IMG/VR virus record: IMGVR_UViG_3300035698_007208
Coordinates: 33,927-97,926 of that record
Reading direction: 5' to 3' (one strand)
From: a virus
DNA length: 64,000 nucleotides
Shown: positions 1 through 64,000 of the stretch, in pieces
Numbering within the stretch: position 1 is the first letter of the stretch
Layout: every line of letters starts with the position of its first letter
The notes under the pieces: generated by a model
Database searches by the model: none
The model's input: only the letters and a program-made list of their open reading frames with translations
What the model was told of the DNA's origin: nothing
Made by a program: the position numbers and the translations under genes

Positions 1-3000
1 TATTTAAATGATTTAGAAATTGAAGATGATGACCAGTTTGAATTTTATACTGGCATGCTACAAAGTAAAGGAACTATACCAAGTTTAACAAAAATTGCAG
101 CCAGCAACAGTATTATACAAGGATCAATGGTAGTATTTGATGAATGGGCTTTGCGCGTTGGCGATTTTGGTGATTTAGAGAATGAACAGAGTATTGAATT
201 GTCACTTGAAAAAGCAGACATAGTTCAAGATCCGCAATTAATTACGTTAGTGTTTCCAGAAGACACTATTGGTGTCATAGACGCAATTCGAGTACTTGAC
301 ACAAAGCACAAATATAACAGTGTGCCCTTATTAGTAATTGCTCAACCAACCTTAGCGCCAGCAATACAAGCAAGTGCAGAAGCATTATTGGACAATACTG
401 GCGTAATTTCAGGATTTAAAATTATAGAAGAAGGCAGCGGTTATGTTGAGCCAGTTGTAATTCAAGTAGTAGCTGGTGATTTAGTTGTATCAAATGTTGA
501 TGTGGCATTTTCAACTCCAGTTGCACAAAGCTTATTATATTTACCGTCTAACGTAGCTAGCTTAGGCCTAAGCAACATTCTATTATCAGACAACCTAAGT
601 GCTAACGGTATAATAAGTATTGATGTTAGTACAGCCACAGATATTGCTAATGTAGTATCAAGTATCAACACGTCAGCAGCCACCAACGCAAATGTGTCGG
701 CCCTAGTAGTTGAAAATACATATTTAGTTGGCAATATAGAATTGTCGCAAGTTATATTGCAAATTACAGGTAATGATTTTACATTAATTGAAGATGGGGT
801 TACACTTGCTAGTTTAGCAATCACGCCTGGTCGATACGAACCAAAACAACGACATAGTATTAGTACAGTAGACAATCACCCAATACTTGGTACTGGCGCG
901 ACTGAAGAAGGTAATATTACTGTTAAAATTAACAACATTGATCTTCCACATGCTGGCGGTGGAAATTGGGAGTATGATGCAGGGTCACGACAAAACAAGA
1001 GTTATATTATAGGCGACTCATCAGTTTCAGGTATTGATTTTGACACAAATGGAATTTACAGTGGCAATGTTACAATTCCATTAGTTACTCCAATTGATGC
1101 AAATAACACAGCAACCGAAGCTAATGTTTATCGCCATGCGAATGTATTTATAAACGGAACTGAAATTTTAAATTCTGGAGTAACAAGAGCATATGCTATA
1201 ACTACAACTGATTTGATTCTTTATAATGTTGATCAATTACCAGAAGGACAATTATTAGTTGGCGCAAATATAAGTATACACGAACATGCAACAGTTAACT
1301 TAGGAAATGCAGTAATAACTGACATACCGGGTGCAAAGTTAAGTATACGAACTGTAACAAACGATGATATTGCAATACTTACAAAAAGTAAAAGATTATT
1401 TGAAATAAGCGAAGATGCAAAAGGCGATGAAGCAATAGTAATTGACATTGATGACTCGTCACGATTCCTTAAGAAGCCGCTAGGAGTACGAGATAATAAA
1501 CTATGGCCTAGTATGTCAAGTGTTAACCATACTGGAATAACTGATGCTAGATATTTTAATATTCCTAATGCTGGGTATGTAAATAAAGCAAATGTTGATT
1601 TTAGATCATTTGATGTAAGCAGCATTGGTCAAATGTTTAGTGACCAAATTTCAATTCATCCAGAACAAAACGATTTAATACATGTCGCAGTAAGTGAAAA
1701 TTTAGACTGGAATGTTTACAAGTTAGCCGCAGCAAATACTGGCATTAGTTATGTAGAACAAGAAAACGATGACGCGACATCGTATTTATTTACTTCTAAT
1801 AGTTTGTTTGATTATACTGATAGTAATCAACTACAGGAAACAGATTTAAGTAGATATTTAGATTATCATCTTGTGTTAAAGAACTCACAACTAAATGAAA
1901 AATTTGTAGTATGGGTAAATGAGCAAGTAGTTGATAGCAAACAAGTAAGGTTTAGTAATATTAGTGCAACTGTTATGACGGAAGCTAGTGTTACAGAAAT
2001 TGGACCAGAGTCTAATTCTATACTTGCAATAAGCAATATTAATCCTGGAGTAAGTTCGTTTAGCACTGCAACAGCAACAGCCAATATAGACGGCAATGGC
2101 ACTGTACTTATTACAACTGACACATTTGGTGTAGAAGATGGCGATAGTGTTGCGTTCGGCGGCGCACTTGGTAATGCTAATCCGTTATGGGCAAACTCAT
2201 ATATAGTATCAAATGTAACAATTGGTACCTTTACAGTATTAGATGCAGCATTAACAAGTAACATTGATATTGCAAACCTTGTGTATTCTTATTATGGGAA
2301 AACACAAATTGAAAGTGTTGATCATGGATTAAGTTCAGGTGAAATGATTAAGATCGTAGCAGGTGTATATAGTGGTGCATATCTTGTTGAAAGTGCATCA
2401 GCAAATACGTTTGTTATTGATGCCCGTTACTTAAGTGGAGCGGCAACAACAGGTAATATATTGTTAGATAACGTTGTTATAACAGCAATTGGGCATGGAA
2501 TTGTAGATGCATATTCTGGTAAGCGAATAGCAGTACATAATGCAGACCCAAGGTACTATAACCAAGTTTACACGGTAGACAGTGTGACAGCTAATACTAT
2601 ATCAGTTAGTGGCATTTTTGCATTTGCTGATGTTGCAAATGTTATGGCAAATGCAGTGGTAACAACATTAGACCATGATGTTATTAGATTAAATAACAGT
2701 TCAATTAAAATTGACAATTTTAATAGTGTTGACGGCATTGTTGATAGCATTAACCAAGCAGCAGACTTAAGACGAGGATTTATTACCAGAGAAGGTAGTT
2801 TTAGTATGTCAATGCCAATGATGCGATCAAATAGATTGCCAGGCGGTATAACAAGTTCGCAAATAGCAGGTTCCATTCCTTACGTAACAAACTTAAATGG
2901 GTTTGACCAGTCTGGACTAGTTGTAACTGGTAATAGGACTATTAATCCAGATCTCACACGCAAAATTGGATTCAACAATGACGCGGTAGTGAGAGGACAA

Positions 3001-6000
3001 TCTCCTGCACCTAGGACAATAACGAGCGCCGCAAACCAAACACATTCGACTGTATTAAATGTAGGACCATACAGTCAAACGCTCAATAACCAATTAAACC
3101 CGTATGAGGTAAACATTGGGCCAATTAATATACCTAAAATTTCAATAATGGGTCCATTAGAAAATTTTAATCGATCAGTAAATAACCCATCACCTAATAC
3201 CGGTCTTGGGCAATTACCAAATAATAGTGGCGCACCAATTATTAATCCAGCAGCACTGATTGCATTACCAAGCGTGCAACTGTGTACACCTGCAATACCT
3301 GCAATTCCACCGCCGCGTCCACCAAAGCCTGCTGCACCAGCAGTGCCAGCAGTGCCAGCAATACCAGCAGTGCCAGCAATACCAGCATCGCCTGGCGTTC
3401 CTGAAGTGCCAGCAGTACCAGCAGTACCTGAAGTGCTTGCTATCCCAGGAACAGGAACAGGCAGTTGTATACAGTATAATAAATGGGAATACATTGAACA
3501 ATCTACTATGACATCAAATGTGGATGATACTTGGTACTTTATGATACCTATATGTGGTTCTGTTAAGATTATATATGATATGGATTCAGGGGAGGACATC
3601 CTTGATGCTTTTCAAATTACTACAAGGACAGCATTTGGTGGCACTCGTATGGGTGGAACAGATACTGGTGTAAGATTTGCAACAACAGCAGAAAAAGCAC
3701 AGTTATTAAAAGGAAACAACGGAGCCGCAGCTTCTTCCTTTACATCCAATTTACCAAAAGATTTTATTAAAACAAACCCAGGGTCAAAATTTTGCGGAGT
3801 TATTGAATTTGATTTTAAACCAACCGCAGGCTCGTATCTACGCATCGACGTTGATAAAAATAGCAGTATTTATAAATTTTTAATAGGCTACCCATCAACA
3901 GTAGGTGTAGTTAATCCGCAACAAAACACAAACCCAGGCCAGCCTGCAAACATACCACCATATAATGGTGTAGGTGTGGTTCCAAACATGAATACTATAC
4001 CTCAAACGCCAATAATACAGCCAGCAGGTACGCCAATCAATAAACTCAAAAAAGTAAATGGCGGTATGCGTGATGATGAATTTAATTTTAGAAATGGCGC
4101 CGGAGGCGGTAGGTATTCTAATGCCGGCGAGTATTATGTTTCTAATTTTAGTGGATTTAGTTCAGCACCAATGGCCGGTTTTGGATTTATTCCAAGTGTG
4201 TTTAAAAAGACAGTAAAAATAACTTCACCATTAAATGTTAACAGACATCAAGCGTTATCATCAGGCCGGTATGTCAATACAGTAGTGCATCGTGTTTCTG
4301 GTGGAATTATAATACCATTTGCAGATCGACTGCCAACTCCAATATTCATAGGAGCAAAGCCAATAAAAGGTTTAGATTTAATTAATGATCCATTATTTCG
4401 TTTGGCTGGTGACATAGCAAATGGACAAAATGTACATTTTAATTACAATCCAAGAAAAATAAGCAGTGCAAATTACACAATGGACAGTATTGGCTTACCA
4501 GCAAGCATTAATACGGTTACATCTAATGGCAGCATTGGTCCTAATGGCAGCATTAATCCGGTTACACCTAATGGCAGCATTGGTCCTAATGGCAGCATTG
4601 GTCCTAATGGCAGCATTGGTCCTAATGGCAAGGTTACTAGCACCACACCAGGAGTATTTGATTACACGCCATTAGCTGGTAACTTGCCTTCAACAGTATT
4701 GGGATCCCCACTTGTGAGTTTAGAATTAGCACCACCAACTATAGCAGACGCCATAGACTCTCCAGTTGATGTTGATAATGTAGAATTTAATAACATTCCT
4801 ATTATTACTCTTATTCCAAAAGTGAAGACAGTGGACGGATCATTTGTGCCAGCAGGTCCAACTTGTTATTGCCCGGTACATAGACCGTCGCCAAGCGTAA
4901 CAATTAGTCCATCTGATCTTATTGGTGCAACACCAGGCGATCAAATATTAATTAACAACACTGCTGTAACTATACAATCTAATGTAGATGCTACTATGAA
5001 TTCAATTGAATGTGCAATTGGTTCAGGGTTTACAACAATGCGCACAACAAGAGACTACAACGAAGCAATTAAGTTAATATCTTGCACAAATGCACCAATT
5101 ACATTTAAAGACGGATGCAGGGGTGGCGTTTATAAAGAAGTACTTGATTTTCATGTTGTAAAGTCGTTCAGTTTATCATCAACAAGCAATGCATTAGTAG
5201 TAGCAGCGTCAACTGGGTATGGTGCTGGTAATACAGCTACATTTGTTACTCCGTCAGTAACTTATACTAGATACAGTGAAGAAGGGGAAGTACAAGATAC
5301 ACTACCTCAAACTAGTACAACAACAACAGGTAGCATATTAACTGCTCAAACAGCACACACTGGCGGCGGCGGTTATTCTGTTGGCGATAGATTGCGTGTA
5401 GTTGGCGGCGTACCAATTGCTTCGCCATATGGTAGCATTACTGAGTTATGTATTGGCGATCCTGGATCAAATTATTCCGAAGCTGCTAATGTTAAAATTT
5501 ATATTGGTGACGGGTCCACTCCTGGAACAGGCGCAGTAGTTGGTAATGTAGTGCTTAATGCAAATGGTGGAATTTCAACTATTGAATTAATAAATTCAGG
5601 AATTGGATATGATGGCGCCCGCCAACCAACAGTAAGGGTTGTTGATATTGGTGCAGCAACAGCACCAACCATTGCAAGTCCAGCTAAAGTGTCAGTTAAA
5701 ATTGGAACAGAAACAATTGGACGCAATGGTTTATCAATAACATCTTATGGCCTTCCTGAGCGAGTTGCTAAGTTTGTAGTAACACAAATAGATGCTACTG
5801 GTGCAATTTTAGGATTACAGTCAATTGATAGGGGCATTTATAAACAGTTTCCAAGTGACTTAACGACTGGTATACCATTAGAATATGATGCTGTAAATTT
5901 AGGTGATGAATGGGGAGGAGAACTTCCACCATCAAGTTCAACAGGGCTGGGTGGGTTTGACCCACTTAACAACCATGCCACATTGCCATCGCCTGGTGGA

Positions 6001-9000
6001 TATAATCCGCTAACTGGTGATTTTGCTGGCGGTACCGGCGCAAGGGTATTTTTAACAGCTCGAGAAATTCCAGACTGTTCGGAAAAGGGTGACGCAAGAA
6101 GCAAGATGGGACTTCCATCTAGCACAGGCGCAGTAAGCATACCGTCACATTTAGCTGATTTACTTAATACTGGCTTGTTGAACGGTGGTTATACTCCAAC
6201 CGATATATCTTTTGGAGTAGGATCAATTAATGATGACTTTGATACTATTACTTTAGAATCGCCAACATTTGACGGAATTGAAATTGGGGAATTGACCCCT
6301 GGATTCCTTGATAAAATAGGCATACCGCCCGGCGATTATAATCCAGACATGGGGGTGCTTTCAGCAGTGAATACTACTCCATTGAATGATAGTAACGGTA
6401 CTACCCCTGACAATATTGGAAACAATAACGGCAATGGAAACAATAACGGCAATGGAACCAATGGAAACAATGGAAACAATGGAAACACTGCTATTAATGG
6501 TATTGGCGCTAGAACGGCATTGCCAATAGAATCAATTGCAATATACGGAGTTGACAATGTTGGTGGAAGTAGTGGAACAAATGGCCAAGACACAAATAGT
6601 GTACTTGGTACAGCAAGTGTCCAATACATTACTGATTTATTTCAATACGAATTAAGAACACTCGCAGGCAATCCAGTTGTAGCAAATAACCAAGCCCAGC
6701 AAACGTCTGTGTTGGTATTTGAAAGTCAGCGATATAATACTGAAAATGATATTGCTATTGCTAACGTGTCATATGCAGACATCCCTTCAACCATAGCAGA
6801 GTTTGCTAATGTTTGGATTGATGATTATATGACTACAGGGTGGGCTTATCTTGAGGGTAACGTAACACAGCGGAATCAAACGTCATTAGTAGATCCAAAA
6901 TTTATTAATAATGTTATTATTTATGACAGTACAACTGGTGAAAAGGAATTTGATTATGATATATATGACCCGTTTAAAGGTGTATTGCCTGCATTTATAG
7001 AAGCAGCTCTTAATTATATTAGTTCTAATGATCCAGTTGTATATAACAGCACAAAGGCATTTTTTGGAAGAAAAAATATTGGACAATTGTGGTGGGATAC
7101 TAGTTCTGTTAGATATAACTGGTATGAACAAGGACCAAATAGAGAGCGTTGGTTAAATTGGGGATCGTCATTCCCAGGTTCAGCTATTACTATTTACGAA
7201 TGGGTTGAAAGTGTAAAAACTCCATTAGAATATACTGGTACTGGTACACCTAAAAATGGCAGTGAGTTCTTAATAGAACGACGATTGAATCCAACTACAA
7301 ACAACCACCAAAACTATTACTATTACTGGGTACAAAACGTTCAAGAAATCAATATACAAGCAAAAACTCAATATAATAGACAGTTTACTGCATTAGCAAT
7401 AGCTAGGTACATTTCAGACCCTAATGGTCAGGGATTGAATACTATTGGTTTTATTAGTAGTGGAGATTCCGATTCTACAAATCTTGCAAGTATGATGATG
7501 TCAAACTTAAGTAATACATTAAGAGAAGACGAACAAAATATTCAAATTAATCTTAGTAGAAATTTAAATCCAATTGGCCTAAAGCATGTTGCTTGGAAAT
7601 TATTAAGAGAAGGCGATAATAATAGTGAAATACCAGAAGATTTAAGCGCAAAAATGATCGATAGTTTGTGTGAATTAAACAGTGTTGGCCAAACAGTTCC
7701 TGAACCAAATTTAAGCGTTGTTGAACGGTTTGGTGTACAGTTTCGACCAAGGCAGACAATATTTAAAAATCCTAACGAGGCTCGACGAGCATTGCATTTT
7801 GTTTTAAACGAAATATTGGCAGACTTTAAATTGAATTCTTTATTCCCAACATGGGATGATGCGCTACCAAGCAAAACATACATTAAGTCTGTTAATTGGT
7901 ACGCAGTAGAACGAATAGACGGTACAACTAATGAAAAAATATATTATAACGCATCGTTCAAGCCGGTTTATACAGTATCAAGTGCTGGTGAATTGGAGGC
8001 TATTAAGCGTAGCAGTTTAGCAGACGGTACGGTAATAATGGTTCGATCAAACTTAACTGAAAGATTCCAACTTTGGAGATTTAACGCAACTAAGTCAGCA
8101 TTTGAACAAATTGCAATTGAAAACGAAACAGCAGAACTATCAACTACAATCTTTACTGACGATGTTAATGCAGTAATGCAAGCTGAATTACGCGCATTTT
8201 TAGAAACATTAAGAGATGACATTTTCCTTGGAACTTCACTATGGAACGAAGTATTTTTTGAGATGTTAAGATATGCAATAGCAGAACAGCCAGAACTGGA
8301 TTGGGCATTTAAAACTTCATACTTATTTGTAGAAAAAGAAGAAGAAGATTTGATTCAACGCAAAGGATTTAACCCTGATAACTTCTCACCAGTATTAGAT
8401 TATTTAAACGAAGTCAAGCCTTACACGGCTAAAATACGTGGTTACAAAGACGGTAAAAAGACACCAATATTTTTCATTAAGGACCAAATGATAAGTGACT
8501 TTGATAGGCCTCCATATCCTGATTCATCGTTAGGTGAAATAAGAATACTTGATAATAATGATACAGTTGACACTAGTATACTAGCAACAGATAGTCGTTA
8601 TATTAAGTGGAACTCTGCAATTAACGATGATAATTCACCAATAAGGACTGGCAATATTAATTTAGTATTTGATAGAGTTGATTGGAGATTATTAGAACCA
8701 TATCATGATACGTCTGTATCCAGTTATTCGCGCAGTATAGCAAATAACATTGCTACATTAAATGCAGAATCATTAGATGACGTAAGTGCTAATTCTACTT
8801 ATTCAATGTCAAGTAGAATTTTTAAGTTTGACCCAGATGTGCGATCACAATTTAATACGGACATTGATTCATATTTTGGTAACGGCGCAAGCGCAAATTC
8901 AAGTATTACAGAAAATAGCATGCAATTGCTATCAGCAATACAAGATGGTGGATTAACAACTACACTAACTTTAGTACAAGAAAAAGTAGGTGGTGGATAT

Positions 9001-10152
9001 CGAGGGGAATTGCTTGATGCTAATGTATTTACTAGAGTAGTAAGTGGTACAGATGCTCTTACTCTACAGTCTGTATTTGGGTACGATACTACACCATGGG
9101 ACAATACACTTGGATTTGGATCAGAATGGGATACAAATATTGAAGTTGAAAATTATGAAGGTATTTTTGATGGCAATGTAACATTTAGACGTGATGGTGT
9201 TACATTTGAAGGATTTGATGGTGTTACTTTTAAGAAACTAATATATGGTGAAGAGCGCCCTGAAGAATTAGTAATGTTATCACCACTAGAAAACTTCATT
9301 ATGAATGTAAAAACATCTATTGCTGCATTTGATGCAAATGGCTTAATAGTTGACACTATTAGTGTCGGCCCATTTGATGCTAATGTGAGTCCATCAGATG
9401 CAAATGGTACAGTTACAGTAACAAGTATAATTTCAACTCCTTTACTAAATGATAATGATATAATTAATTTAGCAGGCGAAACAACTACTCCAATAACAGG
9501 CTCGTATGTTATATCAAACATTAATATATCAGCTCGTAGTTTTACTATTGACTTAGCTAATGTTGATGCAAATATAATAACAACAGCAGGTAATATATTG
9601 TTAACAAGTGGAGTTTCAGCAGTTGATGTAGAATTCATAGTACACCAAGATTTGTTTGGCGGAAGCGAGTATATCAGAGTGTTATCTGATAGAAGTACAA
9701 GTACCAATTCAGCAACACCTATTGCGATATGGGATGAAGAAATTGCTGTAGTGGACGCAACAAAGCTACCAATACCAACCCTTGCTGTGCCTGGTGTTGT
9801 ATGGTTAAATCATTCAGAACGAATAGAGTATAGGACAACAATTAATAATGTGCTTATTGATATTACACGTGGTACACGTGGAACTACTATATCAAGTCAC
9901 CCATCGGGCATAGTTATTGATGATGGCTCATCAGCACAAGTATTTAACAGTGAATTAAATCTTGGTTTTGAAAGTCGTAACCCAGAAACGGCTACTTGGT
10001 TAAACACAAGTGGCACCATTTCGTTAAGTTTGTCAGACATAACAAACAGAAGTAACAGTAACCAAATTGCAGCGTTTTTACAGGGAGAACTTACTGTAAG
10101 TATTGGTTGGGATGCAAGAGGATGGGATAGTGATGCATTTGATAGTGCATAA
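1..10152 (+). CDS. Giant virion structural protein (tail/baseplate type), 5' end outside window
   Basis: The frame is open from base 1 to the TAA at 10150-10152, so 3,383 residues are visible and the true start lies upstream; the ATG at 55 is internal. The protein is rich in Val/Asn/Thr/Ser with many short beta-type segments, as expected of an extended virion protein. It carries a proline-rich collagen-like stretch (bases 3292-3450, VPA/IPA triplets), an 18-bp tandem repeat coding NGSIGP (4525-4629) and an Asn-Gly run (6415-6490). The section near 7090-7170 (LWWDTS, then WYEQGP) and the section near 8370-8520 resemble very large structural proteins of T4-like marine phages. Fibre-like genes follow directly. 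The family placement comes from composition, size and context; no enzymatic motif was recognised. Confidence 0.8.
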   Translation, partial: YLNDLEIEDDDQFEFYTGMLQSKGTIPSLTKIAASNSIIQGSMVVFDEWALRVGDFGDLENEQSIELSLEKADIVQDPQLITLVFPEDTIGVIDAIRVLDTKHKYNSVPLLVIAQPTLAPAIQASAEALLDNTGVISGFKIIEEGSGYVEPVVIQVVAGDLVVSNVDVAFSTPVAQSLLYLPSNVASLGLSNILLSDNLSANGIISIDVSTATDIANVVSSINTSAATNANVSALVVENTYLVGNIELSQVILQITGNDFTLIEDGVTLASLAITPGRYEPKQRHSISTVDNHPILGTGATEEGNITVKINNIDLPHAGGGNWEYDAGSRQNKSYIIGDSSVSGIDFDTNGIYSGNVTIPLVTPIDANNTATEANVYRHANVFINGTEILNSGVTRAYAITTTDLILYNVDQLPEGQLLVGANISIHEHATVNLGNAVITDIPGAKLSIRTVTNDDIAILTKSKRLFEISEDAKGDEAIVIDIDDSSRFLKKPLGVRDNKLWPSMSSVNHTGITDARYFNIPNAGYVNKANVDFRSFDVSSIGQMFSDQISIHPEQNDLIHVAVSENLDWNVYKLAAANTGISYVEQENDDATSYLFTSNSLFDYTDSNQLQETDLSRYLDYHLVLKNSQLNEKFVVWVNEQVVDSKQVRFSNISATVMTEASVTEIGPESNSILAISNINPGVSSFSTATATANIDGNGTVLITTDTFGVEDGDSVAFGGALGNANPLWANSYIVSNVTIGTFTVLDAALTSNIDIANLVYSYYGKTQIESVDHGLSSGEMIKIVAGVYSGAYLVESASANTFVIDARYLSGAATTGNILLDNVVITAIGHGIVDAYSGKRIAVHNADPRYYNQVYTVDSVTANTISVSGIFAFADVANVMANAVVTTLDHDVIRLNNSSIKIDNFNSVDGIVDSINQAADLRRGFITREGSFSMSMPMMRSNRLPGGITSSQIAGSIPYVTNLNGFDQSGLVVTGNRTINPDLTRKIGFNNDAVVRGQSPAPRTITSAANQTHSTVLNVGPYSQTLNNQLNPYEVNIGPINIPKISIMGPLENFNRSVNNPSPNTGLGQLPNNSGAPIINPAALIALPSVQLCTPAIPAIPPPRPPKPAAPAVPAVPAIPAVPAIPASPGVPEVPAVPAVPEVLAIPGTGTGSCIQYNKWEYIEQSTMTSNVDDTWYFMIPICGSVKIIYDMDSGEDILDAFQITTRTAFGGTRMGGTDTGVRFATTAEKAQLLKGNNGAAASSFTSNLPKDFIKTNPGSKFCGVIEFDFKPTAGSYLRIDVDKNSSIYKFLIGYPSTVGVVNPQQNTNPGQPANIPPYNGVGVVPNMNTIPQTPIIQPAGTPINKLKKVNGGMRDDEFNFRNGAGGGRYSNAGEYYVSNFSGFSSAPMAGFGFIPSVFKKTVKITSPLNVNRHQALSSGRYVNTVVHRVSGGIIIPFADRLPTPIFIGAKPIKGLDLINDPLFRLAGDIANGQNVHFNYNPRKISSANYTMDSIGLPASINTVTSNGSIGPNGSINPVTPNGSIGPNGSIGPNGSIGPNGKVTSTTPGVFDYTPLAGNLPSTVLGSPLVSLELAPPTIADAIDSPVDVDNVEFNNIPIITLIPKVKTVDGSFVPAGPTCYCPVHRPSPSVTISPSDLIGATPGDQILINNTAVTIQSNVDATMNSIECAIGSGFTTMRTTRDYNEAIKLISCTNAPITFKDGCRGGVYKEVLDFHVVKSFSLSSTSNALVVAASTGYGAGNTATFVTPSVTYTRYSEEGEVQDTLPQTSTTTTGSILTAQTAHTGGGGYSVGDRLRVVGGVPIASPYGSITELCIGDPGSNYSEAANVKIYIGDGSTPGTGAVVGNVVLNANGGISTIELINSGIGYDGARQPTVRVVDIGAATAPTIASPAKVSVKIGTETIGRNGLSITSYGLPERVAKFVVTQIDATGAILGLQSIDRGIYKQFPSDLTTGIPLEYDAVNLGDEWGGELPPSSSTGLGGFDPLNNHATLPSPGGYNPLTGDFAGGTGARVFLTAREIPDCSEKGDARSKMGLPSSTGAVSIPSHLADLLNTGLLNGGYTPTDISFGVGSINDDFDTITLESPTFDGIEIGELTPGFLDKIGIPPGDYNPDMGVLSAVNTTPLNDSNGTTPDNIGNNNGNGNNNGNGTNGNNGNNGNTAINGIGARTALPIESIAIYGVDNVGGSSGTNGQDTNSVLGTASVQYITDLFQYELRTLAGNPVVANNQAQQTSVLVFESQRYNTENDIAIANVSYADIPSTIAEFANVWIDDYMTTGWAYLEGNVTQRNQTSLVDPKFINNVIIYDSTTGEKEFDYDIYDPFKGVLPAFIEAALNYISSNDPVVYNSTKAFFGRKNIGQLWWDTSSVRYNWYEQGPNRERWLNWGSSFPGSAITIYEWVESVKTPLEYTGTGTPKNGSEFLIERRLNPTTNNHQNYYYYWVQNVQEINIQAKTQYNRQFTALAIARYISDPNGQGLNTIGFISSGDSDSTNLASMMMSNLSNTLREDEQNIQINLSRNLNPIGLKHVAWKLLREGDNNSEIPEDLSAKMIDSLCELNSVGQTVPEPNLSVVERFGVQFRPRQTIFKNPNEARRALHFVLNEILADFKLNSLFPTWDDALPSKTYIKSVNWYAVERIDGTTNEKIYYNASFKPVYTVSSAGELEAIKRSSLADGTVIMVRSNLTERFQLWRFNATKSAFEQIAIENETAELSTTIFTDDVNAVMQAELRAFLETLRDDIFLGTSLWNEVFFEMLRYAIAEQPELDWAFKTSYLFVEKEEEDLIQRKGFNPDNFSPVLDYLNEVKPYTAKIRGYKDGKKTPIFFIKDQMISDFDRPPYPDSSLGEIRILDNNDTVDTSILATDSRYIKWNSAINDDNSPIRTGNINLVFDRVDWRLLEPYHDTSVSSYSRSIANNIATLNAESLDDVSANSTYSMSSRIFKFDPDVRSQFNTDIDSYFGNGASANSSITENSMQLLSAIQDGGLTTTLTLVQEKVGGGYRGELLDANVFTRVVSGTDALTLQSVFGYDTTPWDNTLGFGSEWDTNIEVENYEGIFDGNVTFRRDGVTFEGFDGVTFKKLIYGEERPEELVMLSPLENFIMNVKTSIAAFDANGLIVDTISVGPFDANVSPSDANGTVTVTSIISTPLLNDNDIINLAGETTTPITGSYVISNINISARSFTIDLANVDANIITTAGNILLTSGVSAVDVEFIVHQDLFGGSEYIRVLSDRSTSTNSATPIAIWDEEIAVVDATKLPIPTLAVPGVVWLNHSERIEYRTTINNVLIDITRGTRGTTISSHPSGIVIDDGSSAQVFNSELNLGFESRNPETATWLNTSGTISLSLSDITNRSNSNQIAAFLQGELTVSIGWDARGWDSDAFDSA
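3292..3450 (+). repeat. Proline-rich collagen-like coding repeat
   Basis: Degenerate 9-bp units reading roughly GTGCCAGCA or ATACCAGCA encode VPA/IPA triplets within the giant structural protein. This region probably forms an extended linker. The repeat makes spurious long open frames on the opposite strand. Confidence 0.85.
4525..4629 (+). repeat. 18-bp tandem repeat coding NGSIGP
   Basis: The unit AATGGCAGCATTGGTCCT recurs at 4525, 4570, 4588 and 4606, with one diverged copy at 4543 and a 9-bp break before 4570. The last three copies are contiguous and essentially identical, which suggests recent expansion by slippage inside the structural gene. Confidence 0.9.
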
Positions 10153-10176
10153 TAAAACTTAGTTTTAATGGAAGAT

Positions 10177-10184
10177 GATAAATA
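10177..10184 (+). promoter_or_regulatory. T4-type late promoter box GATAAATA
   Basis: GATAAATA is followed by GTTAT and then the ATG at 10190. The same 16-base string, GATAAATAGTTATATG, occurs on the minus strand at 49840-49855. It matches the T4 late consensus TATAAATA at 7 of 8 positions. With a T4-like geometry, transcription would start at or next to the ATG. Confidence 0.6.
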
Positions 10185-10189
10185 GTTAT

Positions 10190-10333
10190 ATGTCAAATAC
10201 ACAAGAACCTAAGCAAGAACAAACGAAAGACGACGATCATGCAATTGATTGTCTCGGATTAAACATGAGTGGTCATATTTTAATCCGAGACAAAGAAACT
10301 AAAGAAGAATTAGTTAATAAGAGAGCTGAATAA
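10190..10333 (+). CDS. 47-aa protein paralogous to the N-terminus of the next gene
   Basis: A short ORF from ATG 10190 to TAA 10331-10333, abutting the next ATG. Residues 23-40 (GLNMSGHILIRDKETKEE) align with the start of the 186-residue neighbour (NLNMKGHVLVKDKESGEV), sharing an LNM-GH-L-DKE pattern. The first 22 residues are charged and rich in Gln/Lys/Asp. It is probably a partial duplicate of the neighbour's N-terminal segment that survives as its own gene, with a late promoter box just upstream. Its function is unknown; a structural or assembly role is inferred only from position. The preserved frame and the start/stop abutment argue against random ORF status. Confidence 0.65.
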   Translation: MSNTQEPKQEQTKDDDHAIDCLGLNMSGHILIRDKETKEELVNKRAE

Positions 10334-10894
10334 ATGAATTTAAATATGAAAGGTCATGTTTTAGTAAAAGATAAAGAATCTGGTGAAGTGTTAGCTGACC
10401 AAAATAACGCTATTCATTACGGAAATATGGCAAGAATCGTAGCATTAGCACTTAATAACACTGCCGATGCTTATATTAATTTTGTAGCATTTGGAAATGG
10501 TGGGACTAGTGTAGATACTTCAGGTAAGGTACTGTATAAAACACCAAGAGTGAGTGAGGCATATGATGCCTCAAGTAACTTATACAATACTACTTATAAC
10601 AAAGACATATTTCCTGGTGATTCCACAAACAAAATAGAAATTATAACCGGTGCCTCATATACTGATATTAAAATGACAGTTACTTTAGGATTTTCAGAGC
10701 CTGCAGGGCAAGAGGTATTTGATACAAGTATTACAAATGAAGGTGAGTACATTTTTGATGAATTAGGTGTATTTACTAACAGTACGGATTTTGCAGACGC
10801 AATAATGCTAACGCATGTTATCTTTCACCCTGTACAAAAAAGTCAAAACCGAGTGATAGAAATAATTTATACAATCAGAATACAGTTAAGTTAA
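10334..10894 (+). CDS. Virion-associated protein, T4-like marine phage type (186 aa)
   Basis: A 186-residue protein. The N-terminus (NLNMKGHVLVKDKESGEVL, then NAIHYGNMARI, then FGNGGTSVD) matches a family I recognise from structural regions of T4-like marine phages, usually annotated only as a structural protein. There is no signal peptide, membrane segment or enzymatic motif. It sits between the giant structural gene and a fibre-like gene and starts directly on the stop of its 47-residue paralogue. A role in tail or fibre attachment is inferred from context. Confidence 0.65.
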   Translation: MNLNMKGHVLVKDKESGEVLADQNNAIHYGNMARIVALALNNTADAYINFVAFGNGGTSVDTSGKVLYKTPRVSEAYDASSNLYNTTYNKDIFPGDSTNKIEIITGASYTDIKMTVTLGFSEPAGQEVFDTSITNEGEYIFDELGVFTNSTDFADAIMLTHVIFHPVQKSQNRVIEIIYTIRIQLS

Positions 10895-10906
10895 CGAGGA
10901 AACAAA

Positions 10907-12751
10907 ATGGCATATTCAGTAACAACCACAGATGGATTAACACCCATAACAGTAGCGGATACTACTGTAGACAGTAGCCAATTATCGTTAGCGTTAATTG
11001 GAAGAAATGCAACAAACTACGGTGAACCACTTGTCCGAAACTTTGTTCATCATTTAGAAAACTTTTCAAATAGTACACCACCAACCCCCAGCACTGTATT
11101 ACAGGGACAACTTTGGTGGAATAAAACAGAAAAAACATTGCGTGTTTACGATGGCACAGTATGGAAACGAAACACTGCAATTCCAGTATCAGCATCTGAA
11201 CTAACTGATAGCTTAGTGGGTGGTACTGGTTATTTTAATAGTGTTACGCAAGAATTAAAAATGTACAATGGTACTGAATTTAAAAACGCACTTGTACCGG
11301 GCGGCACAGTTACAGCAGAATATGCTGGCAATGTTACAGCCTCAGGCAATGCTAGTAACTATGGCGCAAAGGTAGAAACTTTGTTTTTGACCTCGTCAGG
11401 TCCTTCACCAGCAATTAAACCAGTATTGGTAATGAAATACGTAAGTGATGGAACCGCAGGTGGAGCAGGAATTGGGTCACCAGACGTAAATCATGAAAGT
11501 GCTAACACAACCATTATGGCTATTTTTAGCTCACATGATACCTTTAGTGTAGATGTATCAAGTGATTTTTATGACGAATTAAGTAACGTAAATAGTTTTG
11601 GAGCATCAATTACACAAGGCTTTACATTGCGAAATGACTACACTGATTCGGTTGTAGCACAAGCATCGCTTGCCAACGTAGCAAATGTGGCAAATGCTAT
11701 TGATACAGGTGTTATTGTAGACGGAGAAGATATTATTCATGTTAGTAGAGGATATGTTCCTACATCTGACAGTACATTCAATCTTGGCAGTACAACATTT
11801 CGATTTGGTGAAGGCCACTTTGATACATTATTTTTAGGCGGCAATGTTGCAGGTAATACACCATTAGCGATAGTTGGTAATGTTGACATTGGTAGTAACG
11901 TGTCAAGAGTTAATGCATTGTATGCTAAAGATTTAGATGTTTCAGGCAACGTAGTATTCGGCGCTGGCGTACAAAATATTGGTTCAAATGCAGCACCATT
12001 AGAAAACTTTTTTGTTGCAAATGTGAAAATGACAACTGGTAGTATTGCAACAACACCTAGTGCAAACATAGATATAGCAAATAAATTATATGTAGATAAC
12101 CAAGTATCAGGTGTTTCATCTGGATTTGTTGATAAGGTTTCAGCAGAAAGTATTGGCGGAGCAAAAACATTCACAAGTGCAGTTGCAGCACCAACATTTT
12201 CTGGTGTTGCCACCCAAATCCAAACATCACAGCGAGCAGTTGCGGCAACACACTATTTAACATTTGTTGCAACTGACAACTCAACAGCTTCAGGCGAAAC
12301 ACTGTATACTGATTCAGGTGTTTCTTATAATCCATCAACTAACGTGCTGTCAACAACTGCCACTGAAGCAAAATATGCTGACGTTGCAGAAATATACAGT
12401 TCGGACGAACTTTATGAACCAGGAACCGTAGTCAAGTTAGGTGGAGAAGCAGAAGTAACAGTTACAACTTCACGGTATGACACTGCTGTGTTTGGTGTGG
12501 TATCAACAGCCCCTGCATATTTAATGAATAAAGATGCTACTGGCTTGCCAATTGCATTAGTTGGAAGAGTGCCAGTTAAAGTAACAGGCACAGTTAATAA
12601 AGGGGACAGAATAATATCCTCCAATATACCTGGAATTGCAGAATCAATTGGAATCGATGGGTATGACGCCCGAGGTATTATAGGCCGGGCATTGCAAGAT
12701 AAACATACAGATGATCTTGCATTAATTGAAGTAGTAATAGGAGTTAAATAA
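10907..12751 (+). CDS. Tail fibre-like protein with C-terminal fibre-tip/chaperone-like domain
   Basis: A 614-residue protein with a good ribosome site (GAGGAAA) before ATG 10907. Residues about 67-90 carry the GQLWWN...LRVYDGTVWK motif common near the N-terminus of T4-like fibre proteins. The centre is a Ser/Thr/Val/Asn-rich beta repeat region with LGSTTFRFGEGHFDTLFLGG-like strands. The last 130 residues (YADVAEIY, YEPGTVVKLGG, GVVSTAPAYLMN, GRVPVKVTG, KGDRI) resemble the C-terminal domain found on many marine-phage fibres, related to intramolecular-chaperone tips. It is likely a receptor-binding or adhesin fibre. It overlaps the next gene by one base (TAATG). Confidence 0.75.
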   Translation: MAYSVTTTDGLTPITVADTTVDSSQLSLALIGRNATNYGEPLVRNFVHHLENFSNSTPPTPSTVLQGQLWWNKTEKTLRVYDGTVWKRNTAIPVSASELTDSLVGGTGYFNSVTQELKMYNGTEFKNALVPGGTVTAEYAGNVTASGNASNYGAKVETLFLTSSGPSPAIKPVLVMKYVSDGTAGGAGIGSPDVNHESANTTIMAIFSSHDTFSVDVSSDFYDELSNVNSFGASITQGFTLRNDYTDSVVAQASLANVANVANAIDTGVIVDGEDIIHVSRGYVPTSDSTFNLGSTTFRFGEGHFDTLFLGGNVAGNTPLAIVGNVDIGSNVSRVNALYAKDLDVSGNVVFGAGVQNIGSNAAPLENFFVANVKMTTGSIATTPSANIDIANKLYVDNQVSGVSSGFVDKVSAESIGGAKTFTSAVAAPTFSGVATQIQTSQRAVAATHYLTFVATDNSTASGETLYTDSGVSYNPSTNVLSTTATEAKYADVAEIYSSDELYEPGTVVKLGGEAEVTVTTSRYDTAVFGVVSTAPAYLMNKDATGLPIALVGRVPVKVTGTVNKGDRIISSNIPGIAESIGIDGYDARGIIGRALQDKHTDDLALIEVVIGVK

Positions 12752-13095
12752 TGAACAATAACGATAAAATGCGCCAGCTAATTAAATTGATAGAATCTGC
12801 AGAAGACCAAGCAATAACATCTCACATTACAACAAAGCGTGGTGAAGAAATTGAGGTTGTTGTAAGTTTTAGGTCATATCCTGGCCGCCCTTCAACGCAA
12901 TTTGAACCAGAAGAATATGCAGAAACTGAAATTACATCAGTTAAGTTAAATGGGCAAGATATACATGGTGACCTTAAGGACCACACAATAGCGCGGTTTA
13001 ACGACGAAATTGAATCTTGGATGGCCGAGCAAGACCCAGATGATGGCTATGGTGACTATATGTATGATATGAAAAAAGACAATCGAGAGGACTAG
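12751..13095 (+). CDS. Small acidic protein of unknown function (114 aa)
   Basis: The start overlaps the fibre gene stop (TAATG), so it is translationally coupled. The protein is acidic, ending EQDPDDGYGDYMYDMKKDNRED, with no signal peptide, membrane helix or known motif. Its place between two structural genes suggests a chaperone or minor virion protein, but this is inference. Confidence 0.6.
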   Translation: MNNNDKMRQLIKLIESAEDQAITSHITTKRGEEIEVVVSFRSYPGRPSTQFEPEEYAETEITSVKLNGQDIHGDLKDHTIARFNDEIESWMAEQDPDDGYGDYMYDMKKDNRED

Positions 13096-13098
13096 AAA

Positions 13099-14073
13099 AT
13101 GGCAACTGGTGCTGATATATTAGTTACTGGCGGGACTTCCATGAAAAATGTAGTGGCGGTTACAGATTCAATAGAAGCTATTGATTTTAATAAACCAAAT
13201 CAAAATATGGGATCACTGTTAGGTTCTCCACCAGATCTTGAACTTGGTACTTTTATAGAATCGCTTACTTTTGGTTACGGACAAGGTGGATCAGGTGTTG
13301 CAAACGCAGTAATCGGCGCAAATATATTAGGTACTGGTGCGGCTGGTGCATTTAAGGATTTACAGGATGACATACAATCGCTTTGTGCATTTACTGGACA
13401 GCCATTGCGTACCGGCGTTGGTACTGATGTAACAACTAGCGACAAGATTACAGCATCAACATGGAACAACTTAATGTTAAATGTTAAAGATTGCTGGGAT
13501 AATAGGTTTATCCCAGCAAGTAGGACAGCATCAACAGATGCTATAGTAACTAGAACCACGTCATGGACAAATACACTAACACAAATTACAACATGGACAT
13601 TTTCAACAGAAGAAGATTGTCGTTCATTTTTTAATGGAGGTGGCGGATTAGGGGTAAGTGCCTCCCGTACAGGTGGGTCCTCTTCTACGCAAAATACATC
13701 ATTGTCTACTAGATTAACTGCATTGAGTGATGTGTTTTTGTACCACAATACTACTATTTCCGGCGCTGGTACTAATGCTAATATAGGATTTTATGAGTTG
13801 ACTACATCAAATCAACAATTAGTCCAATATTTTGGTGCAGCATCGCCATATACCAGCGATCAAGTTCGGGTTTTAGCGAAAATAGACAATATTACTAATC
13901 CTAAAGTAGTAACAATTACTATGGAGTTAACAGACGGCAGTGACAGCTTAGTGGATGCTGCACCAGATGGCACACTTAGTATAAATGCAAGAAGGAACCA
14001 GCCAGATGCTAATGGTTCAGGTTTTTCTTTTGCAACGGCATCGTTTACTGCAAATCCAATAACCGGATCTTAA
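13099..14073 (+). CDS. Probable virion structural protein (324 aa)
   Basis: A Gly/Thr/Ser/Asn-rich protein starting at ATG 13099 after a GAGGAC ribosome site. The C-terminal half (LYHNTTISGAG..., FYELTTSNQQLVQYFG, VRVLAKID...ITMELTDGSD) looks like a beta-sandwich decoration or fibre domain. It is the last gene before a strong terminator and so closes the structural operon. I recognise no specific family. The structural role is inferred from composition and position. Confidence 0.55.
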   Translation: MATGADILVTGGTSMKNVVAVTDSIEAIDFNKPNQNMGSLLGSPPDLELGTFIESLTFGYGQGGSGVANAVIGANILGTGAAGAFKDLQDDIQSLCAFTGQPLRTGVGTDVTTSDKITASTWNNLMLNVKDCWDNRFIPASRTASTDAIVTRTTSWTNTLTQITTWTFSTEEDCRSFFNGGGGLGVSASRTGGSSSTQNTSLSTRLTALSDVFLYHNTTISGAGTNANIGFYELTTSNQQLVQYFGAASPYTSDQVRVLAKIDNITNPKVVTITMELTDGSDSLVDAAPDGTLSINARRNQPDANGSGFSFATASFTANPITGS

Positions 14074-14088
14074 CAGTTTACTGAACGA

Positions 14089-14118
14089 GCCAGTAATCCA
14101 CGTTACTGGCTTTTTTTT
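14089..14118 (+). terminator. Intrinsic terminator closing the structural operon
   Basis: A perfect 8-bp stem (GCCAGTAA / TTACTGGC) with a 6-base loop is followed by eight T residues. It lies 15 bases after the stop at 14073. Confidence 0.93.
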
Positions 14119-14120
14119 GA

Positions 14121-14128
14121 CTTAAATA
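14121..14128 (+). promoter_or_regulatory. Late promoter-like box CTTAAATA
   Basis: CTTAAATA directly follows the terminator T-run and sits five bases before ATG 14134, the same spacing as at 10177 and 49848. It matches TATAAATA at 6 of 8 positions, so the call rests mainly on position. Confidence 0.45.
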
Positions 14129-14133
14129 GTAGT

Positions 14134-14490
14134 ATGAGCACAAAATTAACTAAAGCATTACAATTTTCAAACACATTAATGACGATTAATAATCATAAGG
14201 CTATTTTGTTAGCTAAAACCGAAGCAATGCTAAGTTACAGCGTAAATGGTGGCACGTTTACTGTTAACCGCGAACTATTGGGCTTTTTACATTCGTGTAT
14301 GGAGTTAAATCAGCTGGTGTTGCTTGATGATAACAAAAATCCAATTCTAATTACAGATATTCCTGAGTTTTACGATGAAGTAAAAAGTAGATACTTTGAA
14401 GTAGTGAATGATTATCACGCCGAATATGAAAAATTACGCAAGCAGCGAAAAATACACACGGTATTAGATTTAAACAAAGATGGCGGGTAA
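14134..14490 (+). CDS. Conserved-looking phage protein of unknown function (118 aa)
   Basis: The first gene after the terminator. It is soluble and mostly helical-looking, with a charged C-terminus (EYEKLRKQRKIHTVLDLNKDGG), and overlaps the following glycosyltransferase start by 11 bases. No motif was recognised. Confidence 0.55.
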   Translation: MSTKLTKALQFSNTLMTINNHKAILLAKTEAMLSYSVNGGTFTVNRELLGFLHSCMELNQLVLLDDNKNPILITDIPEFYDEVKSRYFEVVNDYHAEYEKLRKQRKIHTVLDLNKDGG

Positions 14491-15412
14491 CATGCCAGAC
14501 CAAGCTGCTGCAATTTTAGGAAGCAAAACACCCACACGAGGCGTAATGATGTTTGCGCACAACAACACGGAGATTGACTACTTTAAACTCGCAGTAGTTA
14601 ACGCGTTACTCGTAAAAAAACACATGGGTATTAATAACATTACTTTAGTAACTGATTCCTTTAGTTTAGCATACGCCGAACAAACATTAGGCAAAGACTT
14701 AATAAAAGCTGCAATTAATAATATTGTGGTTTCTGACAAGACGAGTGTATTTCAGTCAAAAAATATACGAACATATAAAGATACAGTGCATCATACTAAA
14801 AGTTTACCCTTCCATAATTTTAACAGATGTGATGCGTATGACATATCGCCATACGATGAAACAATTCTGATAGATGCAGATTATTTAATCCTAAGTGACA
14901 CGCTAAATCAATGCTGGGGCCATAATAATGAACTAATGATGAATTGGAAATGGCAAGACGTAATGCATGAACGAAAATACACAGGATTGGATCGCTTGCA
15001 TGATATAGGAATTACAATGTATTGGGCAACGGTTGTTTATTTTCGCAAAACAGCACACAATGAGTCATTCTTTAATTGTGTGCAGCATGTACGAAGCAAC
15101 ACTAAATTTTATAAAGAATTATACCAATGGGATGGTAAGTTATATCGTAACGATTACAGTTTTTCAATTGCAGCACATATGATGTCAGGATTTATAGACA
15201 AGGGAATCCCACAACTGCCAACAACCTTATATAAAACATTTGATACTGACGATGTTCATTCTGTTGACAATACTAACAGTCTTGTGTTATACTTAGAAAA
15301 GCCTAATAGTTCTGGAGATTTTATATTGGCACGATGGACCGGTATAGATTTGCATGTAATGAATAAATGGGCGTTTAATCGCATAAGTGACCAATTATTG
15401 GAAGAGTTATGA
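14480..15412 (+). CDS. GT-A fold glycosyltransferase-like protein (310 aa)
   Basis: The N-terminus (GVMMFAHNNTEIDYFKLAVVNALLVKKHMG) and the central YDETILIDADYLIL follow the GT-A nucleotide-diphospho-sugar transferase pattern, with an acidic DAD metal/sugar-nucleotide site. Asp/Glu/Trp-rich acceptor regions follow. A second member of the same type lies at 16611-17495 (PYDETVILDTDMIF). No membrane segment is seen, so it probably acts in the cytoplasm on a soluble or peripheral acceptor. The start could instead be the in-frame ATG at 14492. Donor and acceptor cannot be read from the sequence. It heads a cluster of small genes with ATGA overlaps, which implies one transcript. Confidence 0.7.
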   Translation: MAGNMPDQAAAILGSKTPTRGVMMFAHNNTEIDYFKLAVVNALLVKKHMGINNITLVTDSFSLAYAEQTLGKDLIKAAINNIVVSDKTSVFQSKNIRTYKDTVHHTKSLPFHNFNRCDAYDISPYDETILIDADYLILSDTLNQCWGHNNELMMNWKWQDVMHERKYTGLDRLHDIGITMYWATVVYFRKTAHNESFFNCVQHVRSNTKFYKELYQWDGKLYRNDYSFSIAAHMMSGFIDKGIPQLPTTLYKTFDTDDVHSVDNTNSLVLYLEKPNSSGDFILARWTGIDLHVMNKWAFNRISDQLLEEL

Positions 15413-15639
15413 ATAAAACAGAATACACTATTGTAGATACTGCTGACCCCCTTAACAAACTGAAAGTTGTATTTGTTCACCGAACTTGCAAATGTATGAG
15501 CCAAGGGTGTGTAGATGATGAACTACAAATTTGGGAAGAGGGTGACGAATATCCCTATAGGCTGCAATTGCCCCAATTAATGACGCCTATTATTGAGGGT
15601 TTATTAAATAAAGAATACAAATTGGAAGAATTGAAATGA
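15409..15639 (+). CDS. Small Cys-containing protein of unknown function (76 aa)
   Basis: Starts on the ATGA overlap with the upstream glycosyltransferase. It contains a compact CKCMSQGC segment (residues 24-31) that could bind metal, though no second ligand pair is evident. No family was recognised. Confidence 0.55.
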   Translation: MNKTEYTIVDTADPLNKLKVVFVHRTCKCMSQGCVDDELQIWEEGDEYPYRLQLPQLMTPIIEGLLNKEYKLEELK

Positions 15640-15947
15640 TAGTGTCATGGCAAAAGAAAGCATTAGAAAAACGATGGAATAGCCTGACGCAACTTAAAGA
15701 TTATATAATAACGAACAAATTAGAAAAGATCTTAAGGTTTACCGGATCTCAATTAGAAACAGACAAGGCGTATTATGGATTATACGCTGGAGAAATAAGT
15801 GTTACACTTAAGGATAAAACCAAACCTCGTAAAATAAAAACATCACCAATTTTAGCTACTGCAACAGCAAAGGCAAGTACGCCAAAAACTGGGAAAGTAG
15901 TTAAAAAAGTAGTTAAAAAAGTAATAGATAAGAAGAAAAAGAAATGA
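15636..15947 (+). CDS. Small basic protein with lysine-rich tail (103 aa)
   Basis: Coupled by ATGA to its neighbours on both sides. The body is about 65 residues; the tail is a Lys/Val-rich low-complexity run ending VIDKKKKK. Such tails suggest nucleic-acid or membrane-surface association, but the function is unknown. Confidence 0.55.
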   Translation: MIVSWQKKALEKRWNSLTQLKDYIITNKLEKILRFTGSQLETDKAYYGLYAGEISVTLKDKTKPRKIKTSPILATATAKASTPKTGKVVKKVVKKVIDKKKKK

Positions 15948-16207
15948 TAGAAATAATAGATTGGTTATCCCAAACTGTGATTATATTTACTGGTATTGGC
16001 TCAATATACTTAGTATCGTCACAACACGCAAAAACAAGAATGTATGCTGGTATTATTGGGCTTATTGGTGAGCCTTTTTGGTTAACTACTGCATTAATAA
16101 ACGGGCAATGGGGACTTGTTATATTAGTAGTCGCCTACGGTATTAACTGGAGTAGAGTATTTTGGAAAAACTATAAAGCTTATAAATTAGAGGAAACAAA
16201 TGAGTAA
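15944..16207 (+). CDS. Small integral membrane protein (87 aa)
   Basis: About three hydrophobic segments (residues 8-25, 34-52, 56-70) with a charged C-terminal tail predict an inner-membrane protein. It starts by ATGA overlap and overlaps the next gene by 8 bases. No holin-specific feature is seen, and the position among metabolic genes does not argue for lysis. Confidence 0.6.
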   Translation: MIEIIDWLSQTVIIFTGIGSIYLVSSQHAKTRMYAGIIGLIGEPFWLTTALINGQWGLVILVVAYGINWSRVFWKNYKAYKLEETNE

Positions 16208-16586
16208 TTTCGACAAAGTAAAAGAATTTCACGAAACATATAACTGTTTAATTAATGACACCCCGCAATTTCCTAACGCAACTGTAGTACAAGCACGTAC
16301 TGATTTTATCGAAGAGGAAGTACAGGAACTTAAAGACGCAATAGCAGAAAACGACATTGTTGAGGTAGGTGACGCATTAACTGATATATTGTATTTTGTA
16401 TATGGTGCCGCACTTTGTTACGGTATTGACATAGACGCATGTTTCGCAGAAGTGCATCGGTCAAACATGAGTAAACTGGGTGCTGATGGGTTGCCTATAT
16501 ATAGGGAAGATGGTAAGGTGCTAAAAGGACCAGACTACTTTAAACCAGACTTAACTAAAATTATTAGTGGAAAATTGAGTGACTAA
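16200..16586 (+). CDS. MazG/PRA-PH-like nucleotide pyrophosphohydrolase
   Basis: A 128-residue all-alpha protein with the metal-binding pattern of the MazG/HisE superfamily: EEEVQEL around residues 38-44 and EVGDALTDILY around 60-70. The family hydrolyses (d)NTPs or phosphoribosyl-ATP to the monophosphate and pyrophosphate. Phage members are thought to adjust nucleotide or alarmone pools during infection. Which substrate this copy uses cannot be said. A GGAAACAA ribosome site precedes the ATG at 16200. Confidence 0.8.
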   Translation: MSNFDKVKEFHETYNCLINDTPQFPNATVVQARTDFIEEEVQELKDAIAENDIVEVGDALTDILYFVYGAALCYGIDIDACFAEVHRSNMSKLGADGLPIYREDGKVLKGPDYFKPDLTKIISGKLSD

Positions 16587-16610
16587 AATAGTATTTGCGC
16601 GGCACAGATA

Positions 16611-17495
16611 ATGTCAAGAGGGTATATTTGCATAGCTCAAAATAATTCAACAACTGACTATCTTAGGCAGGCATACGCCCTTGCGTTGAATTTAAAGTTA
16701 ACACAAAGTGGTGTCAGTAACTTAACTGTATGTGTAGATGCTGATACTAAGAAGTTAATTAAGCCAAAACACAGAAAGGTATTTGATAAGGTTGTAGATA
16801 TTCCGTGGAACGATGATGCAAAGGACGCAGAGTGGAAAGTTAACAATAAATGGAAATTTTATCACATGACTCCGTATGACGAAACTGTCATACTAGACAC
16901 TGATATGATATTTCCGACAGATGTAAGCTATTGGTGGGATATTCTGTCAGAGCGCGATGTTTGGTCTACTACTAATGTAAAAACGTATAGAGGCGAGGAC
17001 GTTGGCGCTGATAGGCATTATAGGAAGTACTTTTTAGCAAATAATTTACCAAACGTATATACTGCATTCTTTTATTTTAAAAAATCAGAACTAGCAAGTG
17101 AATTATTTGCTATGATTGAAATCGTATTCCAGCATTGGCAACGCATGTACCACAAATACATGCCTAAAGGCAAACCTGATCGGCTAAGTGGTGATGTATC
17201 GTATGCGTTAGCTATGCAATTACTAGACATAACACATTTATGTACAAAACACAATGTCAAGCATGTTCCTACCTTTGCGCACATGAAGAGCAATGTACAA
17301 CACATACCGTCAAGTAAAATTAGTGATAAGTGGTCAGAAACATTACCTACATATTATAATACTTGTCGGGATTTTAAAATTGGTAACTTTTCACAAATTT
17401 ATCCGTTCCATTATGTGGAAAAAGATTGGATAACTCCTGAAATGATAGAACAAATGGAGAAGGAATATGATTTCACCAAAAGCACTAGCCCGTAA
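16611..17495 (+). CDS. GT-A fold glycosyltransferase-like protein (294 aa)
   Basis: The N-terminus is GYICIAQNNSTTDYLRQAYALALNLKLTQSG, and the acidic motif YDETVILDTDMIFPTD matches the DxD site of nucleotide-sugar transferases. It aligns in layout with the protein at 14480-15412, so the two are probable paralogues. No membrane segment is present. The 3' end overlaps the next gene by 29 bases. Donor and acceptor are unknown; proximity to the sugar cluster suggests a glycan-assembly role. Confidence 0.7.
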   Translation: MSRGYICIAQNNSTTDYLRQAYALALNLKLTQSGVSNLTVCVDADTKKLIKPKHRKVFDKVVDIPWNDDAKDAEWKVNNKWKFYHMTPYDETVILDTDMIFPTDVSYWWDILSERDVWSTTNVKTYRGEDVGADRHYRKYFLANNLPNVYTAFFYFKKSELASELFAMIEIVFQHWQRMYHKYMPKGKPDRLSGDVSYALAMQLLDITHLCTKHNVKHVPTFAHMKSNVQHIPSSKISDKWSETLPTYYNTCRDFKIGNFSQIYPFHYVEKDWITPEMIEQMEKEYDFTKSTSP

Positions 17496-18126
17496 AAAGT
17501 TATTTCTTAAAGAAAAAGAAAAGCATGGCGGAATTGAAGGTATTCAAAAGCACATTAATGAAACAAAATGCAATATGTGGTTTAACGACGACGGTGACAT
17601 TATGTCAATTAGTAAAATAGAAAATAAAAAACTCTCTAAAAAATACAAGCACACTATTTTAACAACGTCACAATTAAGATTACTTAAAGATAAAAGCTGG
17701 TCATTGTTTAGGGTAAGATTAGATCCTAAATCAGATTTAATATGTCATCTTGAGCAACGGCCAATAGCTGCAAATGTCGTTACCAGTAGCAATCAATACT
17801 TAACCTTGGTTACTTATAAACGTAAAAACGATAAACTTTATGATATTAAAGTTGAGATCACCCAGAATAACTTTATAATAACAGGGCACACTAGTTTAAT
17901 TTCAAAATATGACAGTATAGAACAAACTAACTGTACAGCAAACGGAAAAAAAGATTTAATATTCCACTTAACATCAATAAATAATCCAAGTTTTCTATTG
18001 CAAACTATTACAATTCCTCTTGTGGAATTAATAAGCAATAAGCAAGTATCTAGAAAAATGGAAACAGATATGACTCAGTGCAGTGTGTACACCATACCTG
18101 TAGTTGATAAATATATTCGAAAATAA
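17467..18126 (+). CDS. Protein of unknown function (219 aa)
   Basis: The start at 17467 is supported by a strong ribosome site (GGAGAAGG) inside the upstream gene. The N-terminus is basic and helical (KALARKKLFLKEKEKHGG), followed by a beta-rich body (DLICHLEQRPIA, YLTLVTYKRKNDKLYDIKVEI). This arrangement is familiar from small T4-like marine phage proteins, but I recognise no domain and no membrane segment. Confidence 0.6.
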   Translation: MISPKALARKKLFLKEKEKHGGIEGIQKHINETKCNMWFNDDGDIMSISKIENKKLSKKYKHTILTTSQLRLLKDKSWSLFRVRLDPKSDLICHLEQRPIAANVVTSSNQYLTLVTYKRKNDKLYDIKVEITQNNFIITGHTSLISKYDSIEQTNCTANGKKDLIFHLTSINNPSFLLQTITIPLVELISNKQVSRKMETDMTQCSVYTIPVVDKYIRK

Positions 18127-18138
18127 TAGAGAAAAAGC

Positions 18139-19113
18139 ATGGCAGAAATAGACGTAACAGAATTAGACATATTTTATATAAGTTATGATGAACCAAACGC
18201 TGAAGAAAATTGGGCAGACCTGTTGAATAAGGTTCCTTGGGCAAAACGGGTGCATGGCATTAAAGGATTTGACGCAGCACATAAGGAATGCGCAAATCAA
18301 AGTGAAACAGATCGATTTATTACTGTAGATGGCGACAATAAGGTAATGGAAGACTTTTTTGAACAAGTGCTTGATGTTCCAGATACTGATCATGATGGTA
18401 ACTCGTTAGACGAAAGTATATTCTCATGGAATGCAAAAAACTTACTTAATGGATTAGTGTATGGTAACGGTGGAATTAAATGTTGGCCCACGAACTATGC
18501 TAAAAATATGAAAACTCATGAAGCAGCAGATGATGGCGAAGGCATGGAGTTTTGTTGGAAGCTTAACTATATTCAATTAAATGACACTTTTTCTGAAATA
18601 CACCAAACATCAACACCCTTTCAAGCATTTAGATCAGGATTTAGAGAAGGTGTAAAGATGAGTCTCGCACAAGGCCTACACGTTGAGCCAGCAGACTTTA
18701 AAAATAAAATTTGGTGGCAAAATTTTAATAGGTTACAGGTATGGTGTAATATTGGAAACGATATACAAAATGGAATATGGGCAATGTATGGTGCAAGACT
18801 TGGCTGTAAAATGACCGTACTAGATAAGTTTGATACTAACTTGATTAGCGATTATGAATGGTTTAATCAGTTTTTTGATAACTTAAGCAAGACAGTCAAA
18901 ACACATGACGGTAAGTGGCAATCAGATGAGCCTGATCTAACAACACAGCATTTAGGAGAACTTTTAAATGAAGAAATACCTGGTATGGTATTAACGCAAC
19001 CAAATAAAAAAGTAAGCGAATTTTTTAAGCTTACGTACACTAATCCGCCCCGCTGGGGAGTAATGATTCGTGAAAAACAAATACAGGCGCTATTGGAAGC
19101 ACAGGCAAAATAA
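18139..19113 (+). CDS. GT-A-like protein, single-unit relative of the ten-repeat protein at 34.6 kb
   Basis: A 324-residue protein. The first 120 residues read LDIFYISYDE...WAKRVHGIKGFDAAHKECA...DRFITVDGDN...FSWNAKN...VYGNGGIKCWP, followed by a C-terminal block with FQAFRSGFREGVKMSL. The same order of motifs (DILFIAYND, RMVNGVDGIFEAHQVAA, WVIDGDA, YGYGGIKLLP, AFRESVKLS) makes up the last unit of the 1,097-residue protein encoded at 34614-37907, so they form one family. The DGD triad and fold pattern suggest a nucleotide-sugar binding GT-A core. No donor or acceptor can be assigned. It is the last gene before a sigma-70-type promoter. Confidence 0.6.
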   Translation: MAEIDVTELDIFYISYDEPNAEENWADLLNKVPWAKRVHGIKGFDAAHKECANQSETDRFITVDGDNKVMEDFFEQVLDVPDTDHDGNSLDESIFSWNAKNLLNGLVYGNGGIKCWPTNYAKNMKTHEAADDGEGMEFCWKLNYIQLNDTFSEIHQTSTPFQAFRSGFREGVKMSLAQGLHVEPADFKNKIWWQNFNRLQVWCNIGNDIQNGIWAMYGARLGCKMTVLDKFDTNLISDYEWFNQFFDNLSKTVKTHDGKWQSDEPDLTTQHLGELLNEEIPGMVLTQPNKKVSEFFKLTYTNPPRWGVMIREKQIQALLEAQAK

Positions 19114-19128
19114 GACAATCATTACTCC

Positions 19129-19156
19129 TTGACAAATTGCAATTATGTGCTACACT
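19129..19156 (+). promoter_or_regulatory. Sigma-70-like promoter (TTGACA-16-TACACT)
   Basis: A consensus -35 TTGACA (19129-19134) and a -10 TACACT (19151-19156, 4 of 6) are preceded by TGC as in an extended -10. The next start codon, 19182, follows an AGGAG ribosome site. It is the only clear early-type promoter seen on the plus strand. Confidence 0.7.
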
Positions 19157-19181
19157 TTGTTAAACAAATAGGAGCTAAATT

Positions 19182-19367
19182 ATGGATCTTGAGTCAATGA
19201 CATTGCAGGAATTAGTACTTTATATGTCGAGACATCATAGAGGTATTTCTAATAACTGTTTTGAGGATGAAATCTACCCAATACTATTTTCCAAAGTAGG
19301 ACTGCCATCTTATCTCGATGACGATGACTATGATGATGACGATGACTATGATGATCCTACAAAATAA
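19182..19367 (+). CDS. Small acidic protein, Asp/Tyr-repeat tail (61 aa)
   Basis: First gene behind the 19129 promoter, with an AGGAGC ribosome site. The last 17 residues are a run of DDDYDDDDDYDD. The repetitive GATGAC coding makes another open frame on the same strand, which should not be read as the start of the next gene. Its strong acidity might suggest DNA mimicry, but the protein is too short to claim that. Confidence 0.6.
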   Translation: MDLESMTLQELVLYMSRHHRGISNNCFEDEIYPILFSKVGLPSYLDDDDYDDDDDYDDPTK

Positions 19368-19377
19368 GGAAATAATA

Positions 19378-19704
19378 ATGAAAAATAAAGAAGAATTTTA
19401 TAAAGCAGTAACAGAAGGCATAGTAACAGTTGAATTTATGAAGACAGGTACAAAAGAGTTACGTATTATGCCTTGTACTCTTAACGAAGAAGTCAGCAAC
19501 GGTAACGTTAAAGACGCATTTGACACTATCCCTGAAGCTGACCATATGTCAGTATGGTGTACTGACAAGGAAGGATGGAGAAGTTTTCGATTTGACACAG
19601 TCATAAATTGGTACATTGGTAATCCTGAAGATAGATTAATGTCCCCATGGACAATTTCCATTACTAGTGTTAATCCCATCGCAGATGACAGTAGCAATGA
19701 GTAA
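19378..19704 (+). CDS. Small phage protein of unknown function (108 aa)
   Basis: Start chosen at ATG 19378 (MKNKEEFYKAV) after AAGGAAATAATA; the longer frame back to 19318 only runs through the neighbour's Asp repeat. The sequence around FMKTGTKELRIMPCTLNEE and MSVWCTDKEGWRSFRFD resembles a compact domain common in small T4-like phage proteins, where a mid-domain 'WCTDK-GWRSFR' motif recurs. Function unknown. Confidence 0.65.
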   Translation: MKNKEEFYKAVTEGIVTVEFMKTGTKELRIMPCTLNEEVSNGNVKDAFDTIPEADHMSVWCTDKEGWRSFRFDTVINWYIGNPEDRLMSPWTISITSVNPIADDSSNE

Positions 19705-20089
19705 GTATTTTTATACAGTTAATGGAGAAGAGTATCCAGATGAAGAACGGATTCTTGCTTTTCTGTTAATAAAGGAACTAATATTTTGCAATACTGGTTA
19801 TGGGTGGGATGATACCGATCATAAAGAGCCCAGTACAATACTCTATGTTAACTGTAGTGATTTGTTTATGTGGGGATGTGCTGATGCTGAAGCATTACCA
19901 ACTTCGGAAATTGGTAAGTTGTACAAATATATAGAAGCAGATAATAAATGGGGATTAGAAAAATGGACATGCAAGCAAAGGAATATGCAACCTCAGACTC
20001 TCATTATTGATGAAATGAAAAAACAAGGCTACTGGACTGCTGAACTCGAATTATTCGATCTGAATCCAGACCACAATGATTACAAGTAG
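19697..20089 (+). CDS. Protein of unknown function (130 aa)
   Basis: Start taken at ATG 19697 (MSKYFYTVNGEEYPDEERIL), overlapping the previous stop by 8 bases; an upstream in-frame ATG at 19667 lies well inside the previous gene. The protein is soluble and Trp/Cys-containing (LFMWGCADAEALP). No domain recognised. Confidence 0.6.
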   Translation: MSKYFYTVNGEEYPDEERILAFLLIKELIFCNTGYGWDDTDHKEPSTILYVNCSDLFMWGCADAEALPTSEIGKLYKYIEADNKWGLEKWTCKQRNMQPQTLIIDEMKKQGYWTAELELFDLNPDHNDYK

Positions 20090-20098
20090 GGCAGTATT

Positions 20099-20320
20099 AT
20101 GGAATGGTTAGTGTATGGCGCATCGTTATTTTTGTTAATGTTTGGTGGTTTTATATTCTCAAGACCGTCAGAAAAGTTTTGTTCTTATTATAATATACAT
20201 GATTATTCGGATGCAGAACTTAATAAAGATGGCAAGTGGCAAATGACTTGCAACTCACCAAACTGTAATAGTGTATTGGTTTTAGATCACTATGAGTGGA
20301 AAGAGTATACAAAGAAGTAA
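20099..20320 (+). CDS. Small membrane-anchored protein (73 aa)
   Basis: One N-terminal hydrophobic segment (WLVYGASLFLLMFGGFIF) precedes a soluble part with Cys residues (CSYY, MTCNSPNCNSV) that could form a small metal or disulfide site. Function unknown. Confidence 0.55.
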   Translation: MEWLVYGASLFLLMFGGFIFSRPSEKFCSYYNIHDYSDAELNKDGKWQMTCNSPNCNSVLVLDHYEWKEYTKK

Positions 20321-20327
20321 CCAAGAA

Positions 20328-20374
20328 CTTATTAGTTTCCAAAATAGTTAAGATAAGTAGTATTAACTAATAAG
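20328..20374 (+). promoter_or_regulatory. Inverted repeat that can mask the ribosome site of the next gene
   Basis: CTTATTAGTT (20328-20337) and AACTAATAAG (20365-20374) are perfect 10-bp complements separated by 27 bases. The right arm runs into the ribosome site AAGGAAA of the gene at 20384, so the folded RNA would pair part of it. This is either translational control or an operator. Confidence 0.5.
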
Positions 20375-20383
20375 GAAACAAAA

Positions 20384-21736
20384 ATGGCCTCGAGCGGAAA
20401 TAAATCTAAGGTAGGTTTTATCGGTGTAGGTAAGCTAGGACAAGCTTGCGCCGAGATGGTAGCTGAGATTCATGATGTAGTCGGATACGATATTAATACA
20501 CGAACCCCTGAAAACTTCAAAATGGTTAACACTATGATTGAAGCTGTCCAAGGTAGAGATATTGTTTTTATTGCAGTGGAAACACCGCACGATCCGCTAT
20601 ATGATGGTAAGGCACCAACCAGTCATTTGCCCAACAAAGACTTTAATTATGACACGGTTAAGCAAGTACTACGTGAAGTAAATGAAGTAGCAACAAAAAA
20701 TCAACTAATCGTATTAATCAGTACTGTGCTTCCAGGTACCACTCGTAGAGAATTAGAACCATTGATTCCAAACGCACGTTTTATTTACAATCCATATTTA
20801 ATTGCAATGGGTACTGTTAAATGGGATATGGTCAATCCAGAGATGATCATGATCGGTACTGAAGATGGCAGCGAAACTGGAGATGCTAAACAGCTTGTAG
20901 ATTTTTATAAAACTATAATGGAAAATGAACCGCCGTATCATGTTGGTACATGGGACGAATGCGAGTGTCTTAAAGTATTTTATAACACGTTTATTAGTGC
21001 AAAAGTATCATTAGTTAATATGATACAAGATGTAGCAGAAAAGCAAGGCAATATTAATGCTGAGTGGGTTTGTGATGCCTTAGCAAAATCAGATCGTCGA
21101 ATTATGGGTCCTGCATACATGAAGCCCGGAATGGGTGATGGCGGTCATTGCCATCCTAGAGATAACATTGCGTTACGGTGGATGGCTGATAAATTAGATT
21201 TAGGATATGACTTGTTCGATGCAGTGATGCTTAGTCGAGAAGTGCAGGCCAAAAATATGGCATCAAAGCTAATGGACTTAGCACAAGAGAGTGACATAAG
21301 AGATATTGTTATTGTTGGAAAGGCATACAAGCCGCACGTGGCATATGATGGTGGGTCTAGCAGCATGTTGGTTGGATCTTTCATACAACAGGAACCAAAA
21401 GAAACTGATGCCAAAACGCACCAACCGGTTTTTAACTTACATTACTTGGATGAATTAACAGGTGATGTTGTTCCTGAGAATTTAGGGAGAGCAGTATATC
21501 TTTTAGCGCACTGTCCTGAAATTACTTATGGTGAGCAGTTAAATCATGTTGATCAATGGTATGCTAATCATTCTGTATCGTCAGTAGATGAAGCATTAAC
21601 TGTTGCTACTGCAAATGGTACAATGTTAGACATGGCAGATGGTAGCATTGTTGTTGATCCTTGGCGCAAAACACCAAAATTACCTAATGTGCGAGTTGTG
21701 CATTACGGCAATACACGAAAAGATTCTCCGAGGTAA
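20384..21736 (+). CDS. UDP-glucose/UDP-sugar 6-dehydrogenase family
   Basis: A 450-residue NAD-dependent nucleotide-sugar dehydrogenase that oxidises the C6 hydroxyl of a UDP- or GDP-sugar to the acid. Visible features are the Rossmann motif GVGKLG (residues 14-19), a STVLPGTTRREL segment, the central helix CECLKVFYNTFISAKVSLVN with its conserved Lys and Asn, and the catalytic cysteine in GDGGHCHPRD (Cys256). Length matches the family. It opens the sugar block and probably supplies a uronate-type donor or intermediate. Whether the substrate is UDP-Glc, UDP-ManNAc or another is not decidable here. The 5' leader carries an inverted repeat that may control translation. Confidence 0.85.
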   Translation: MASSGNKSKVGFIGVGKLGQACAEMVAEIHDVVGYDINTRTPENFKMVNTMIEAVQGRDIVFIAVETPHDPLYDGKAPTSHLPNKDFNYDTVKQVLREVNEVATKNQLIVLISTVLPGTTRRELEPLIPNARFIYNPYLIAMGTVKWDMVNPEMIMIGTEDGSETGDAKQLVDFYKTIMENEPPYHVGTWDECECLKVFYNTFISAKVSLVNMIQDVAEKQGNINAEWVCDALAKSDRRIMGPAYMKPGMGDGGHCHPRDNIALRWMADKLDLGYDLFDAVMLSREVQAKNMASKLMDLAQESDIRDIVIVGKAYKPHVAYDGGSSSMLVGSFIQQEPKETDAKTHQPVFNLHYLDELTGDVVPENLGRAVYLLAHCPEITYGEQLNHVDQWYANHSVSSVDEALTVATANGTMLDMADGSIVVDPWRKTPKLPNVRVVHYGNTRKDSPR

Positions 21737-21739
21737 AAT

Positions 21740-23200
21740 ATGAATGAATTAGAACGATACAAAGTAATCTCATCAACGCTAAATGATGTTAGTCCGACAT
21801 TTTGCTTGGCTAAATGGTTGCAGGTAACGTTACACTTACAAAATGGTCGGACACATAGCTGCCACCATCCGTCAACGCATCACATTCCATTGGAGGAAAT
21901 TGCGCTTGATCCGTCTGCGTTACACAATACAACATTTAAAAAGTCTATACAAGCAGAAATGATTGATGGCAAACGCCCGTCAGAATGCCAATACTGTTGG
22001 AATGTAGAGGACTTGCCTGGAGATCATTTATCTGATCGAACGATGAAATCAGCTGACACAGCCTGGGCCGGCCCACAGCGGATAGCAAGCGTGTTAGATG
22101 CGGTTAAAAATAATAAGCCTATTAACCCAACTTATGTTGAAGTGTCATTCTCAAACGTATGTAACTTTAAATGTTCTTATTGTTCTCCCGTACATTCGTC
22201 TAAGTGGGTTAGCGAAATCCAATCTCACGGTGCATATGACTTAGATGGGCACATGTATAACGGGTTGGAATGGTTCAAAGAATCTAAATCAATGCCAATT
22301 CATCATACTGAACATAATCCTTATGTAGAAGCATTTTGGAACTGGTGGCCAGATCTTTCTAAAGATTTAAAAGTTTTTCGTGTTACTGGCGGTGAGCCTT
22401 TGTTGGACAAAAATACATTTAAAGTAATGGACTTTATGTATGAAAACCCATGCCCTGATATGGAATTTAGTATCAATACGAATCTGTGCATTCCTAAAAA
22501 ATTAATTGATTCATATATAGAAAAAATGTTAAAATTAACAAGTGAAAAGAAAATACGCAGGCATGTATTATATACTAGTATTGATGGACACGGCAAACAA
22601 GCAGAGTACGGCCGCAACGGATTAGATTATGTAACCTGGATACATACACTTGATCGTGTTTTAACAGAATTGCCTGACGTAAAGGCAACAATTATGTGTA
22701 CAACTAATATATTTTCAATGACATCAATGGAAAGGTTACTTAAGGATGTTTATAATTTAAAATTAAAACACCGTTCAGCTGACCGCGATGTCCCGCTCAC
22801 AATAGATATGAGTATTCTTAGGTGGCCAGTTCATCAGTGCGCAGCAATACTTCCTGGCACTTATGCTGACATGTTGCTACCTGCATTAGCATTTATGGAG
22901 GAACATATGCTAGGCAATATTGAAGACGAACCGTGGCCGGGCTTTTTTGCACCGTATCAAATGTTTCATGTATACGAAGTAGAAAAAATGAGGCGCTTTA
23001 TTGAATATGTAAGACAGCCGCCCAATGAAAATGAAGGCGTATCTGTCGAGACCTCAATGAAACAATTTTATTTATTTGTTAATGAACACGATGCTAGACG
23101 AGGAACAAATTTCTTAGAAACCTTTCCGGAATTGTCTGATTTTTATTACGATTGCAAAAAACTACACCAAAACAACATATCTCTAACAGAAATAACATGA
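21740..23200 (+). CDS. Radical SAM protein (twitch-type, phage family)
   Basis: A 486-residue protein with the radical SAM cluster motif C-x3-C-x2-C (Cys141, Cys145, Cys148 in VCNFKCSYC), the TGGEPLL loop near residue 220 and additional cysteines in the N-terminal region (CQYCW). The N-terminus before the core is long. Proteins of this layout recur in T4-like marine phages, usually labelled 'twitch domain radical SAM' with no assigned reaction. It sits between a UDP-sugar dehydrogenase and glycosyltransferase-like genes, so a sugar or peptide modification is plausible but unproven. The downstream gene starts on its stop codon (ATGA). Confidence 0.8.
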   Translation: MNELERYKVISSTLNDVSPTFCLAKWLQVTLHLQNGRTHSCHHPSTHHIPLEEIALDPSALHNTTFKKSIQAEMIDGKRPSECQYCWNVEDLPGDHLSDRTMKSADTAWAGPQRIASVLDAVKNNKPINPTYVEVSFSNVCNFKCSYCSPVHSSKWVSEIQSHGAYDLDGHMYNGLEWFKESKSMPIHHTEHNPYVEAFWNWWPDLSKDLKVFRVTGGEPLLDKNTFKVMDFMYENPCPDMEFSINTNLCIPKKLIDSYIEKMLKLTSEKKIRRHVLYTSIDGHGKQAEYGRNGLDYVTWIHTLDRVLTELPDVKATIMCTTNIFSMTSMERLLKDVYNLKLKHRSADRDVPLTIDMSILRWPVHQCAAILPGTYADMLLPALAFMEEHMLGNIEDEPWPGFFAPYQMFHVYEVEKMRRFIEYVRQPPNENEGVSVETSMKQFYLFVNEHDARRGTNFLETFPELSDFYYDCKKLHQNNISLTEIT

Positions 23201-24885
23201 TTAACGATATACCAAAGGATATAAAGATTGCAGTGTGTATGGCCGGACAAATACGCACAGGTGAGTATGCTTACGATAATATAATTCGTTTTTTAGGAAA
23301 ACATGCAGATCAGTGTGATTTTTTTATACATACATGGGACAACGAGACATCTAAGAGAGTCAATGGTAATTTTTTGAATAAGGTGTTTCATAATGCAAAT
23401 CCAGACATAGATGTTTTGCGTAATGTTGATTATCAAGAAAAAATAAATAGATTTATTGAGTTATATTCACCGAAAGCTTTCTTAGTTGAAAACTCAGATG
23501 TGTTAGAAGACTATGTTCAACCGTCATTAAGTGTTGGCCCAATCTGGTATACTACTTCCAAAAGTTTTGAAATAATGGATAACTATGCAACAGAAAATAA
23601 CATACATTATGATGTTGTATTAAAGATTAGACCAGACGTAATCTTTCCTGACTGCAGAACTGTTGATGCTGATATTAAGAGCATACTGTCTAACTATGAA
23701 ACTGTGATTTTAAGTGACATTTATTCATCTACTCGTCTCGATGACGTATTTTGGGTCACAACCCACGCTACAGCAAAAAAGCTTAAAATAATGTACCAGC
23801 ACTTAGATAGTCCTCATGCCCCTATTAAGTATTTGTTGAATAATCAGTTAGTAAACAAATCAACAACATGGGGTAATTATCCGCACACAGTATATAGATA
23901 CGAGACCTTGCGACTGTCGCCATTGTCAAATTTTACTGAATGCTTTAATATCAGTAATCAATTATATAGTCCGGATGAATCAAAAAAGATGTTAACGCCA
24001 GCTTCAAAAACTTCAGAAGTTTTTCCAACCAATATTATAATAGTGGCAACTAATTTTGAACAATATAATATTGTTAGACCTAATTACACATTAAGTGATT
24101 ATAACGGTATTATGCAGATTGAGCATGTACTTAACGCTACTACAGTAAACCTACGATACAGGATTACAGTAGTGTTATCAAGTTATAATGAAAAACTACA
24201 CAGCATAGCGAACTATTTGCGTAAAACATATGCTGCAATTAATCTTAATGTTTTAGTAATAAATGACACACATAATGATTGGGTGGAAACTGCAAAATAC
24301 TGCCTTCCTCAAATCATAACAGGTGACCATGAAGCAATAATTATTAAACATGTGACTACATGCTCAATGATTCCAAATGAAGACAGTAATTTCCGATGTG
24401 TTGATGTTAATAATAACGAAATTGGCTTGCATCGATATACATCAGTAAATGCAATGTTAGACAACTCAACTACAGTTAAAAATTTACAGTGTGCCATAAC
24501 ACATGATTACCGCAGTTTGTCTGAGTGGATAACAAATAATGATAAGTCTACGATTTTTTGCGACATAGATGGTACTATTGTTGTAGCACAACCCAAGGAC
24601 CAATATCACGTTGACCCTATCCCTTTATCTGAAAATATTAGTGCATTGCAGGAAGCACTATTAAATGGTGCGCGTATAATATTCACTACTGCACGGCCAA
24701 AATCTGCAGATAACAGAACAAAAGAAATGTTGCATAAATTAGGATTTCTTAATTTTGAACTAATATCTGGACTAATGAATGCAAAGAGGATTTTAATTAA
24801 TGATTACACGGACAGTGTTCCGGCACCTAGAGCAATCGGAATAAACATTGAGAGAAACACTAATACATTAAAGGGAAAATTATGA
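23197..24885 (+). CDS. Glycosyltransferase-like domain fused to HAD phosphatase (562 aa)
   Basis: Start taken at ATG 23197, overlapping the previous TGA. Residues 1-270 belong to a family with four copies in this cluster, marked by IAVCMAGQIRTGEYAYDNI, FFIHTWDN and a YDVVLKIRPDV acidic site. A linker of about 180 residues follows. The C-terminal 110 residues are a HAD-superfamily phosphatase with the nucleophile motif DIDGT (Asp456, Asp458), an FTTARP motif and a closing LINDYTD. The HAD part would dephosphorylate a small sugar phosphate, and the fusion suggests that phosphate removal and transfer are coupled. Catalysis by the N-terminal domain is inferred from its GT-A-like pattern only. Confidence 0.7.
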   Translation: MINDIPKDIKIAVCMAGQIRTGEYAYDNIIRFLGKHADQCDFFIHTWDNETSKRVNGNFLNKVFHNANPDIDVLRNVDYQEKINRFIELYSPKAFLVENSDVLEDYVQPSLSVGPIWYTTSKSFEIMDNYATENNIHYDVVLKIRPDVIFPDCRTVDADIKSILSNYETVILSDIYSSTRLDDVFWVTTHATAKKLKIMYQHLDSPHAPIKYLLNNQLVNKSTTWGNYPHTVYRYETLRLSPLSNFTECFNISNQLYSPDESKKMLTPASKTSEVFPTNIIIVATNFEQYNIVRPNYTLSDYNGIMQIEHVLNATTVNLRYRITVVLSSYNEKLHSIANYLRKTYAAINLNVLVINDTHNDWVETAKYCLPQIITGDHEAIIIKHVTTCSMIPNEDSNFRCVDVNNNEIGLHRYTSVNAMLDNSTTVKNLQCAITHDYRSLSEWITNNDKSTIFCDIDGTIVVAQPKDQYHVDPIPLSENISALQEALLNGARIIFTTARPKSADNRTKEMLHKLGFLNFELISGLMNAKRILINDYTDSVPAPRAIGINIERNTNTLKGKL

Positions 24886-25715
24886 AAATAGCACTATGTT
24901 TTAGTGGACAGTTGCGCACATGGGAAGCATGCCTCCCATCGTGGGTGTACTTTATTAAGGAATTAAAAAAAGAAACTAATGCAGAAATTGATATATTCTT
25001 TCATGCCTGGGACTTTAATACAGACCATATGATGGCAGATGGTACTGTTAGTCAGGTTTCGACGCGAATACGACCAACAGAACAAGATAATGTAATTAGC
25101 AGCCTTGCACCAAAAAACTATCTTTTTGAAAATGAAAAAGTAAGTAAATATAGCAAGCTAGAAATAAAAAGATTAAAAGACAAAAATGCTGGATATTTTG
25201 GTAATGAGTTGTTTAGCTGGTCAGCAAGCCAATTTTATTCAACGATGTATGCTGCCCATTTAAAAAAATTGCATGAACTAAAGTATGATTTTAGATATGA
25301 TATTTGCTTTCGTATGCGGTTTGATTCATATTTTACTATTGACGCTATAGCTACATTGTTTCAAAAAGAACCCTGGGTTGATTTTAAGATTCCCGTGTAT
25401 AACAATATATATAGCTGCCACAACGGCAGTGTGGATGACTTTCCATTCGGCCAGATTGGTGATATTTTCTTTTATGCAGACAGTGTTACGTATGATCGAA
25501 TATGTGAATTCTACCGGTGGTTGCCGATATTTGGGGATCAGTTATTTTCTAAAGACAGTCCGCTGGTAGAATCAGCACTTTTTGCATACATACAGATGTG
25601 TAGCATAAAAATTAACTCAATACATGGCGCTCCATTAATTAATCGACCTATATCGTGGGTAGAACAGTTAAAAATAGCAAATATTGCACTAAAACCATAT
25701 GAGACTATAGTATGA
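24882..25715 (+). CDS. Glycosyltransferase-like family, copy 2 (277 aa)
   Basis: The N-terminus KIALCFSGQLRTWEACLPSW, FFHAWDFN and YDICFRMRFDSYF match the layout of the neighbouring copies at 23197, 25712 and 28779. It is the minimal form without extra domains. ATGA overlaps join it to both neighbours. The family looks like an exostosin/GT-type fold acting on nucleotide sugars, but I know no characterised member; a soluble cytoplasmic protein is expected. Confidence 0.65.
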   Translation: MKIALCFSGQLRTWEACLPSWVYFIKELKKETNAEIDIFFHAWDFNTDHMMADGTVSQVSTRIRPTEQDNVISSLAPKNYLFENEKVSKYSKLEIKRLKDKNAGYFGNELFSWSASQFYSTMYAAHLKKLHELKYDFRYDICFRMRFDSYFTIDAIATLFQKEPWVDFKIPVYNNIYSCHNGSVDDFPFGQIGDIFFYADSVTYDRICEFYRWLPIFGDQLFSKDSPLVESALFAYIQMCSIKINSIHGAPLINRPISWVEQLKIANIALKPYETIV

Positions 25716-26683
25716 TAACCCAAGATAACCGCCAACTTATTGAGCATTTGTCAAAAAAGAAAAAAACGCCAGATAATATTAATACCAAGAAAGAAAAAAT
25801 ATTAGTTAATAAAAATGACCTGCTAGGGACAGAGAAAAAATTAAGGGTTGCGGTATGTTTTAGTGGACAACCAAGAACCTGGAAATCAACATCAACTAAC
25901 ATAAAACATACATTTGAGAAATCACTTAATATTGATGGTAATTGTAAAATCAACGTTGATTATTTTATACACACTTGGACTATGGATACTTGGCGAACAT
26001 TTGGAGAAGATGTGTGGACAGCAAAAAAGCAATTTCATAATCACAAAGAATTGACAAAATCACTAATTGCTGAGTACAACCCAAAAGGAATTATTATTGA
26101 CTCGCCGTTATTTTTAACACCAACATTAAATGATCGAGCTTGGGACCCAATGTTTTACAGTCACGAACAATCATTGATGTTAAAAAAACAATACGAGTTA
26201 CAGCACAAATTTTATTACGATATAGTTTTCAAGGTTCGATTTGATGTTATATACGATCCGACTCTGCCATTAGTAATCAGTAGACCAACTTCCCACTGTT
26301 GTTATACAGTGGGGATTAATAAATTTCCCAGGGAATTTAATTATAACAATTTTGATGATGTTATGTTTTACGGTGACAGCGCAACTATGGATTTAGTTGG
26401 TGACTTGTATTCGACATATAAGATACTGCATCGTGTTACAAATATAGTCGATAACTTCGATAATTACGACTATACACAATATTATGGGCCTGGTTGCTTG
26501 CTCTACAAGCACATGACAAACCTAGGTATATTACCTGTGGTTATGTCTGTCTTAACTGCATACGCAATTTGCCGCGATCCAACTATTGATTCTCCCTATT
26601 CATTAGGTGATTTTGATAAAATTCACAACGTCCACAAGGACTGGTATACCCAAGGATACGATTCTGACTACATGCAGCAATAA
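25712..26683 (+). CDS. Glycosyltransferase-like family, copy 3, with basic N-terminal extension (323 aa)
   Basis: An extra 44 residues, rich in Lys/Asn, precede the family core (LRVAVCFSGQPRTWKSTSTN, YFIHTWTMDTW, YDIVFKVRFDVIYD). ATGA overlaps the upstream copy. The downstream SGNH gene reads into its 3' end by 77 bases in another frame. Donor and acceptor are unknown. Confidence 0.65.
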   Translation: MITQDNRQLIEHLSKKKKTPDNINTKKEKILVNKNDLLGTEKKLRVAVCFSGQPRTWKSTSTNIKHTFEKSLNIDGNCKINVDYFIHTWTMDTWRTFGEDVWTAKKQFHNHKELTKSLIAEYNPKGIIIDSPLFLTPTLNDRAWDPMFYSHEQSLMLKKQYELQHKFYYDIVFKVRFDVIYDPTLPLVISRPTSHCCYTVGINKFPREFNYNNFDDVMFYGDSATMDLVGDLYSTYKILHRVTNIVDNFDNYDYTQYYGPGCLLYKHMTNLGILPVVMSVLTAYAICRDPTIDSPYSLGDFDKIHNVHKDWYTQGYDSDYMQQ

Positions 26684-27557
26684 ATTACAAATAATATGCG
26701 ACGGGGACAGTTGGGTATTTGGTTCTGAAATAGCATCACCCGAGATAGTGTCCCAGCATCCACCAGACAAGTATGTTGGTGAATATGACTTTCTTGAAAG
26801 TAATGACAGTTATCGTATTCCTAGAATATTCCCTTCACATTTAGGAAAGCTCCTAGATGCGGAGGTAGTTAATTTATCTTGGCCAGCTGACGACAATAAT
26901 ACTATATTAACACGTATAATGTCTTATATTTGTGGTGAGTATATTCAAAATAATAAACCAACTGATAATTTAATTGTTATGGTAGGATGGACAAGTCCTG
27001 AACGAAATAGTTTTTGGTATAAAGATGATAATATCTCTTGTCCATTTCGGTTATGGCCTCATGTTGCAAACTTTGATACTGTTCAGCAAAAAGAATTTTG
27101 GAAACTGTACGTATTGTACATGTATCATAGAGAGGAATATTTAGTAAGACATGTAAAAAATGTGATTCAGTTTCAAAATTTCTGCAAGGCACATAATATT
27201 AATTGGTTATGCTGGAATAGTTTTTATCAAGATCCTACCCAACATGTTAATGAATGGAAAGATCTTGATATTGGTGCTGAATTAGAAACATTAAATGTAG
27301 GCGGATATTCTTTGACCAACAGTGAATTAAATAAACGGGCTAGTGTAGCATCCAATATAAAAGCAATATGGGATACGGTTGATCCAATTCGTTTTTATAA
27401 AAAAAATGAAATCAATAACACATTTAAAACATTTCTTACATTGCCAGAAAATAATATTAAAGATCCGTTTATTGGGTTACATCCTAGTCCTGAAGGCCAC
27501 GAAGCATGGGCTAAAGAATTAATCAAATACATGAAGGAGAATAAGTTAATTGACTAA
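26607..27557 (+). CDS. SGNH/GDSL-hydrolase-like protein, start uncertain
   Basis: The conserved core begins at about residue 26 with LQIICDGDSWVFGSE (block I GDS, Ser35) and closes with GLHPSPEGHEAWA, carrying the catalytic His. Family members are esterases or O-acyl transferases acting on carbohydrates. The ATG at 26607 would put 25 residues of unrelated sequence before the domain and overlap the previous gene by 77 bases. No ATG, GTG or TTG lies closer, so either that start or an unusual codon (for example CTG 26664 behind AAGGA) is used. Together with the next gene it suggests removal or addition of acyl groups on the glycan. Confidence 0.65.
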   Translation: MILIKFTTSTRTGIPKDTILTTCSNKLQIICDGDSWVFGSEIASPEIVSQHPPDKYVGEYDFLESNDSYRIPRIFPSHLGKLLDAEVVNLSWPADDNNTILTRIMSYICGEYIQNNKPTDNLIVMVGWTSPERNSFWYKDDNISCPFRLWPHVANFDTVQQKEFWKLYVLYMYHREEYLVRHVKNVIQFQNFCKAHNINWLCWNSFYQDPTQHVNEWKDLDIGAELETLNVGGYSLTNSELNKRASVASNIKAIWDTVDPIRFYKKNEINNTFKTFLTLPENNIKDPFIGLHPSPEGHEAWAKELIKYMKENKLID

Positions 27558-28332
27558 ATCTATAGTAGTATGCGGCGATAGTTTTGCAGTAGGCATCGGA
27601 TGTCGAGATCTGAAAACAGAACCATTTGGTCAATTATTATCGGCTAAGTTAAACCAGCCAATTTTAAATCTAGCAAAAGGGTCTAGTACGAACATGAGTA
27701 TTTATTTGCAAGCAAAGCATGTCGTTGATAACTTGACTGATACAACAGACCTTGTTATAATTGGAAACACAAGCTATGACAGAATTGAATGGTTTAAGCA
27801 TGACCATGACGTCCTATTGAAAGAGGTTACAAACGAGACCGTAATGTATGATAAGTACGCACCGTACGATGGGAGTTATGTACAAACACTGCCATCTCCA
27901 ATGCCAAATAGCACACAGGCGTTGTTTACTGAAAATTTACTAGGTATAGTAGACTACTGGGAAACACAGAATACCCCAGATGGCTATTACAAAAGATTTA
28001 AAGATGAGCCAAAAGCACGAATGAAGGCATTGTACGATTATGCATTGTTAGTACATCATCATGATCTTAATCGGATTAACAGTATTGGCGTATTAACTAT
28101 GGCGCATGAATTATTAAAGCGCGCCAATGTTAATCACCTGATAATCTCACACGAGCCAAATGAATATGCTAAATATATGGATGATATTAACATTGTTAAT
28201 GTTGATTGGGGTAAGTTAAGTTTGGAATTTCCAGATGATCTACTTACGATGCACACGGGCGCAGGTGGGCATAAGTCAGCATTTAATAGTGTGTACCAAA
28301 AATTAATTGATAATAACTGGATAAAGGAATAG
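27550..28332 (+). CDS. SGNH/GDSL-hydrolase-like protein with TTG start
   Basis: A 260-residue protein. SIVVCGDSFAVGIGC (GDS at residues 9-11), the LAKGSSTN block, an IIGNTSYDR block and C-terminal MHTGAGGHKSAF follow the SGNH order, ending with the His. The start is TTG 27550, supported by AAGGAG ten bases upstream and by the absence of an ATG before block I. It overlaps the previous SGNH gene by 8 bases. The two SGNH proteins differ in sequence and are not a simple recent duplication. A carbohydrate O-acyl esterase or transferase role is inferred. Confidence 0.7.
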   Translation: MTKSIVVCGDSFAVGIGCRDLKTEPFGQLLSAKLNQPILNLAKGSSTNMSIYLQAKHVVDNLTDTTDLVIIGNTSYDRIEWFKHDHDVLLKEVTNETVMYDKYAPYDGSYVQTLPSPMPNSTQALFTENLLGIVDYWETQNTPDGYYKRFKDEPKARMKALYDYALLVHHHDLNRINSIGVLTMAHELLKRANVNHLIISHEPNEYAKYMDDINIVNVDWGKLSLEFPDDLLTMHTGAGGHKSAFNSVYQKLIDNNWIKE

Positions 28333-28335
28333 CGT

Positions 28336-28782
28336 GTGGCACACATAGCAAAAAAAGTAGATAAGCCCTGGGGATACGAAATTTGGTTAGAAGATGGCAA
28401 AAATACTCCGTATGCATTTAAGGAAATATTCTTTAAGGCCAACAATCAAACTAGTCTCCAAGTACATCGCTATAAAATAGAAACTAGCGTTGTTAAAAGT
28501 GGAACAGGTATATTGCTCAAAAGCAAAGAACTATTTGATATTGACGCATTTTTAGAAACCGGAATGACGCCTGAGGATATAGCAGCTTATATTAGTACTA
28601 TGGAAATGATACCAATGGTTGAAGGGACGGCAATTACTATTCTACCAGGATTTGTTCATCGGGTTATTGCTACCACAGATTTAGTATTTTTTGAAACAAG
28701 CACAACTGAGTTAAATGATGTGATTAGACTTCAAGACGATACTAACAGAATGCACGGCAAAATTGATAAGGAACACTTATGA
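28336..28782 (+). CDS. Cupin, mannose-6-phosphate isomerase C-terminal type
   Basis: A 148-residue cupin starting at GTG 28336 after AAAGGAAT. KPWGYEIWL at the N-terminus, LQVHRYKIET, a GTG turn and ITILPGFVHRVIATTDLVFFETSTTEL match the C-terminal sugar-phosphate isomerase cupin of type II phosphomannose isomerases. The family interconverts or binds hexose phosphates. The usual guanylyltransferase half is absent, so this would be a stand-alone isomerase or binding domain that feeds the pathway. ATGA overlap with the next gene. Confidence 0.75.
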   Translation: MAHIAKKVDKPWGYEIWLEDGKNTPYAFKEIFFKANNQTSLQVHRYKIETSVVKSGTGILLKSKELFDIDAFLETGMTPEDIAAYISTMEMIPMVEGTAITILPGFVHRVIATTDLVFFETSTTELNDVIRLQDDTNRMHGKIDKEHL

Positions 28783-29663
28783 GAATTGCACTATGCTTTA
28801 GTGGAATGATCAGAGAGGCATCACCAGCCGCCGCAAATATCAAACAATGGATTGGCAATGTGATGCCGTCAATAGATTTTTTTATGCATACGTGGGACGT
28901 TAGCCAGGATAAGCCGTGGCACCCGGGACACACAGGAATTCATAGTAGCTCGGGACCATCGCGGGCAATATTGCTTAACAGCAATTATAATCTACATCCG
29001 CCAGTAGACAGTAGTGATTTAATTAAAGGAATGCTACAACAATATAAACCATTTAAAAAAATCCGTGTTGATAACCTTGAAAGTGCATGTAAAAGACATA
29101 TTATTGCTGCCCAGCCATTATGGTACTCTTGGGCGCAAAGTAATAAACTAAAAGAAGAGTACGAAAAAGAACACAGATTTGTGTATGACATTGTATTAAA
29201 GGTACGCACTGACATGGTTAGTCCTTTGGGAATAACCCTTGCATCAGATATTGCATATTATGAAAAAGACCCGGCAAAATTTTATGTGTGGGGTTCATCC
29301 GGCGGTAAGCATATGTCTAATTCTAAGAATTCCAATATTGCTATTGGCTTTGCTGAGTTAGATAAGCTCCGCGAGTGCAGACTGCATGGTACAGATTTCA
29401 TGATAGAATTTGATAAATACCTTTATAATCGGCACATTAGAACAAAAGTACCGTTGGACGGTACCGAAACTGTGTATCGTTCAGTATGTTCGTCAAGCAG
29501 CCTAGACTTTATTGCGTGTTTGGTGGTTGAACACTTTTTTTACCATTCAGCAGCGACATTTGACCGCATGTGCAGGGACAACCTCGAGTTTAAAAACAAG
29601 TATTTTTTATTAAAAGACGACCTAGAACAAGCAGCAATGCGTAACACAGGAATGCATGCGTGA
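28779..29663 (+). CDS. Glycosyltransferase-like family, copy 4 (294 aa)
   Basis: RIALCFSGMIREASPAAANI, FFMHTWDVSQDKPW and YDIVLKVRTDMVSP follow the family plan of the copies at 23197, 24882 and 25712, though the Arg-Thr after the SGQ-type turn is altered to SGMIRE. It is joined to the cupin by ATGA and to the nucleotidyltransferase-kinase fusion by GTGA. The function of the family remains unassigned. Confidence 0.65.
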   Translation: MRIALCFSGMIREASPAAANIKQWIGNVMPSIDFFMHTWDVSQDKPWHPGHTGIHSSSGPSRAILLNSNYNLHPPVDSSDLIKGMLQQYKPFKKIRVDNLESACKRHIIAAQPLWYSWAQSNKLKEEYEKEHRFVYDIVLKVRTDMVSPLGITLASDIAYYEKDPAKFYVWGSSGGKHMSNSKNSNIAIGFAELDKLRECRLHGTDFMIEFDKYLYNRHIRTKVPLDGTETVYRSVCSSSSLDFIACLVVEHFFYHSAATFDRMCRDNLEFKNKYFLLKDDLEQAAMRNTGMHA

Positions 29664-31192
29664 AAAACACTGTCATAATACCAACAGTGGGCTCCGGAAG
29701 CCGAATGGGCAGTATTGGATTATGCCTGAACAAAGCGTTAATTCCTTATAAAAACAAACCTATTATATCTCATATTATTGCAGGTTTTCCTAAAGATACT
29801 AAGTTTATTATTCCTGTTGGTTATCTAGCTGAACAAGTAATTAGTTACTTTGATGTAGCTCACATTGACCTCGATGTAGAATTTGTTCGTGTTGACGATT
29901 GGACATCATTGGCAAGCGGTACTATGAAAACACTGTTAATGTGCGAGCCATATGTGCATGGTCCATTTTGGTATGTATCGTGTGATACGTATTTTGATGA
30001 AGACATAATAAAGCAGCGTGAAGAGCGAAATTGTTTTTACATAGAAAGTTGCACCTCTAGTACTCCTGAAGACTACACTATGTTTTCTTTAGATATTAAT
30101 AAACAAATTGCTGATGTCAAATTTAAACTTAACGTGAGTACCGATTATCGAGCGTTCACTGGATTAATGTATATACATGATTATAGTAAATTATTTGAAT
30201 CAATGCGTAATTCATCTGCAACTGAATTTATATCAATTATACCAATTGGATCAAAAACTACAGAATTGGCTAGCTGGGTCGATTTAGGAACTGAAGTAAA
30301 ATATAGCAATGCCCTGCCAACCGAGCTTTATGACTTTACAAAGCCGGAAGAAATTACTTACGTAGGTGACACCACAGTAATAAAATGGTGGAAGGATGAT
30401 GCTATTGCTGAATTAAAATATAAAAAAGCAGTTTCTAACCCTGCTGTATTTCCTAATAATGTTAGATATTCAGGCAGCTTTTTGGCATACGATTTTAGTA
30501 AAGGAACAACGCTCTATGAAGCAAACTCGCATGATTACTTTCCTGAATTGTTAAATTGGTTAAATGAAAACTTTTGGAGTAATAACAATCACGATATTAC
30601 TAATTCGTGTTTAGAGTTTTATAAAACTAAAAGCCTAAAAAGAATTGACTTATTTCTGTTGAAATATCCGGATATATTCCAACCTAAAACTATTAATGGT
30701 ATTGCTGTAAAAAGTTACGATGATTACTTAGCTAATATCGATTGGGACTACTTGGCTAACAACTTTGTTTCTACTGCTATACATGGCGACTTGCAGTTTG
30801 ATAATATAATTGTAGATGATAATGGCAATTTTACGCTTATTGATTGGCGACATAATTTTGCTGACTTAAATGAAACCGGGGACTTATATTACGACTTAGC
30901 TAAACTTTTGGGTGGATTAATAATACAATATTCGGAAATTAAGAAAAACAACTTCTCAGTTAGCATAGACGAAAAGCACGATGCTGTGTCGCTAAACATA
31001 CCGACGATTGAAAATATTGAAATATTTAATAGCCAACTAGCAGTGTTTGCAGATGCTAATAATTTAGACTTACGAAAAATAAAATTATTAGTTCCTATAA
31101 TTTTTTGGAACATGTCTCCATTGCATACTGCACCGTTTGATACATTTTTGTGGTACCTTGGAATCATGTTATTTGCTAGTTTAGAAGAATAA
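29660..31192 (+). CDS. Nucleotidyltransferase fused to APH/choline-kinase-like kinase (510 aa)
   Basis: Starts at GTG 29660, overlapping the previous TGA. Residues 1-240 are a sugar-phosphate or LicC-like nucleotidyltransferase: VIIPTVGSGSRMGS (Gly11, Gly13, Arg15), LNKALIPY (Lys25) and the CDTYFDED metal site. Residues about 250-510 are an aminoglycoside/choline-kinase-type phosphotransferase with the catalytic loop HGDLQFDNI (375-383) and LIDWRH carrying the metal-binding Asp. One polypeptide could phosphorylate a small alcohol or sugar and then activate it as an NDP derivative, as LicA plus LicC do for choline. The real substrate is unknown. Confidence 0.8.
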   Translation: MKNTVIIPTVGSGSRMGSIGLCLNKALIPYKNKPIISHIIAGFPKDTKFIIPVGYLAEQVISYFDVAHIDLDVEFVRVDDWTSLASGTMKTLLMCEPYVHGPFWYVSCDTYFDEDIIKQREERNCFYIESCTSSTPEDYTMFSLDINKQIADVKFKLNVSTDYRAFTGLMYIHDYSKLFESMRNSSATEFISIIPIGSKTTELASWVDLGTEVKYSNALPTELYDFTKPEEITYVGDTTVIKWWKDDAIAELKYKKAVSNPAVFPNNVRYSGSFLAYDFSKGTTLYEANSHDYFPELLNWLNENFWSNNNHDITNSCLEFYKTKSLKRIDLFLLKYPDIFQPKTINGIAVKSYDDYLANIDWDYLANNFVSTAIHGDLQFDNIIVDDNGNFTLIDWRHNFADLNETGDLYYDLAKLLGGLIIQYSEIKKNNFSVSIDEKHDAVSLNIPTIENIEIFNSQLAVFADANNLDLRKIKLLVPIIFWNMSPLHTAPFDTFLWYLGIMLFASLEE

Positions 31193-31911
31193 TGCAATTT
31201 TTAAGTTTTAGTGAATTTCCTGGCATTACTGGAAAGACTATCTATACTAAGCTATTTGACTACTACGGCATTAATGCGTCGTATACTCCAATGAAGACTG
31301 CATCAATAAAAGATAGTATAGACAGCCTGGATCTTTCGGTAATTGCAGGATTTAGTGTTAGCATGCCATTCAAAAAAGACATAATACCGTTATTAGATAT
31401 AGCAGACCAGTCAGTTGTTGATTATAATTCATGCAATACAGTGTTAGTACGCGATAGCAAACTATACGGTTATAATTGTGATTTGTCAGGTGTAATTAAT
31501 GCTTCGCAGCATGTATTGTCGTTATACGGTCTCGAATCGCGTATTATTATTTTAGGACAAGGAGCAATGGGTCAAATGTTTGAAACATATTTGAGGCGGA
31601 TTGGTTTCACAAATATAACATTTTACTCTAAGAATTTGAACTGGAATGAGCGCCACGCTGACGCTGAGATATTGATTAACTGTACTCCTTACGGTACACC
31701 AGATTCGCAAAGTCCAATAGCGTTTTTAAATAAATATATAGTAGCAGTAATTGACTTAGCAATCAAACCTGGCAATTTAGCTGCTCAATGCAAGTCAATA
31801 AATTATGTATCTGGATATGAGTTTTATAAACACCAATTTTTAGAACAATTTAAGGTTTACACTAATATAACAATAACCTCCGACATAATCAATAAGGTAA
31901 TAAATGAGTAG
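31192..31911 (+). CDS. Shikimate dehydrogenase (AroE)-like enzyme
   Basis: A 239-residue protein. It contains GFSVSMPFKKDI with the family Lys (Lys61), NTVLVRDSKLYGYNCDLSG with the catalytic Asp (Asp97), and a Rossmann turn ILGQGAMGQMF (122-127). The AroE family reduces 3-dehydroshikimate or related cyclic ketones with NAD(P)H. It is shorter than host AroE (about 270) and the N-terminal substrate motif SKSP is not recognisable, so a related polyol or cyclitol may be the substrate. TAATG coupling ties it to the kinase-nucleotidyltransferase. Confidence 0.75.
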   Translation: MQFLSFSEFPGITGKTIYTKLFDYYGINASYTPMKTASIKDSIDSLDLSVIAGFSVSMPFKKDIIPLLDIADQSVVDYNSCNTVLVRDSKLYGYNCDLSGVINASQHVLSLYGLESRIIILGQGAMGQMFETYLRRIGFTNITFYSKNLNWNERHADAEILINCTPYGTPDSQSPIAFLNKYIVAVIDLAIKPGNLAAQCKSINYVSGYEFYKHQFLEQFKVYTNITITSDIINKVINE

Positions 31912-32884
31912 ATTTAAATTAGGAATAGGCCCAATGAGCGACATGATCATTCAATCCAGCTTTGACTATGCATCAACGGCGCAGAAAGACGTAATGCTTA
32001 TCGCAAGCAGAAACCAAATTGATTATAATAGTGGCTATGTTATGTCTACTTCTGAACTACAGCAAAAATTTGCAACATTTGATAAAACACACGTTATGGT
32101 GTGTAGGGATCATTGTGGTCCATATTTTCTAGACACTGAAAAGAATATTTCGTTACGTGAGGCAATTCTGTCAACAAAGAAAACTATAGAGCATGACATT
32201 GAAAATGGCTTTGATTTAATTCATATTGACACTAGCCGATGTGATAATCAATATGCGGTAGCTGAGGAACTGTTTAATTTTAGTATTAGACTTAACCCTA
32301 ATATAAAGTTTGAATTTGGAACTGAAGAAAATGTTGGTGTTGCAGCAGCGACACAAAAGTTTAAAGATGACATTGCCTTTGCGTCACAAGTACCAAATAT
32401 GGTATATGTAGTAGCACAAACCGGAAGCCTTACTATGGAAGATCGACAAATTGGTAGTTTTGATGTACCGTGGGTAAATAGGCTAGTACAAGAAGCAAAT
32501 GCATCAGGTGTTAAATTAAAAGAACATAATGCTGATTACTTAACTGTCGATCAGATAAAATTACGCAAGAATGCAGGTGTACATGCATGTAATATTGCAC
32601 CGCAGCTTGGTGTAATACAAACAAATATAATATTAAAATTAGCAAAACAATATAAAATAGATACTACTGCATTTAAGCAACTTGTGCTATCTAGCAACAA
32701 GTGGACTAAATGGCACCTTACTGGAAATGATGATGTTAAGATACGAATTGCAGGACATTATTGTTTTAATAGTAAGGAGTATCGTGAACTTGAAGACGCG
32801 ATATCGGTATACTGTGACGTGTATGCAGCAGTTAAGCAAGGAATTACTACATGCTTGGCCGCGTATTACGATAACCAGGAATAG
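31904..32884 (+). CDS. GatZ/KbaZ-like (tagatose-bisphosphate aldolase subunit family) protein
   Basis: A 326-residue TIM-barrel-type protein. LGIGPMSDMIIQSSFDYAS, MLIASRNQIDYNSGYVMST and VMVCRDHCGPYF match the opening strands of the class II tagatose-bisphosphate aldolase non-catalytic subunit family (GatZ, KbaZ, AgaZ), with later IHIDTSRCDN. The family is shorter here than the usual 420 residues. In hosts these proteins support or carry out aldol chemistry on ketose phosphates. In this operon the enzyme probably makes or cleaves the sugar or polyol skeleton that is then reduced, phosphorylated and activated by its neighbours. Confidence 0.7.
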   Translation: MSRFKLGIGPMSDMIIQSSFDYASTAQKDVMLIASRNQIDYNSGYVMSTSELQQKFATFDKTHVMVCRDHCGPYFLDTEKNISLREAILSTKKTIEHDIENGFDLIHIDTSRCDNQYAVAEELFNFSIRLNPNIKFEFGTEENVGVAAATQKFKDDIAFASQVPNMVYVVAQTGSLTMEDRQIGSFDVPWVNRLVQEANASGVKLKEHNADYLTVDQIKLRKNAGVHACNIAPQLGVIQTNIILKLAKQYKIDTTAFKQLVLSSNKWTKWHLTGNDDVKIRIAGHYCFNSKEYRELEDAISVYCDVYAAVKQGITTCLAAYYDNQE

Positions 32885-32887
32885 ACT

Positions 32888-33028
32888 ATGAAAGATTTAA
32901 ATAATGAAGATGAAGATAATGATATTAAGTTAGATGCTGATAAAAAAGAAAAGCAGCTTGAAGAAAAGAAAAAACTTGAAAAGAAAATTGCTGAGATGCG
33001 TAAGCGAGACCCATTCATTTATAAATAG
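32888..33028 (+). CDS. 46-aa charged protein ending in RDPFIYK
   Basis: ATG 32888 follows AGGAATAG and the frame runs to TAG 33026-33028. The protein is a highly charged helix (Asp/Glu first half, Lys/Glu second half) ending KRDPFIYK. The final codons ATT TAT AAA TAG form a perfect TATAAATA late promoter box for the next gene, so the C-terminus is constrained at the DNA level. Too short for assignment. Confidence 0.6.
   Translation: MKDLNNEDEDNDIKLDADKKEKQLEEKKKLEKKIAEMRKRDPFIYK
33020..33027 (+). promoter_or_regulatory. T4-type late promoter box TATAAATA
   Basis: An exact match to the T4 late consensus, embedded in the last codons of the 46-residue gene and nine bases before the carbamoyltransferase ATG at 33037. 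Confidence 0.65.
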
Positions 33029-33036
33029 GCAAGGTA

Positions 33037-34614
33037 ATGATTAGAACAATTTTAGGTGTCAGTTTTGGCTTCCACGATGCTGCTGTCTCTGTGGTTAACT
33101 ATGACACTGGTGAAATACTATTCGCATCACAAGCAGAAAGATATAGTAAAATAAAGAATGATCCGTGGTTACATGACGATCTAATTGCCAAAGCATTAAC
33201 TTACGGTAATCCAATTGTTATTGCGGTTAACGAAAACCCCTACCTCAAAAAACTAAGTCAGCTACGGTCTGGGCAGTTTCGAGAGGCATTACTTGGACCC
33301 ATGCCAAGCAAATGGCTTAATTTTTATCCCGAACTTAACGGAGTGCCGATTCAATATTACGGACATCATGAAAGTCATGCTGCTGCCGGATTATACGCAA
33401 TGGGATTAAATACGTTTGTTAAGACTGCTGGTAGAATGCGCTTTGGTATAGGGAGCGTATACGGTCCTGCTCCAATAGCAATAATGGTAATTGATGCGAT
33501 CGGTGAATTAGACACTGCGTCTATATGGAGTACAGACCATAACTTTAAACTTATTAAAGAAAGCTCAATCAAGTACCCAAACAGTTTGGGATTGTTTTAC
33601 ACTGCAATGACTCAGTATTTGGGGCTTAAGCCAATGGAAGACGAGTATATACTAATGGGCATGGCTGCTTATGGCAATAAAGAACGAGCATTTGCGCTGG
33701 CACAGCATTTAGGTAAAACATACTTTGTAGACGACAACAACAATCCTATGAAGGCTCGTGTAAATTTACATCGAGGATTACCTTATGACAGTGTGTTAGA
33801 AGAAGCAGATCAATTTGACATTGCACTAGCTACTCAAATTGAATTTGAAAGTCGCATGATGCGCTATGCTAAAGAAGCAAGCAACGTAAGCAATAACTTA
33901 ATTTATATGGGTGGGTGTGCATTGAATTGTGTTGCTAATACGCGACTGTCTGAACTATTTGATTCTGTGCAAATTATGCCTAATCCAGGAGATGCTGGTA
34001 GCTCATTGGGAGCCGCTGCATTGTCATACTTTAAACGAACTAATAAATTTTTGTCTGGATGGTCTCCTTATTTGGGACATGGCATTGTTGGAAAATATCC
34101 TGTTGATAAAGTGATCACTGCACTGTGTGAAAGTGGCATATGCGGAGTAGCAAATGGCAAGGCAGAATTTGGTCCTCGTGCATTAGGCAACCGCAGTTTG
34201 CTTGCTGACCCTAGAGATCCAACTATTAAAGATAGAGTAAATAAGATTAAGAAGCGGCAAGAATTTAGACCATTTGCTCCTATGATATTAGACAGTCACT
34301 TATCCCATGAGTTTGAAGTACCTTTGACTGCTAACCCAAACGAATTTTTATATATGCAACAAGCAGTAAAATGCAGAAACCCAGAGAAGTATCCGGCCAT
34401 AGTCCACGCAGACGGAACAAGTCGTGTACAAGTGGTTACCAAAGAGGCCCATCCTGAACTACATAAATTACTTTCAGAATGGAATAGAATAACTGGGTGT
34501 CCTATGTTGCTTAATACTAGCTTAAACATTAAAGGACAACCAATAGTAAATGATGAACAAGATGCTTATGATTTTGCAGAAAAGTACCAAGTTTCAGTGG
34601 TTACGTGTAAATAA
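33037..34614 (+). CDS. NodU/CmcH-family O-carbamoyltransferase
   Basis: A 525-residue enzyme of the carbamoyltransferase family, which uses carbamoyl phosphate and ATP to put a carbamoyl group on a hydroxyl of a sugar or antibiotic. Visible are VSFGFHDAAVSVV (9-20), the metal-site YYGHHESHAAAGLY (107-120), the sugar-kinase-like YMGGCALNCVANTRL and the C-terminal domain with FGPRALGNRSLLADPRD and KRQEFRPFAP. All hallmark residues are present and the length is normal, so the enzyme should be active. It has its own late promoter box and probably decorates the product of the preceding pathway. Confidence 0.9.
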   Translation: MIRTILGVSFGFHDAAVSVVNYDTGEILFASQAERYSKIKNDPWLHDDLIAKALTYGNPIVIAVNENPYLKKLSQLRSGQFREALLGPMPSKWLNFYPELNGVPIQYYGHHESHAAAGLYAMGLNTFVKTAGRMRFGIGSVYGPAPIAIMVIDAIGELDTASIWSTDHNFKLIKESSIKYPNSLGLFYTAMTQYLGLKPMEDEYILMGMAAYGNKERAFALAQHLGKTYFVDDNNNPMKARVNLHRGLPYDSVLEEADQFDIALATQIEFESRMMRYAKEASNVSNNLIYMGGCALNCVANTRLSELFDSVQIMPNPGDAGSSLGAAALSYFKRTNKFLSGWSPYLGHGIVGKYPVDKVITALCESGICGVANGKAEFGPRALGNRSLLADPRDPTIKDRVNKIKKRQEFRPFAPMILDSHLSHEFEVPLTANPNEFLYMQQAVKCRNPEKYPAIVHADGTSRVQVVTKEAHPELHKLLSEWNRITGCPMLLNTSLNIKGQPIVNDEQDAYDFAEKYQVSVVTCK

Positions 34615-37600
34615 TGTTTGATATATATTACGTGGGAACCAATAACGCAATGCAAGATGCTATGCCATCAGCAATTTGCATTTCTAATAAAACAGAAATT
34701 AAGGCTAATACAAAAATGTATTGGTTTATTGATGCTGATATAGAAATACTTGATTATTCAGTATTTGACTACACGCCACCAAATTACGACAAGAATTATG
34801 AGCATGTTTGGAAACAAAACAGCCAAACATATGGAGGTGTTCGACTTTTCCCTAAGACTAAAGTTATCGGTGTAAAGGAAGTTAATAAGGTAGTATGTAA
34901 GCAAACATTTGGTATACTTTATGAGCAAAACCCAGGCAATTATTTTCAAAATAATTTACATGCATCTCATGTATGGTGTGTTGATCCAGACTATAAGATA
35001 AACGACAATATCAATTGGGCCCCAAGCGAGTTTGAGCCTAATTATATACACAGTTTCCACTTGCGTAGTCAGCTCGAATACAAGTATCCGGACGATGAAG
35101 GAGGCATAAAGCTTTTTCCACGATCATGGAAAACATCCTCTACTAAATTTCATGGGTTTATCGACGCAAGTGTACATTATCCTATCGTGTTCTCTCGGAA
35201 TGTTACTGATTATGCCCAATGCGAATGGGGCCAACATGATTACGTGTGGTTAATTGATGCAGATTACAAAATTGATAATAAGACTGTTGACTGGGCTCCT
35301 AATCCATTTGAGGACCAAATGATTCATTCATTTAAAATGCCACACCAATTACAAGAAAAATATCCTCAAGCGATGGGTGGAATCAGATTAGTGCCACGTA
35401 GATGGGACATAGCAGAAACAAAAATACACATATCGTGTCCAATAGACGACGAAAATTATGATGTATTTTATGTAGATGACGATGAGTTTACAGCAGAAGC
35501 ATATACTGGCTATGCAAGTCGAAGTAAAACAGAATGGTTTTGGATTGTAGATCGTGACTTTCAATTTAACGGTAAGCTACTATATGTTCCTTCCTTTCAT
35601 GAAAGAGAGTACATACATGTATTTAAGGTTCCCGGCCACTTAGACGCTCGCTATCCTGCAACCATTACTGACGCGTGGGATAACAGGTGTGGTGGTATTC
35701 GGTTAATGCATAAGAACTTTGATATGACCAAACATAAGTATCAAGAACATGTAATTCCAGTTAAATATGATATTTTTTATACTAGCGACCCGACTGCTAA
35801 TTTAAGCAAGTGCGCTAAGAAAAGTAGATCAAAAATGTGTTGGGTGATTGACGACAAATACGCCATTAACAATGTTCTTAATTATGTGCCTACTCGCGAC
35901 GAGCAGCATTACTTGCTTAATTTTAAAATAATAGATCAATTGCAACACATATATCCTGAACAAGAAGGAGGTGTATGGCTTGTACCAAAAAATTATAATG
36001 AAAACACATCTATAAAATATAAAGACAAATTAAATATCAGCAGTAAACAGTATCCAATCTTATTTGTAGACGACGTAGATGATTACTCTGATGTAACTGA
36101 AGAATGTTGGTTAATAGATAAAGAATATCAAATTAACGATGCTATTGATTGGGTACCTAGTAATTTTGAAAGAGATTTTATTCATTCATTTCATATCCCA
36201 AATCAATTAATACACAAGTATCCATTTAAAATGGGCGGAGTTCGTTGGGTACCTAAAAACTGGGAATCTGCAGAAATAAAAATACATGATGATTCCCTGT
36301 TCTCATCACCAGTGTTTGAGGTTTACAATAATGAAGCTATTGGACGGCTTGCTACTACAAAAGATTGGTTTTGGGTAGTAAGTGATAGTGTTACATGCTT
36401 AGAGACATTTAATTTTAACTTTGTACCAAACGTATGGGATGATGGCAAAACGCACATATGGCAAAAGTTGAATCCAATTACGAATCGCCAATATGATTAT
36501 TCAGGTGTAAGTTTATGCCCTAAAGTGCAATCAAACACGGGCCGACCAAAATATATGCGACAGCCTGCTTGTACACAAAATGAATACCCAATATATTACC
36601 TAGTACCATCTGATTACGATAACCCGTTACAGCAAGCCTACGAGCGTCTGAGCAACAGAACAGAGGAAGACATGTACTGGGTAGTAGACGTGCTTACGCA
36701 AATCAGTCCAGAATTTGATTTTGGCTATTACCCTACTAATTGGGACATTAATAACATTCATATTTTTAGTGACGATATGGGAGAAAGAAAAGGTGTTAGG
36801 CTTGTACCTAAATCTTTATTCTTAAAACACAAATATACTGATGTAGAGATTTTAAATAATAGTTTTAATAAGTTAAAATATATCAACAATGTTGCGAGCA
36901 CTAAACCAGTATGGCCAGTGATTAACTTGGCACGAGTAGAAAAGGATGATTTTGTAAACACAATGAAGGCCGCAGTAACACCCTTTGTTTGGACCATTGA
37001 TTCTGATATTAAAGTTAATCAGGCCATACTGGAAAAAGGCTATATACCAGAAATTGCAGACTTAAAAAAAGTACATTGTTGGCAAAAACTTAACCCAAAT
37101 ACAGGTAAAGTTCATTCTTATGGTGGATTAAGATTATGGCCAACATCGGAAGATTACAGTAGTATTACAGCCTCATCAATTGAGCTAAATAAATTAAAAA
37201 ATTTAAAGTATATCAAGGACAACGGCAGCTCAATAAAGCCACTAGATATACTTTTTATTGCATACAATGACACAGCAGCTTACCGCAAGCATGCAGCATT
37301 AAGAGAACGTTTTGGCAATGTACGAATGGTTAATGGTGTAGATGGTATATTTGAGGCACACCAGGTTGCAGCTCGTATGGCAAATTCAGACATGTTTTGG
37401 GTAATAGACGGCGATGCTATTATTGAAGATGATTTTAATTTTAATTACTTGCCTGACGTGTATGATAAAGACGTAGTGCATGTATGGTCAAGTAAGAACC
37501 CAGTTAATAATTTAGTATACGGTTACGGGGGAATTAAACTATTACCAACACACATGGTCAGGGATGCAACAAGTTGGGGATTAGATTTTACAACTGGACT

Positions 37601-37907
37601 CAGTAATCGGATTAAAGTAATGCCCGAAATAAGTTGCACTACTGCATTTAATACTACAGCGTTTGATACTTGGAGATCAGCATTTAGGGAAAGTGTTAAA
37701 TTGTCAATATCGCAAGACCCAGATGCACCATCACGTCTAGCTGCTTGGCTAACCCCAATCTTAGATGCTGATTTTTCTTCCTTTGCAAAATTGGGTGCAG
37801 AACATGGAAAAGCGTTCGGAATTCAACACATAAATAATACAGAACAGTTAAATAATATTAATAACTACAGTTGGCTAGAGAAAAGGTTCGCAGAATGTCA
37901 AATATAA
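34614..37907 (+). CDS. Ten-repeat protein built of a GT-A-like module (1,097 aa)
   Basis: The protein is ten diverged copies, each 80-110 residues, of one module: a Y-D/P-I-x-F/Y strand, W-x-I/V-D-x-D followed by Y-x-I-N, then W-x-P, HSFH/HVW, QL-x-x-K/R-Y-P and a closing GG-I/V-R/K-L-x-P. The acidic triad is intact in units 1-4, 9 and 10 (DAD, DPD, DAD, DRD, DSD, DGD) and degenerate in units 5-8. Unit 10 has a 140-residue C-terminal extension (AFRESVKLS) shared with the separate gene at 18139-19113. The triad and fold pattern point to nucleotide-sugar binding, but the repeats look more like a scaffold or lectin array with one or a few active units. TAATG coupling to the carbamoyltransferase places it in the glycan pathway. 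Confidence 0.75.
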   Translation: MFDIYYVGTNNAMQDAMPSAICISNKTEIKANTKMYWFIDADIEILDYSVFDYTPPNYDKNYEHVWKQNSQTYGGVRLFPKTKVIGVKEVNKVVCKQTFGILYEQNPGNYFQNNLHASHVWCVDPDYKINDNINWAPSEFEPNYIHSFHLRSQLEYKYPDDEGGIKLFPRSWKTSSTKFHGFIDASVHYPIVFSRNVTDYAQCEWGQHDYVWLIDADYKIDNKTVDWAPNPFEDQMIHSFKMPHQLQEKYPQAMGGIRLVPRRWDIAETKIHISCPIDDENYDVFYVDDDEFTAEAYTGYASRSKTEWFWIVDRDFQFNGKLLYVPSFHEREYIHVFKVPGHLDARYPATITDAWDNRCGGIRLMHKNFDMTKHKYQEHVIPVKYDIFYTSDPTANLSKCAKKSRSKMCWVIDDKYAINNVLNYVPTRDEQHYLLNFKIIDQLQHIYPEQEGGVWLVPKNYNENTSIKYKDKLNISSKQYPILFVDDVDDYSDVTEECWLIDKEYQINDAIDWVPSNFERDFIHSFHIPNQLIHKYPFKMGGVRWVPKNWESAEIKIHDDSLFSSPVFEVYNNEAIGRLATTKDWFWVVSDSVTCLETFNFNFVPNVWDDGKTHIWQKLNPITNRQYDYSGVSLCPKVQSNTGRPKYMRQPACTQNEYPIYYLVPSDYDNPLQQAYERLSNRTEEDMYWVVDVLTQISPEFDFGYYPTNWDINNIHIFSDDMGERKGVRLVPKSLFLKHKYTDVEILNNSFNKLKYINNVASTKPVWPVINLARVEKDDFVNTMKAAVTPFVWTIDSDIKVNQAILEKGYIPEIADLKKVHCWQKLNPNTGKVHSYGGLRLWPTSEDYSSITASSIELNKLKNLKYIKDNGSSIKPLDILFIAYNDTAAYRKHAALRERFGNVRMVNGVDGIFEAHQVAARMANSDMFWVIDGDAIIEDDFNFNYLPDVYDKDVVHVWSSKNPVNNLVYGYGGIKLLPTHMVRDATSWGLDFTTGLSNRIKVMPEISCTTAFNTTAFDTWRSAFRESVKLSISQDPDAPSRLAAWLTPILDADFSSFAKLGAEHGKAFGIQHINNTEQLNNINNYSWLEKRFAECQI

Positions 37908-38068
37908 CATTAACAGATCAGCAAGTAAAATTATTACTTAGTTTTGCACCAAAAGAGTTAGCAAAAGATCTTCCTCAAGGATTAGATCCTTCGTTTTATT
38001 TTACACACCGGTACGAAAGTGATCTTAAAATATGCAAAGATCTTGCTATAATAAGAAAGTTAATTTAA
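37895..38068 (+). CDS. Small protein of unknown function (57 aa)
   Basis: Start taken at ATG 37895 (MSNITLTDQQVKLLLSFAPKEL), overlapping the repeat protein stop by 13 bases; the longer frame from 37871 lies inside that gene. Helical and soluble. No domain recognised. Confidence 0.5.
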   Translation: MSNITLTDQQVKLLLSFAPKELAKDLPQGLDPSFYFTHRYESDLKICKDLAIIRKLI

Positions 38069-38087
38069 TGATTACCCTTCAAAGAAG

Positions 38088-38798
38088 ATGTTTGGTGTGT
38101 ATGGAATGGATAATAGCATAATGCAAGGACCAACTCTTCTTAATTTAAACGACTGGGATTTAGTTAGCAAATACAACGACAATGGTACGTTAACATACTC
38201 TCCTAGTTTCTTAGAAAGAGCAGTACAGGGAAATTATCCTAAGGATGCGTTTTCCAAAGGACAAATAGCTAGTAAAAAATGGCTAATAGAAGAATTACAA
38301 AATTTAGATAATCACAGTTTCGAGAATATTGCCATTTTGGGCTGTTGGATCGGGGCATCAGTTGATTCCTTAGTTGAGGTACTAGACACACAGAGAATAT
38401 ACGGATTTGATTCCGACCCTGTTGCTATAGCCTTTGCAGAAAAACTGAATCAACACCATGTTCAAAACTCTTGGAAGTTTAAGGGAGTAGTTGAAGATGT
38501 AAATATGCTAGATACCAGTACCATGCAAATCCAAATAGGAGGTGAGCTCATAGAGGTGCAGCCCGATATGGTAATTAATACTAGTTGCGAGCACATGGGG
38601 GACGATTGGTTCCACAGTGCAGCACCTACACAGTTAATAGTTATGCAAACTAATAACTTTAAGGAATGGCACGAACACATTAATTGTGTATCAAGTGTTA
38701 AAGAAATGCAGGAGCAATACCCACTAAGTAATACACTTTATGCTGGTGAGCTCATTACCCCATCTTATAACCGCTACATGCAAATTGGAACAAAATGA
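38088..38798 (+). CDS. Class I SAM-dependent methyltransferase-like protein (236 aa)
   Basis: A Rossmann-type motif I (NIAILGCWIGASVDSLVEVL) and motif II acidic end (RIYGFDSDPVAIAFA), with a later MVINTSCEHM, fit a class I methyltransferase fold. The motif I glycine pattern is reduced (GCWIGAS), so activity is not certain. Substrate unknown. The start could be ATG 38106. ATGA coupling with the next gene. Confidence 0.6.
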   Translation: MFGVYGMDNSIMQGPTLLNLNDWDLVSKYNDNGTLTYSPSFLERAVQGNYPKDAFSKGQIASKKWLIEELQNLDNHSFENIAILGCWIGASVDSLVEVLDTQRIYGFDSDPVAIAFAEKLNQHHVQNSWKFKGVVEDVNMLDTSTMQIQIGGELIEVQPDMVINTSCEHMGDDWFHSAAPTQLIVMQTNNFKEWHEHINCVSSVKEMQEQYPLSNTLYAGELITPSYNRYMQIGTK

Positions 38799-39319
38799 CT
38801 ACAGTGATTAATTTATATGGTGGCCCTTCAAGTGGCAAAAGCACACAGGGCGCTGGTTTGTTTTATAAAATGAAAGCAGCAGGATACAGTGTGGAGTTAG
38901 TAAATGAATTTGCTAAAGATGTCGTGTGGGAAGGCAATACCCCAATGCTTCGGGATCAATTATTTATGTTGGCTCACCAAAACCGTAAGCTAGTTAGACT
39001 AGCAGACAAAGTAGATTATATAATAACAGACAGCCCTGTCTTGCTCAGCATCGTGTATCGCCATGTGTATGAAGGGCCTATGTACAGTGACTTAATAGAC
39101 AAGCTAGCATTAGAGTGTTATGGAATGTACAGCAACATTAATGTTATGTTAGAGCGAGGGAATAGCTTTGTTAATGAAGGACGAGCTCAAGATTATGAAC
39201 AGTCGCTAGCAATAGATAATGAAATTATAAAAGTGTTTGAAGAGAACGATGTTGTATATCGTTCTCTCCCAGTTGACGACCAATGTGTGGATAAAATATT
39301 ATTTAATTTGGGAAGGTAA
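38795..39319 (+). CDS. NadR/AAA_28-type P-loop kinase-like ATPase
   Basis: A 174-residue P-loop protein with Walker A GGPSSGKST (9-17), ELVNEFAKDVVWEG after strand 2 and YIITDSPVLL as the Walker B-like strand, as in the NadR kinase/AAA_28 family. NadR-type kinases phosphorylate nicotinamide riboside, but many phage relatives have no known substrate. Given the NadV-NadM genes in the window a link to NAD is tempting but not demonstrated. The 3' end overlaps the convergent minus-strand gene by 21 bases with no terminator between them. Confidence 0.75.
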   Translation: MTTVINLYGGPSSGKSTQGAGLFYKMKAAGYSVELVNEFAKDVVWEGNTPMLRDQLFMLAHQNRKLVRLADKVDYIITDSPVLLSIVYRHVYEGPMYSDLIDKLALECYGMYSNINVMLERGNSFVNEGRAQDYEQSLAIDNEIIKVFEENDVVYRSLPVDDQCVDKILFNLGR

Positions 39320-39544
39320 GTCGTCTTTCCCTTTTGCTTCTATTCTAGCTCGCATTGCAGGAGCGCAATGGTGTTCGTACCAAACGTCACGAACCCTGGC
39401 GGCAGCATCAAAAGCTTTTACACTATCTAAAATAAATCTAGCTAAAATAAAATCCGGAGTATCAGATTGATTTTCTCTATTGTACTTGTTTAACAGTTTT
39501 GTTAGGTCTTGTTTAAAGTGACTTTCTTCTATTATTCTACTCAT
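39299..39544 (-). CDS. Small phage protein of unknown function (81 aa)
   Basis: A helical protein (SRIIEESHFKQDLTKLLNKYNRE, then DFILARFILDSVKAFDAAARVRDVWYEHH). It converges on, and overlaps, the NadR-like gene by 21 bases. No motif. Last gene of the small operon read from the promoter at 40548. Confidence 0.6.
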   Translation of the reverse strand: MSRIIEESHFKQDLTKLLNKYNRENQSDTPDFILARFILDSVKAFDAAARVRDVWYEHHCAPAMRARIEAKGKDDLPSQIK

Positions 39545-39561
39545 AGTTACCCCATATTGTT

Positions 39562-39807
39562 TTAGTTTTCGAATTGTCCGGTATAATTTATAGCACTTAA
39601 TTTTATTTGGGCAAATTCTACCATGTCTATCAGTGCTGCATGTCCTCCATTTTCTCTATTTTTCATGTACCTAATACCGCCGTCATTATGAACTATAACT
39701 TGACTAGCGGCGCGCATTGCACCAAAGTAGGCTATTGCTTCAAGTCTATACACTGGTTCTATTTTATAGACCATCCCTGCACGTATAAAATAAACTGTAG
39801 ATCTCAT
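39562..39807 (-). CDS. Small protein, tail duplicated in neighbour (81 aa)
   Basis: The C-terminal part holds ALIDMVEFAQIKLSA, almost the same as the IDMVEFAEIKLSA end of the upstream gene. At DNA level the shared block is a 38-bp direct repeat (39592-39629). The remaining sequence is unlike the neighbour. Function unknown. It overlaps the upstream gene by 4 bases. Confidence 0.55.
   Translation of the reverse strand: MRSTVYFIRAGMVYKIEPVYRLEAIAYFGAMRAASQVIVHNDGGIRYMKNRENGGHAALIDMVEFAQIKLSAINYTGQFEN
39592..39629 (-). repeat. 38-bp direct repeat, copy 1
   Basis: Matches 39817-39854 at 36 of 38 positions and lies in the 3' coding part of each of two adjacent small genes. This indicates local duplication or gene conversion of the IDMVEFA-IKLSA block. 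Confidence 0.9.
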
Positions 39808-40061
39808 AATGATTTCGCACTTAATTTTATTTCGGCAAATTCTACCATATCTATTGATTTGTTATCAGTTTTTGAATCAGGAACCCTAATGTAAGACACA
39901 GTGCCTAGCTCAACCATCCATATGGTTTCTGCATTCTGTACGGCATTTATATATTTTCTTTTTATCTTATTTCGTTCGGTTTTTACATTATCGGCATCGC
40001 CGATACTAACAGTTTTTACAGAACCATCATTCATTTTGAAATAGTAGTGGGTAGTACTCAT
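39804..40061 (-). CDS. Small protein, tail duplicated in neighbour (85 aa)
   Basis: A beta-rich N-terminal part (HYYFKMNDGSVKTVSIGDADNV) precedes WMVELGTVSYIRVPDS and the duplicated tail IDMVEFAEIKLSA. It overlaps both neighbours by 4 bases (ATGA). Function unknown. Confidence 0.6.
   Translation of the reverse strand: MSTTHYYFKMNDGSVKTVSIGDADNVKTERNKIKRKYINAVQNAETIWMVELGTVSYIRVPDSKTDNKSIDMVEFAEIKLSAKSL
39817..39854 (-). repeat. 38-bp direct repeat, copy 2
   Basis: Second copy of the repeat at 39592-39629, with two mismatches. The copies are 225 bp apart and in the same orientation and frame. Confidence 0.9.
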
Positions 40062-40363
40062 TTTGCTGACTGAAAACTAGGAATGTTTAAGTCTAATTTT
40101 GTCATGCACGTAACAATAACATTGCTTTTAACGACAAAGTTAATTTCACAGTGCTTTCCTTTATATAAGTAGATTTTGTCGTTGATGGGAGACATTCCCC
40201 GTTTGTTGCAAAACCAAGCAGATGCATGCCAATCTATTCTTTCAATGCATCTTTCTGCGATTAAGTTAGGCAAAAACATATCTAAGTTATTAAGTTGGTG
40301 ATCATAAAAGAACAACTTATAACGTTCCATAAACCTTGCTTTAACGTGCTTGGTTGTTTTCAT
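40058..40363 (-). CDS. Protein of unknown function (101 aa)
   Basis: Start taken at ATG 40363 (MKTTKHVKARFMERYKLFF), one base after the stop of the short gene upstream; the longer frame to 40405 would run through that gene. The basic N-terminus and the central RCIERIDWHASAWFCNKRGM suggest a small RNA- or DNA-related protein. Low certainty. Confidence 0.6.
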   Translation of the reverse strand: MKTTKHVKARFMERYKLFFYDHQLNNLDMFLPNLIAERCIERIDWHASAWFCNKRGMSPINDKIYLYKGKHCEINFVVKSNVIVTCMTKLDLNIPSFQSAK

Positions 40364-40364
40364 A

Positions 40365-40520
40365 CTAATAGTCCGTATCGAGCCATAGTTCTTGACCGTC
40401 ATCATCTAATCCACAATAAACCTCACTACTGTACATTGCATTTAGTGCAGAGCTTGCACCAAACAAACAAAAAATGCACAAAGAAGTATAAATCATTTCT
40501 TCTGGTGTTAGCTCAAACAT
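40365..40520 (-). CDS. Small protein, first gene behind a near-consensus promoter (51 aa)
   Basis: A 51-residue frame from ATG 40520 (MFELTPEEMIYTSLCIFCLFGASSAL start, DDDGQELWLDTDY end). A promoter with -10 at 40548-40553 lies just upstream and an AAAAGGAC ribosome site is present. The middle is hydrophobic enough for one membrane segment. The stop TAG is one base from the next ATG, which supports reality. Confidence 0.6.
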   Translation of the reverse strand: MFELTPEEMIYTSLCIFCLFGASSALNAMYSSEVYCGLDDDGQELWLDTDY

Positions 40521-40547
40521 AATACTGTCCTTTTAGTGTAAGTACAC

Positions 40548-40577
40548 ATTATACTGTATTCTTAAGGTATAAGTCAA
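40548..40577 (-). promoter_or_regulatory. Sigma-70-like promoter (TTGACT-18-TATAAT)
   Basis: -35 TTGACT (40572-40577 read in reverse) and a perfect -10 TATAAT (40548-40553). It drives the small-gene operon 40520 to 39299. Confidence 0.85.
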
Positions 40578-40586
40578 CTATAAAAT

Positions 40587-40609
40587 TCATTTATTACCGC
40601 AATAAATGA
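40587..40609 (-). terminator. AT-rich hairpin, probable terminator
   Basis: TCATTTATT and AATAAATGA form a perfect 9-bp stem with a 5-base loop, followed on the minus strand by ATTTTAT. It lies just after the stop of the gene at 40614-40946 and immediately before the next promoter. Confidence 0.55.
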
Positions 40610-40613
40610 CTAA

Positions 40614-40946
40614 CTAACAATATTTAGAAAATATACTATCGGTTCCTGTTTTTATAGTCTTGTGTACTTGATCTAAATCTAATGTTATTTCAATTAGTTT
40701 AACGTGACCTTTAGTATTATACTCGCTTAAAAACTCTTCTAGCGCCTCAAATGTAAAGTTTTCCTTTATACGGTCAGTCCTGAATTCAACAATTCTTCCA
40801 GTGCTAAAAGTTACGTCTATTTTTTCAATAAATTCCTTAGGAATCTCGGTAGGGTTAACGTCACCAAGTAAACTTTTACTAATATCATTGTTTACTTTTT
40901 TAGTCGACCTACCAAGAAGTACAATCCTAGCGAAGTTTTTTTCCAT
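40614..40946 (-). CDS. Protein of unknown function (110 aa)
   Basis: Start taken at ATG 40946 (MEKNFARIVLLGRSTKKV) after AAGAAGAA, overlapping the previous gene by 1-3 bases; the frame extends further upstream but only through that gene. A short alpha/beta pattern (IDVTFSTGRIVEFRTDRI, FEALEEFLSEYN). Conserved in position near the VWA/MoxR genes, but no known domain. Confidence 0.6.
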   Translation of the reverse strand: MEKNFARIVLLGRSTKKVNNDISKSLLGDVNPTEIPKEFIEKIDVTFSTGRIVEFRTDRIKENFTFEALEEFLSEYNTKGHVKLIEITLDLDQVHKTIKTGTDSIFSKYC

Positions 40947-40947
40947 A

Positions 40948-41565
40948 CTATTCTTCTTTTGATGGACGACCTGGTCCACGTTTCGGCTTAAGATCAGGAT
41001 CAAGCTCGTAGGCTTTTGCTTTCTTTGTTTTTGCATCAACTAACAATGCGGCTGCATCAGCTTCAAGTAATTGTGACTGTGTTAACAGTCCGGCAGCAAT
41101 ATCAGCAGGGGAAGCATCTAGTTGAGTTGGTTCTACGTTAGTACTTTGAGAACTTTGAGAACTTTCATTTAGCGTGGCAGGATCAACGTCCCGAGCAAGT
41201 GGTGGATTGGATCCGTTAATTTTCTTTCTAATTTCTAAATTAACTTCCCGTAGTGGCAATGAGTCTGATGGAGTGGGAGTCATATGCACCATATCAACAC
41301 TAACTTTATTAATTTTTCGAGTTTGATGTAAATTGGTAAGCATGTTAGACCCGTCATTAAATTGACGCCTATTTAATACTTCACTAATTTCGTTTGACTC
41401 TTGTCCTTCAGCACTTTGAATTACGTTCATTAGTGCATCGTGATCTGCATCTGGTAATGATCCTGTTTCAATTACCAAGCAATTATCAGGTTCTGTTGGT
41501 ACTTCTCTAAATAAAATAACACAAGGTTTTTCACCAACCTTTCCAACGTGCTTTACTACTGTCAT
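40948..41565 (-). CDS. Protein with C-terminal AT-hook-like motif (205 aa)
   Basis: The N-terminal 100 residues form a compact domain (VVKHVGKVGEKPCVILFREVPTEPDNCLVIE...LPDADHDALMNVIQSAEGQ). A Ser/Pro/Thr-rich linker and an Ala-rich helix follow, then LKPKRGPGRPSKEE at the end, where the GRP core matches an AT-hook. This suggests DNA binding. Start overlaps the neighbour by one base. I know similar proteins of T4-like marine phages but no function. Confidence 0.6.
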   Translation of the reverse strand: MTVVKHVGKVGEKPCVILFREVPTEPDNCLVIETGSLPDADHDALMNVIQSAEGQESNEISEVLNRRQFNDGSNMLTNLHQTRKINKVSVDMVHMTPTPSDSLPLREVNLEIRKKINGSNPPLARDVDPATLNESSQSSQSTNVEPTQLDASPADIAAGLLTQSQLLEADAAALLVDAKTKKAKAYELDPDLKPKRGPGRPSKEE

Positions 41566-41798
41566 TATTCTGACTCCTGTTCTAGAGCAGCCTGTGCTGC
41601 ATTTTGTTGTTCTTCCACATAAGTTAAGAAAGCGTTTAGTTTGTCATAAACAGTACCAACTTGTGAAAGTTCGCCGCCTTTAAATGCGCCTCGTTGTGTG
41701 GCTATGTCAACAACCTGCCTTAGTGTAGCCAAATCGGCCAAATTAATTCCTTCGGGTTGCTCGTCTTCACTATTTGGTTGTACTTCTTCTTGGGTCAT
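41565..41798 (-). CDS. Small conserved T4-like marine phage protein (77 aa)
   Basis: Contains LADLATLRQVVDIATQRGAFKGGELSQVGTVYDKLNAFL, a helical pattern that recurs in T4-like cyanophage proteins of this size and position. An AGGAGTG ribosome site precedes ATG 41798. Function unknown; it is likely a partner of the two genes downstream. Confidence 0.7.
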   Translation of the reverse strand: MTQEEVQPNSEDEQPEGINLADLATLRQVVDIATQRGAFKGGELSQVGTVYDKLNAFLTYVEEQQNAAQAALEQESE

Positions 41799-41849
41799 AT
41801 AATGACACTCCTGTTATATTGTGTTGTATCTACTATTTACTACTGTAAT

Positions 41850-41861
41850 GCAATATATTGC
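41850..41861. promoter_or_regulatory. 12-bp palindrome, possible operator
   Basis: GCAATATATTGC is a perfect palindrome in the intergenic region upstream of the gene at 41565-41798. No convincing promoter core could be placed, so its role is uncertain. Confidence 0.3.
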
Positions 41862-41876
41862 TATAATAGTGGCAGG

Positions 41877-41912
41877 AAAGTAGAAAGCAACATTACTTTT
41901 GCTTTCTACTTT
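41877..41912 (-). terminator. 12-bp stem hairpin downstream of the VWA gene
   Basis: AAAGTAGAAAGC and GCTTTCTACTTT form a perfect 12-bp stem with a 12-base loop, 24 bases past the stop at 41937. No long T-run follows, so it may stabilise the mRNA end or act with Rho. Confidence 0.6.
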
Positions 41913-41936
41913 GTATTCCAAGGACTTAGTCTGTTA

Positions 41937-43346
41937 TTAAGAAGACTTTTTATTTTGGTGGGAATATGGAACGGTGACTCCATATGGTGCTTTTGGAGAA
42001 GTACCATCCTTTTTACCATGTACAATAAATAATGTTTCACAGTAATGTTCATCTCCCCAACCACCATATGGGTACCCATCTGTAAACATGATAAACTTTT
42101 TAGGCTCAATCCCCTCACTTTTCATAAATTCCCAGTTAGGCAAGAAATCAGTGCCACCAAATCCAGCTAATTCATAATCTAATAAGCCTTCTTGGTTAGC
42201 TTCAGTAAATTTTTGTGGGTTATGCACTTCAGTATCAAAGCACCAAAGACTTAAACTAAACTCTGGGTATGATTCCATAATACCATTAACTTCAGAGAGG
42301 AAGTCTCTTAACATTTCTTTACTAATACTGCCAGAAGTATCAATTGCAATTGCAACATCAATAGTTTCATCATTATCCATTCCTGGCAAGTAAATTCCTT
42401 GATCCATTCCTTTCCTGCTAAATCGCATAAAATTATAATCATTCTTAATTATACTTTTAATTTCCATAGCAAGATACTCACGCCAATCAATTTGCGGATT
42501 AAGCAAGTGATCAAGCATTCGCTTAACACCACCTGGTAAATTACTTGCTCCAGCAGCTTGCGCGGCTTGTATAACAGCATTTCGGAAGTTGTTTGCTATT
42601 TGCTCCTTCTCTTCCTCAGTGTATCTAGCCGGGCCGCTTTCACCATTTTCGCCATCCTCGCCATCAGAACCTTCATCGTCACCAGCACCACGGTCCATGT
42701 GTGTGTCCATTAATACTTGTCCGCCTGTGCCTTGTCCACCATTTTTTCGAGCTTCATCATACAACATATCATATACGTTTTCTGATGTCATTCCTTTATA
42801 TTTACTATCGTAGCAAATATTAATGAGTGTAATTTTAGTACCAATTTTACCTTCAACTAGTTCATAATTGATAACATAGTCATTTGCTATGTTCCATAAT
42901 ATTGGAATTCTGTCACCTCGTCTGTCACCGTCCATGTGGTCATACACGCAATGCATTACCTCGTGGCCTACTAGGAACACAGTTTCTTGATCACTTAATG
43001 CAGCAACAAAATTGCGATTGTAGTAAAAATACTTACCATCTGTGCCAGCAGTTTGAATTTGTCCGCCTGGCCAGTCAGTGGCGTCCCTTAGTATAAGACG
43101 AGTTGCTAAGTTTCCAAAAAACGGCGCATCCATTAACATACCGATTCGCGCTTTAATTAGTTTACGTTCAATTTGGGTTGCTGTTAGCTCAGTAACTGGT
43201 ATATTGAGTGGAGGTGGTTGATTTGGGTCTTGTGCATCGCCTGCATTATGGCCGGCAGTAGTGGTAGGAGTAGATGATTTAGCCTCACTAAATGTGTAGC
43301 TTTTTTTAGCGTAGCTGTTGCGTAATCTTCTGTTTATCCTTGGCAT
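41937..43346 (-). CDS. VWA-domain protein with metallopeptidase-like N-terminus (469 aa)
   Basis: The N-terminal half (about 55-300) carries an HExxH zinc motif (H128-E-V-M-H132, in GHEVMHCVYDH), as in the putative metallopeptidase part of VWA-like proteins. An acidic Gly/Asp/Glu linker lies around 219-240. The C-terminal half is a von Willebrand A domain with the MIDAS motif DTSGS (336-340) and a later FGGTDF and FTDGYP. It pairs with the MoxR ATPase at 43520-44644. MoxR-VWA pairs act as metal-dependent chaperones or activators. In T4-like marine phages their target is unknown. Confidence 0.85.
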   Translation of the reverse strand: MPRINRRLRNSYAKKSYTFSEAKSSTPTTTAGHNAGDAQDPNQPPPLNIPVTELTATQIERKLIKARIGMLMDAPFFGNLATRLILRDATDWPGGQIQTAGTDGKYFYYNRNFVAALSDQETVFLVGHEVMHCVYDHMDGDRRGDRIPILWNIANDYVINYELVEGKIGTKITLINICYDSKYKGMTSENVYDMLYDEARKNGGQGTGGQVLMDTHMDRGAGDDEGSDGEDGENGESGPARYTEEEKEQIANNFRNAVIQAAQAAGASNLPGGVKRMLDHLLNPQIDWREYLAMEIKSIIKNDYNFMRFSRKGMDQGIYLPGMDNDETIDVAIAIDTSGSISKEMLRDFLSEVNGIMESYPEFSLSLWCFDTEVHNPQKFTEANQEGLLDYELAGFGGTDFLPNWEFMKSEGIEPKKFIMFTDGYPYGGWGDEHYCETLFIVHGKKDGTSPKAPYGVTVPYSHQNKKSS

Positions 43347-43375
43347 GATTGTTCCTTATTAATGTATATGTATAT

Positions 43376-43403
43376 ATTATAGCATGATTTATAGTGCAGT
43401 CAA
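43376..43403 (-). promoter_or_regulatory. Sigma-70-like promoter (TTGACT-16-TATAAT)
   Basis: -35 TTGACT (43398-43403) and -10 TATAAT (43376-43381), preceded by TGC as an extended -10. A leader of about 23 bases with AAGGAAC precedes ATG 43346. Confidence 0.85.
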
Positions 43404-43431
43404 CATTATAATTTAACCTACCATGCGATCA

Positions 43432-43456
43432 AATTAAAAAGCCCTGTTGCCAGGGC
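43432..43456 (-). terminator. Intrinsic terminator after moxR-like gene
   Basis: The minus strand reads GCCCTGGCAACAGGGC followed by TTTTTAATTT: a 6-bp GC stem, 4-base loop and T-run. It separates the MoxR gene from the VWA gene promoter. Confidence 0.88.
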
Positions 43457-43519
43457 CCAAAACCTTATGCTATATAGTAGGAGTAACATAGGTAGGCGCA
43501 CAAGGTTTATGCTTGTTAC

Positions 43520-44644
43520 TTAAACAATTAAGTCTAAGTATTCTCGGTTAAACGTATCCATTAATTCTGTATCAAGGACCTTGCGGAAGTTGAAACGGAT
43601 TTGGTAGTCTTTCATCATTGTTTGGAACAATAACACTACCATTTCAGGATTAAAGTTATTAAATGCAAATCTAGACACGTTATTGATATACTTATAGCAT
43701 GCTTCAAGACCTTCATTTTTAAAGATTTCGTTAATTTCGTAAGCCATGCTTACAGTTAACGTGTATTTAGCTGAAATCTCTTCAGCTACTTTGCCTTCAA
43801 GTTTTGTTACTTTTCCTGCAAGGATGTCTGAAGGATTGGGAAGAAACGCTGCAATTTTTCGGTGTTCTCCAAATTTTGCAGCAACACCTTCACCAACTGC
43901 ACCAGCAATTTCAGTTTTTTGTTCAGTATCTGATGCAGCATGGAAGCTAGGAATTTTTAGCATTTCATTAACATAAACCCAAGAACGGGGAGTTGCAAAA
44001 GCATGCCCACTGCTTGTAGGATTAAAGTTAAACAAGTCTTGTTTAGCAAAAGACATGTAACCAATAATCTCAGGAGCAATATTGTTCATCAGCGCCCACT
44101 GTCTCCAATCTTTAAAGTTAACTTCCATTTCAATATGGCGGAAACGGTTAGCTAATGGAGAAGGCATTTTGTATGTGGTGCCACGGTCAGTATCTCTGTT
44201 ACCAGCTGCCACAATGCGTACATTGTCTGGTAGTAAATATTGACCAATTCTTTTGTTAAGAACTAATTGGTATGCTGCGGCTTGTACACTTTGCGGAGCA
44301 CTGTTCATTTCATCTAGGAAAAGTATAACAGTATCGTATTGGGCTGCTAATTCAGCAGAGGGTAAGTCAACAGGCGGCGCCCATTCCATTTGATTTGTTT
44401 CGTTATTACGGAAAGGATATCCGCGAAGATCAGTTGGTTCCATTAAAGCCAAGCGTAGATCAATAATTAATACTTTTTCACCTAATCCATTAGATGGATC
44501 TTTACCAAGGTCGGCAACCATCTCGCTTTTACCAATACCTGGCGGTCCCCAAATAAACATTGGGCGATTAGCTAGCATGGCGCGAAGAATAATTGGTTTT
44601 GCTTGTGATGGGCGTGCTGTTAATGACTGTATTGCATTTGACAT
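43520..44644 (-). CDS. MoxR-family AAA+ ATPase (374 aa)
   Basis: Walker A GPPGIGKS (33-40), Walker B ILFLDEMNSA (107-116), sensor 1 RIVAAGNRDTDRG and a MPSPLANRF arginine-finger region fit the MoxR AAA+ family. It acts as a hexameric ATP-driven remodeller, normally with a VWA partner; here the partner is the next gene downstream, which has its own promoter. Length is normal. A perfect-consensus early promoter and AGGAGTAAC ribosome site suggest high expression, which fits a takeover or assembly-chaperone role. The target is unknown. Confidence 0.87.
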   Translation of the reverse strand: MSNAIQSLTARPSQAKPIILRAMLANRPMFIWGPPGIGKSEMVADLGKDPSNGLGEKVLIIDLRLALMEPTDLRGYPFRNNETNQMEWAPPVDLPSAELAAQYDTVILFLDEMNSAPQSVQAAAYQLVLNKRIGQYLLPDNVRIVAAGNRDTDRGTTYKMPSPLANRFRHIEMEVNFKDWRQWALMNNIAPEIIGYMSFAKQDLFNFNPTSSGHAFATPRSWVYVNEMLKIPSFHAASDTEQKTEIAGAVGEGVAAKFGEHRKIAAFLPNPSDILAGKVTKLEGKVAEEISAKYTLTVSMAYEINEIFKNEGLEACYKYINNVSRFAFNNFNPEMVVLLFQTMMKDYQIRFNFRKVLDTELMDTFNREYLDLIV

Positions 44645-44714
44645 TTTGTTACTCCTAGTATTGTGCCTATTTAAATATTTACTAAAGTCCTATGTGTCTT
44701 TAGTACTTAAACCT

Positions 44715-44743
44715 ATTATAGCATCAATGTTTTAACATGTCAA
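44715..44743 (-). promoter_or_regulatory. Perfect-consensus sigma-70 promoter (TTGACA-17-TATAAT)
   Basis: TTGACA (44738-44743), 17-base spacer, TATAAT (44715-44720), preceded by TGC. This is the strongest promoter match in the window. It lies about 70 bases before the MoxR ATG. Confidence 0.93.
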
Positions 44744-44768
44744 CTATAAATGTGTTAATAATTAAAAG

Positions 44769-45332
44769 TTAACGTACATTAATATTAATTGTAATCATTT
44801 CACCAACGTTAGGTGCAGTATACCGTTTAACTGTGTACTGTTGGCCTTGTATTTCTATTAAAACATTGAAGTATTGTAGCTCATCTTCAATTTGCGGAAC
44901 ATTTACCCAACTAACAACTTCACGACAATGGAGGTTGGAATTTTGGCGGTTACGGGATGATTGGTTTCCCACACTATTACCTAACAGTCCACCTAGCACC
45001 ATTGCAATGTCAGTGCCACTGCCACCGCCAATTTGACTCCCTACTCCAATGCCAATTGCAGTGCCTATTAGTCCTTGGGGACTGCCAAATAATCCGTTAG
45101 ACCCACGCTCAATAAGCCCATCACTGCGCCTTGCTGTTCTAACGTTGTCACAGATGGTTTCCTGCGCAGCAACCCGCTCGTAACGTACTACACTGGTATA
45201 AATAGGGTCTACTCTTAATACAAGGCCTTTATTTTGGCCGGCACTAGCTGAAGCAGGAATGGCAATTGTTACTATAGTGACTATTGTAAAACTTAATATT
45301 CCAATAAATCTGTTAAACTCTTTTATATACAT
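44769..45332 (-). CDS. Secreted glycine-zipper protein, 17-kDa surface-antigen-like (187 aa)
   Basis: An N-terminal signal peptide (hydrophobic FIGILSFTIVTIVTIAIPASASA, residues 9-31) precedes a mature protein with a glycine-zipper segment (GLIGTAIGIGVGSQIGGG...MVLGGLLGNSVG, about 87-120) as in the Rickettsia 17-kDa antigen/SlyB family. The zipper can span or cluster in the outer membrane. There is no lipobox Cys, so it is not a lipoprotein. It is driven by its own early promoter. It may alter the host envelope or block superinfection, but that is inference. Confidence 0.75.
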   Translation of the reverse strand: MYIKEFNRFIGILSFTIVTIVTIAIPASASAGQNKGLVLRVDPIYTSVVRYERVAAQETICDNVRTARRSDGLIERGSNGLFGSPQGLIGTAIGIGVGSQIGGGSGTDIAMVLGGLLGNSVGNQSSRNRQNSNLHCREVVSWVNVPQIEDELQYFNVLIEIQGQQYTVKRYTAPNVGEMITININVR

Positions 45333-45361
45333 GATATTCCCTTAGTGATTTATAATATCAC

Positions 45362-45389
45362 ATAATAGCATATAATCTACTTATGTCAA
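45362..45389 (-). promoter_or_regulatory. Sigma-70-like promoter (TTGACA-16-TATTAT)
   Basis: TTGACA (45384-45389) and -10 TATTAT (45362-45367), preceded by TGC. A GTGAT/ATCAC inverted repeat lies just downstream, in the leader of the secreted-protein gene. Confidence 0.82.
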
Positions 45390-45449
45390 CACTAAAAATC
45401 TTAGCAAAACAGTAAGTCACCAGTCTTATATACATTATATTTGTGCTTG

Positions 45450-45457
45450 TATAAATA
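45450..45457 (+). promoter_or_regulatory. T4-type late promoter box TATAAATA
   Basis: An exact late consensus at the start of a 120-base stretch with no recognisable gene. An ATG three bases downstream opens only a 10-codon frame. The box probably serves the endonuclease and zinc-ribbon genes. Confidence 0.6.
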
Positions 45458-45524
45458 CATATGAAGGCAACAAGTCTTCACCAACTGAATTAAACAATTA
45501 AGCGTCTATTCAGTACGCTGTAAA

Positions 45525-45532
45525 GATAAATA
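45525..45532 (+). promoter_or_regulatory. Late promoter-like box GATAAATA
   Basis: A second late-type box upstream of the homing endonuclease ATG at 45581. Confidence 0.45.
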
Positions 45533-45580
45533 ATATTACAGATTTTAAACATTAGCCTGCTAATCTGTCGGCCTAACTAT

Positions 45581-46375
45581 ATGATATTACCTTACGTTTA
45601 CAAACTTACTAATCGTTTATCTGGCCAATTCTATTTTGGATATAGAGCCGCGAATAAATTCCCATCAAATCAAGATCTAGGCACGTTTTATTTCACATCA
45701 GCACCAAAAGTTAAAGAAAACTTCGATGAATTCGATACACAGATTATAGCTGAGTTTTATGATGGGAAAGACGCTTGGCGATTTGAGCAAACACTTATAG
45801 AAGAATACAGTAAAGATCCATTAATGTTAAATAATAGCTTTTTCAAAAGTGACAGTAAAGTGTTCTCGACTGCGGGCAGACCGAGAACAGAAGAAGAAAA
45901 ACAGAGTATACGAGAAAAGAAGTTAGGGATAAAGCGTGATTATTCTCCAACACCTGAAACAATAGCGAAAATGCTAAAATCCAGGAAATGGTACAAAACA
46001 TCAAAAGAAACAGCAGCTAAAGGAGTAGCGACAAGAAAGCAAAACGGAAAGGAATAGTGCTCAGATGATACTAGGAAGAAAATATCAGAAGCCAAAACGT
46101 CATTCTACAAGACAGAAGAAGGGAAAAATTGCGGGTCTGGTGTACCAAAAGGCACTGTACCGTGGAACAAGGGGAAAACAGGAGGCAAGGCTTGGAACAA
46201 AGGTCTTAAAACAGGACCGCAATCTGCTGAACTAAGAGCAAAGAGGTCGGCGAGCAGAAAAGGAAAACGTATATATAACAACCCGGAAACGGGAGAAACG
46301 GTTTTTTGTTTACCAGAAAATTGTCCTAATAATTGGATTATTGGGAAATTTAAAAATAACAAAACTACAGACTAA
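45581..46375 (+). pseudogene. GIY-YIG homing endonuclease interrupted by an in-frame amber codon
   Basis: Residues 1-90 are a GIY-YIG nuclease: PYVYKLTNRLSGQFYFGYRAAN for the paired motif, a following Arg region, and the FEQTLIEEYSKDP catalytic Glu segment. A TAG at 46055-46057 ends the frame after 158 residues. The same frame then stays open for 105 codons to TAA 46375 and encodes DNA-binding NUMOD3-type repeats (DDTRKKISEAK, PWNKGK, AWNKG), so both halves were one 264-codon gene. Possible readings are a recent nonsense mutation, suppression in an amber-reading host, or a truncated but working endonuclease. Related direct-repeat-like sequences flank the gene. Confidence 0.8.
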
Positions 46376-46419
46376 TAAAATCAGTTAGCTAGTCTGTCTA
46401 ACTACAATAGGAAATATTA

Positions 46420-47217
46420 ATGATGGCGTACAAAAAGAAGCTGGTAGCAGCTATAAAATCTAACGGAAAGATACTTCGAGAATTTGGCGAAGCAGTCTAC
46501 GTACCATTCGGTACCGAATATTCAATCTTACTTAAGAACTTAGACAATCGCAGAGTCGTGGCTCGTATTTTTATTGATGGAGAAGATGTTACTTCAGGCG
46601 GCGTAGTAATTGGACCTAAGAATCAAATTGACTTTGAACGGTCACTTATTACCGGCAGCATGGATAAGGGCAATAAATTTAAATTTATTGAGCGTTCGAA
46701 TAAGGTAGAAAAACATAGAGGCATTAAGCTTGAAGACGGACTTGTCCGTGTTGAGTATGAATTTGAAAAAGAAATAGAATATAAACTACCAGTACAATCC
46801 GAATATATACCATGGAATAAGATGTATAATATTACATCAACTTTTGGATCAGCCAGTTCAGGTAAAATAGGATCAAATGTATTACGATCATCAACTACCA
46901 AAAGTGACCGCCAGCAACCAAATCAGGAAATATATACGGCAAGTGTTGCTACTGCTGCTGTACCACAGAATGAAACAGGCGTAACAGTGGCAGGCAGCGA
47001 GAGTGATCAGAAGTTTGTAACTGTAAACTGGTTTCCAACTGAATTAGAAACCCATACTATTATTTTAAATTTGTTTGGTGAAACTGAGGATAATAAGGTA
47101 ATACGTGAACCTATTACCACAAATGTAAAGCAAGACTGCTTGTCGTGTGGCACTAAAAATAAGATTAAATCAAAGTTTTGTAGTGAATGCGGTACAGGAT
47201 TAGAACTTTTTGCGTAA
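46420..47217 (+). CDS. Protein with C-terminal zinc ribbon, virion-associated type (265 aa)
   Basis: The N-terminal 110 residues (VYVPFGTEYSILLKNLDNRRVVARIFIDGEDVTSG...) look like a beta-sandwich. The C-terminus is a zinc ribbon with two Cys pairs (CLSCGTKNKIKSKFCSECG, about 244-262). I recognise the N-terminal pattern from T4-like marine phage proteins of unknown role. AGGAAAT precedes the start; ATG 46423 is an equally possible start. A strong hairpin follows the stop. Confidence 0.65.
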   Translation: MMAYKKKLVAAIKSNGKILREFGEAVYVPFGTEYSILLKNLDNRRVVARIFIDGEDVTSGGVVIGPKNQIDFERSLITGSMDKGNKFKFIERSNKVEKHRGIKLEDGLVRVEYEFEKEIEYKLPVQSEYIPWNKMYNITSTFGSASSGKIGSNVLRSSTTKSDRQQPNQEIYTASVATAAVPQNETGVTVAGSESDQKFVTVNWFPTELETHTIILNLFGETEDNKVIREPITTNVKQDCLSCGTKNKIKSKFCSECGTGLELFA

Positions 47218-47221
47218 ATAA

Positions 47222-47247
47222 TTGAATGGGGCTTCGGCCCCATTCAA
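47222..47247. terminator. Bidirectional 11-bp stem with UUCG loop between convergent genes
   Basis: TTGAATGGGGC and GCCCCATTCAA form a perfect 11-bp stem closed by TTCG. It ends the plus-strand zinc-ribbon gene and overlaps the stop codon of the minus-strand gene at 47244. T-runs are weak on both sides. Confidence 0.85.
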
Positions 47248-47624
47248 ATCATTTCAATAAAACCCTGCAAGTCTCCCCCGCCCATTTTAAACCAGGCTGC
47301 ATCCTCTTTATTATAAAATACAATATCACGATCATCAACATAGTATGGATATTGCATGTTTGCATCTAGCGCCATAAGAATTCCAAGTGTCATCCCATAG
47401 TTATGATTATATTCGTAGTGGTCTAAAATAGAATGAAGTAAAATTTGACCAATAGATGTTAGTCTCAGGCCTACACTATTGCCATTTTGGTTACGGTAGT
47501 TCTTAAATATAAGATGGTGCTTATCTATTAACGATAAAACAGAATAGACCTTATGAGGATTGGTTTCAAATTTCTTGTCCAACAGTTCCAATATTTCAGT
47601 TTGTTTTAGAGCATGAGACTTCAA
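47244..47624 (-). CDS. Protein of unknown function, winged-helix-like N-terminus (126 aa)
   Basis: KQTEILELLDKKFETNPHKVYSVLSLIDKHHLIFKNYRNQNGNSVGLRLTSIGQILL has the helix-helix-helix-wing spacing of a small winged-helix domain, followed by LDHYEYNHNYGMTLGILMALDANMQYPYYV. This is a pattern guess. The stop lies inside the terminator stem. Confidence 0.55.
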   Translation of the reverse strand: MKSHALKQTEILELLDKKFETNPHKVYSVLSLIDKHHLIFKNYRNQNGNSVGLRLTSIGQILLHSILDHYEYNHNYGMTLGILMALDANMQYPYYVDDRDIVFYNKEDAAWFKMGGGDLQGFIEMI

Positions 47625-47921
47625 TTAATTGTCATCTTCTGTAACTATTTCACCAACAGTAAGCTTAACAACTGTAAACTTACCAGTTGCAAATTTCTTA
47701 TTCATTCTATCAGCCAAGTTAAAAGCATGCCCACTATTTGAAAATGATACTTTTTTGTATTTAGGCCCTGGATAACTTACCAACGTATTGGATACTCGTA
47801 AGTTAATGGGTTTGCCTTCGTAAAATACGCTATATATTGCTTCAGCGCTCAGCACCTGTTCTGCCTTGTAGGTGTGCTTATTTACTGCTTCTAAAATAAT
47901 TTCTGGCTTTGGTCTAGACAT
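47625..47921 (-). CDS. Small phage protein of unknown function (98 aa)
   Basis: A mixed alpha/beta protein (EIILEAVNKHTYKAEQVLSAEAIYSVFYEGKPINLRV, then GPKYKKVSFSNSGHAFNLADRMNKKF). AGGAGAAG precedes ATG 47921 and a late-type box lies upstream at 47943. Function unknown; the stop abuts the next start. Confidence 0.6.
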   Translation of the reverse strand: MSRPKPEIILEAVNKHTYKAEQVLSAEAIYSVFYEGKPINLRVSNTLVSYPGPKYKKVSFSNSGHAFNLADRMNKKFATGKFTVVKLTVGEIVTEDDN

Positions 47922-47942
47922 AATATACTTCTCCTATACACA

Positions 47943-47950
47943 TATTTATC
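47943..47950 (-). promoter_or_regulatory. Late promoter-like box GATAAATA
   Basis: On the minus strand, 22 bases upstream of ATG 47921. It implies late expression for two genes within an otherwise early region. Confidence 0.45.
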
Positions 47951-47970
47951 AGAAATAACACATTAACGTA

Positions 47971-48384
47971 TTAGTTAACCTTTATTGGAGTTTTCCTGTA
48001 CCAATTAGGCTTCTGAGATATTCGAAATGCAATCCTTGCACGAGCAATATTTTGCTCTGTTAGTGTAGGAGTCCAATCGTTATACAAATTATCAGGAAAA
48101 ACGCTATCTGGAAATTTCCTACTAGCGTCTGGGTTCATTCCACGTGCCTGCATTTCAGCTACTAATTGGTCATAACGATTAGACAAATAATAGCCTTTGT
48201 TGTAAAAGAAGTAAACATGCCCAGTATTTAGTGTGTATTTACTTGGTACTTTTTTTTCAGAATACCCAGCCTTACTTTTTAAGGTGCGACTAAGCGCAGC
48301 AGGAACCATAGTAATTTCTCGGTATTCAGCAACTAAGTGTTGGTCATACAGTTCACTTGGTGGAACTATGTTAATTCTAGTCAT
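47971..48384 (-). CDS. denV: DenV-like pyrimidine-dimer DNA glycosylase (T4 endonuclease V)
   Basis: A 137-residue protein whose length and start match T4 endonuclease V. MTRINIVPPSELYDQHLVAEYRE aligns with the T4 enzyme, with Thr2 (catalytic amine after Met removal), Arg22 and catalytic Glu23 in place. LNTGHVYFFYNK and the C-terminal SQKPNWYRK also match (T4: GAGHVTFFYDK and AQRPTWYK). The enzyme cuts the glycosyl bond at UV-induced dimers and nicks by beta-elimination, repairing phage DNA in sunlit water. Confidence 0.93.
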   Translation of the reverse strand: MTRINIVPPSELYDQHLVAEYREITMVPAALSRTLKSKAGYSEKKVPSKYTLNTGHVYFFYNKGYYLSNRYDQLVAEMQARGMNPDASRKFPDSVFPDNLYNDWTPTLTEQNIARARIAFRISQKPNWYRKTPIKVN

Positions 48385-48388
48385 TTAA

Positions 48389-48619
48389 CTACCAACTGTG
48401 TTGTAGGAACTTTTTAAATTCTGTATACCCGCCCAAATGTACATCGTTTATAATTATTTGCGGGAAACTTTTTGCTTCAGGAAACAATTCTAACAATTCT
48501 TCTCTATTAAAGTCAACATCTAATTTCTTAATTACTAAATTAAATTTATTATCTTGAGTTAGTTTGATTGCCATGTCACAATAGACACAGTTATTTTTGC
48601 TATAAATTACTACATTCAT
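48389..48619 (-). CDS. Glutaredoxin
   Basis: A 76-residue thioredoxin-fold protein with the active site C11-V-Y-C14, the cis-proline SFPQI and the GGYTEF glutathione-binding turn. It would reduce ribonucleotide reductase or other disulfides. It overlaps the esterase gene by 20 bases. No ribonucleotide reductase lies in the window. Confidence 0.9.
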   Translation of the reverse strand: MNVVIYSKNNCVYCDMAIKLTQDNKFNLVIKKLDVDFNREELLELFPEAKSFPQIIINDVHLGGYTEFKKFLQHSW

Positions 48620-49193
48620 AAGATACCTCTGCTTTATTTAGGAAGGTGTTAATCAAGAGGATTGCTTCATCTAAGTGGTCAAATCGATGTGAGCCGCCAG
48701 TATATAGCTTGTATTCGAATCGTCCCTCGATAAGTTCACAAGTTTTCTGCGGGCTAATAACAGTGTCGCCTTTGTCAAGTAAGACAAGTACGCAACCATC
48801 AGTCCGAAAACCTGATTTTTCATAGCTTTCTGCTACTATTGGAGTTATAACAAACTGTTCTCCAGTAACGTAATTCTGGGCAATTTTGCCTTGCTTCTCT
48901 CGTAATGCATACTGAGGAGTTAACGACGGGTTAAGAGCTACTACGGGAACACCGCAAGCGGCACCCACGTTAATAGCATGAAACCCACCTAGACTGCAAC
49001 CAACAATTAAGTCAATATTCTTATACTGCACCGCTTCAATCAGTTCTTTTTCAACTTCATCTTTTGGTCTAGCATAGTTAATAGTAAAACCAGCAACGTC
49101 ACCTAATACACTCAAAGATTTAATCTTTGCGCTATCAGGATTATACGCGCTAGCAAATCCATGTAAATATAATATCTTTAGTTTTTTATCCAT
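48600..49193 (-). CDS. YqiA/UPF0227-like alpha/beta-hydrolase esterase
   Basis: A 197-residue alpha/beta hydrolase: ILYLHGFASA oxyanion start, VGCSLGGFHA nucleophile elbow (Ser67), DKGDTVISP carrying the acid, and GGSHRFDH with the His. The N-terminal region after the HGF motif matches the small YqiA/YcfP esterases. The true start is ATG 49193, because the in-frame ATG at 49208 overlaps the promoter -10 element; the mRNA is then predicted to be leaderless. Substrate unknown. Confidence 0.8.
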   Translation of the reverse strand: MDKKLKILYLHGFASAYNPDSAKIKSLSVLGDVAGFTINYARPKDEVEKELIEAVQYKNIDLIVGCSLGGFHAINVGAACGVPVVALNPSLTPQYALREKQGKIAQNYVTGEQFVITPIVAESYEKSGFRTDGCVLVLLDKGDTVISPQKTCELIEGRFEYKLYTGGSHRFDHLDEAILLINTFLNKAEVSYECSNL

Positions 49194-49199
49194 ACAGTT

Positions 49200-49227
49200 A
49201 TTATACACTCAACAGTATAGATGTCAA
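49200..49227 (-). promoter_or_regulatory. Sigma-70-like promoter (TTGACA-16-TATAAT), leaderless
   Basis: TTGACA (49222-49227) and TATAAT (49200-49205). Only six bases (AACTGT) separate the -10 from ATG 49193, so transcription should start on or next to the start codon. Confidence 0.85.
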
Positions 49228-49842
49228 CTACTTAATAGGCAGGTCAGTAGTTCCGAGCATGACCTTAAATGATAATTTACCACCTAAATCACGCACATAC
49301 CCGTAATCAAGCAAATGCGGCCAATTCGCTATGGTCCGCACAGCATCATCTGGCCATTGTTCTTTTGGAAGTTCAATGAGCGGTGTTAATTTTTTTCCTG
49401 GCGATATTTTGGACGCTTCGCTAGGAAACATTATATTTGGCTCTAATTGCACCCAAGGAACAGATTTCATTACCATTCCCAAAGCAGCTTTGCTCTTTTC
49501 GCTGTATGCTCGTTTCGTCTCTGCAGGCAGTGCATTTCGTAATGCTGTCTTAGCGTACATCGATCCATCAGTGCCCATCGCAACAGACTTTCGGCCGTTT
49601 TTGTCCTTATATATTATTACAGCACGAACACCGTCTTCGTTTCTTAATATTTTCCAGAATGGTAGGCTAATTATCTCCTCTTTGTTAGCAAATCCTTTCC
49701 CTTTAATACCACCAATGGCTGCATACGACGATCGGAGTATATCCCATACTTCGTCTGCATATTTTTGCTTAATAGCCATTGCTTCGGGAGTATTGCCCAC
49801 TGCATTGATGAATCGTTCGTTTATAATTTCGGTGTATCGCAT
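49228..49842 (-). CDS. Phage protein of unknown function (204 aa), late promoter at start
   Basis: Start taken at ATG 49842 (MRYTEIINERFINAVGNTPEAM), five bases after a GATAAATA box exactly as at 10177-10190. ATG 49869 in the same frame has an AAAGGA ribosome site and is the alternative (213 residues). The body has GVRAVIIYKDKNGRKSVAMGTDGSMYAKTAL, suggesting a small alpha/beta domain. Many proteins of T4-like marine phages begin with a similar MRY-EI motif. Function unknown. Confidence 0.6.
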   Translation of the reverse strand: MRYTEIINERFINAVGNTPEAMAIKQKYADEVWDILRSSYAAIGGIKGKGFANKEEIISLPFWKILRNEDGVRAVIIYKDKNGRKSVAMGTDGSMYAKTALRNALPAETKRAYSEKSKAALGMVMKSVPWVQLEPNIMFPSEASKISPGKKLTPLIELPKEQWPDDAVRTIANWPHLLDYGYVRDLGGKLSFKVMLGTTDLPIK

Positions 49843-49847
49843 ATAAC

Positions 49848-49855
49848 TATTTATC
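49848..49855 (-). promoter_or_regulatory. Late promoter box GATAAATA
   Basis: GATAAATA, GTTAT and ATG 49842 follow in series on the minus strand, the same 16-base string as at 10177-10192 on the plus strand. Confidence 0.6.
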
Positions 49856-49934
49856 AATCCATATCCCATTTGATTCCTTTATGTCGTTTTGTAGCAACAT
49901 CATCGTAGAAATCAAAGTCCTCGTATTCATGCTG

Positions 49935-50120
49935 TTATTCAGGTAAGGCAACTTTACCATTCGATAACATTTCTACACATTTCCGAAATTCTAATGTTCT
50001 CGGGGTAAGGTTATATTCTGTTTCACATCGCTGCCCAAACGTATTCCCGGTAGCAAATTGTGCGACTATAACTACTACACTAAATACGACAGCACATAAT
50101 AAAAATGATCTTAAGTTCAT
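49935..50120 (-). CDS. Small membrane or secreted protein (61 aa)
   Basis: An N-terminal hydrophobic segment (SFLLCAVVFSVVVIVAQFATG) precedes 37 residues with two Cys (QRCETEY, FRKCVEM) that could pair in the periplasm. After the TAA at 49935-49937 the same frame stays open for about 26 acidic codons (HEYEDFDFYDDVATK...WDMD); this looks coding but lacks its own start. Function unknown. Confidence 0.55.
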   Translation of the reverse strand: MNLRSFLLCAVVFSVVVIVAQFATGNTFGQRCETEYNLTPRTLEFRKCVEMLSNGKVALPE

Positions 50121-50123
50121 AAT

Positions 50124-50279
50124 TTAACTCTTTTTCTTGTTTGGTGGTTTGGGTAAATTTGTTAATGTCTTATTGTAATTTGGGTTATGGTACTTCTTTC
50201 CATTAGCCCAAATATATTCATTTCGGTCAGATAACATTGCTTTTTCAGAGACTGATCCTCGACCTCGTAGAAATTTCAT
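50124..50279 (-). CDS. Small basic protein (51 aa)
   Basis: A 51-residue frame from ATG 50279 (MKFLRGRGSVSEKAMLSDRN) to TAA 50124, ending LPKPPNKKKS. It starts by ATGA overlap with the upstream gene. Strongly basic with a YIWANGKKYHNPNYNK centre; function unknown. Confidence 0.6.
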   Translation of the reverse strand: MKFLRGRGSVSEKAMLSDRNEYIWANGKKYHNPNYNKTLTNLPKPPNKKKS

Positions 50280-50455
50280 AATGTTTTGTTCTCTTCTCTA
50301 TACGCCTTCAAATATCCCTTGCCACAGTATTCGTCTACGCTGTGCTCGCATATTACAATTATATGTTTTCTCTCCAATGTATCTGGAACTGATGCCTTTA
50401 GCCAATCAATGTCTTCTTCGACTAACCTAGCATATGCGTGTTTATTTAGTGGCAT
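50276..50455 (-). CDS. Small phage protein of unknown function (59 aa)
   Basis: MPLNKHAYARLVEEDIDWLKAS followed by LERKHIIVICEHSVDEYCG. It resembles a short T4-like marine phage family with the same N-terminus. AAGGAAC lies upstream. It is joined to the next gene by ATGA. Confidence 0.65.
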   Translation of the reverse strand: MPLNKHAYARLVEEDIDWLKASVPDTLERKHIIVICEHSVDEYCGKGYLKAYREENKTL

Positions 50456-50478
50456 TGTTATATTCTTGTTCCTTATAG

Positions 50479-50673
50479 TTATGATTCGCTATTAAAGCCA
50501 CCACCGTCTGCTATAACAACAGTGTCTTCTTTCTTAGTCGCAACAAATGCAGATGGTAATGGTGAGACAGTTTCTAAAACACTGCACAAATAATCAACAT
50601 CAAGTGCTACTTTCTTTACATTTTTAGCTTGCAAATTCCTAACATGCATTACAAGTTTTTGAAAATCATTCAT
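50479..50673 (-). CDS. Small phage protein of unknown function (64 aa)
   Basis: MNDFQKLVMHVRNLQAKNVKKVALDVDYL then LPSAFVATKKEDTVVIADGGGF. AAAAGGAAT ribosome site. The pattern recurs in small early T4-like genes; function unknown. Confidence 0.6.
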   Translation of the reverse strand: MNDFQKLVMHVRNLQAKNVKKVALDVDYLCSVLETVSPLPSAFVATKKEDTVVIADGGGFNSES

Positions 50674-50830
50674 GTTATTCCTTTTGGTGTAGGCGATGTA
50701 CGAACAACAGATGCTGGATGTCTACACCGTGCGCAACTCCCATTATTATAAAATGCTTTATTTTCCACAATAAGCCACGTTACATTACATTTTTTACATT
50801 TGCTGGTTGTTGGGCTTTTATGTTAGTCAC
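50670..50830 (-). pseudogene. Zinc-ribbon protein, frame interrupted or frameshifted near its start
   Basis: An open frame of 50 codons (first codon at 50820-50822, stop at 50670-50672) encodes two Cys pairs, CKKC and CARC, spaced 21 residues apart as in a zinc ribbon. It has no ATG, GTG or TTG before the first pair: a TAA precedes it. A GTG at 50830 behind GGAAAAG starts in another frame and would join by a one-base shift at the AAAA run near 50816-50819. So the gene is broken, uses a frameshift or contains a sequence error. The next gene starts on its stop (ATGA). Confidence 0.5.
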
Positions 50831-50867
50831 TGTTGTCTTTTCCAAATGTTGGTTGAATTATTGTTTG

Positions 50868-51371
50868 TTATACTCTTGCCTTGTTTAATTGTTTCATAAC
50901 AATTCTACAGTCAAGTTCAGTCTTGTATGGGCCGTTATAACCATATTTTAATAAAGTTGCCAGTTTGGGACTGTGAGAATGCTTCCATCCTTTTGCAAAA
51001 TCAATACAATACCAACCAGCAGCATAATAAACATCACTATTTGTTGTTTTTAAATACAAAGGTAATTCTTCAATATAATTAGGATCGTTTTCATCTACTG
51101 GAATAGGGTCGTCATATTCTACTAAATGGCCTTTTATAAAAAAACTATCTGGTGCAGAAAGTGGTTTAGTAATTTGGTCATCAAATAATGTAATATTGCC
51201 AAAATGCTCTGACACTTCCTTATCACTAGCAAATACTTCCATATGGAACCCGCTAATAAAGGTAAAATGATCTTGTACATCTTTATTTAAAATTCCAATA
51301 TTTTTATCACCTTGTCTAACCAACCAAGCAACATCTGAAATTTGTTGTAATTTTGTTTTTAAATCTACCAT
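50868..51371 (-). CDS. Phage protein of unknown function (167 aa)
   Basis: A mixed protein: VAWLVRQGDKNIGILNKDVQDHFTFISG (barrel-like start), IKGHLVEYDDPIPVDENDPNYIEELPLYLKT, and C-terminal YAAGWYCIDFAKGWKHSHSPKLATLL. It resembles a conserved T4-like marine phage protein, without a named domain. Overlaps its upstream neighbour by 7 bases. Confidence 0.65.
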   Translation of the reverse strand: MVDLKTKLQQISDVAWLVRQGDKNIGILNKDVQDHFTFISGFHMEVFASDKEVSEHFGNITLFDDQITKPLSAPDSFFIKGHLVEYDDPIPVDENDPNYIEELPLYLKTTNSDVYYAAGWYCIDFAKGWKHSHSPKLATLLKYGYNGPYKTELDCRIVMKQLNKARV

Positions 51372-51682
51372 TTTGTATTATCCTCGTCTAACATACCAGC
51401 AGCTCTTGAATACTCCAAGTACTCTAGCACTTTGGCTTTTTTAGCTTCGCCTATTTCGTAAGCATCTTCAGGTATTACTAATACACCGGCCTCTACTAAC
51501 ATATTACGAACGGCCAACGCTTCAATAAACTCTCTTGATATTAATGAAGCATTTGATTGTTTATTTGGATCACCAGGGTAATAGTCCTGCGCTCCAAAGC
51601 GCAAAGCCTTACTGACCTCTTTCGCCACTTCTGCACACTCTTCTGCTAGAATATCCAGCAAGTGTTGGTTTTTATTTAACAT
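51365..51682 (-). CDS. MazG-like helical protein (105 aa)
   Basis: LLDILAEECAEVAKEVSKALRFG and REFIEALAVRNMLVEAG give the EExxE-type helix and a second acidic helix of the MazG-like superfamily, though the typical ExxD is diverged. Likely a nucleotide pyrophosphohydrolase relative, different from the one at 16200. Activity uncertain. Confidence 0.6.
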   Translation of the reverse strand: MLNKNQHLLDILAEECAEVAKEVSKALRFGAQDYYPGDPNKQSNASLISREFIEALAVRNMLVEAGVLVIPEDAYEIGEAKKAKVLEYLEYSRAAGMLDEDNTKW

Positions 51683-51825
51683 TGATGTTTTCCTCTTATT
51701 ATGTATTCTTTATTATTGATTATAACTGATTGTGGCCTATTTAATGTCATAAAATTAAATAATGCTCTTTTCCCAGCAGTGCAACCTTGTAACTTTTTAG
51801 CCAACTTACCTTTTAATGCTTGCAT
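51676..51825 (-). CDS. Small basic protein (49 aa)
   Basis: Start taken at ATG 51825 (MQALKGKLAKKLQGCTAGKR), overlapping the nuclease TAA by TAATG; the frame continues upstream only through the nuclease gene. The protein is basic and short. Function unknown. Confidence 0.55.
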   Translation of the reverse strand: MQALKGKLAKKLQGCTAGKRALFNFMTLNRPQSVIINNKEYIIRGKHQC

Positions 51826-52823
51826 TATATAATCTTTGCATTTAAGAATACAGTGTAATCGTTTGGACGGTCGCTTATTTTTTGTAAATCCCACAATCCA
51901 CAAAATTTCATAAAGTGAATGCCAACCTGCCCTACTGGTTCTTTTTCTTTTGCAGCAGCTAATACTCTTTGTGACTCTTCTTTAATATCATCTGGTTGGC
52001 GTGTTAAGTCAATCAATATTGAATTACGCTCAAAATCATCACGTACACGGTGCTCTTTTTCGTTATGATCTACCCACCGTTGTAACATAAAATTATTATA
52101 AGCATAGCCACCACGCTGTCGATCAGAAAATGCTTCTTGCATTCCTGTTTTAGTTTTTGTTCCTTTTACTCTAGCACCTGGATATGAAGGGAATACATTA
52201 TCACTTTTGTCACCCCGGACACATTTTTCAAATAATAACCATTCCGGGTCAGGCAATACTTTAGGCTCTTTAGTTTTAGGGTCAAGAATGCGCTTTCCAC
52301 TCTTTGCATCAACAAAGCCTTCTAAGCTAATAATTTGCTCAGCCACACCATTGTATTGCTTAACGTTAGGGGCCATTAACTGATAAAAGTCACTATCGCT
52401 ACTAATGATAACATGCTCATCGTTAGGGTGAGATTGTATCCAGGTAGCAATTAAATCATCAGCTTCTGCATTACGTTGTTGTAAAACAGTACAATTAGTT
52501 TTGTTCTCAATAAACTCAAAAAAGCTGTTAAACGCTTCGAAAAATAATTCATCATCTTCCTGTTCTCTAACAGATCTTTGTTCTCTAAGTACTGCCCGAT
52601 TGGCCTTGTATGGTTCGTAAAAGTCTTTCCTCCAAGAGCGTCCCTCTAAGCAACATATTACATGAGATCCATCAAAGTCATTCCAGGCTTTTTTAATTGA
52701 AGCGAACATAATATGCATTGCCATTCCAATCTTCATATCCATGTCATTGCCACGAGCAACGTGCTTTGCGCGAAAAAACATATTCATCGAGTCGACGAGT
52801 ATGTACGTATTTTTATCTGGCAT
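51825..52823 (-). CDS. 5'-3' exonuclease, T4 RNase H-like (FEN-type nuclease)
   Basis: A 332-residue protein. YILVDSMNMFFRAKH gives the first acidic site, EADDLIATWI and IISSDSDFYQL the metal-binding centre, and EKCVRGDKSDNVFPSYPG the helix-hairpin-helix end, all as in T4 RNase H and polymerase I 5' nuclease domains. The enzyme removes RNA primers and 5' flaps on the lagging strand. A near-consensus early promoter precedes it and a terminator lies just upstream of that. Confidence 0.88.
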   Translation of the reverse strand: MPDKNTYILVDSMNMFFRAKHVARGNDMDMKIGMAMHIMFASIKKAWNDFDGSHVICCLEGRSWRKDFYEPYKANRAVLREQRSVREQEDDELFFEAFNSFFEFIENKTNCTVLQQRNAEADDLIATWIQSHPNDEHVIISSDSDFYQLMAPNVKQYNGVAEQIISLEGFVDAKSGKRILDPKTKEPKVLPDPEWLLFEKCVRGDKSDNVFPSYPGARVKGTKTKTGMQEAFSDRQRGGYAYNNFMLQRWVDHNEKEHRVRDDFERNSILIDLTRQPDDIKEESQRVLAAAKEKEPVGQVGIHFMKFCGLWDLQKISDRPNDYTVFLNAKII

Positions 52824-52866
52824 CTGTTTTCCTATTTATTATTATTATTTTTATTGTTGTTTCACT

Positions 52867-52894
52867 ATTATACACTATTATTTTGGTTTGTCAA
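52867..52894 (-). promoter_or_regulatory. Sigma-70-like promoter (TTGACA-16-TATAAT)
   Basis: TTGACA (52889-52894) and TATAAT (52867-52872). The leader before ATG 52823 is rich in AAT triplets and carries AGGAAAACAG. Confidence 0.88.
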
Positions 52895-52901
52895 TCACAA
52901 A

Positions 52902-52922
52902 AATGGGACCTTAGGTCCCATT
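52902..52922 (-). terminator. Intrinsic terminator after nadV
   Basis: AATGGGACC and GGTCCCATT form a 9-bp stem with a 3-base loop, followed on the minus strand by TTTTTGTG. It ends 25 bases after the NadV stop and just before the nuclease promoter. Confidence 0.9.
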
Positions 52923-52946
52923 CTGTTAGTTGCAACTTATTACTAA

Positions 52947-54470
52947 TTAACCAACGGCTGATCTTAATTGCACATGGGCTTGAATTAATGCTGCTTCTCG
53001 CGCCGCACCGTCTTCAGTACGTCCCCGGACTTCAGCAAGCGTAGTTTCATTAAACAATCTTCCATTGTGATAAAGAAGTTCCATGGCGTCCTCGAACCCT
53101 TCTGGAATTGGACCTTGGTCCAATCGACCAGTAACCAGTTCACCTGTTTCTAAGTTGCGCAGTAACGTCATTACGCCTTCTTTGGACTTTTTGCCACTAT
53201 CAGTAATTGGGTCTTTAGCAATACCAATCCATTCACCATCCATCAATATACAAGATGCCTTCTGTGCAAACTTTAGCGTGTCTCGATTAACTTTTTGTAA
53301 CAATGCACCACCTGATCCAAATATTACAACATCTGCACTGTAATTTAACACACCTGTAACTTTACCAAGCAACGATTCTAATGAGCGTGAGTCAATACCG
53401 TCACCTTGGATAACACCAACGTAGTTAATAGACTTAAAGCCCTTAGCAGTCATTGTGAATCCAAACGCCTCTTCTTGCATTTTAAGAAGCCTAGGAACAA
53501 CAACCATCATGTCACCCGAGTCTGGACGAAATACTACCTTGCATCCTGATGCAATAATTTGGTCTTTAAATTCTGTACATAGCAATTCGGCTTCTCGGTA
53601 CACATCATAACCGTCAATGACAATACTAATAATTGTATTAGGCAGTGCGTTGGATAATACCTTAGTTAAGTATGCTCTTGCACCTTCAATGTCTCCACCA
53701 AATGAGCACTCAATGGAGTGTTCAGTTGCAAATACACTAAATGCTGCCATTGGTTCTTTATAGTAAAAATTCGATGTTAATGTTCCTTCAATGTTGTCGG
53801 AACCCATGAAGTTTACTGTGTGCGATGCTCCACCAATCTCAGCTTGTTCTGCACACGAAACACCTCGGCCACCAAAATCATGCAATGCGAAGGGAAGCAA
53901 GTCCATATTGGCACCTGTTCTTTCGTAAAATCCTTTAATTATTTTCTTTACTTCATACCCCTGTGTCGCAATAGTAGTTGGATACCAAACGCCACGCTGG
54001 ATAATAGTCTCAAAGCCAGCAGACATCCAGGCTAAGTCTTCATCAATAACGGTAATGTTGTATATAGGCTGGCTTCCATTCATTACTGTGCCTTCTGGAA
54101 CAGCGCGAATCATTAGTGGCATCGCACCACCATATACCTCAACTACCTTTACCCACGCTTTTCTATCAAATAGTTTCCGACCAAAGTGTGCAATAGCAAA
54201 TTCTTCAGCAGCATCAATATCTGCATGTGTAATTCTCATTGTGCCGTAACGTTTTAGAAATAATTGCATACCAAATGGCACAATTGTTTCTCTTGAGTCT
54301 ATGCGCGATTCACCGTATGATGACATACCGCCAATTCCATCCTTATATGCAAACGGGTGGCTAAATTTATAGCTATCCATTCTGCAAATTAGTGATATGG
54401 CCAACTGATCGTCTTGCACGTATTCATTGTCTGTGTCTTTTGGTTCAAACGCCTTCATTATATCTGTCAT
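52947..54470 (-). CDS. nadV: Nicotinamide phosphoribosyltransferase (NadV/NAMPT)
   Basis: A 507-residue enzyme making NMN from nicotinamide and PRPP. Hallmarks of the NAPRTase/NAMPT family are DSYKFSHPFAY near the N-terminus, GYEVKKIIKGFYERTG, LHDFGGRGVSCAEQAEIGGASH, VIDGYDVY, VVFRPDSGD for the phosphate-binding region and GVIQGDGID. Length fits NAMPT (about 490). With the NadM-Nudix gene at 55049-56170 it forms the two-step nicotinamide-to-NAD route known in phages as NARP2, which restores NAD depleted by immune NADases. Early promoter at 55004-55031 upstream of the intervening gene. Confidence 0.93.
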   Translation of the reverse strand: MTDIMKAFEPKDTDNEYVQDDQLAISLICRMDSYKFSHPFAYKDGIGGMSSYGESRIDSRETIVPFGMQLFLKRYGTMRITHADIDAAEEFAIAHFGRKLFDRKAWVKVVEVYGGAMPLMIRAVPEGTVMNGSQPIYNITVIDEDLAWMSAGFETIIQRGVWYPTTIATQGYEVKKIIKGFYERTGANMDLLPFALHDFGGRGVSCAEQAEIGGASHTVNFMGSDNIEGTLTSNFYYKEPMAAFSVFATEHSIECSFGGDIEGARAYLTKVLSNALPNTIISIVIDGYDVYREAELLCTEFKDQIIASGCKVVFRPDSGDMMVVVPRLLKMQEEAFGFTMTAKGFKSINYVGVIQGDGIDSRSLESLLGKVTGVLNYSADVVIFGSGGALLQKVNRDTLKFAQKASCILMDGEWIGIAKDPITDSGKKSKEGVMTLLRNLETGELVTGRLDQGPIPEGFEDAMELLYHNGRLFNETTLAEVRGRTEDGAAREAALIQAHVQLRSAVG

Positions 54471-54517
54471 CTTAAAACTCCTTTAAGTTAATGCCTTAGG
54501 TATATCCTTAGGACTTG

Positions 54518-54937
54518 TTAAACATCTAATGCTATTTTTTCTTCTTCAGTTAATTTTGCAAGACCAGACTTCTTTAATATGTTTCTTTCTCTAGTCTGGA
54601 CTTCATTTTTTTCACGCAATAAGTCTGCTACTTGATGTTTTTGCCACCAATCAGCAAGCTTTCTTGCTTCTGGATTTCGACCATCGTAAATAAGTTTATT
54701 TCCTTCATCAGTGCCTTCTAACTGCTTGAGCCAACTACACAAATGATCAGTCATTTTGTCTAATTCTTTAACCATACCATAAGTGTCATTTATCGCTACT
54801 TGTATAGCTTGTGTATTGTATCGTTCATGAGGCCGATTAGTTGTGCCCGAGCATTGCAAATAATTTATATGTTTTGCTACACGTATACTTTCTTTTTCTT
54901 TGGCAGTTGGTTCCATGTAATCATTTCTGCATCCCAT
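54518..54937 (-). CDS. Phage protein of unknown function between nadV and nadM (139 aa)
   Basis: An all-helical, charged protein (MEPTAKEKESIRVAKHINYL, LCSWLKQLEGTDEGNKLIYDGRNPEARKLADWWQKHQ) with GGAGAAAGC before ATG 54937. It is familiar from marine phages without function. Its place between the two NAD genes makes it a candidate accessory factor of that pathway. First gene behind the inverted-repeat promoter. Confidence 0.65.
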   Translation of the reverse strand: MGCRNDYMEPTAKEKESIRVAKHINYLQCSGTTNRPHERYNTQAIQVAINDTYGMVKELDKMTDHLCSWLKQLEGTDEGNKLIYDGRNPEARKLADWWQKHQVADLLREKNEVQTRERNILKKSGLAKLTEEEKIALDV

Positions 54938-55003
54938 TATGCTTTCTCCAATAAATCAATGTTAATTGTTGTGTTCACGTTATTACTAATTTTTAATGCA
55001 TTT

Positions 55004-55041
55004 ATTATAACACTTGATGTAACATAGTCAAGTGTTATAAT
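55004..55041. promoter_or_regulatory. Promoter embedded in a perfect 14-bp inverted repeat
   Basis: ATTATAACACTTGA (55004-55017) and TCAAGTGTTATAAT (55028-55041) are perfect 14-bp complements with a 10-base spacer. The minus-strand promoter TTGACT (55026-55031), 16 bases, TATAAT (55004-55009) lies within it, so -35 and -10 each fall in one arm. A dimeric repressor site or an mRNA hairpin ending the NadM transcript are both possible; the T-run is absent. Confidence 0.85.
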
Positions 55042-55048
55042 ATCAATA

Positions 55049-56170
55049 TTAGTCCTGTCCGTTCTCACCGGTAAAGTATGATAAGATTTCAAAGTGATCC
55101 TCAAAGCAGTCTTCTGAGTTAACATCAGCAATAGGTATCCATTGTGCTTTTTCTGCATCATCACTTCCTTTTACTTTAGGCAACTCTGTACCGTTAGGTA
55201 GTTCGATGTAAAAAGCATGTGTAATAGTGCGCCCTCTAGCAGAACGATCAATTGCATCAAATACTTTATCTTTTGTAATATTGCCTACTAGTACTGGTGT
55301 TGGTACTTTAAGTTTAGTTTCTTCTCTAAGTTCTCTAATAGCTGCATCTTGTACGGATCGATCAGTGCTTGCATTTACAAAGCCACCTGGAAAAGCCCAT
55401 AATCCTTTACCTGGGTAAGCCCGCCGCTTAATAAGCAATACATGTGCATTTTGCGTAACAACTGCATCAGCGGTAGAGAATATAACGTCATATGGTAAGC
55501 TTGCGTAAGGCTTCTTATAATTGCTAGTAAATTCTTTTTCAGCCATAACTGTCTCAAACCCTTCTGAATTTCTCCATTCGGCCAAGTATTTAATGATTGC
55601 TGGCGGCACAACCCCTGTAAGGAAGTTAAGATTTGCATTCCTTTGGAAATACAAAGCCCTAATATCTGTCGCGTCTAATACTTCCATTAATTGGTGATCA
55701 AGTCTATCCCACTGTGGAAACATATCTAAGTAAAAAGTAGAAGGGTCTTGGCTTTTTTTATGCCCTACTACCACAACCTTAGCTGTACTACTTTGCTTAT
55801 TTAATACTTCGTTTACAATATTATGAGTTCGAATTAACCAAGCACCGTCTGTGTAACGGGTGTCTACATTGCTTCTAAAAACAATACAGTCCATGTTAAC
55901 ACCGCGCTCTTGTAATGCAAGAGTAATCATTTCTTCTCGTTCAACTACATTCCAGGGATTTTTGTATACCCGGGGCTGGTATGCAGATCCAAATATGATA
56001 AGAACTTTTTTTGCAACTTTAAGTGCATCAATTACGGTTTGAATGTGTGCATTATGCCCGCACTGAAATCTTCCAATAAAAACGGCTAAATCATGGGTTA
56101 GTACATAACCTGGATCGTGATCAGACCAGCTTGAAGTTTTGGTTACACTTGGTATTGTTATATTACTCAT
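55049..56170 (-). CDS. nadM: Bifunctional NMN adenylyltransferase/Nudix hydrolase (NadM-Nudix)
   Basis: A 373-residue protein. Residues about 26-200 are a NadM-type adenylyltransferase with FIGRFQCGHNAHIQ (33-44, the HxGH-like ATP site) and the ISSTxxR-like region replaced by LDATDIRALYF. Residues about 225-373 are a Nudix domain with GGFVNASTDRSVQDAAIRELREET (REL-x-EE helix complete; the first Glu of the consensus box falls on Arg271). It makes NAD from NMN and ATP; the Nudix half may hydrolyse ADP-ribose. With NadV it gives a full NARP2 route. ATGA overlap with the upstream gene. Confidence 0.9.
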   Translation of the reverse strand: MSNITIPSVTKTSSWSDHDPGYVLTHDLAVFIGRFQCGHNAHIQTVIDALKVAKKVLIIFGSAYQPRVYKNPWNVVEREEMITLALQERGVNMDCIVFRSNVDTRYTDGAWLIRTHNIVNEVLNKQSSTAKVVVVGHKKSQDPSTFYLDMFPQWDRLDHQLMEVLDATDIRALYFQRNANLNFLTGVVPPAIIKYLAEWRNSEGFETVMAEKEFTSNYKKPYASLPYDVIFSTADAVVTQNAHVLLIKRRAYPGKGLWAFPGGFVNASTDRSVQDAAIRELREETKLKVPTPVLVGNITKDKVFDAIDRSARGRTITHAFYIELPNGTELPKVKGSDDAEKAQWIPIADVNSEDCFEDHFEILSYFTGENGQD

Positions 56171-56499
56171 GTTACGTCTCCCTTTATTAGTTCGTAAATT
56201 TCAATAGCGCGATGAGGTGCAATTCCTTCAAAATTGCAATGGTCTATAATTTGGTCAGCTTTTTTTAGCCACGTGGTGTGTGCATACTGATTCCATTGTG
56301 GTTTTGCATCTTTGAATTCATAATCCCACCCGCATTCATCCACGTGGTTCCATTTACACAAGAGTTTATGTAATTTTTCTGCAAGTTGTCTATTAGGTGC
56401 TTGTAACTTTGATTCTGTAAGGGCAATTCTTGCAATAGAGAGTTTATGTTGTAGCTCCGCTATTTCTTTAGTAAGATCTAATGCTGTTTTGTATGACAT
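56167..56499 (-). CDS. Coiled-coil-like protein of unknown function (110 aa)
   Basis: The first 60 residues are helical with heptad-like spacing (LTKEIAELQHKLSIARIALTESKL), then CKWNHVDECGWDYEFKDAKPQWNQYAHTTWLKKADQI. Cys and Trp residues might bind metal. The start codon lies at the foot of a 9-bp hairpin that exposes the ribosome site in its loop. Function unknown. Confidence 0.6.
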   Translation of the reverse strand: MSYKTALDLTKEIAELQHKLSIARIALTESKLQAPNRQLAEKLHKLLCKWNHVDECGWDYEFKDAKPQWNQYAHTTWLKKADQIIDHCNFEGIAPHRAIEIYELIKGDVT

Positions 56500-56518
56500 T
56501 TCATAGCTCCTATGAAAT
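56498..56518 (-). promoter_or_regulatory. Hairpin with ribosome site in its loop
   Basis: ATTTCATAG and CTATGAAAT form a 9-bp stem with loop GAG on the minus strand; AGGAG, the ribosome site of the gene at 56499, spans the loop and stem. The stem runs into the ATG. It could be a translational switch. Confidence 0.6.
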
Positions 56519-56553
56519 AATTAATGTTAGTAAGAGTCTATCTCTTACATGTT

Positions 56554-56561
56554 TATTTATC
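56554..56561 (-). promoter_or_regulatory. Late promoter-like box GATAAATA
   Basis: On the minus strand, 55 bases upstream of ATG 56499. A 7-bp hairpin (56530-56548) lies between. Confidence 0.4.
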
Positions 56562-56572
56562 GCGTTAAGTAT

Positions 56573-56830
56573 TTAAGACGATAACTTCTTGACTGCAATT
56601 GCTGATGTCATTTCATCACCAATTACGATTAAGTCTTTGCAAAATTTAAGTACATCGCCTGTCATTTTTGTTTGACGCGTTGTTCGTCTTCCAGTGTCAT
56701 ATATTATATAGGCTTTTTTTGGAGTAAGTCTAGTTACTTTGCCCCAAGCTAATGATTTATAACGCAAACAGTAGAATAACACGCCGTCTCCTACCTTTAT
56801 TTCTTGATCTAAAAAGTCTAACGTTGACAT
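56573..56830 (-). CDS. Small KOW/SH3-like barrel protein (85 aa)
   Basis: LDFLDQEIKVGDGVLFYCLRYKSLAWGKVTRLTPKKAYIIYDTGRR gives a barrel pattern (VGDGV, GKV, turn). The same pattern closes the upstream protein (VDFLGQELEVGQRVVF...GYIKKINPKMVRIMY), so the two are paralogous. Such small barrels in T4-like phages often bind RNA polymerase or RNA, but this is inference. TAATG overlap with the neighbour. Confidence 0.65.
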   Translation of the reverse strand: MSTLDFLDQEIKVGDGVLFYCLRYKSLAWGKVTRLTPKKAYIIYDTGRRTTRQTKMTGDVLKFCKDLIVIGDEMTSAIAVKKLSS

Positions 56831-57216
56831 TATGTGTTACCTAAAAGACGCTGCTGCGCCAACATGATTGCTTGTTCTTGACTAAGCAAAATAATTTCCG
56901 TTTGTAAACGACTGCATTCGCTAGCATTATTTCTACCATACATTATTCTAACCATCTTAGGATTAATTTTTTTAATATAACCCCATTTTAATTCTTTAAT
57001 GTGCGGTGGCATGAATACTACACGTTGCCCAACTTCAAGTTCTTGTCCTAAAAAATCTACTGCTATTTTTTTTTTCCATAACGCAACTTCTTTATAAATT
57101 TTTTTAATTTGCTCAGTGCATTTACCGCAAGATTTCCCTACAGGGCACGTATTTCCTGACTGCGCAAGTAATTGTAAGGCAGTTTCATTAATATTATGGC
57201 AAACACAAATTATCAT
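56830..57216 (-). CDS. BFD-like [2Fe-2S] domain joined to KOW-like domain by an A10 run
   Basis: Residues 1-50 (MIICVCHNINETALQLL...CGKCTEQI) match the bacterioferritin-associated ferredoxin domain, whose Cys pairs hold a 2Fe-2S cluster. Residues 51-128 repeat the barrel of the following gene. The junction codes LWKKKIAV across ten consecutive A (57066-57075). With one base fewer, ATG inside TTATGG would start MEKKIAVDFLG..., a separate barrel gene. So the fusion may be real, an assembly slip or programmed slippage. Its promoter predicts a leaderless mRNA. Confidence 0.7.
   Translation of the reverse strand: MIICVCHNINETALQLLAQSGNTCPVGKSCGKCTEQIKKIYKEVALWKKKIAVDFLGQELEVGQRVVFMPPHIKELKWGYIKKINPKMVRIMYGRNNASECSRLQTEIILLSQEQAIMLAQQRLLGNT
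57066..57075 (-). other. A10 homopolymer at a domain junction
   Basis: Ten A residues (T on the plus strand) inside the BFD-barrel fusion gene; a potential slippage site for polymerase or ribosome. Confidence 0.8.
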
Positions 57217-57222
57217 ATTGAT

Positions 57223-57250
57223 ATTATAACATAAGTAGCCATTGTGTCAA
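57223..57250 (-). promoter_or_regulatory. Sigma-70-like promoter (TTGACA-16-TATAAT), leaderless
   Basis: TTGACA (57245-57250) and TATAAT (57223-57228); six bases (ATCAAT) separate the -10 from ATG 57216. Confidence 0.85.
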
Positions 57251-57260
57251 CCTATATTGT

Positions 57261-57506
57261 TTATAATCCATTATTAATTATGTCATCAAATGGACTATGG
57301 GTAATGTTTTTATCTCTTACAGTTTCAAAATCCCTAACTAAATCAAGCACTAAGTACTGTTTGAGATTGTTTAATATGTATGTAATTTCAGACGGTTCAA
57401 ACTCAGATAGTTCCTTATCAACTACTGGCTGTATTGCATTAACTAAATTAACTAGCCTCGTCTTCGTCCTGTGTTCTAGGCTTTGAGTTGGTGGTTTTGA
57501 TGACAT
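57261..57506 (-). CDS. Small protein of unknown function (81 aa)
   Basis: Overlaps the end of the upstream gene by 59 bases; GGGAG lies before ATG 57506. Helical (LVNLVNAIQPVVDKELSEFEPSEITYILNNLKQYL). No motif. Confidence 0.55.
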   Translation of the reverse strand: MSSKPPTQSLEHRTKTRLVNLVNAIQPVVDKELSEFEPSEITYILNNLKQYLVLDLVRDFETVRDKNITHSPFDDIINNGL

Positions 57507-57981
57507 CTTGTCTCCCTTCTGGTTCTTGTGTTAGTCCGTAATCTTGGTCTGCTTTTTCTTGTACTAATACAGTTCTGCACACGTCATTGAACCATGTGTT
57601 TACTATATCTTCATCATTTTTACCAGTATAGCCATGACCTTGTAACATAATAATAAAGTATTTATTCCAGTCAAATCCCATCGCTCCTTGGTTTGGGTGT
57701 TCAGTATCAACTTCTAATTCTGGCATACTAACCCATGGTTCTTCTTTTAAGTCTGCAATTAACTTATCATGTTCTTGTTTAGCAATATCACCAGCTTTAA
57801 GTTTACTTCCAATATTAATTACTTCACGGTCAAGATCAGTTTTTACTTCAAGCAATGCAAGTTCTCGAGCCAAATCAACACCGTCCCAATAATATGCTGC
57901 TTCCGCTTGTAATTTTATCTTACCAACCAGTCCCCAACTTGCAGGCATCCACTTAAATGGTAATAGTCTTTTAATTTTCAT
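57448..57981 (-). CDS. Phage protein of unknown function (177 aa)
   Basis: PASWGLVGKIKLQAEAAYYWDGVDLARELALLEV, a helix with KLKAGDIAKQEHDKLIADLKEEPW, and GMLQGHGY-like FIIMLQGHGYTGKNDEDIVNTWF. CGGAGAAAG precedes ATG 57981. The family is seen in T4-like marine phages next to other small genes; no activity is known. Confidence 0.6.
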   Translation of the reverse strand: MKIKRLLPFKWMPASWGLVGKIKLQAEAAYYWDGVDLARELALLEVKTDLDREVINIGSKLKAGDIAKQEHDKLIADLKEEPWVSMPELEVDTEHPNQGAMGFDWNKYFIIMLQGHGYTGKNDEDIVNTWFNDVCRTVLVQEKADQDYGLTQEPEGRQDVIKTTNSKPRTQDEDEAS

Positions 57982-58001
57982 TTCTTTCTCCGTTTTATAT
58001 T

Positions 58002-58009
58002 ATTTATCA
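58002..58009 (-). promoter_or_regulatory. Late promoter-like box GATAAATA
   Basis: On the minus strand between the QueE stop and ATG 57981. Confidence 0.4.
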
Positions 58010-58026
58010 TTAAAGCTATATATTAT

Positions 58027-58917
58027 TCATGTTCCCCAACTGTTGCCAAATAGTTGTATATGCAGTCTAGGACTAAATTTATATCCTGTTTTCATGCATG
58101 TCTCAACAACTTCTGATTCAGTTAAGGTGTATTGTTCTAACGTTGCGCCTTCGGGCATGCAAAAAACAGCGTCTAAATGTACACCGTTTTCTTTATAAGT
58201 ATTAACATATACGTCAACTTCATCAAAGTCTTCTGCGTCCCTTACTACAAATTTATTGTATAAGTAGCTGTTCTTTACTTTGTTCATACTAAGCAACGGT
58301 GAATAGGCCAATGTATCTTCTCTAGTCTCGCCACTAATAGATAGCTTAGGAGAGGTGCTCCACGTTACATGTATATTCTGCCCTTCAGCATAATGATTAA
58401 AAAAGTCTCGTAATTCATCAATTACCATCTGTGTGCCGTTTGTTTCAAAAGTAACGTTGCGTAGTCCATTAGCGTAGCATAGAGACAATAGCTCGGGCCA
58501 CACACGTTGCCATCCTAGCAAAGGTTCACCTCCAGTAATAACCAAGTGAATGTCTTCCCCACCACTACCAGTAAATGTCCTGTTAGGCAGCAAGTCACAT
58601 ATTTCTTCGTAAACCTCTTCGACAGTTTGTGTTTTTTGTAAGTGCTTATACTTCATCGCCCAGCTTGCTGAGCTATCGCATCCCACTAATGTAACAGGCA
58701 ATTCTTCGATACTTGTGTATGCTTCTGGATGATTCTTATCTGCTTTTGGGTCAATCATGTAAGGCATTTGGTCAGTAGCAATCATATTACCTTTAGGTTG
58801 TCCGAATCCTGCACACGTTAAGTTACAACCGAACGTTCTTAAAAATATACTAGGGATGCCAACAAATCGACCTTCTCCTTGTATACTGTAAAATATTTCA
58901 CTATATCTTAACTTCAT
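58027..58917 (-). CDS. queE: 7-carboxy-7-deazaguanine synthase (QueE), phage type
   Basis: A 296-residue radical SAM enzyme that ring-contracts carboxy-tetrahydropterin to CDG in the preQ0 route. SEIFYSIQGEGRFVGIPSIFLRTFGC is diagnostic. The cluster cysteines are Cys31, Cys35 and Cys80: the usual C-x3-C-x2-C is split by a 44-residue insertion, with the third Cys in VGCDSSASW. ITGGEPLLGW is the SAM-binding loop. The insertion is typical of T4-like marine phage QueE and longer than host enzymes. With FolE at 60002 it supplies part of a 7-deazaguanine pathway; QueD and QueC are not in the window. Confidence 0.9.
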   Translation of the reverse strand: MKLRYSEIFYSIQGEGRFVGIPSIFLRTFGCNLTCAGFGQPKGNMIATDQMPYMIDPKADKNHPEAYTSIEELPVTLVGCDSSASWAMKYKHLQKTQTVEEVYEEICDLLPNRTFTGSGGEDIHLVITGGEPLLGWQRVWPELLSLCYANGLRNVTFETNGTQMVIDELRDFFNHYAEGQNIHVTWSTSPKLSISGETREDTLAYSPLLSMNKVKNSYLYNKFVVRDAEDFDEVDVYVNTYKENGVHLDAVFCMPEGATLEQYTLTESEVVETCMKTGYKFSPRLHIQLFGNSWGT

Positions 58918-59471
58918 TAATTAAATAAGTTCCTTAATCTTTCCATTTCATCGGCATCAGCCCTTGTTACTGACTGTCCAATGTGGTTAGTATCTACGTG
59001 GTGTAGATTTTGTGTTTTCTTCCAATCAGCAACCGCAATAATAAGCTTTCCATTCAAAGATAGTGCGCTATCACCAAAGCTAATAATTTTGCTATTTGGC
59101 CAACATGCAGGACGAATTTCAAAAACATGCGCCATTGCTGCTACAGGGTCCATTCCCTGTTGAACTAAAATAATTGCAGCTAACGCAGTAGATCTACTCA
59201 TACCTGCAGAGCAGTGAATTAAAACCTTATCATTTTTTTTAAACTGCTCTGCAAATTTTAGTACAGCTTCTATATGCTGAGCCTCAGGTATGTTGTAGTC
59301 TGCAGGATCGCAACCATCAATACTAATGTCATCAATATTAACTACAAGGTGCCGGTCAGGCGTTTTACCTAAAATTGGACTGTATCCGTTACCTAATGCA
59401 CTTATTACATAGTCAAAGTTAACAGCAATCTTCTTAGCTTCACTAAGACTACTAATCGTTATTTTAGTCAT
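58917..59471 (-). CDS. Dual-specificity (tyrosine) phosphatase family
   Basis: A 184-residue protein with the P-loop HCSAGMSRS (Cys87, Arg93) of Cys-based phosphatases and the preceding VVNIDDIS region. Family members remove phosphate from Tyr/Ser/Thr or from small molecules. It overlaps QueE by one base and its upstream neighbour by 8. Target unknown; regulation of host proteins or nucleotide handling are possible. Confidence 0.82.
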   Translation of the reverse strand: MTKITISSLSEAKKIAVNFDYVISALGNGYSPILGKTPDRHLVVNIDDISIDGCDPADYNIPEAQHIEAVLKFAEQFKKNDKVLIHCSAGMSRSTALAAIILVQQGMDPVAAMAHVFEIRPACWPNSKIISFGDSALSLNGKLIIAVADWKKTQNLHHVDTNHIGQSVTRADADEMERLRNLFN

Positions 59472-60000
59472 TTGTGTCTCTATTATTTCTTTTATTTTCG
59501 CTATTAGTTAAGTGTTCGACAACTTGAGTTGGGTCAATATTTCCAATTTCCTTAACTAGTGCGGTGTGTAGTGCTTGATGTATATCACTACTCATAAATG
59601 AATTGCTGCCATCATTAATATCTGTATAAATCTCTTCAATCAATGTAACTAGTCCCATCCTAAACATTTCAACAAAATCATTTGTATCACTGTTGTTGAT
59701 TTCAACCTGTATGCGGCCAAATGCAAGTATATTAAAAAACATAGTGCTATTAACGTTTGTAGCTTCAAGGTCTATATTTTCTAAATCACCAAGATTGTGT
59801 AGTGTAATACAGTCTTTCCAATTGTCTAAATAATCGGAAGCTAACTCAATAACCTCGAACACTTCTCCTTCTGATATTGGGAATCGTTTACAGATCCAAT
59901 CCATATTATGGTCGTCTGTAATAGCATCAGCAACTTCTTGTATTGGAACCCCGTGAGGTTCCAATACCATAACTTTAGTTTTTCCTCTGAATCCAATCAT
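59464..60000 (-). CDS. Protein of unknown function (178 aa) with hairpin in coding start
   Basis: Start taken at ATG 60000 (MIGFRGKTKVMVLEPHGVPIQEV); a GTG at 60012 in the same frame overlaps folE and is less likely. The body is helical with a mid-domain FFNILAFGRIQVEINN. A perfect 10-bp inverted repeat (59941-59966) lies in codons about 12-20. Function unknown. Confidence 0.6.
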   Translation of the reverse strand: MIGFRGKTKVMVLEPHGVPIQEVADAITDDHNMDWICKRFPISEGEVFEVIELASDYLDNWKDCITLHNLGDLENIDLEATNVNSTMFFNILAFGRIQVEINNSDTNDFVEMFRMGLVTLIEEIYTDINDGSNSFMSSDIHQALHTALVKEIGNIDPTQVVEHLTNSENKRNNRDTND

Positions 60001-60001
60001 A

Positions 60002-60682
60002 TTAATTTCCACTATGTCCTTTCATTGTATTCAGAATGTTGTAAAATTCTGCCTTCAATGCTGGATCAGTTTGAAAATAACCTTTCATAATAGCAGTAGT
60101 CATATCGCTTTCATGCTCCTTAACTCCACGGTGAGTCATACAGTGGTGTTCTGCTTTAAGTACAACAGCAACATGCTCTGTTTCTGCATACTGTGCAAGT
60201 GCCGCGGCAATTTGTGTAGTCATCTCTTCTTGAATTTGTGGACGTTCTGCAATGTGTTGTATAATACGGTTAAACTTGCTTAATCCGATAACACTACCTT
60301 GGGGCATTACACCAACCCAACAATTACCAACAATATTTTGGAAATGATGAGCGCAGGTGCTGCGAATACTAATTGGGCCACTCATATATAGACCATCGTA
60401 TCCTTCGTTAGGAAAGCTTGTTACTCTTGGCGGCGCAACATATCTCCCGCCAAATGTTTCACGTATAAACATTTTTGCTACGCGCTTTGCTGTTTCTTGT
60501 GTATTGTGATCGTTTTGTGTATCTATTACTAAAGCCTCAAGTACTGATTGCATTGCAATTTGCACTTCAGCTTGAAGTGCGTCTAGTTCACCATCATTAA
60601 TATACTTGCTAATATTATCATTACTGTGGAACCGTTCGGCTGCTTCTTGTAATCTTTGTTTAATTATTTTTGATGTTTTCAT
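60002..60682 (-). CDS. folE: GTP cyclohydrolase I (FolE)
   Basis: A 226-residue enzyme that opens GTP to dihydroneopterin triphosphate, the entry to folate and to 7-deazaguanine synthesis. It shows TAKRVAKMFIRETFGG, the zinc site STCAHHFQNIVG, GLSKFNRIIQ, and AEHHCMTHRGV with the second zinc Cys. All key residues are present. Together with QueE this fits a phage preQ0 route for DNA base modification. Starts next to the NADAR gene. Confidence 0.93.
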   Translation of the reverse strand: MKTSKIIKQRLQEAAERFHSNDNISKYINDGELDALQAEVQIAMQSVLEALVIDTQNDHNTQETAKRVAKMFIRETFGGRYVAPPRVTSFPNEGYDGLYMSGPISIRSTCAHHFQNIVGNCWVGVMPQGSVIGLSKFNRIIQHIAERPQIQEEMTTQIAAALAQYAETEHVAVVLKAEHHCMTHRGVKEHESDMTTAIMKGYFQTDPALKAEFYNILNTMKGHSGN

Positions 60683-61159
60683 TTACACAGCACCATTCAA
60701 TTCATCACGAACATCCATTAAGCATTTTCCTAATAAATTTTGCCCTTGCCATTTAGATTCGTCAAAGCGATCAGGATCGTCTGCGCCCATGCCAATACCC
60801 CAAACTACATCGTATGGACTAGCCTCAACCATATGCTTGTTGGCAGTATCAATAAGTGCTTTTTTTAACATTGGGATTTGATTGAATTTGGCACGTATTG
60901 CGTCCTTGACAATTTCATACCTTACTTCGGACCATTTTGCATCATCGTAACCGACAATCTCCCGCCCAATTGCTTTCTGTTCCCTAGGATTTAATGTAGC
61001 CATAACTTTTGCCATGCTATCACTATCGCCAGCAACTTCTGCCTTTTTGTACATCATATACTGCTCAACACAGTTAAACTCTGTGTCCTCTACTATTATA
61101 TTAGTTAGTAGCCAGTTTGAGTATATGCCGCCCCAAAAAAATTCGTATTCATCGTTCAT
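60683..61159 (-). CDS. NADAR-family (YbiA/DUF1768) protein
   Basis: A 158-residue protein. FFWGGIYSNW, CVEQYMMYKKAEVAGD, AIGREIVGYDDAKW, VEASPYDVVWGIG and NLLGKCLMDVRDEL follow the NADAR fold in order. Family members are N-glycosidases of riboflavin-type intermediates (YbiA) or remove ADP-ribose from guanine in DNA, countering DarT1. Position in the same early operon as FolE and close to NadV-NadM supports an ADP-ribose or NAD-linked anti-defence role. Start next to ATGA overlap. Confidence 0.85.
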   Translation of the reverse strand: MNDEYEFFWGGIYSNWLLTNIIVEDTEFNCVEQYMMYKKAEVAGDSDSMAKVMATLNPREQKAIGREIVGYDDAKWSEVRYEIVKDAIRAKFNQIPMLKKALIDTANKHMVEASPYDVVWGIGMGADDPDRFDESKWQGQNLLGKCLMDVRDELNGAV

Positions 61160-61356
61160 TGTGTCTTCCTTATTTTTATTATTCCGCTTTCCCAGTTGTC
61201 TGCAACATCGTTTGCATAATAGATGCTTTTGCCAGGAAGAGATCGGTTTTCTATCAGCTCATTGTTTTCATACATAAGGACGTTATACATTTCACTTTCA
61301 CCTGTATCCCCGCCTAAATTAATTGTTGTTATTTTAATTTCACTTGTTCTATTCAT
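61156..61356 (-). CDS. Small protein, first gene of the NADAR-folE-queE operon (66 aa)
   Basis: A 66-residue beta-rich protein (SEIKITTINLGGDTGESEMYNVLMYENNELIENRSLPG). The promoter lies directly before it: only five bases separate the -10 from ATG 61356, so the mRNA should be leaderless. Similar short proteins are common in T4-like phages. Confidence 0.65.
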   Translation of the reverse strand: MNRTSEIKITTINLGGDTGESEMYNVLMYENNELIENRSLPGKSIYYANDVADNWESGIIKIRKTQ

Positions 61357-61361
61357 GTTGT

Positions 61362-61390
61362 ATTATAGCATCCTTTTTATGATTTGTCTA
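61362..61390 (-). promoter_or_regulatory. Sigma-70-like promoter (TAGACA-17-TATAAT), leaderless
   Basis: -35 TAGACA (61385-61390) and -10 TATAAT (61362-61367), preceded by TGC. ATG 61356 follows after ACAAC. Confidence 0.82.
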
Positions 61391-61395
61391 GTGTT

Positions 61396-61890
61396 TTACT
61401 TGGGATTCCACCATTCTTCATACGGGAATACAATCCAAGGATCGTAATCTGGAGTTAATGTTCTAGCACTATAGTCTACTCCTTGAAATATACTTTGGTC
61501 TTTATTAAATAATGTAGCAATTTTAATAATTGGCAATCCACTTGGCCAAAGATTAATATGCTTACTTGTTTGATCAGTTATATCAATTAAAGTTTTACCG
61601 GAATCATTTACATCATCAATTATTAATACATTAGCTGGTATACCATCTCTAATATATGAAAATATGACTTTGTCTAATGCAATCGTGTCTTGAGTGCCAC
61701 CATCACGAGTTTGCCAAGTAAATCCTTCAAATGGCACTTCATAATAATGACTTAACATAACACCTGGTATATACGCGCCACGTCCCGGTCCTATAATAAT
61801 ATCTGGACAAAACCCATCTCTTGCCATTTGCCTAGTTAGCTCAACAAGGTCATTTTCCATCTGTTCGTTAGTATAATAAAACTTATTCAT
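61396..61890 (-). CDS. Phosphoribosyltransferase (purine type)
   Basis: A 164-residue type I PRTase: DIIIGPGRGAYIPGVMLSHY, then VLIIDDVNDSGKTLID, the PRPP-binding loop, and a hood with PWIVFPYEEWW as in xanthine-guanine enzymes. It would salvage a purine base. It overlaps the GalE-like gene by 4 bases. Exact base specificity is not readable. Confidence 0.82.
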   Translation of the reverse strand: MNKFYYTNEQMENDLVELTRQMARDGFCPDIIIGPGRGAYIPGVMLSHYYEVPFEGFTWQTRDGGTQDTIALDKVIFSYIRDGIPANVLIIDDVNDSGKTLIDITDQTSKHINLWPSGLPIIKIATLFNKDQSIFQGVDYSARTLTPDYDPWIVFPYEEWWNPK

Positions 61891-62990
61891 TTTTGCTTTA
61901 GTTCCCAGTTGTAAGCGTCAAGTATTATATCATCAATATTGTATTGTGGTTTCCATCCTAATATAGATTTGGCTCTTTTTATATTAGCATGTGTTAATGA
62001 AACGTCGCCAGTTCTCTTAACAGATATTTTATGTTTTGGGTGCGTACCTGTAATTTTTTCAAATTTTTCAAGTACTTGTAGTACAGTGTACGGGTTACTA
62101 TTGCCTATGTTAAACACCCCGCTTTCCTTTTCTTTAAGGTATACTATTGCATCTAAGTTTGCTCTTGCAGCATCAACCACATGAGTATAGTCTCTAGCAG
62201 CAGTGCCGTCCCACGTATCATAAGTTTCATCAGTATTAGACCAAGAATCTCTTTCAATTGCTTGCTCCTCTTCTGATTTTGCATAATACAGTGTACGAGA
62301 CTGCATGCTTCCTTTAGATGCAGGACTTAAATCACCCCCGTTTACGGTAAGTACTTCGTTATGTATAATTGATTTACATATGGATGGGATTAAATGTGTT
62401 GCAGGTTTTTGTAAATATCCATGCTTTAAGTCTTTAGATGCACCAGCAATATTATGGTAACGAAGAACAACAAAATTCATCCCGTAAGCATTTTTATAAT
62501 CGCATAATAATGTTTCAATCATTGCTTTAGATCTACTATACGGTGACAATGGATTTAAACTTTCAGTTTCCTTAAATGCCTTAGGTGTGTAGTTTCCACT
62601 AAGTTCCCCTCCTTGTGATCCCTCGCGTTCACCGTATACACTACTTGAGCTAGCAAATATAAATTCCTTAACACCTGCTTCAACAGCATGGTTTAATAAT
62701 AAAATTGTATTAGCTACGTTATTTAAATAGTATTCACTAGGCTCATAAATGCTACGCTCAACTTCATGTTCAGCAGCAAGGTGTATTATAGTGTCGGGTC
62801 TAGTTAGTGCAATAATTCCCTTAACTTGTGAATTAGCAATATCAAAAGGATATTGAGTAACACCTTCAATATCCTTTTTCTTTTTGTCAATATTAATTAC
62901 ATTATAACCTGCCGACACTAATTGTTTACAAGTTTCAACACCTATAAATCCACTACCACCGGTAACTAATATTGTTTGATCTTTGTTCAT
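61887..62990 (-). CDS. NAD-dependent UDP-sugar epimerase (GalE-like)
   Basis: A 367-residue extended SDR with GGSGFIG (11-17), SSSSVYGE and the catalytic YSRSK. After ITVNGG-like VNGGDLSPA an insert of about 35 residues precedes WDGTAARDYTHV, longer than in host GalE. It probably interconverts a UDP-hexose for the glycan pathway. AAGGTAAT precedes ATG 62990. Confidence 0.85.
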   Translation of the reverse strand: MNKDQTILVTGGSGFIGVETCKQLVSAGYNVINIDKKKKDIEGVTQYPFDIANSQVKGIIALTRPDTIIHLAAEHEVERSIYEPSEYYLNNVANTILLLNHAVEAGVKEFIFASSSSVYGEREGSQGGELSGNYTPKAFKETESLNPLSPYSRSKAMIETLLCDYKNAYGMNFVVLRYHNIAGASKDLKHGYLQKPATHLIPSICKSIIHNEVLTVNGGDLSPASKGSMQSRTLYYAKSEEEQAIERDSWSNTDETYDTWDGTAARDYTHVVDAARANLDAIVYLKEKESGVFNIGNSNPYTVLQVLEKFEKITGTHPKHKISVKRTGDVSLTHANIKRAKSILGWKPQYNIDDIILDAYNWELKQK

Positions 62991-62999
62991 AGTATTACC

Positions 63000-63968
63000 T
63001 TAATTGAACCATTTTTCAAAACAAGACGTATCAAGCATGTATTGGTTCTTTTTATAGTTTGTTATTGCATCATAAACCATATCTATACTTTCTTCAAATG
63101 TGTCAAATAAGTTTTCTTTAGGATACAGTTCAGGATACACTAATCGGTTTGGTACAATAGGAATGCAACCCAAATATGCTGCCTCTGCAATTCCAAATCC
63201 AAAATTTTCTTGTAATGCATAACTAACTACAACCTTACTCTTTGCTAGCAATTCGTAGTAGCCTTTTCTATCTAAATCTAAGTCTTGTGTTTTAATACAC
63301 TTGATTCCCATGTCGCAGTCTAATAACTGATGAGCAAGTTCATCAAATAGCCATGGTTGTTTTTCGTCACAAAGTCTACCATTAAAAACTACAATATTTT
63401 CTTTCTTTGTTCCTAAGTAAGGCTTAAGTCCAGTGTGATCAACAGGTAAGCCCGTTACTACTAATTTATTAGGATCAATCATGCGTTTTTTAATAATGTC
63501 ATTTTTAATAAACTCACTTGCACAGTAAACAGTTTCAGCAATATCAAAAATAATGTCTTCGAAATTCTTAGCCCATCGCTCCATGTCCCGCACAAAATCA
63601 GTATCAGTAAAACTACCTGCATGAATAATACCTGTAATTTTAGCATCAGTTTTTGTAAAGTAATTCATATATGCAATTGATTCAATACCAGGGAACCAAA
63701 TATCACTAAAGAAAAACTTATCGCCATCATTAATTTCTCCGCGTTCGTACATGCCAGCTATCTTAGCTAACTGTAACGCTTTAAATTTGCTAGTAAATGG
63801 TGCATTTAAGAATTGGCCTTTTGGTGGGCGAGGGGATTCTCCACTAATCGGCATTACTTTTACATATTCCTTACCACTAGATTGCAAGTAAGCCTCAATG
63901 TCACGATCCATATGAACTGTATATCGCCCATCAATATGTTCTAGTGGTACATAAATTATTTTACTCAT
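63000..63968 (-). CDS. GT-B glycosyltransferase (GT4-like)
   Basis: A 322-residue protein. The C-terminal half has VVFNGRLCDEKQPWLFDELA, ELLAKSKVVVSYALQENFGFGIAEAAYLGCIPIVPN, the ENFG-E donor site of GT4 enzymes. The N-terminal half is shorter than usual. AGGAAACACC precedes ATG 63968. Donor unknown. The last gene in the window; the upstream sequence to 64000 shows no start of another gene. Confidence 0.82.
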   Translation of the reverse strand: MSKIIYVPLEHIDGRYTVHMDRDIEAYLQSSGKEYVKVMPISGESPRPPKGQFLNAPFTSKFKALQLAKIAGMYERGEINDGDKFFFSDIWFPGIESIAYMNYFTKTDAKITGIIHAGSFTDTDFVRDMERWAKNFEDIIFDIAETVYCASEFIKNDIIKKRMIDPNKLVVTGLPVDHTGLKPYLGTKKENIVVFNGRLCDEKQPWLFDELAHQLLDCDMGIKCIKTQDLDLDRKGYYELLAKSKVVVSYALQENFGFGIAEAAYLGCIPIVPNRLVYPELYPKENLFDTFEESIDMVYDAITNYKKNQYMLDTSCFEKWFN

Positions 63969-64000
63969 TGGTGTTTCCTTTCTTGTTTTCCCAACTGCTA

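Follow-up and report, generated by a model that had tools for sequence, protein, structure and literature searches.

The gene group described here most plausibly constitutes a cassette for nucleotide-sugar biosynthesis, carried within a larger glycan cluster by a T4-like phage; we put the probability of this reading at roughly 60%. The window (the whole stretch of 64,000 nucleotides analysed, part of a 97.9-kb record) comes from a large T4-like virus of bacteria. Judging from sequence or predicted structure, the products fall into recognisable families with conserved active-site residues, and their genes are linked. The preliminary description had listed five coupled ORFs, encoding a nucleotidyltransferase (NTase) fused to an APH-type kinase, an AroE-like protein, a GatZ/KbaZ-like protein (KbaZ), a 46-residue protein and an O-carbamoyltransferase (CarbT). 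These indeed form one run on the + strand from 29660 to 34614 (Table 1), and the tight junctions bear out their coupling: NTase-APH and AroE overlap by 1 nt (TAATG) and AroE and KbaZ by 8 nt, gaps of 3 and 8 nt precede the 46-residue ORF and CarbT, and CarbT overlaps the next gene by 1 nt. The left boundary had to be moved, however, as the cassette begins farther upstream than 29660, with a cupin gene that had been overlooked and that is a core member.

Table 1. Features of the cassette and its surroundings (window coordinates).
Feature	Position	Strand	Basis or remark
HAD domain, C-terminus of 577-aa GT-like protein (23152-24885)	24538..24885	+	homology to stand-alone HADs
SGNH-like protein 1, DUF6071	26607-27557	+	PF19547
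SGNH-like protein 2	27550-28332	+	SGNH-like nature read from sequence alone
Cupin, PMI type II-like (ManC C-terminal-like)	28336..28782	+	PF01050 E=1.8e-5, PF07385
WavE/GT-like protein	28779..29663	+	phrog_13607; between cupin and NTase-APH in window phage
NTase (residues ~1-225) fused to APH-type kinase (~226-510)	29660..31192	+	profiles, fold, invariant residues
AroE-like NAD(P)-dependent reductase, distinct subfamily (PGxxG motif)	31192..31911	+	Shikimate_dh_N PF08501
GatZ/KbaZ-like metal-dependent aldolase/epimerase (predicted)	31904..32884	+	PF08013, fold
46-residue highly charged ORF	32888..33028	+	no family match; not conserved
O-carbamoyltransferase (NodU/TobZ type)	33037..34614	+	PF16861 E=3e-52, PF02543 E=5e-27; phrog_1601
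1097-aa protein, repeated WVIDxD-type blocks	34614..37907	+	weakly glycosyltransferase-like; directly after CarbT

Genes for GT-like, SGNH-like and UDP-glucose dehydrogenase-like proteins surround the cassette, which is distant from the DNA-metabolism block of the same phage. The WavE/GT-like protein, a putative glycosyltransferase, is weakly similar to other GT-like products of the cluster. The two SGNH-like proteins, whose counterparts are found near 39 (DUF6071) and 33 of 57 NTase-APH loci, are possible tailoring enzymes. The sole profile match of the 1097-aa protein was PF13641 (E=0.017); relatives occur downstream of CarbT in a sister phage (L047) and near 25 of the 57 NTase-APH loci.

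The NTase-APH fusion was modelled by AlphaFold with a pLDDT of 91.7. The fold search was dominated by the NTase domain, which aligned with RmlA/MurU. In profile searches this domain matched NTP_transf_3 and archaeal GlmU-like NTases, the RmlA-like 3hl3 and the 6-deoxy-D-mannoheptose-pathway protein 5xhw/6jq8; weaker matches included CTP:inositol-1-P and ribitol-5-P cytidylyltransferases. Both the fold and the GxGxR, Lys and Asp signatures of sugar-1-phosphate NTases (RmlA/MurU/HddC type) are present, and the domain is classed with these enzymes on sequence and model, its nucleotide and sugar specificity being putative. The kinase part matched APH (PF01636) above the family cut-off and has the expected HGD377..N382 together with the metal-binding-loop Asp (D395WR). 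Its only PDB match was the aminoglycoside phosphotransferase 3uzr (E=0.003), which placed it close to no kinase whose sugar substrate is known. Residues K25, D109, D208, H375-G-D377, N382 and D395-W-R397 are invariant. The preliminary description had named a degenerate kinase site in close homologues as grounds for abandoning the pathway; the motifs HGDxxxxN and DWR are intact in 157 of 158 relatives, which rules out a degenerate kinase.

The AroE-like protein matched 3don, HI0607 (1npy; over nearly its whole length) and the 5-ketofructose reductase 7cok. Its K61, N82, D97 and Q215 correspond to K65, N86, D102 and Q244 of the E. coli enzyme, and the catalytic Lys65/Asp102 dyad is found as K and D in the window protein and in 75 of 75 viral relatives (at 90% identity, the AroE proteins from the 75 loci newly retrieved fall into 53 clusters). 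The subfamily is probably not a shikimate dehydrogenase, because Ser16 of the shikimate-carboxylate clamp is missing: this position is never Ser among the aligned relatives, the state of Ser14 depending on the alignment. Nor did the protein reach the NCBIfam equivalog cut-offs for shikimate dehydrogenase. The clamp residue and the linkage described below speak against a step in the shikimate pathway. AroE-family 5-ketofructose reductases act on sugars (PMC7954740); the window protein shares the AroE fold family and the catalytic Lys/Asp with these enzymes and with HI0607 but is set apart by low identity, its PGxxG motif and its link to the nucleotide-sugar cassette.

The KbaZ-like protein matched PF08013 with 32.9 bits (curated cut-off, 26.7) over its first ~110 residues, and its predicted structure (pLDDT 90.4) has the GatZ fold over the whole length. 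The best PDB folds were 2fiq (GatZ; TMq 0.80-0.85, E about 1e-14) and 3txv, followed by class II FBA; hhalign gave 95.6% over 263 columns. GatZ residues D87, H88 and H257 are conserved in the family, as is E171 in the form of E or D. The residue that distinguishes the GatZ/KbaZ family, Lys279 (PMC11907403), is absent, being Asn in 29 of 29 aligned relatives, so that the proteins form a distinct branch rather than GatZ/KbaZ proper and may not share the substrate of GatZ. The window protein is also shorter (326 residues vs 420), and its gene lies outside any galactitol/N-acetylgalactosamine operon. Since the characterised E. coli GatZ and KbaZ are fructose-6-P/tagatose-6-P C4-epimerases (PMC11907403), the formation of a skeleton, as first proposed, becomes one option only.

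The cupin scored 25.3 bits against PF01050 (cut-off, 23.6) and aligns to the C-terminus of E. coli ManC/CpsB, including the DDxxR tail; it retains the Q, the Glu and the first and last His, but one of the His ligands in the PMI site is replaced. From its sequence, it is predicted to be a ketose/aldose(-phosphate) isomerase; designed ankyrin repeats, matched by chance, were all that phmmer retrieved from the PDB. The candidate for a cassette phosphatase in the window phage is the HAD domain of the 577-aa protein, stand-alone homologues of which directly precede KbaZ (L051-L066) or the cupin (marine virus MH319741); no KdsC-like HAD was found elsewhere in the record. Many related cassettes carry a HAD phosphatase. 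A local one was not found at 36 of 74 related phage loci, so the corresponding step would be performed by the host or be unneeded. CarbT has both domains (PF02543 and PF16861) with Kae1-like and YrdC-like motifs, and its PDB matches were novobiocin carbamoyltransferase, GdmN and TobZ. Among 20 usable loci retrieved with CarbT, other marine-phage carbamoyltransferases had no cassette link; hence CarbT alone is not diagnostic. The 46-residue ORF is dispensable: in sister phage L047, KbaZ overlaps CarbT directly with no gene between them, which removes this ORF from the pathway.

A search for the same gene order in other phages showed that, far from being unlinked in all relatives, the genes keep together well above chance expectation. 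All 60 viral loci retrieved with the AroE-like protein and having enough flank contain NTase-APH, KbaZ and the cupin, and 38 contain CarbT. The 57 loci centred on NTase-APH yielded the cupin in 55, KbaZ in 55, AroE in 45 and CarbT in 35. Around KbaZ, the cupin and NTase-APH were present in 30/30 viral loci and AroE was absent from 18. Linkage is near-universal down to ~35-40% identity; NTase-APH genes lacking cupin, AroE and KbaZ were found at L196 and L206. The membership originally proposed thus holds for AroE and CarbT, both frequent yet optional, whereas the place given to the 46-residue protein belongs to the cupin. The same core was found in Pelagibacter, Prochlorococcus, Nitrotoga, CPR bacteria and DPANN archaea, and a Proteobacteria MAG (L119) has the order KbaZ-cupin-NTase/APH-AroE plus a radical-SAM gene relative; Aliiglaciecola lipolytica E3 (L095) is a carrier available in culture. 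A route to an activated sugar-like compound is therefore supported, but these bacterial and archaeal contigs rule out a phage-only pathway.

We infer the following scheme, including its order of steps, leading from a common sugar phosphate to a rare activated sugar. KbaZ would rearrange a ketose phosphate through metal-dependent retro-aldol/aldol chemistry, either by C4 epimerisation as in GatZ or by true aldol addition. The PMI-like cupin would convert the ketose to an aldose. Anomeric phosphorylation by the APH-type domain would give a sugar-1-phosphate, which the fused NTase would turn into an NDP-sugar. A HAD, KdsC-like or small, might remove the original distal phosphate where present, a role played by GmhB when heptose is activated. 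The AroE-like enzyme could reduce or oxidise a keto group of a non-shikimate-like substrate with NAD(P)H, and CarbT could O-carbamoylate the sugar or the finished glycan. The adjoining GT-like and SGNH-like proteins would use the resulting sugar, probably in a host-surface or virion glycan.

This scheme works like the NDP-heptose pathway (GmhA, HddA, GmhB, HddC), with isomerase, anomeric kinase, HAD phosphatase and sugar-1-P nucleotidyltransferase steps and with the 5xhw/6jq8 match of the NTase, but is not a member of it. The kinase is of APH rather than GHMP type and fused to the NTase, the isomerase is a PMI-like cupin, KbaZ and AroE are extra, and the HAD is not constant; neither a SIS isomerase nor a GHMP kinase was seen among the genes scanned in the window phage. 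In the AmgK/MurU salvage of cell-wall sugars, an APH-family kinase and then a MurU-type NTase act on MurNAc/GlcNAc. The cassette resembles this pair in both enzyme types, including the MurU fold match, and differs in combining them in one chain, the gene for which has KbaZ and cupin beside it in almost every locus.

The preliminary description had left the choice between a sugar and a polyol. A route to a polyol or carbocycle, in which KbaZ builds the skeleton, AroE turns a ketone into an alcohol by reduction and a CDP-polyol or NDP-cyclitol results from the NTase-kinase, would fit the intact AroE dyad and the weaker cytidylyltransferase matches. The best NTase fold and profile matches are nevertheless to sugar-1-phosphate enzymes of the RmlA/MurU/heptose type, a PMI-like isomerase needless for a polyol always accompanies AroE in the viral loci (60/60), and AroE itself is dispensable around KbaZ (missing from 18/30). 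For these reasons an aldose is favoured and the polyol route is unlikely. It is still less probable that KbaZ is dead or chaperone-like, the cassette salvaging free host sugars in the manner of AmgK/MurU with the other genes as passengers. GatZ and KbaZ were indeed long regarded as aldolase chaperones (PMC11907403), and L196 and L206 have NTase-APH without cupin, AroE or KbaZ; yet the E. coli proteins possess epimerase activity (PMC11907403), the metal-site Asp, His, Glu/Asp and His are conserved in all aligned members, and the linkage persists among distant relatives.

The product might instead serve to modify phage DNA, by glycosylation or carbamoylation of a hypermodified base. Modified DNA bases are substrates of some carbamoyltransferases of phages, and the QueE-like and GTP cyclohydrolase genes of this phage make a modified base plausible. 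The glycan-gene surroundings of the cassette, away from the DNA-metabolism block, and the homologous cassettes on cellular contigs make this use very improbable.

We tentatively suggest, at slightly under even odds, that phages, bacteria and archaea share an uncharacterised route to an NDP-sugar not previously described. A stand-alone GatZ-type aldolase/epimerase, a PMI-like cupin and, often, an AroE-family sugar reductase would build a rare sugar skeleton, and the single NTase-APH fusion would activate it. The open-access literature yielded no characterised pathway made up in this way, and there KbaZ with KdsC and a nucleotidyltransferase, phage auxiliary AroE and glycan-cluster combinations likewise gave nothing relevant, in itself weak evidence. 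If correct, the suggestion would establish a new pathway for nucleotide sugars, assign functions to one branch of the GatZ/KbaZ family and to an AroE subfamily that is not of the shikimate type, and predict a related sugar in Pelagibacter, Prochlorococcus, CPR bacteria and DPANN archaea. Many aquatic phages would carry an entire operon for making and activating a sugar, plus tailoring enzymes, and it would become testable whether they remodel the surface glycans of the host or attach a sugar of their own to virions.

Large clusters of glycan genes, which may alter the surface of the host, are also carried by T4-like cyanophages, such as P-SSM2 with its 24 LPS genes (PMC2984593). Among GenBank phages, however, KbaZ and NTase-APH were found together only in the single-cell marine virus MH319741, which lacks AroE; Listeria "phage" records matching KbaZ were excluded as possible host DNA. 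In named phages, distant NTase-APH homologues are paired with SIS sugar-phosphate isomerases and/or HADs: S-SRM01 has the order SIS-NTase/APH-HAD, Chryseobacterium phage MA9V-2 has KpsF/GutQ near "GlmU", and Enterococcus phage 9183 has HAD-NTase.

An ORF check of the window found the five ORFs, from which the preliminary description had proposed a phage-encoded route to an activated sugar or polyol, exactly where it had placed them. Junctions within the cassette overlap or nearly touch, and the cassette sits in a run of plus-strand genes extending from ~20384 to 39319. The window spans positions 33927 to 97926 of an IMG/VR virus record that is 97.9 kb long. The virus is likely a T4-like myovirus, judging from gp46/47-like (T4 recombination) and tail-like proteins identified by eye upstream of the window and from PHROG matches within it, among them tail fibre, NAMPT and nucleotide-metabolism proteins.

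Coordinates of features in the window
Feature	Position	Strand	Remark
Very large ORF (5279 aa)	1-10152		C-terminal part alone; whole ORF at record 28239-44078
Relative of the 1097-aa protein	18139-19113
Radical-SAM region	21740-23200
577-aa GT-like protein	23152-24885		fused to C-terminal HAD
HAD domain of the 577-aa protein	24538-24885
PMI-like cupin	28336-28782	+
NTase-APH	29660-31192	+
AroE-like	31192-31911	+
KbaZ-like	31904-32884	+
46-aa ORF	32888-33028
CarbT	33037-34614	+
1097-aa protein	34614-37907		repeated blocks with WVIDxD-like motifs, YGGxxLxP ends
Nicotinamide phosphoribosyltransferase, cytidyltransferase/NUDIX-type	52947-54470, 55049-56170	-
QueE-like radical SAM, GTP cyclohydrolase	58027-60682	-
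Epimerase-like, weakly GT-like	61887-63968	-

Viral contigs were searched from three directions, and the linkage results agree. Counted as contigs rather than independent events, some being shared among the three sets, cupin and the nucleotidyltransferase-kinase fusion (NTase-APH) accompany the GatZ/KbaZ-like gene (KbaZ) in 30/30 loci and AroE in 12/30 (67 loci, 30 usable with 4 kb on both sides); 57 usable loci around NTase-APH, from the best 80 of 275 relatives, contain cupin (55), KbaZ (55), AroE (45), the carbamoyltransferase gene CarbT (35) and a KdsC-like HAD (29); and 60 usable AroE-centred loci, from the best 80 of 115 relatives, each contain cupin, NTase-APH and KbaZ, with CarbT in 38. 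At 90% identity, the AroE proteins from 75 newly fetched loci group into 53 clusters. The genes usually run cupin, NTase-APH, AroE, (KdsC HAD), KbaZ, CarbT. A sister phage, L047, has nearly the whole window cluster (radical-SAM, SGNH, GT-like, cupin, NTase-APH, AroE, KbaZ, CarbT, 1097-aa relatives), its proteins being mostly ~35-60% identical to those of the window. The 46-aa protein, previously counted as a pathway member, is absent from L047, matches no family and is dropped.

A KbaZ genome scan (best 80 of 118 relatives) gave 54 usable cellular loci, with NTase-APH in 34, cupin in 31, KdsC-like HAD in 27, a C-methyltransferase-like gene in 17 and AroE in 7. Sixteen lack all of these partners nearby; these loci probably serve catabolism, and many come from lactobacilli and other Firmicutes/Actinobacteria. 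Among the carriers are Pelagibacteraceae, Prochlorococcus, Nitrotoga, Paraglaciecola/Aliiglaciecola, CPR bacteria and Woesearchaeota; one Proteobacteria MAG (L119) combines KbaZ, cupin, NTase-APH and AroE with a relative of the window's radical-SAM region.

Domain searches define the 510-aa protein as a nucleotidyltransferase fused to an APH-type kinase. The NTase domain of its AlphaFold model (pLDDT 91.7) matches RmlA and MurU, and a profile built from 23 relatives finds RmlA-like, heptose-pathway (5xhw/6jq8) and other sugar NTases. In the alignment the key residues of the two domains do not vary, and kinase motifs are present in 157/158 relatives; the one that lacks them is probably a stray match. 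In a quick NTase-APH tree, which gives neither a root nor the window's placement, most phage sequences fall in virus-only groups and cellular sequences mostly lie together, with some phages among them. Two loci (L196, from 5732; L206, from 6195) carry an NTase-APH close to the cassette versions. Its neighbours there are SGNH and 1097-aa-like genes, and neither cupin nor AroE nor KbaZ lies within the available flanks; the enzyme may act on a sugar that the host makes. An extra stand-alone NTase (~230-243 aa) lies near the fusion in archaeal/CPR loci L069, L073, L074, L076 and L085.

Among GenBank phages, KbaZ and NTase-APH occur together only in Marine virus AG-345-E15 (MH319741; order small HAD, cupin, NTase-APH, KbaZ). 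More distant NTase-APH homologues are found in S-SRM01 (order SIS, NTase-APH, HAD), Chryseobacterium phage MA9V-2 ('GlmU', with KpsF/GutQ) and Enterococcus phage 9183 (NTase, with HAD). The partners of these homologues in cultured phages argue for a role of the fusion in sugar-phosphate pathways, with KbaZ and cupin taking the place occupied elsewhere by a SIS isomerase. The cupin by itself is not new, since a stand-alone PMI-type isomerase is already known in phage S-SCSM1 (PMC9602691).

The 326-aa KbaZ-like protein has the GatZ fold (AlphaFold pLDDT 90.4; 2fiq, TMq 0.80-0.85). E. coli GatZ and KbaZ interconvert fructose-6-P and tagatose-6-P, for which a Zn-dependent retro-aldol route via Asp87, His88, Glu171 and His257 has been proposed (PMC11907403). 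These positions are kept in the family alignment (Glu171 as Glu or Asp), and GatZ Lys279 is Asn throughout; by this replacement the protein is placed, on sequence evidence, on a separate branch, its substrate not readable from sequence and that of GatZ not necessarily applicable. In the 239-aa AroE-like protein and essentially all of its relatives, the catalytic Lys, Asp, Asn and Gln are retained, while Ser16 of the shikimate-carboxylate clamp is never Ser in those aligned, a PGxxG-type motif standing instead. HI0607 is among its PDB relatives, as is 5-ketofructose reductase, a sugar-reducing member of the AroE family (PMC7954740). The most likely role of the AroE-like protein would be redox chemistry on a keto-sugar. 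Formation of a polyol by reduction is less probable, given that AroE is always accompanied by a PMI-like isomerase.

The cassette is real and strongly conserved, and uncharacterised within the literature searched. We propose that a sugar phosphate would be made or isomerised, phosphorylated at C1, stripped of its distal phosphate and activated. The NDP-heptose route follows the same sequence of steps; however, GmhA and a GHMP kinase are absent from the cassette, which is therefore not a member and is best filed, as a variant, with nucleotide-sugar biosynthesis clusters. Phosphate removal is an uncertain step, since the only candidate phosphatase in the window is the HAD domain ending the 577-aa protein, and no HAD was seen nearby in 36/74 related phage loci. 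Relatives of this domain are stand-alone HADs adjoining KbaZ or cupin in other viruses. The activated-sugar route of the preliminary description holds in part: it extends beyond phages, and its core differs.

Family, PHROG and PDB matches and motifs identify the 525-aa protein as an O-carbamoyltransferase of the NodU/TobZ type; it and the SGNH and GT-like genes may provide tailoring or transfer steps. The product might serve host-surface remodelling, as suggested for the 24 LPS genes of P-SSM2 (PMC2984593), or virion glycosylation. Marine phage carbamoyltransferases also occur outside the cassette, near a UDP-glucose dehydrogenase-like gene (L239, L248-L250, L253, L265). The 1097-aa protein, for which family searches gave no confident family, has relatives in the 18139-19113 product and in three smaller genes that follow CarbT in L047, and is possibly a multi-domain glycosyltransferase-like protein.

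Elsewhere in the window, the QueE-like and GTP cyclohydrolase genes suggest that a 7-deazaguanine (preQ0-type) is made, perhaps to modify DNA; the nicotinamide phosphoribosyltransferase and cytidyltransferase/NUDIX-type genes are a possible phage NAD+ salvage pair; and the epimerase-like (nucleotide-sugar) and weakly glycosyltransferase-like proteins form a second small glycan gene group.

Follow-up and report, generated by a model that had tools for sequence, protein, structure and literature searches.

A phage protein of ten repeated units with a putative single GT-A glycosyltransferase site at its C-terminal end

Results

A 1,097-aa protein of a T4-like phage was found to consist of ten diverged copies of one unit, followed by a C-terminal block. 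The reading we favour, with slightly better than even confidence, is a phage glycosyltransferase with one catalytic site in unit 10 and the C-terminal block, and with units 1–9 as a non-catalytic stalk. The analysis covered 64,000 nucleotides of IMG/VR record IMGVR_UViG_3300035698_007208 (hereafter the window).

Ten units in the array protein

The ORF is open from the ATG at 34614 to the stop codon ending at 37907. The features of the array protein and of its paralogue are as follows.

34614–37907, plus strand: array protein, ten units and C-terminal block, 1,097 aa
34620–34868, plus strand: unit 1, D-A-D here, E-P-N usual in relatives
34884–35138, plus strand: unit 2, D-P-D
35154–35414, plus strand: unit 3, D-A-D here, relatives mostly without D-x-D
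35442–35729, plus strand: unit 4, D-R-D, the unit most similar to its counterparts in most relatives
35745–36005, plus strand: unit 5, D-D-K
36021–36272, plus strand: unit 6, D-K-E, about 0–4 counterpart copies in relatives
36291–36539, plus strand: unit 7, S-D-S here, D-P-D usual in relatives
36576–36824, plus strand: unit 8, D-V-L
36882–37160, plus strand: unit 9, D-S-D
37239–37565, plus strand: unit 10, terminal, full GT-A-like N-terminal half, D932-G-D934 at 37407–37415
37566–37904, plus strand: C-terminal block, mostly helical, near-invariant FRExxK, RLxxW and GAxxG, common to the gene at 18139
18139–19113, plus strand: single-unit paralogue, 324 aa, type of gene that directly adjoins the 1–4-unit gene in small relatives

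In a leave-one-out test, each unit scored 41–71 bits (E 1e-14 to 1e-24) against the profile of the other nine. Shuffled controls (1,000 shuffles of each unit) reached at most 11 bits. The ten repeats are real and far beyond chance, as an earlier note on this DNA had described from the letters and the translated ORFs. That note had also placed an intact acidic motif in units 1–4, 9 and 10 and a lost one in units 5–8, and the sites agree when read unit by unit (DAD, DPD, DAD, DRD, DDK, DKE, SDS, DVL, DSD and DGD from unit 1 to unit 10). As unit 1 usually has E-P-N and unit 7 usually has D-P-D in relatives, this pattern of intact and lost motifs is specific to the protein studied here.

The spacing from GG to the next WxxD was 46–65 residues for units 1–9 and 92 residues before unit 10. 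Residues 874–1092 of the array protein aligned to the product of the 18139 gene with 29% identity (E 1e-21). By this alignment, unit 10 and the C-terminal block are homologous to the 18139 gene, which bears out the shared C-terminal block noted earlier.

Unit 10 as a GT-A-like domain

Residues 863–1097 were modelled together with 65 relatives (pLDDT 93.1, pTM 0.87). The model showed strands at 16–21, 41–45 and 65–70 and helices at 27–38 and 50–60 (model numbering), with a pLDDT above 90. Unit 10 is thereby predicted to have a Rossmann-type N-terminal half with three strands up to and including the D-x-D strand, and it carries the D-x-D itself (D932-G-D934).

The best structural matches in the PDB were HddC, ArnC, WrtF, RmlT, TarS, PcManGT and GalNAc-T enzymes. 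Nearly all top matches were GT-A transferases or nucleotide-sugar enzymes, at E 1e-4 to 1e-3 and with a TM of only 0.3–0.5. The modest TM probably reflects the C-terminal helical block, which has no counterpart in the matched structures. Pfam Glycos_transf_2 was matched weakly by 14 of the 65 relatives (best E 1.6e-4). A relationship of unit 10 to the GT-A fold is supported.

Other GT-A elements were looked for in the alignment of relatives. YGYGG was invariant in the terminal units of large arrays and is a candidate G-loop by motif, not by superposition on a known G-loop. No E-D was recognised as an xED motif in the terminal units, and the invariant Glu of FRExxK is a candidate for the base. 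There was no invariant His after the D-x-D that would correspond to the C-His. Some GT-A families are without the xED Asp, and the C-His was lost independently in several GT-A clades (PMC7185993).

By sequence, the array gave no relevant PDB match, either as a single sequence or as a profile. Carbamoyltransferase structures matched by the array profile (E 0.1–0.8) look like chance hits and were rejected. No Pfam or NCBIfam family scored above its curated cut-off for the array protein, and PHROGs matches had E 0.25 or worse.

Units 1–9 as degenerate repeats

The full-length model had a pLDDT of 85.8 and a pTM of 0.45; the individual units were folded confidently, and their mutual arrangement was of low confidence. 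According to DSSP on this model, unit 10 has two helices and one strand between its first strand and the D-x-D strand. Units 1–9 have one short helix or none there, and no second strand before the D-x-D strand. Hence, they do not possess the complete N-terminal nucleotide-binding half of a GT-A domain. Nor is their D-x-D conserved: family-wide, 92 of 447 non-terminal units have it, and D-x-E/N was found in 139.

What units 1–9 keep is a core of about 65 residues, from the DxD strand to the GG strand. In a search of bacterial ORFs, a profile of units 1–9 alone matched homologues that have a single unit, the best at E 5e-18 and two of three Photorhabdus proteins at E 1e-3. Profile-profile alignment covered about 65 residues. 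We conclude that units 1–9 derive from the middle portion of the enzyme.

The description of all ten units as GT-A modules, each folding as a GT-A half, is therefore an overstatement. It holds for unit 10, on structure, Pfam and bacterial context. It fails for units 1–9, which are homologous over only about 65 residues and have no second strand before the D-x-D strand in the predicted structure. Ten active modules were rejected in view of the family-wide D-x-D and unit-length data. Of the functions that had been offered for the array, an inactive scaffold fits units 1–9 best. A processive or multi-site transferase is unlikely, because non-terminal units have not kept the D-x-D. A glycan-binding array may still be considered for the repeats.

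Motif retention across the family

Of the 83 complete ORFs with several units, 77 retain the D-x-D in their last unit. In single-unit proteins, it was present in 210 of 211, the remaining one being gapped there in the alignment. The six last-unit exceptions (L141, L142, L145, L146, L147 and L149) all have V-F-A-K. These are 3–4-unit arrays in which FRE is kept. The clade warns that an array may persist without the D-x-D.

In the terminal units of large arrays, G-I-F-x-A-H (G-x-x-x-A-H), YGYGG and the K after GG are all fixed. In the non-terminal units of the same arrays, W, P, H and GG are kept, and G-I-F-x-A-H, YGYGG and K are lost or drifting. Across the family, non-terminal units had a median of 54 residues from GG to the next WxxD; the median of terminal units was 91.

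Family size, copy number and selection

An IMG/VR scan with the array alone gave no matches. The family was opened by a scan with the 18139 paralogue (174 confirmed stretches). An alignment of seven arrays found 68 loci, and the terminal domain found at least 597 confirmed stretches. Among the 50,697 phage isolate records of INPHARED, tblastn with the array found no match at E 1e-3; matches of the terminal region and of the product of the 18139 gene (up to E 10) were all at chance level.

Units were counted in the complete ORFs of all fetched loci. There were 202 ORFs with 1 unit, 17 with 2, 8 with 3, 14 with 4, 6 with 5, 2 with 6, 1 with 7, 10 with 9, 11 with 10, 4 with 11, 7 with 12 and 3 with 13, and these counts are not independent because contigs overlap and some are near duplicates. 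The array is thus not a one-off, since relatives with 1–13 units exist.

The units of other arrays map in order onto units 1–5 and 7–10 of the protein studied here. Counterparts of unit 6 are absent in 9-unit arrays, occur once in 10-unit arrays and number two to four in most 11–13-unit arrays. Hence, copy number varies mainly at unit 6. Other arrays doubled unit 8, units 8 and 9, or unit 1.

For informative close pairs (NG86), dN/dS was mostly 0.02–0.3 for every unit, with dS often near saturation and a few short low-dS estimates reaching 0.5. The estimates indicate strong purifying selection on all units, so that the degenerate units, too, are maintained.

In four small relatives (L119, L124, L133 and L138), the 1–4-unit gene directly adjoins a gene of the 18139 type, and at the loci L155 and L156, one ORF holds two complete copies. 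This suggests tandem duplication as the origin of the arrays.

Genomic context

The source is an uncultured, probably marine, T4-like phage. The record (98 kb, probably incomplete) encodes a gp23-type head protein, a portal protein, a late sigma factor, and baseplate wedge and hub proteins. The gene family lies downstream of the tail-fibre genes. The following neighbours of the array were annotated.

20384–21736, plus strand: nucleotide-sugar (UDP-glucose-type) dehydrogenase, start of the sugar island
21740–23200, plus strand: Twitch-domain radical SAM protein (NCBIfam NF033640)
29660–31192, plus strand: sugar-1-phosphate nucleotidylyltransferase-like domain fused to an APH-like phosphotransferase domain
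33037–34614, plus strand: NodU/TobZ-type carbamoyltransferase, one-base overlap with the array start
38088–38798, plus strand: methyltransferase-like gene, weak Pfam matches

Mannose-6-phosphate-isomerase-like and other sugar genes are also present in the window. With a neighbour defined as the closest ORF on the same strand that encodes 150 aa or more, a carbamoyltransferase was the upstream neighbour in 30 of 31 large-array loci, and a methyltransferase-like gene was directly downstream in 27 of 28 readable ones. One to five radical SAM homologues were found near most large arrays, and none in the stretches read at five loci.

Next to the bacterial single-unit homologues, GT1-, GT2- and GT28-type genes were found in Ruegeria, Photorhabdus and a WOR-3 bacterium. 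In a Paraburkholderia MAG, the homologue is fused to a UDPGT/GT28-type domain (a GT-B enzyme).

Discussion

Proposed function and alternatives

In the favoured reading, the enzyme would be unit 10 together with the C-terminal helical block. D932-x-D934 in the GT-A-like half of unit 10 would bind the metal and the nucleotide sugar, with the rest of the active site supplied by the helical block. Units 1–9 would be duplicates of the central part of the enzyme that then lost the nucleotide-binding elements. As a stalk, they may bind or position the acceptor or partner proteins, as proposed for the LH3 accessory domain. The array, the adjacent carbamoyltransferase and the methyltransferase-like protein would build or decorate a glycan made from the sugar island, either on the phage tail or virion or on the surface of the infected cell. 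The sequences themselves show that the units are homologous, that units 1–9 have lost the D-x-D and the N-terminal elements while the last unit keeps them, that every unit is under purifying selection and that the neighbours are conserved; catalysis, use of a metal, the donor, the acceptor and the task of the stalk are inferred.

This reading draws on the D-x-D retention in the last unit, the further motifs fixed in terminal units, the GT-A-matching model (pLDDT 93), the bacterial transferase clusters, the low dN/dS of every unit, the conserved neighbours, the sugar and tail-fibre context and the precedent of LH3. Against it stand the modest TM, the missing PDB match by sequence, the search for an xED Asp and a C-His that recognised neither, the V-F-A-K clade and the pTM of 0.45 of the full-length model. 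As an extension, the number of units may determine how far along a repetitive acceptor, either a long tail fibre or a growing glycan, the catalytic head extends. Phages would then tune this reach through duplications of unit 6 or of units 8 and 9. We hold this extension to be rather doubtful.

Several of these observations would also fit a non-enzymatic sugar-binding or structural virion protein with a terminal D-x-D used for binding or folding, such as a tail-associated array that contacts host or phage glycans. In this T4-like phage, the family follows the tail-fibre genes, most units are conserved without a D-x-D, and one clade keeps the array though the D-x-D is lost in all units. However, near-absolute retention of the D-x-D and of the motifs preceding it is confined to the last unit, bacterial relatives lie beside transferases or are fused to them, and the sugar-modifying neighbours are conserved. 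We therefore regard a virion protein as unlikely. Activity of several units, in a multi-site or processive transferase, would agree with the D-x-D in five of the nine non-terminal units of this protein and with the PDB search of the full model, which ranked chondroitin polymerase (two GT-A domains) first with a very low TM. Yet the D-x-D is not kept in the corresponding units of relatives, and units 1–9 have neither the strand nor the helix preceding the D-x-D strand, which makes such an enzyme very improbable.

The neighbouring genes raise two further explanations. One is a DNA-hypermodifying transferase whose partner would be the carbamoyltransferase and whose substrates would be hydroxymethylated bases. 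In its favour, 5-hydroxymethylcytosine is the target of a phage carbamoyltransferase (PMC8670742), and genes of the 7-deazaguanine type are present in this genome. We consider it quite improbable, as no thymidylate-synthase family member was found in the 98-kb, probably incomplete record by a search whose control works, and the cassette sits among sugar-nucleotide and tail genes. Moreover, carbamoyltransferases of unmodified contigs are reported to be flanked by unrelated genes, e.g. group 1 glycosyltransferases (PMC8670742). The other takes the array as a substrate: the radical SAM enzyme, the carbamoyltransferase or the methyltransferase encoded nearby would act on its repeats. One to five radical SAM genes near most large arrays and the strictly kept carbamoyltransferase and methyltransferase-like neighbours would suit it, but the five large-array loci without a radical SAM homologue in the stretch read would not, and the enzyme-like terminal unit would be left unexplained. 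We give this explanation hardly any credence.

Comparison with known systems

No characterised protein of such architecture was found in the collections searched, in agreement with what the earlier note had supposed. In BFVD, the terminal domain matched two uncharacterised viral entries, A0A6J5L5L5 (1,076 aa) and A0A6J5LK21 (804 aa), with a TM of 0.88–0.90 and 25–27% identity. Both are proteins of uncultured Caudovirales phages with no function recorded, and from their lengths they may be arrays. The literature was also searched for phage arrays of degenerate glycosyltransferases, with no relevant result.

Unit 10 shares the fold of the N-terminal half and the D-x-D with GT2-type GT-A enzymes such as WrtF, ArnC, TarS and PcManGT. 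Unlike the array, these enzymes have a single catalytic domain and no repeat stalk; the C-terminal helical block of the array differs from theirs, and no xED Asp or C-His is recognised in the array protein. In human LH3 (PLOD3), an active GT-A-like domain is joined to a probably inactive GT-A-like accessory domain, for which substrate recognition or partner binding was proposed (PMC6082870). LH3 was among the matches of the full-length model at a TM of about 0.1. However, it is a eukaryotic collagen enzyme with a hydroxylase domain, and it has one accessory domain, whereas the array has nine truncated ones. The chondroitin polymerase of E. coli K4, the best PDB match of the full model, resembles the array in having tandem GT-A domains in one chain, but its two domains are complete and both bind donors.

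The context resembles the host recognition cluster of pelagimyophages and cyanomyophages as described in PMC7029224: there, too, a T4-like phage has an island after its tail-fibre genes that encodes transferases, a UDP-glucose dehydrogenase and radical SAM proteins. Host O-chain modification was proposed there for the pelagimyophage islands. Text searches of that paper turned up no array protein.

If the favoured reading is right, a transferase fold was turned into a tandem repeat in which a single intact copy remains the enzyme and selection has preserved as many as twelve truncated ones for another purpose. Uncultured phages commonly carry the terminal family, which clears no curated family model and marks a conserved carbamoyl-/methyltransferase cassette. 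The series from 1 to 13 units is a ready-made set for probing the effect of repeat number.

Other observations in the window

Two genes upstream of the paralogue (14480–15412 and 16611–17495) both belong to PHROG 1903 and have GT-like D-x-D stretches; PHROG 1903 genes share a conserved block with the 18139 gene in small relatives. On the minus strand, a nicotinamide phosphoribosyltransferase near a cytidyltransferase/Nudix protein forms an NAD-salvage pair (52947–56170). A QueE-like radical SAM protein (58027–58917) and a GTP cyclohydrolase (60002–60682) suggest 7-deazaguanine synthesis, possibly for DNA modification. At 19318–19365, the start of an ORF is Met/Thr-rich and of low complexity (MTMTMMMTMTMM), and the start may be wrongly assigned.

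Follow-up and report, generated by a model that had tools for sequence, protein, structure and literature searches.

An uncultured large T4-like phage carries a predicted NARP2-like NAD+ salvage pair with a variant Nudix box

Both NARP1 and NARP2 restore NAD+, and NAD+ reconstitution by phages protects against NAD-depleting systems (PMC12300627, PMC11984713). NARP2 belongs to the core of Schizotequatrovirus (PMC12028318). NARP1 combines Adps with Namat. Namat and Nampt are homologous and have their catalytic core in common, with an adenine clamp conferring the ADPR-PP specificity of the NARP1 Namat (PMC12774641). According to a survey of phage genomes, NadM never occurs in a phage without NadV, and NADAR genes adjoining NadM/NadV were noted as well (PMC9503650). 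The system itself is already known; the locus described here adds one uncultured large T4-like phage to the many with NAD+ salvage and corrects a misreading of its Nudix box.

The window, by which we mean the whole 64-kb stretch of DNA that was analysed, is the last part of a virus record of 97,926 bases, which is a linear piece and probably a fragment. T4-type genes elsewhere in the record include, by inspection of the open reading frames, a portal-like protein and the gp46/gp47 recombination pair. The major head protein shares 68% identity with its counterpart in Pseudomonas jumbo phages (e.g. PA5oct). In the window, structural and sugar-modification genes lie on the plus strand, as far as about 39 kb; a metabolic block, to which nadV and nadM-nudix belong, runs along the minus strand between about 64 and 40 kb. 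A first-pass annotation made from the letters alone had proposed these two genes, lying in one early block. Both open reading frames have the ends it gave, lie on the minus strand and match their families far beyond chance. The two genes share a strand at a distance of about 0.6 kb, with nadM upstream, but are not direct neighbours, as a further reading frame lies between them. The features of the locus are as follows.

52867..52894, minus strand: perfect TTGACA-16-TATAAT promoter, after nadV and ahead of the exonuclease gene
52902..52922, minus strand: hairpin AATGGGACCTAAGGTCCCATT followed by TTT, a putative intrinsic terminator seen in the sequence (the palindrome scan flagged the plus strand only)
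52947..54470, minus strand: nadV, a Nampt-like nicotinamide phosphoribosyltransferase of 507 aa by profile, structural relative and residue comparison
54518..54937, minus strand: orf139, 139 aa, PHROG 11759, function unassigned, between nadV and nadM, with the ribosome-binding site GGAG
55003..55042, no strand assigned: perfect 15-bp inverted repeat with a 10-nt spacer, between nadM and orf139
55049..56170, minus strand: nadM-nudix, 373 aa, an NMN adenylyltransferase fused to a Nudix hydrolase by profile, fold and motifs
56167..56499, minus strand: reading frame of 110 aa, matching PHROG 12218, function unassigned
57223..57250, minus strand: perfect TTGACA-16-TATAAT promoter, in front of the series of genes leading to nadM-nudix
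60683..61159, minus strand: NADAR domain gene of YbiA type (Glu in the VEAS..D..W motif), PF08719, E 2e-46

Both nadV and nadM-nudix have good ribosome-binding sites. The stop of the 110-aa frame overlaps the start of nadM, and four other viral loci have a relative of this frame immediately upstream of their nadM. As in NARP2 or KVP40-type salvage, the same two enzymes are present, nadM precedes nadV on one strand and NadV is of the Nampt type; most viral relatives show this gene order. The window locus differs in that its NadV comes from a divergent lineage and a 139-aa frame separates the genes.

Over its entire length, NadM-Nudix can be matched to the solved bifunctional NadM enzymes, both in sequence and in predicted fold. 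It matches PHROG 395 (E 2e-69), the Synechocystis NadM-Nudix structure 2qjo (E 4e-77) and NCBIfam NadM/Nudix models with E-values down to 1e-104, yet below their equivalog cut-offs. The predicted model aligns to 2qjo with a Z-score of 23.9, and its NMNAT domain to NMNAT structures with a Z-score of about 18; as the full-length model has a pTM of 0.56, only per-domain matches were used and the packing of the domains was left uninterpreted. The NMNAT domain spans residues ~26–200 and the Nudix domain residues ~231–368. With 44% identity to the Synechocystis protein and 33% to those of Francisella (2qjt, 2r5w), the window protein shares their two-domain architecture over the full length and has the same catalytic motifs, GRFxxxHxAH being kept as GRFQCGHNAH and ATxIR as DATDIR. 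It differs from them by HxAH instead of HxGH in the NMNAT half, a form seen in nearly all viral relatives, and by a Nudix box whose loop is two residues longer and whose acidic residue stands one position earlier. The scores below the equivalog cut-offs count against the salvage reading given below, as does the NMNAT motif GRFQP, which reads GRFQC in the window protein.

NadV passes the cut-off of NCBIfam model NF006629 (447.9 bits against 405), which bears the title nicotinate phosphoribosyltransferase, PRK09198. It also matches PHROG 448 (E 5e-123), and its closest solved relative is the Xanthomonas Nampt 7yqo (E 3e-110). All active-site residues compared in the alignment to human and Xcc Nampt are found in NadV (human equivalents in brackets): D32 and Y34 (D16, Y18), F199 and R202 (F193, R196), D225 (D219), S245, A248 and H251 (S241, A244, H247), R315 and D317 (R311, D313), G356 and D357 (G353, D354), G388 (G384) and R396 (R392). 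These residues include the catalytic histidine in the motif EHS (H251) and the arginine of the partner-subunit loop (R396), and the motifs RPDSGD and QGDG are present. Loss of catalytic residues in a structural alignment, which the first-pass annotation named as a refuting result, is not seen: the active-site residues of NadV and of the Nudix half and the key NMNAT motifs are all in place. This alignment to solved enzymes supports its proposal of a complete route from nicotinamide via NMN to NAD+, here predicted to resemble NARP2.

The Nudix half of NadM has an unusual box. Counting back from the RE pair, residue 271 at the canonical GX5E position is literally an arginine, as noted previously. 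Instead of the canonical GX5EX7REUXEEXGU, the box follows GX6-D270-X8-REUXEEXKU, with REUXEE retained and a loop two residues longer than canonical. The substitution is, however, not peculiar to this phage. Among the 80 nearest viral relatives, which all have the longer loop, this position is Lys in 63, Arg in 15, Asn in one and Ala in one; the longer loop also occurs in Synechococcus phage B23, Klebsiella K64-1, Cronobacter GAP32 and Serratia BF. By comparison, 68 of the 72 bacterial NadM with a readable box have canonical GX5E, and so does the KVP40-like Vibrio phage VH7D (GX5EX7RE, against GX6DX8RE in the window). All 87 long-loop sequences read GX6-D-[K/R/N/A/G]-X7-REUXEE, with an invariant Asp270 column, whereas this column is mixed in the canonical-box sequences (Asp in 19/78). 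On account of this pattern, the box is better read as GX6-D-X8-REUXEE, and Asp270 may take over the structural job of the first glutamate, a residue thought to stabilise the loop-helix-loop (PMC5389931). Variants of this kind are on record: the box of NUDT16 is GX5DX8RE, with Asp replacing the first Glu eight residues ahead of RE as in the window, and that of the M. tuberculosis ADP-ribose diphosphatase Rv1700 is GX6EX7RE (PMC5389931). The likeness to NUDT16 is limited to the box, as NUDT16 itself acts on capped RNA and nucleotides while the window domain is otherwise NadM-Nudix, and its match to the Pfam Nudt16-like model stays below the cut-off.

In agreement with the annotation of a retained Nudix half, the metal ligands E280, E283 and E284 together with R279 are kept, and the ADPR-binding stretch VFDAIDRSARGRTITH (VFDxxxRSxRGRTITH) is intact and near-identical to that of Synechocystis NadM. 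Among the viral sequences, conservation is higher in the Nudix half (0.89) than in the NMNAT half (0.76), and the median dN/dS of the two halves over 38 pairs was 0.06 and 0.075, ratios that are rough owing to high dS in many of the pairs. Both halves are under purifying selection, and with Nudix the more conserved of the two, loss or relaxation of its hydrolysis is unlikely. We also considered a decayed domain and rejected it on the basis of the clade-wide conservation and dN/dS. As judged from these comparisons, the documented box variant is a conserved, lineage-wide subclass and not damage.

Four promoters with a perfect TTGACA-N(16 or 17)-TATAAT sequence occur in the window, each of them on the minus strand within the metabolic block; 0.3 would be expected, and none of 100 shuffled windows had four. 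Looser matching returned counts equal to chance, and only perfect sites were used. The term "early" had been assigned to the block without support, and these four promoters on the nadM-nadV strand now back it, so that early transcription by way of host-type sigma-70 promoters is probable. The hairpin downstream of nadV is a probable intrinsic terminator, which would close the nadM-nadV unit. Besides that, the inverted repeat between nadM and orf139 overlaps two near-consensus extended -10 promoters, one per strand (that of the minus strand at 55031-55004), and might be an operator or promoter for orf139-nadV.

The NADAR gene, located 4.5 kb upstream of nadM-nudix, had gone unmentioned in the first-pass annotation. 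Alignment to 8bau places a Glu at the E125-equivalent position and shows E43, K50, R79, W89, R93, D130 and W133 to be present (residue roles according to PMC11543638). By these predicted catalytic residues, the protein agrees with the YbiA type (Glu) rather than with the DarT1-linked BC4488 type (Asp) or the T4 gp30.3 type (His). An aspartate in the last strand had raised the suspicion of a BC4488-type protein; the distinguishing residue is that of the EAS..D..W motif (PMC11543638), which is Glu here. Elsewhere, NADAR lies between nadM and nadV in one locus (L082) and beside nadM in phage XacN1. That NADAR is a constant member of the module is not supported, as only 2/14 related records have one. 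The gene is best regarded as a putative accessory NAD/ADP-ribose gene and not as an established part of the pathway; since it directly precedes FolE, it may also act in pterin or riboflavin-type chemistry. Some jumbo phages have a SIR2 gene next to the pair; none was found within this contig.

Taken as a whole, the gene content and active sites make it likely that the locus is an early NARP2-type module for NAD+ salvage by the phage, which would replace NAD+ lost to defence. In this scheme, NadV would convert nicotinamide, the product of TIR, SIR2 or SEFIR NADases, together with PRPP to NMN, from which the NMNAT half of NadM would form NAD+ using ATP. NADases also release ADP-ribose, which the Nudix half would probably cleave into AMP and ribose 5-phosphate, thereby removing an NADase product and possibly feeding host PRPP synthesis. 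With early sigma-70 transcription, NAD+ could be replaced after its loss to an activated defence or during infection generally.

Three alternatives concern the enzymes themselves. The homology and common core of Namat and Nampt (PMC12774641) raise the question of whether NadV is really a Namat using ADPR-pyrophosphate, as in NARP1. NARP1 resembles the window pair in this homology and in its product NAD+, but the aromatic clamp of SPbetaL1 Namat (F392, Y396, T398) is absent from NadV, which has A, K and N at these positions, close to the A, K and D of Xanthomonas Nampt. NadV also shows GSGGALLQ-KVNRD and QGDG, where three phage genes adjoining a PRPP-synthetase-like gene show the Namat pattern G(V/I)GS(F/Y)..Q-..TRD and YGDS. 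Furthermore, the partner gene is nadM, the predicted intermediate is NMN, and a PF13793 (PRPP-synthetase-like) search for Adps, positive in 14/14 control genomes, gave no match in the 97.9-kb contig, itself a fragment. Because the clamp residues and an Adps gene in the contig are both missing, we rejected the Namat reading, which is hardly credible, and regard the pair as NARP2-like, as had been annotated. It is likewise improbable that the Glu-to-Arg exchange abolished or changed ADP-ribose hydrolysis, in which case NadM would be a mere NMNAT or a sensor that binds ADPR. Such a view can draw on Arg271, on the longer box and on the existence of non-catalytic Nudix domains such as that of NrtR, which the predicted model also matches. 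Yet R279 and the three glutamate ligands are kept, Asp270 is constant in variant boxes and variable in canonical ones, comparable boxes are on record for NUDT16 and Rv1700 (PMC5389931), and Nudix is the more conserved half. The earlier proposal of altered hydrolysis due to Arg271 is therefore not supported, given a clade-wide box with intact REUXEE and ADPR-binding stretch. Another long shot is that the phage NadM with GX6-D-[K/R]-X7-REUXEE form a virus-specific subclass, in which the longer loop and the basic residue retune the substrate to a defence product other than ADPR (e.g. a cyclic or modified ADP-ribose signal); a single protein, paired here with a NadV of separate lineage, would then remove an immune signal and make NAD+. 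In any case, this subclass, with its acidic residue shifted by one and a basic residue at the old Glu site, is a cheap and well-defined target for asking whether it acts on ADP-ribose or on defence signals.

The more serious competitor to the salvage module directed against defence assumes the same enzymes in general metabolic augmentation, where they would raise the NAD(H) pool on which a large phage draws to make nucleotides, ligate DNA and replicate, with counter-defence being secondary. We consider this somewhat less probable than an even chance. The module sits amid FolE, QueE, a phosphoribosyltransferase and a flap-exonuclease-like gene, with no cluster of known anti-defence genes around it, and nadM-nadV pairs are common in bacterial chromosomes, where they represent ordinary salvage. 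On the other hand, phage NAD+ reconstitution is reported to protect against NAD-depleting systems (PMC12300627, PMC11984713), and the same-strand NADAR also points to a conflict over NAD and ADP-ribose. The metabolic role and the counter-defence role that we infer for the pair are mutually compatible and do not exclude each other.

As a general trend, nadM and nadV are linked: in 68/80 of the nearest viral loci the two are less than 5 kb apart, without exception on one strand and with nadV downstream in 65, and 62/80 bacterial loci show the same proximity. Their histories in the window appear to differ. In quick trees, with long branches for NadV, the window NadM pairs with that of viral locus L004 (support 99) within a viral clade, while the window NadV and that of locus L179 form a fully supported branch of their own, outside the group that comprises the NadV proteins from this viral clade and from bacteria. 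Identity to L004 amounts to 61% for NadM and 41% for NadV, compared with 67–77% for the neighbouring exonuclease, QueE and FolE. This position in the tree and an identity far below that of NadM and the neighbouring genes suggest that nadV was replaced by a divergent version, with reserve in view of the long branch and the quick trees. A further point against the salvage reading is that, given the long branch, the identity of ~41–45% to the NadV that usually accompany this NadM and a single close relative found, the substrate preference of NadV might possibly be shifted.

The window NadV (52947-54470, minus strand) and the NadV of locus L179 (4409-5887) constitute a divergent NadV branch with no other member. 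The NadM proteins of both loci nevertheless group with the main viral clade, and these placements suggest that nadV was replaced. In other loci, the jumbo phages Klebsiella K64-1 and Serratia BF have a Sir2-like gene and an additional Nudix gene after their nadM-nadV pair. A Methylobacter sp. MAG contig (L100) encodes a viral-type NadM-Nudix whose box reads RKLKAET, so that the REUXEE motif is lost; this protein may be a decayed or non-catalytic copy.

Further features of the window are listed below.

20384-37907, plus strand: extended run of sugar and modification genes that follows the tail-fibre region
41937-44644, minus strand: DUF2201 metallopeptidase/VWA-like protein, adjoining a MoxR-like AAA ATPase
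44715-44743, 49200-49227, 52867-52894 and 57223-57250, minus strand: four perfect sigma-70 promoters
55003-55042: perfect 15-bp inverted repeat between nadM and orf139 (a 139-aa ORF)
58027-58917, minus strand: QueE-like gene
58917-59471, minus strand: dual-specificity phosphatase-like protein with an HCSAGMSRS active-site loop
60002-60682, minus strand: FolE gene
60683-61159, minus strand: NADAR gene of the YbiA type, catalytic residues kept

Perfect sigma-70 promoters exceeded expectation (4 versus 0.3) and all lie on the minus strand, a pattern consistent with early genes transcribed by host RNA polymerase. The inverted repeat, which spans a near-consensus promoter, is operator-like.

Close to the NAD salvage genes, the NADAR gene possibly functions in de-ADP-ribosylation; it lies 1 base apart from the FolE gene. 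The FolE and QueE-like genes are parts of a 7-deazaguanine route that may serve DNA modification, and the phosphatase-like gene adjoins the QueE-like gene.

For the DUF2201 protein, the PHROGs label of HNH endonuclease is not supported by its Pfam match. The plus-strand run includes UDP-glucose dehydrogenase, radical SAM and several glycosyltransferase-like proteins, together with a Nol-like carbamoyltransferase and a repetitive protein of 1097 aa.
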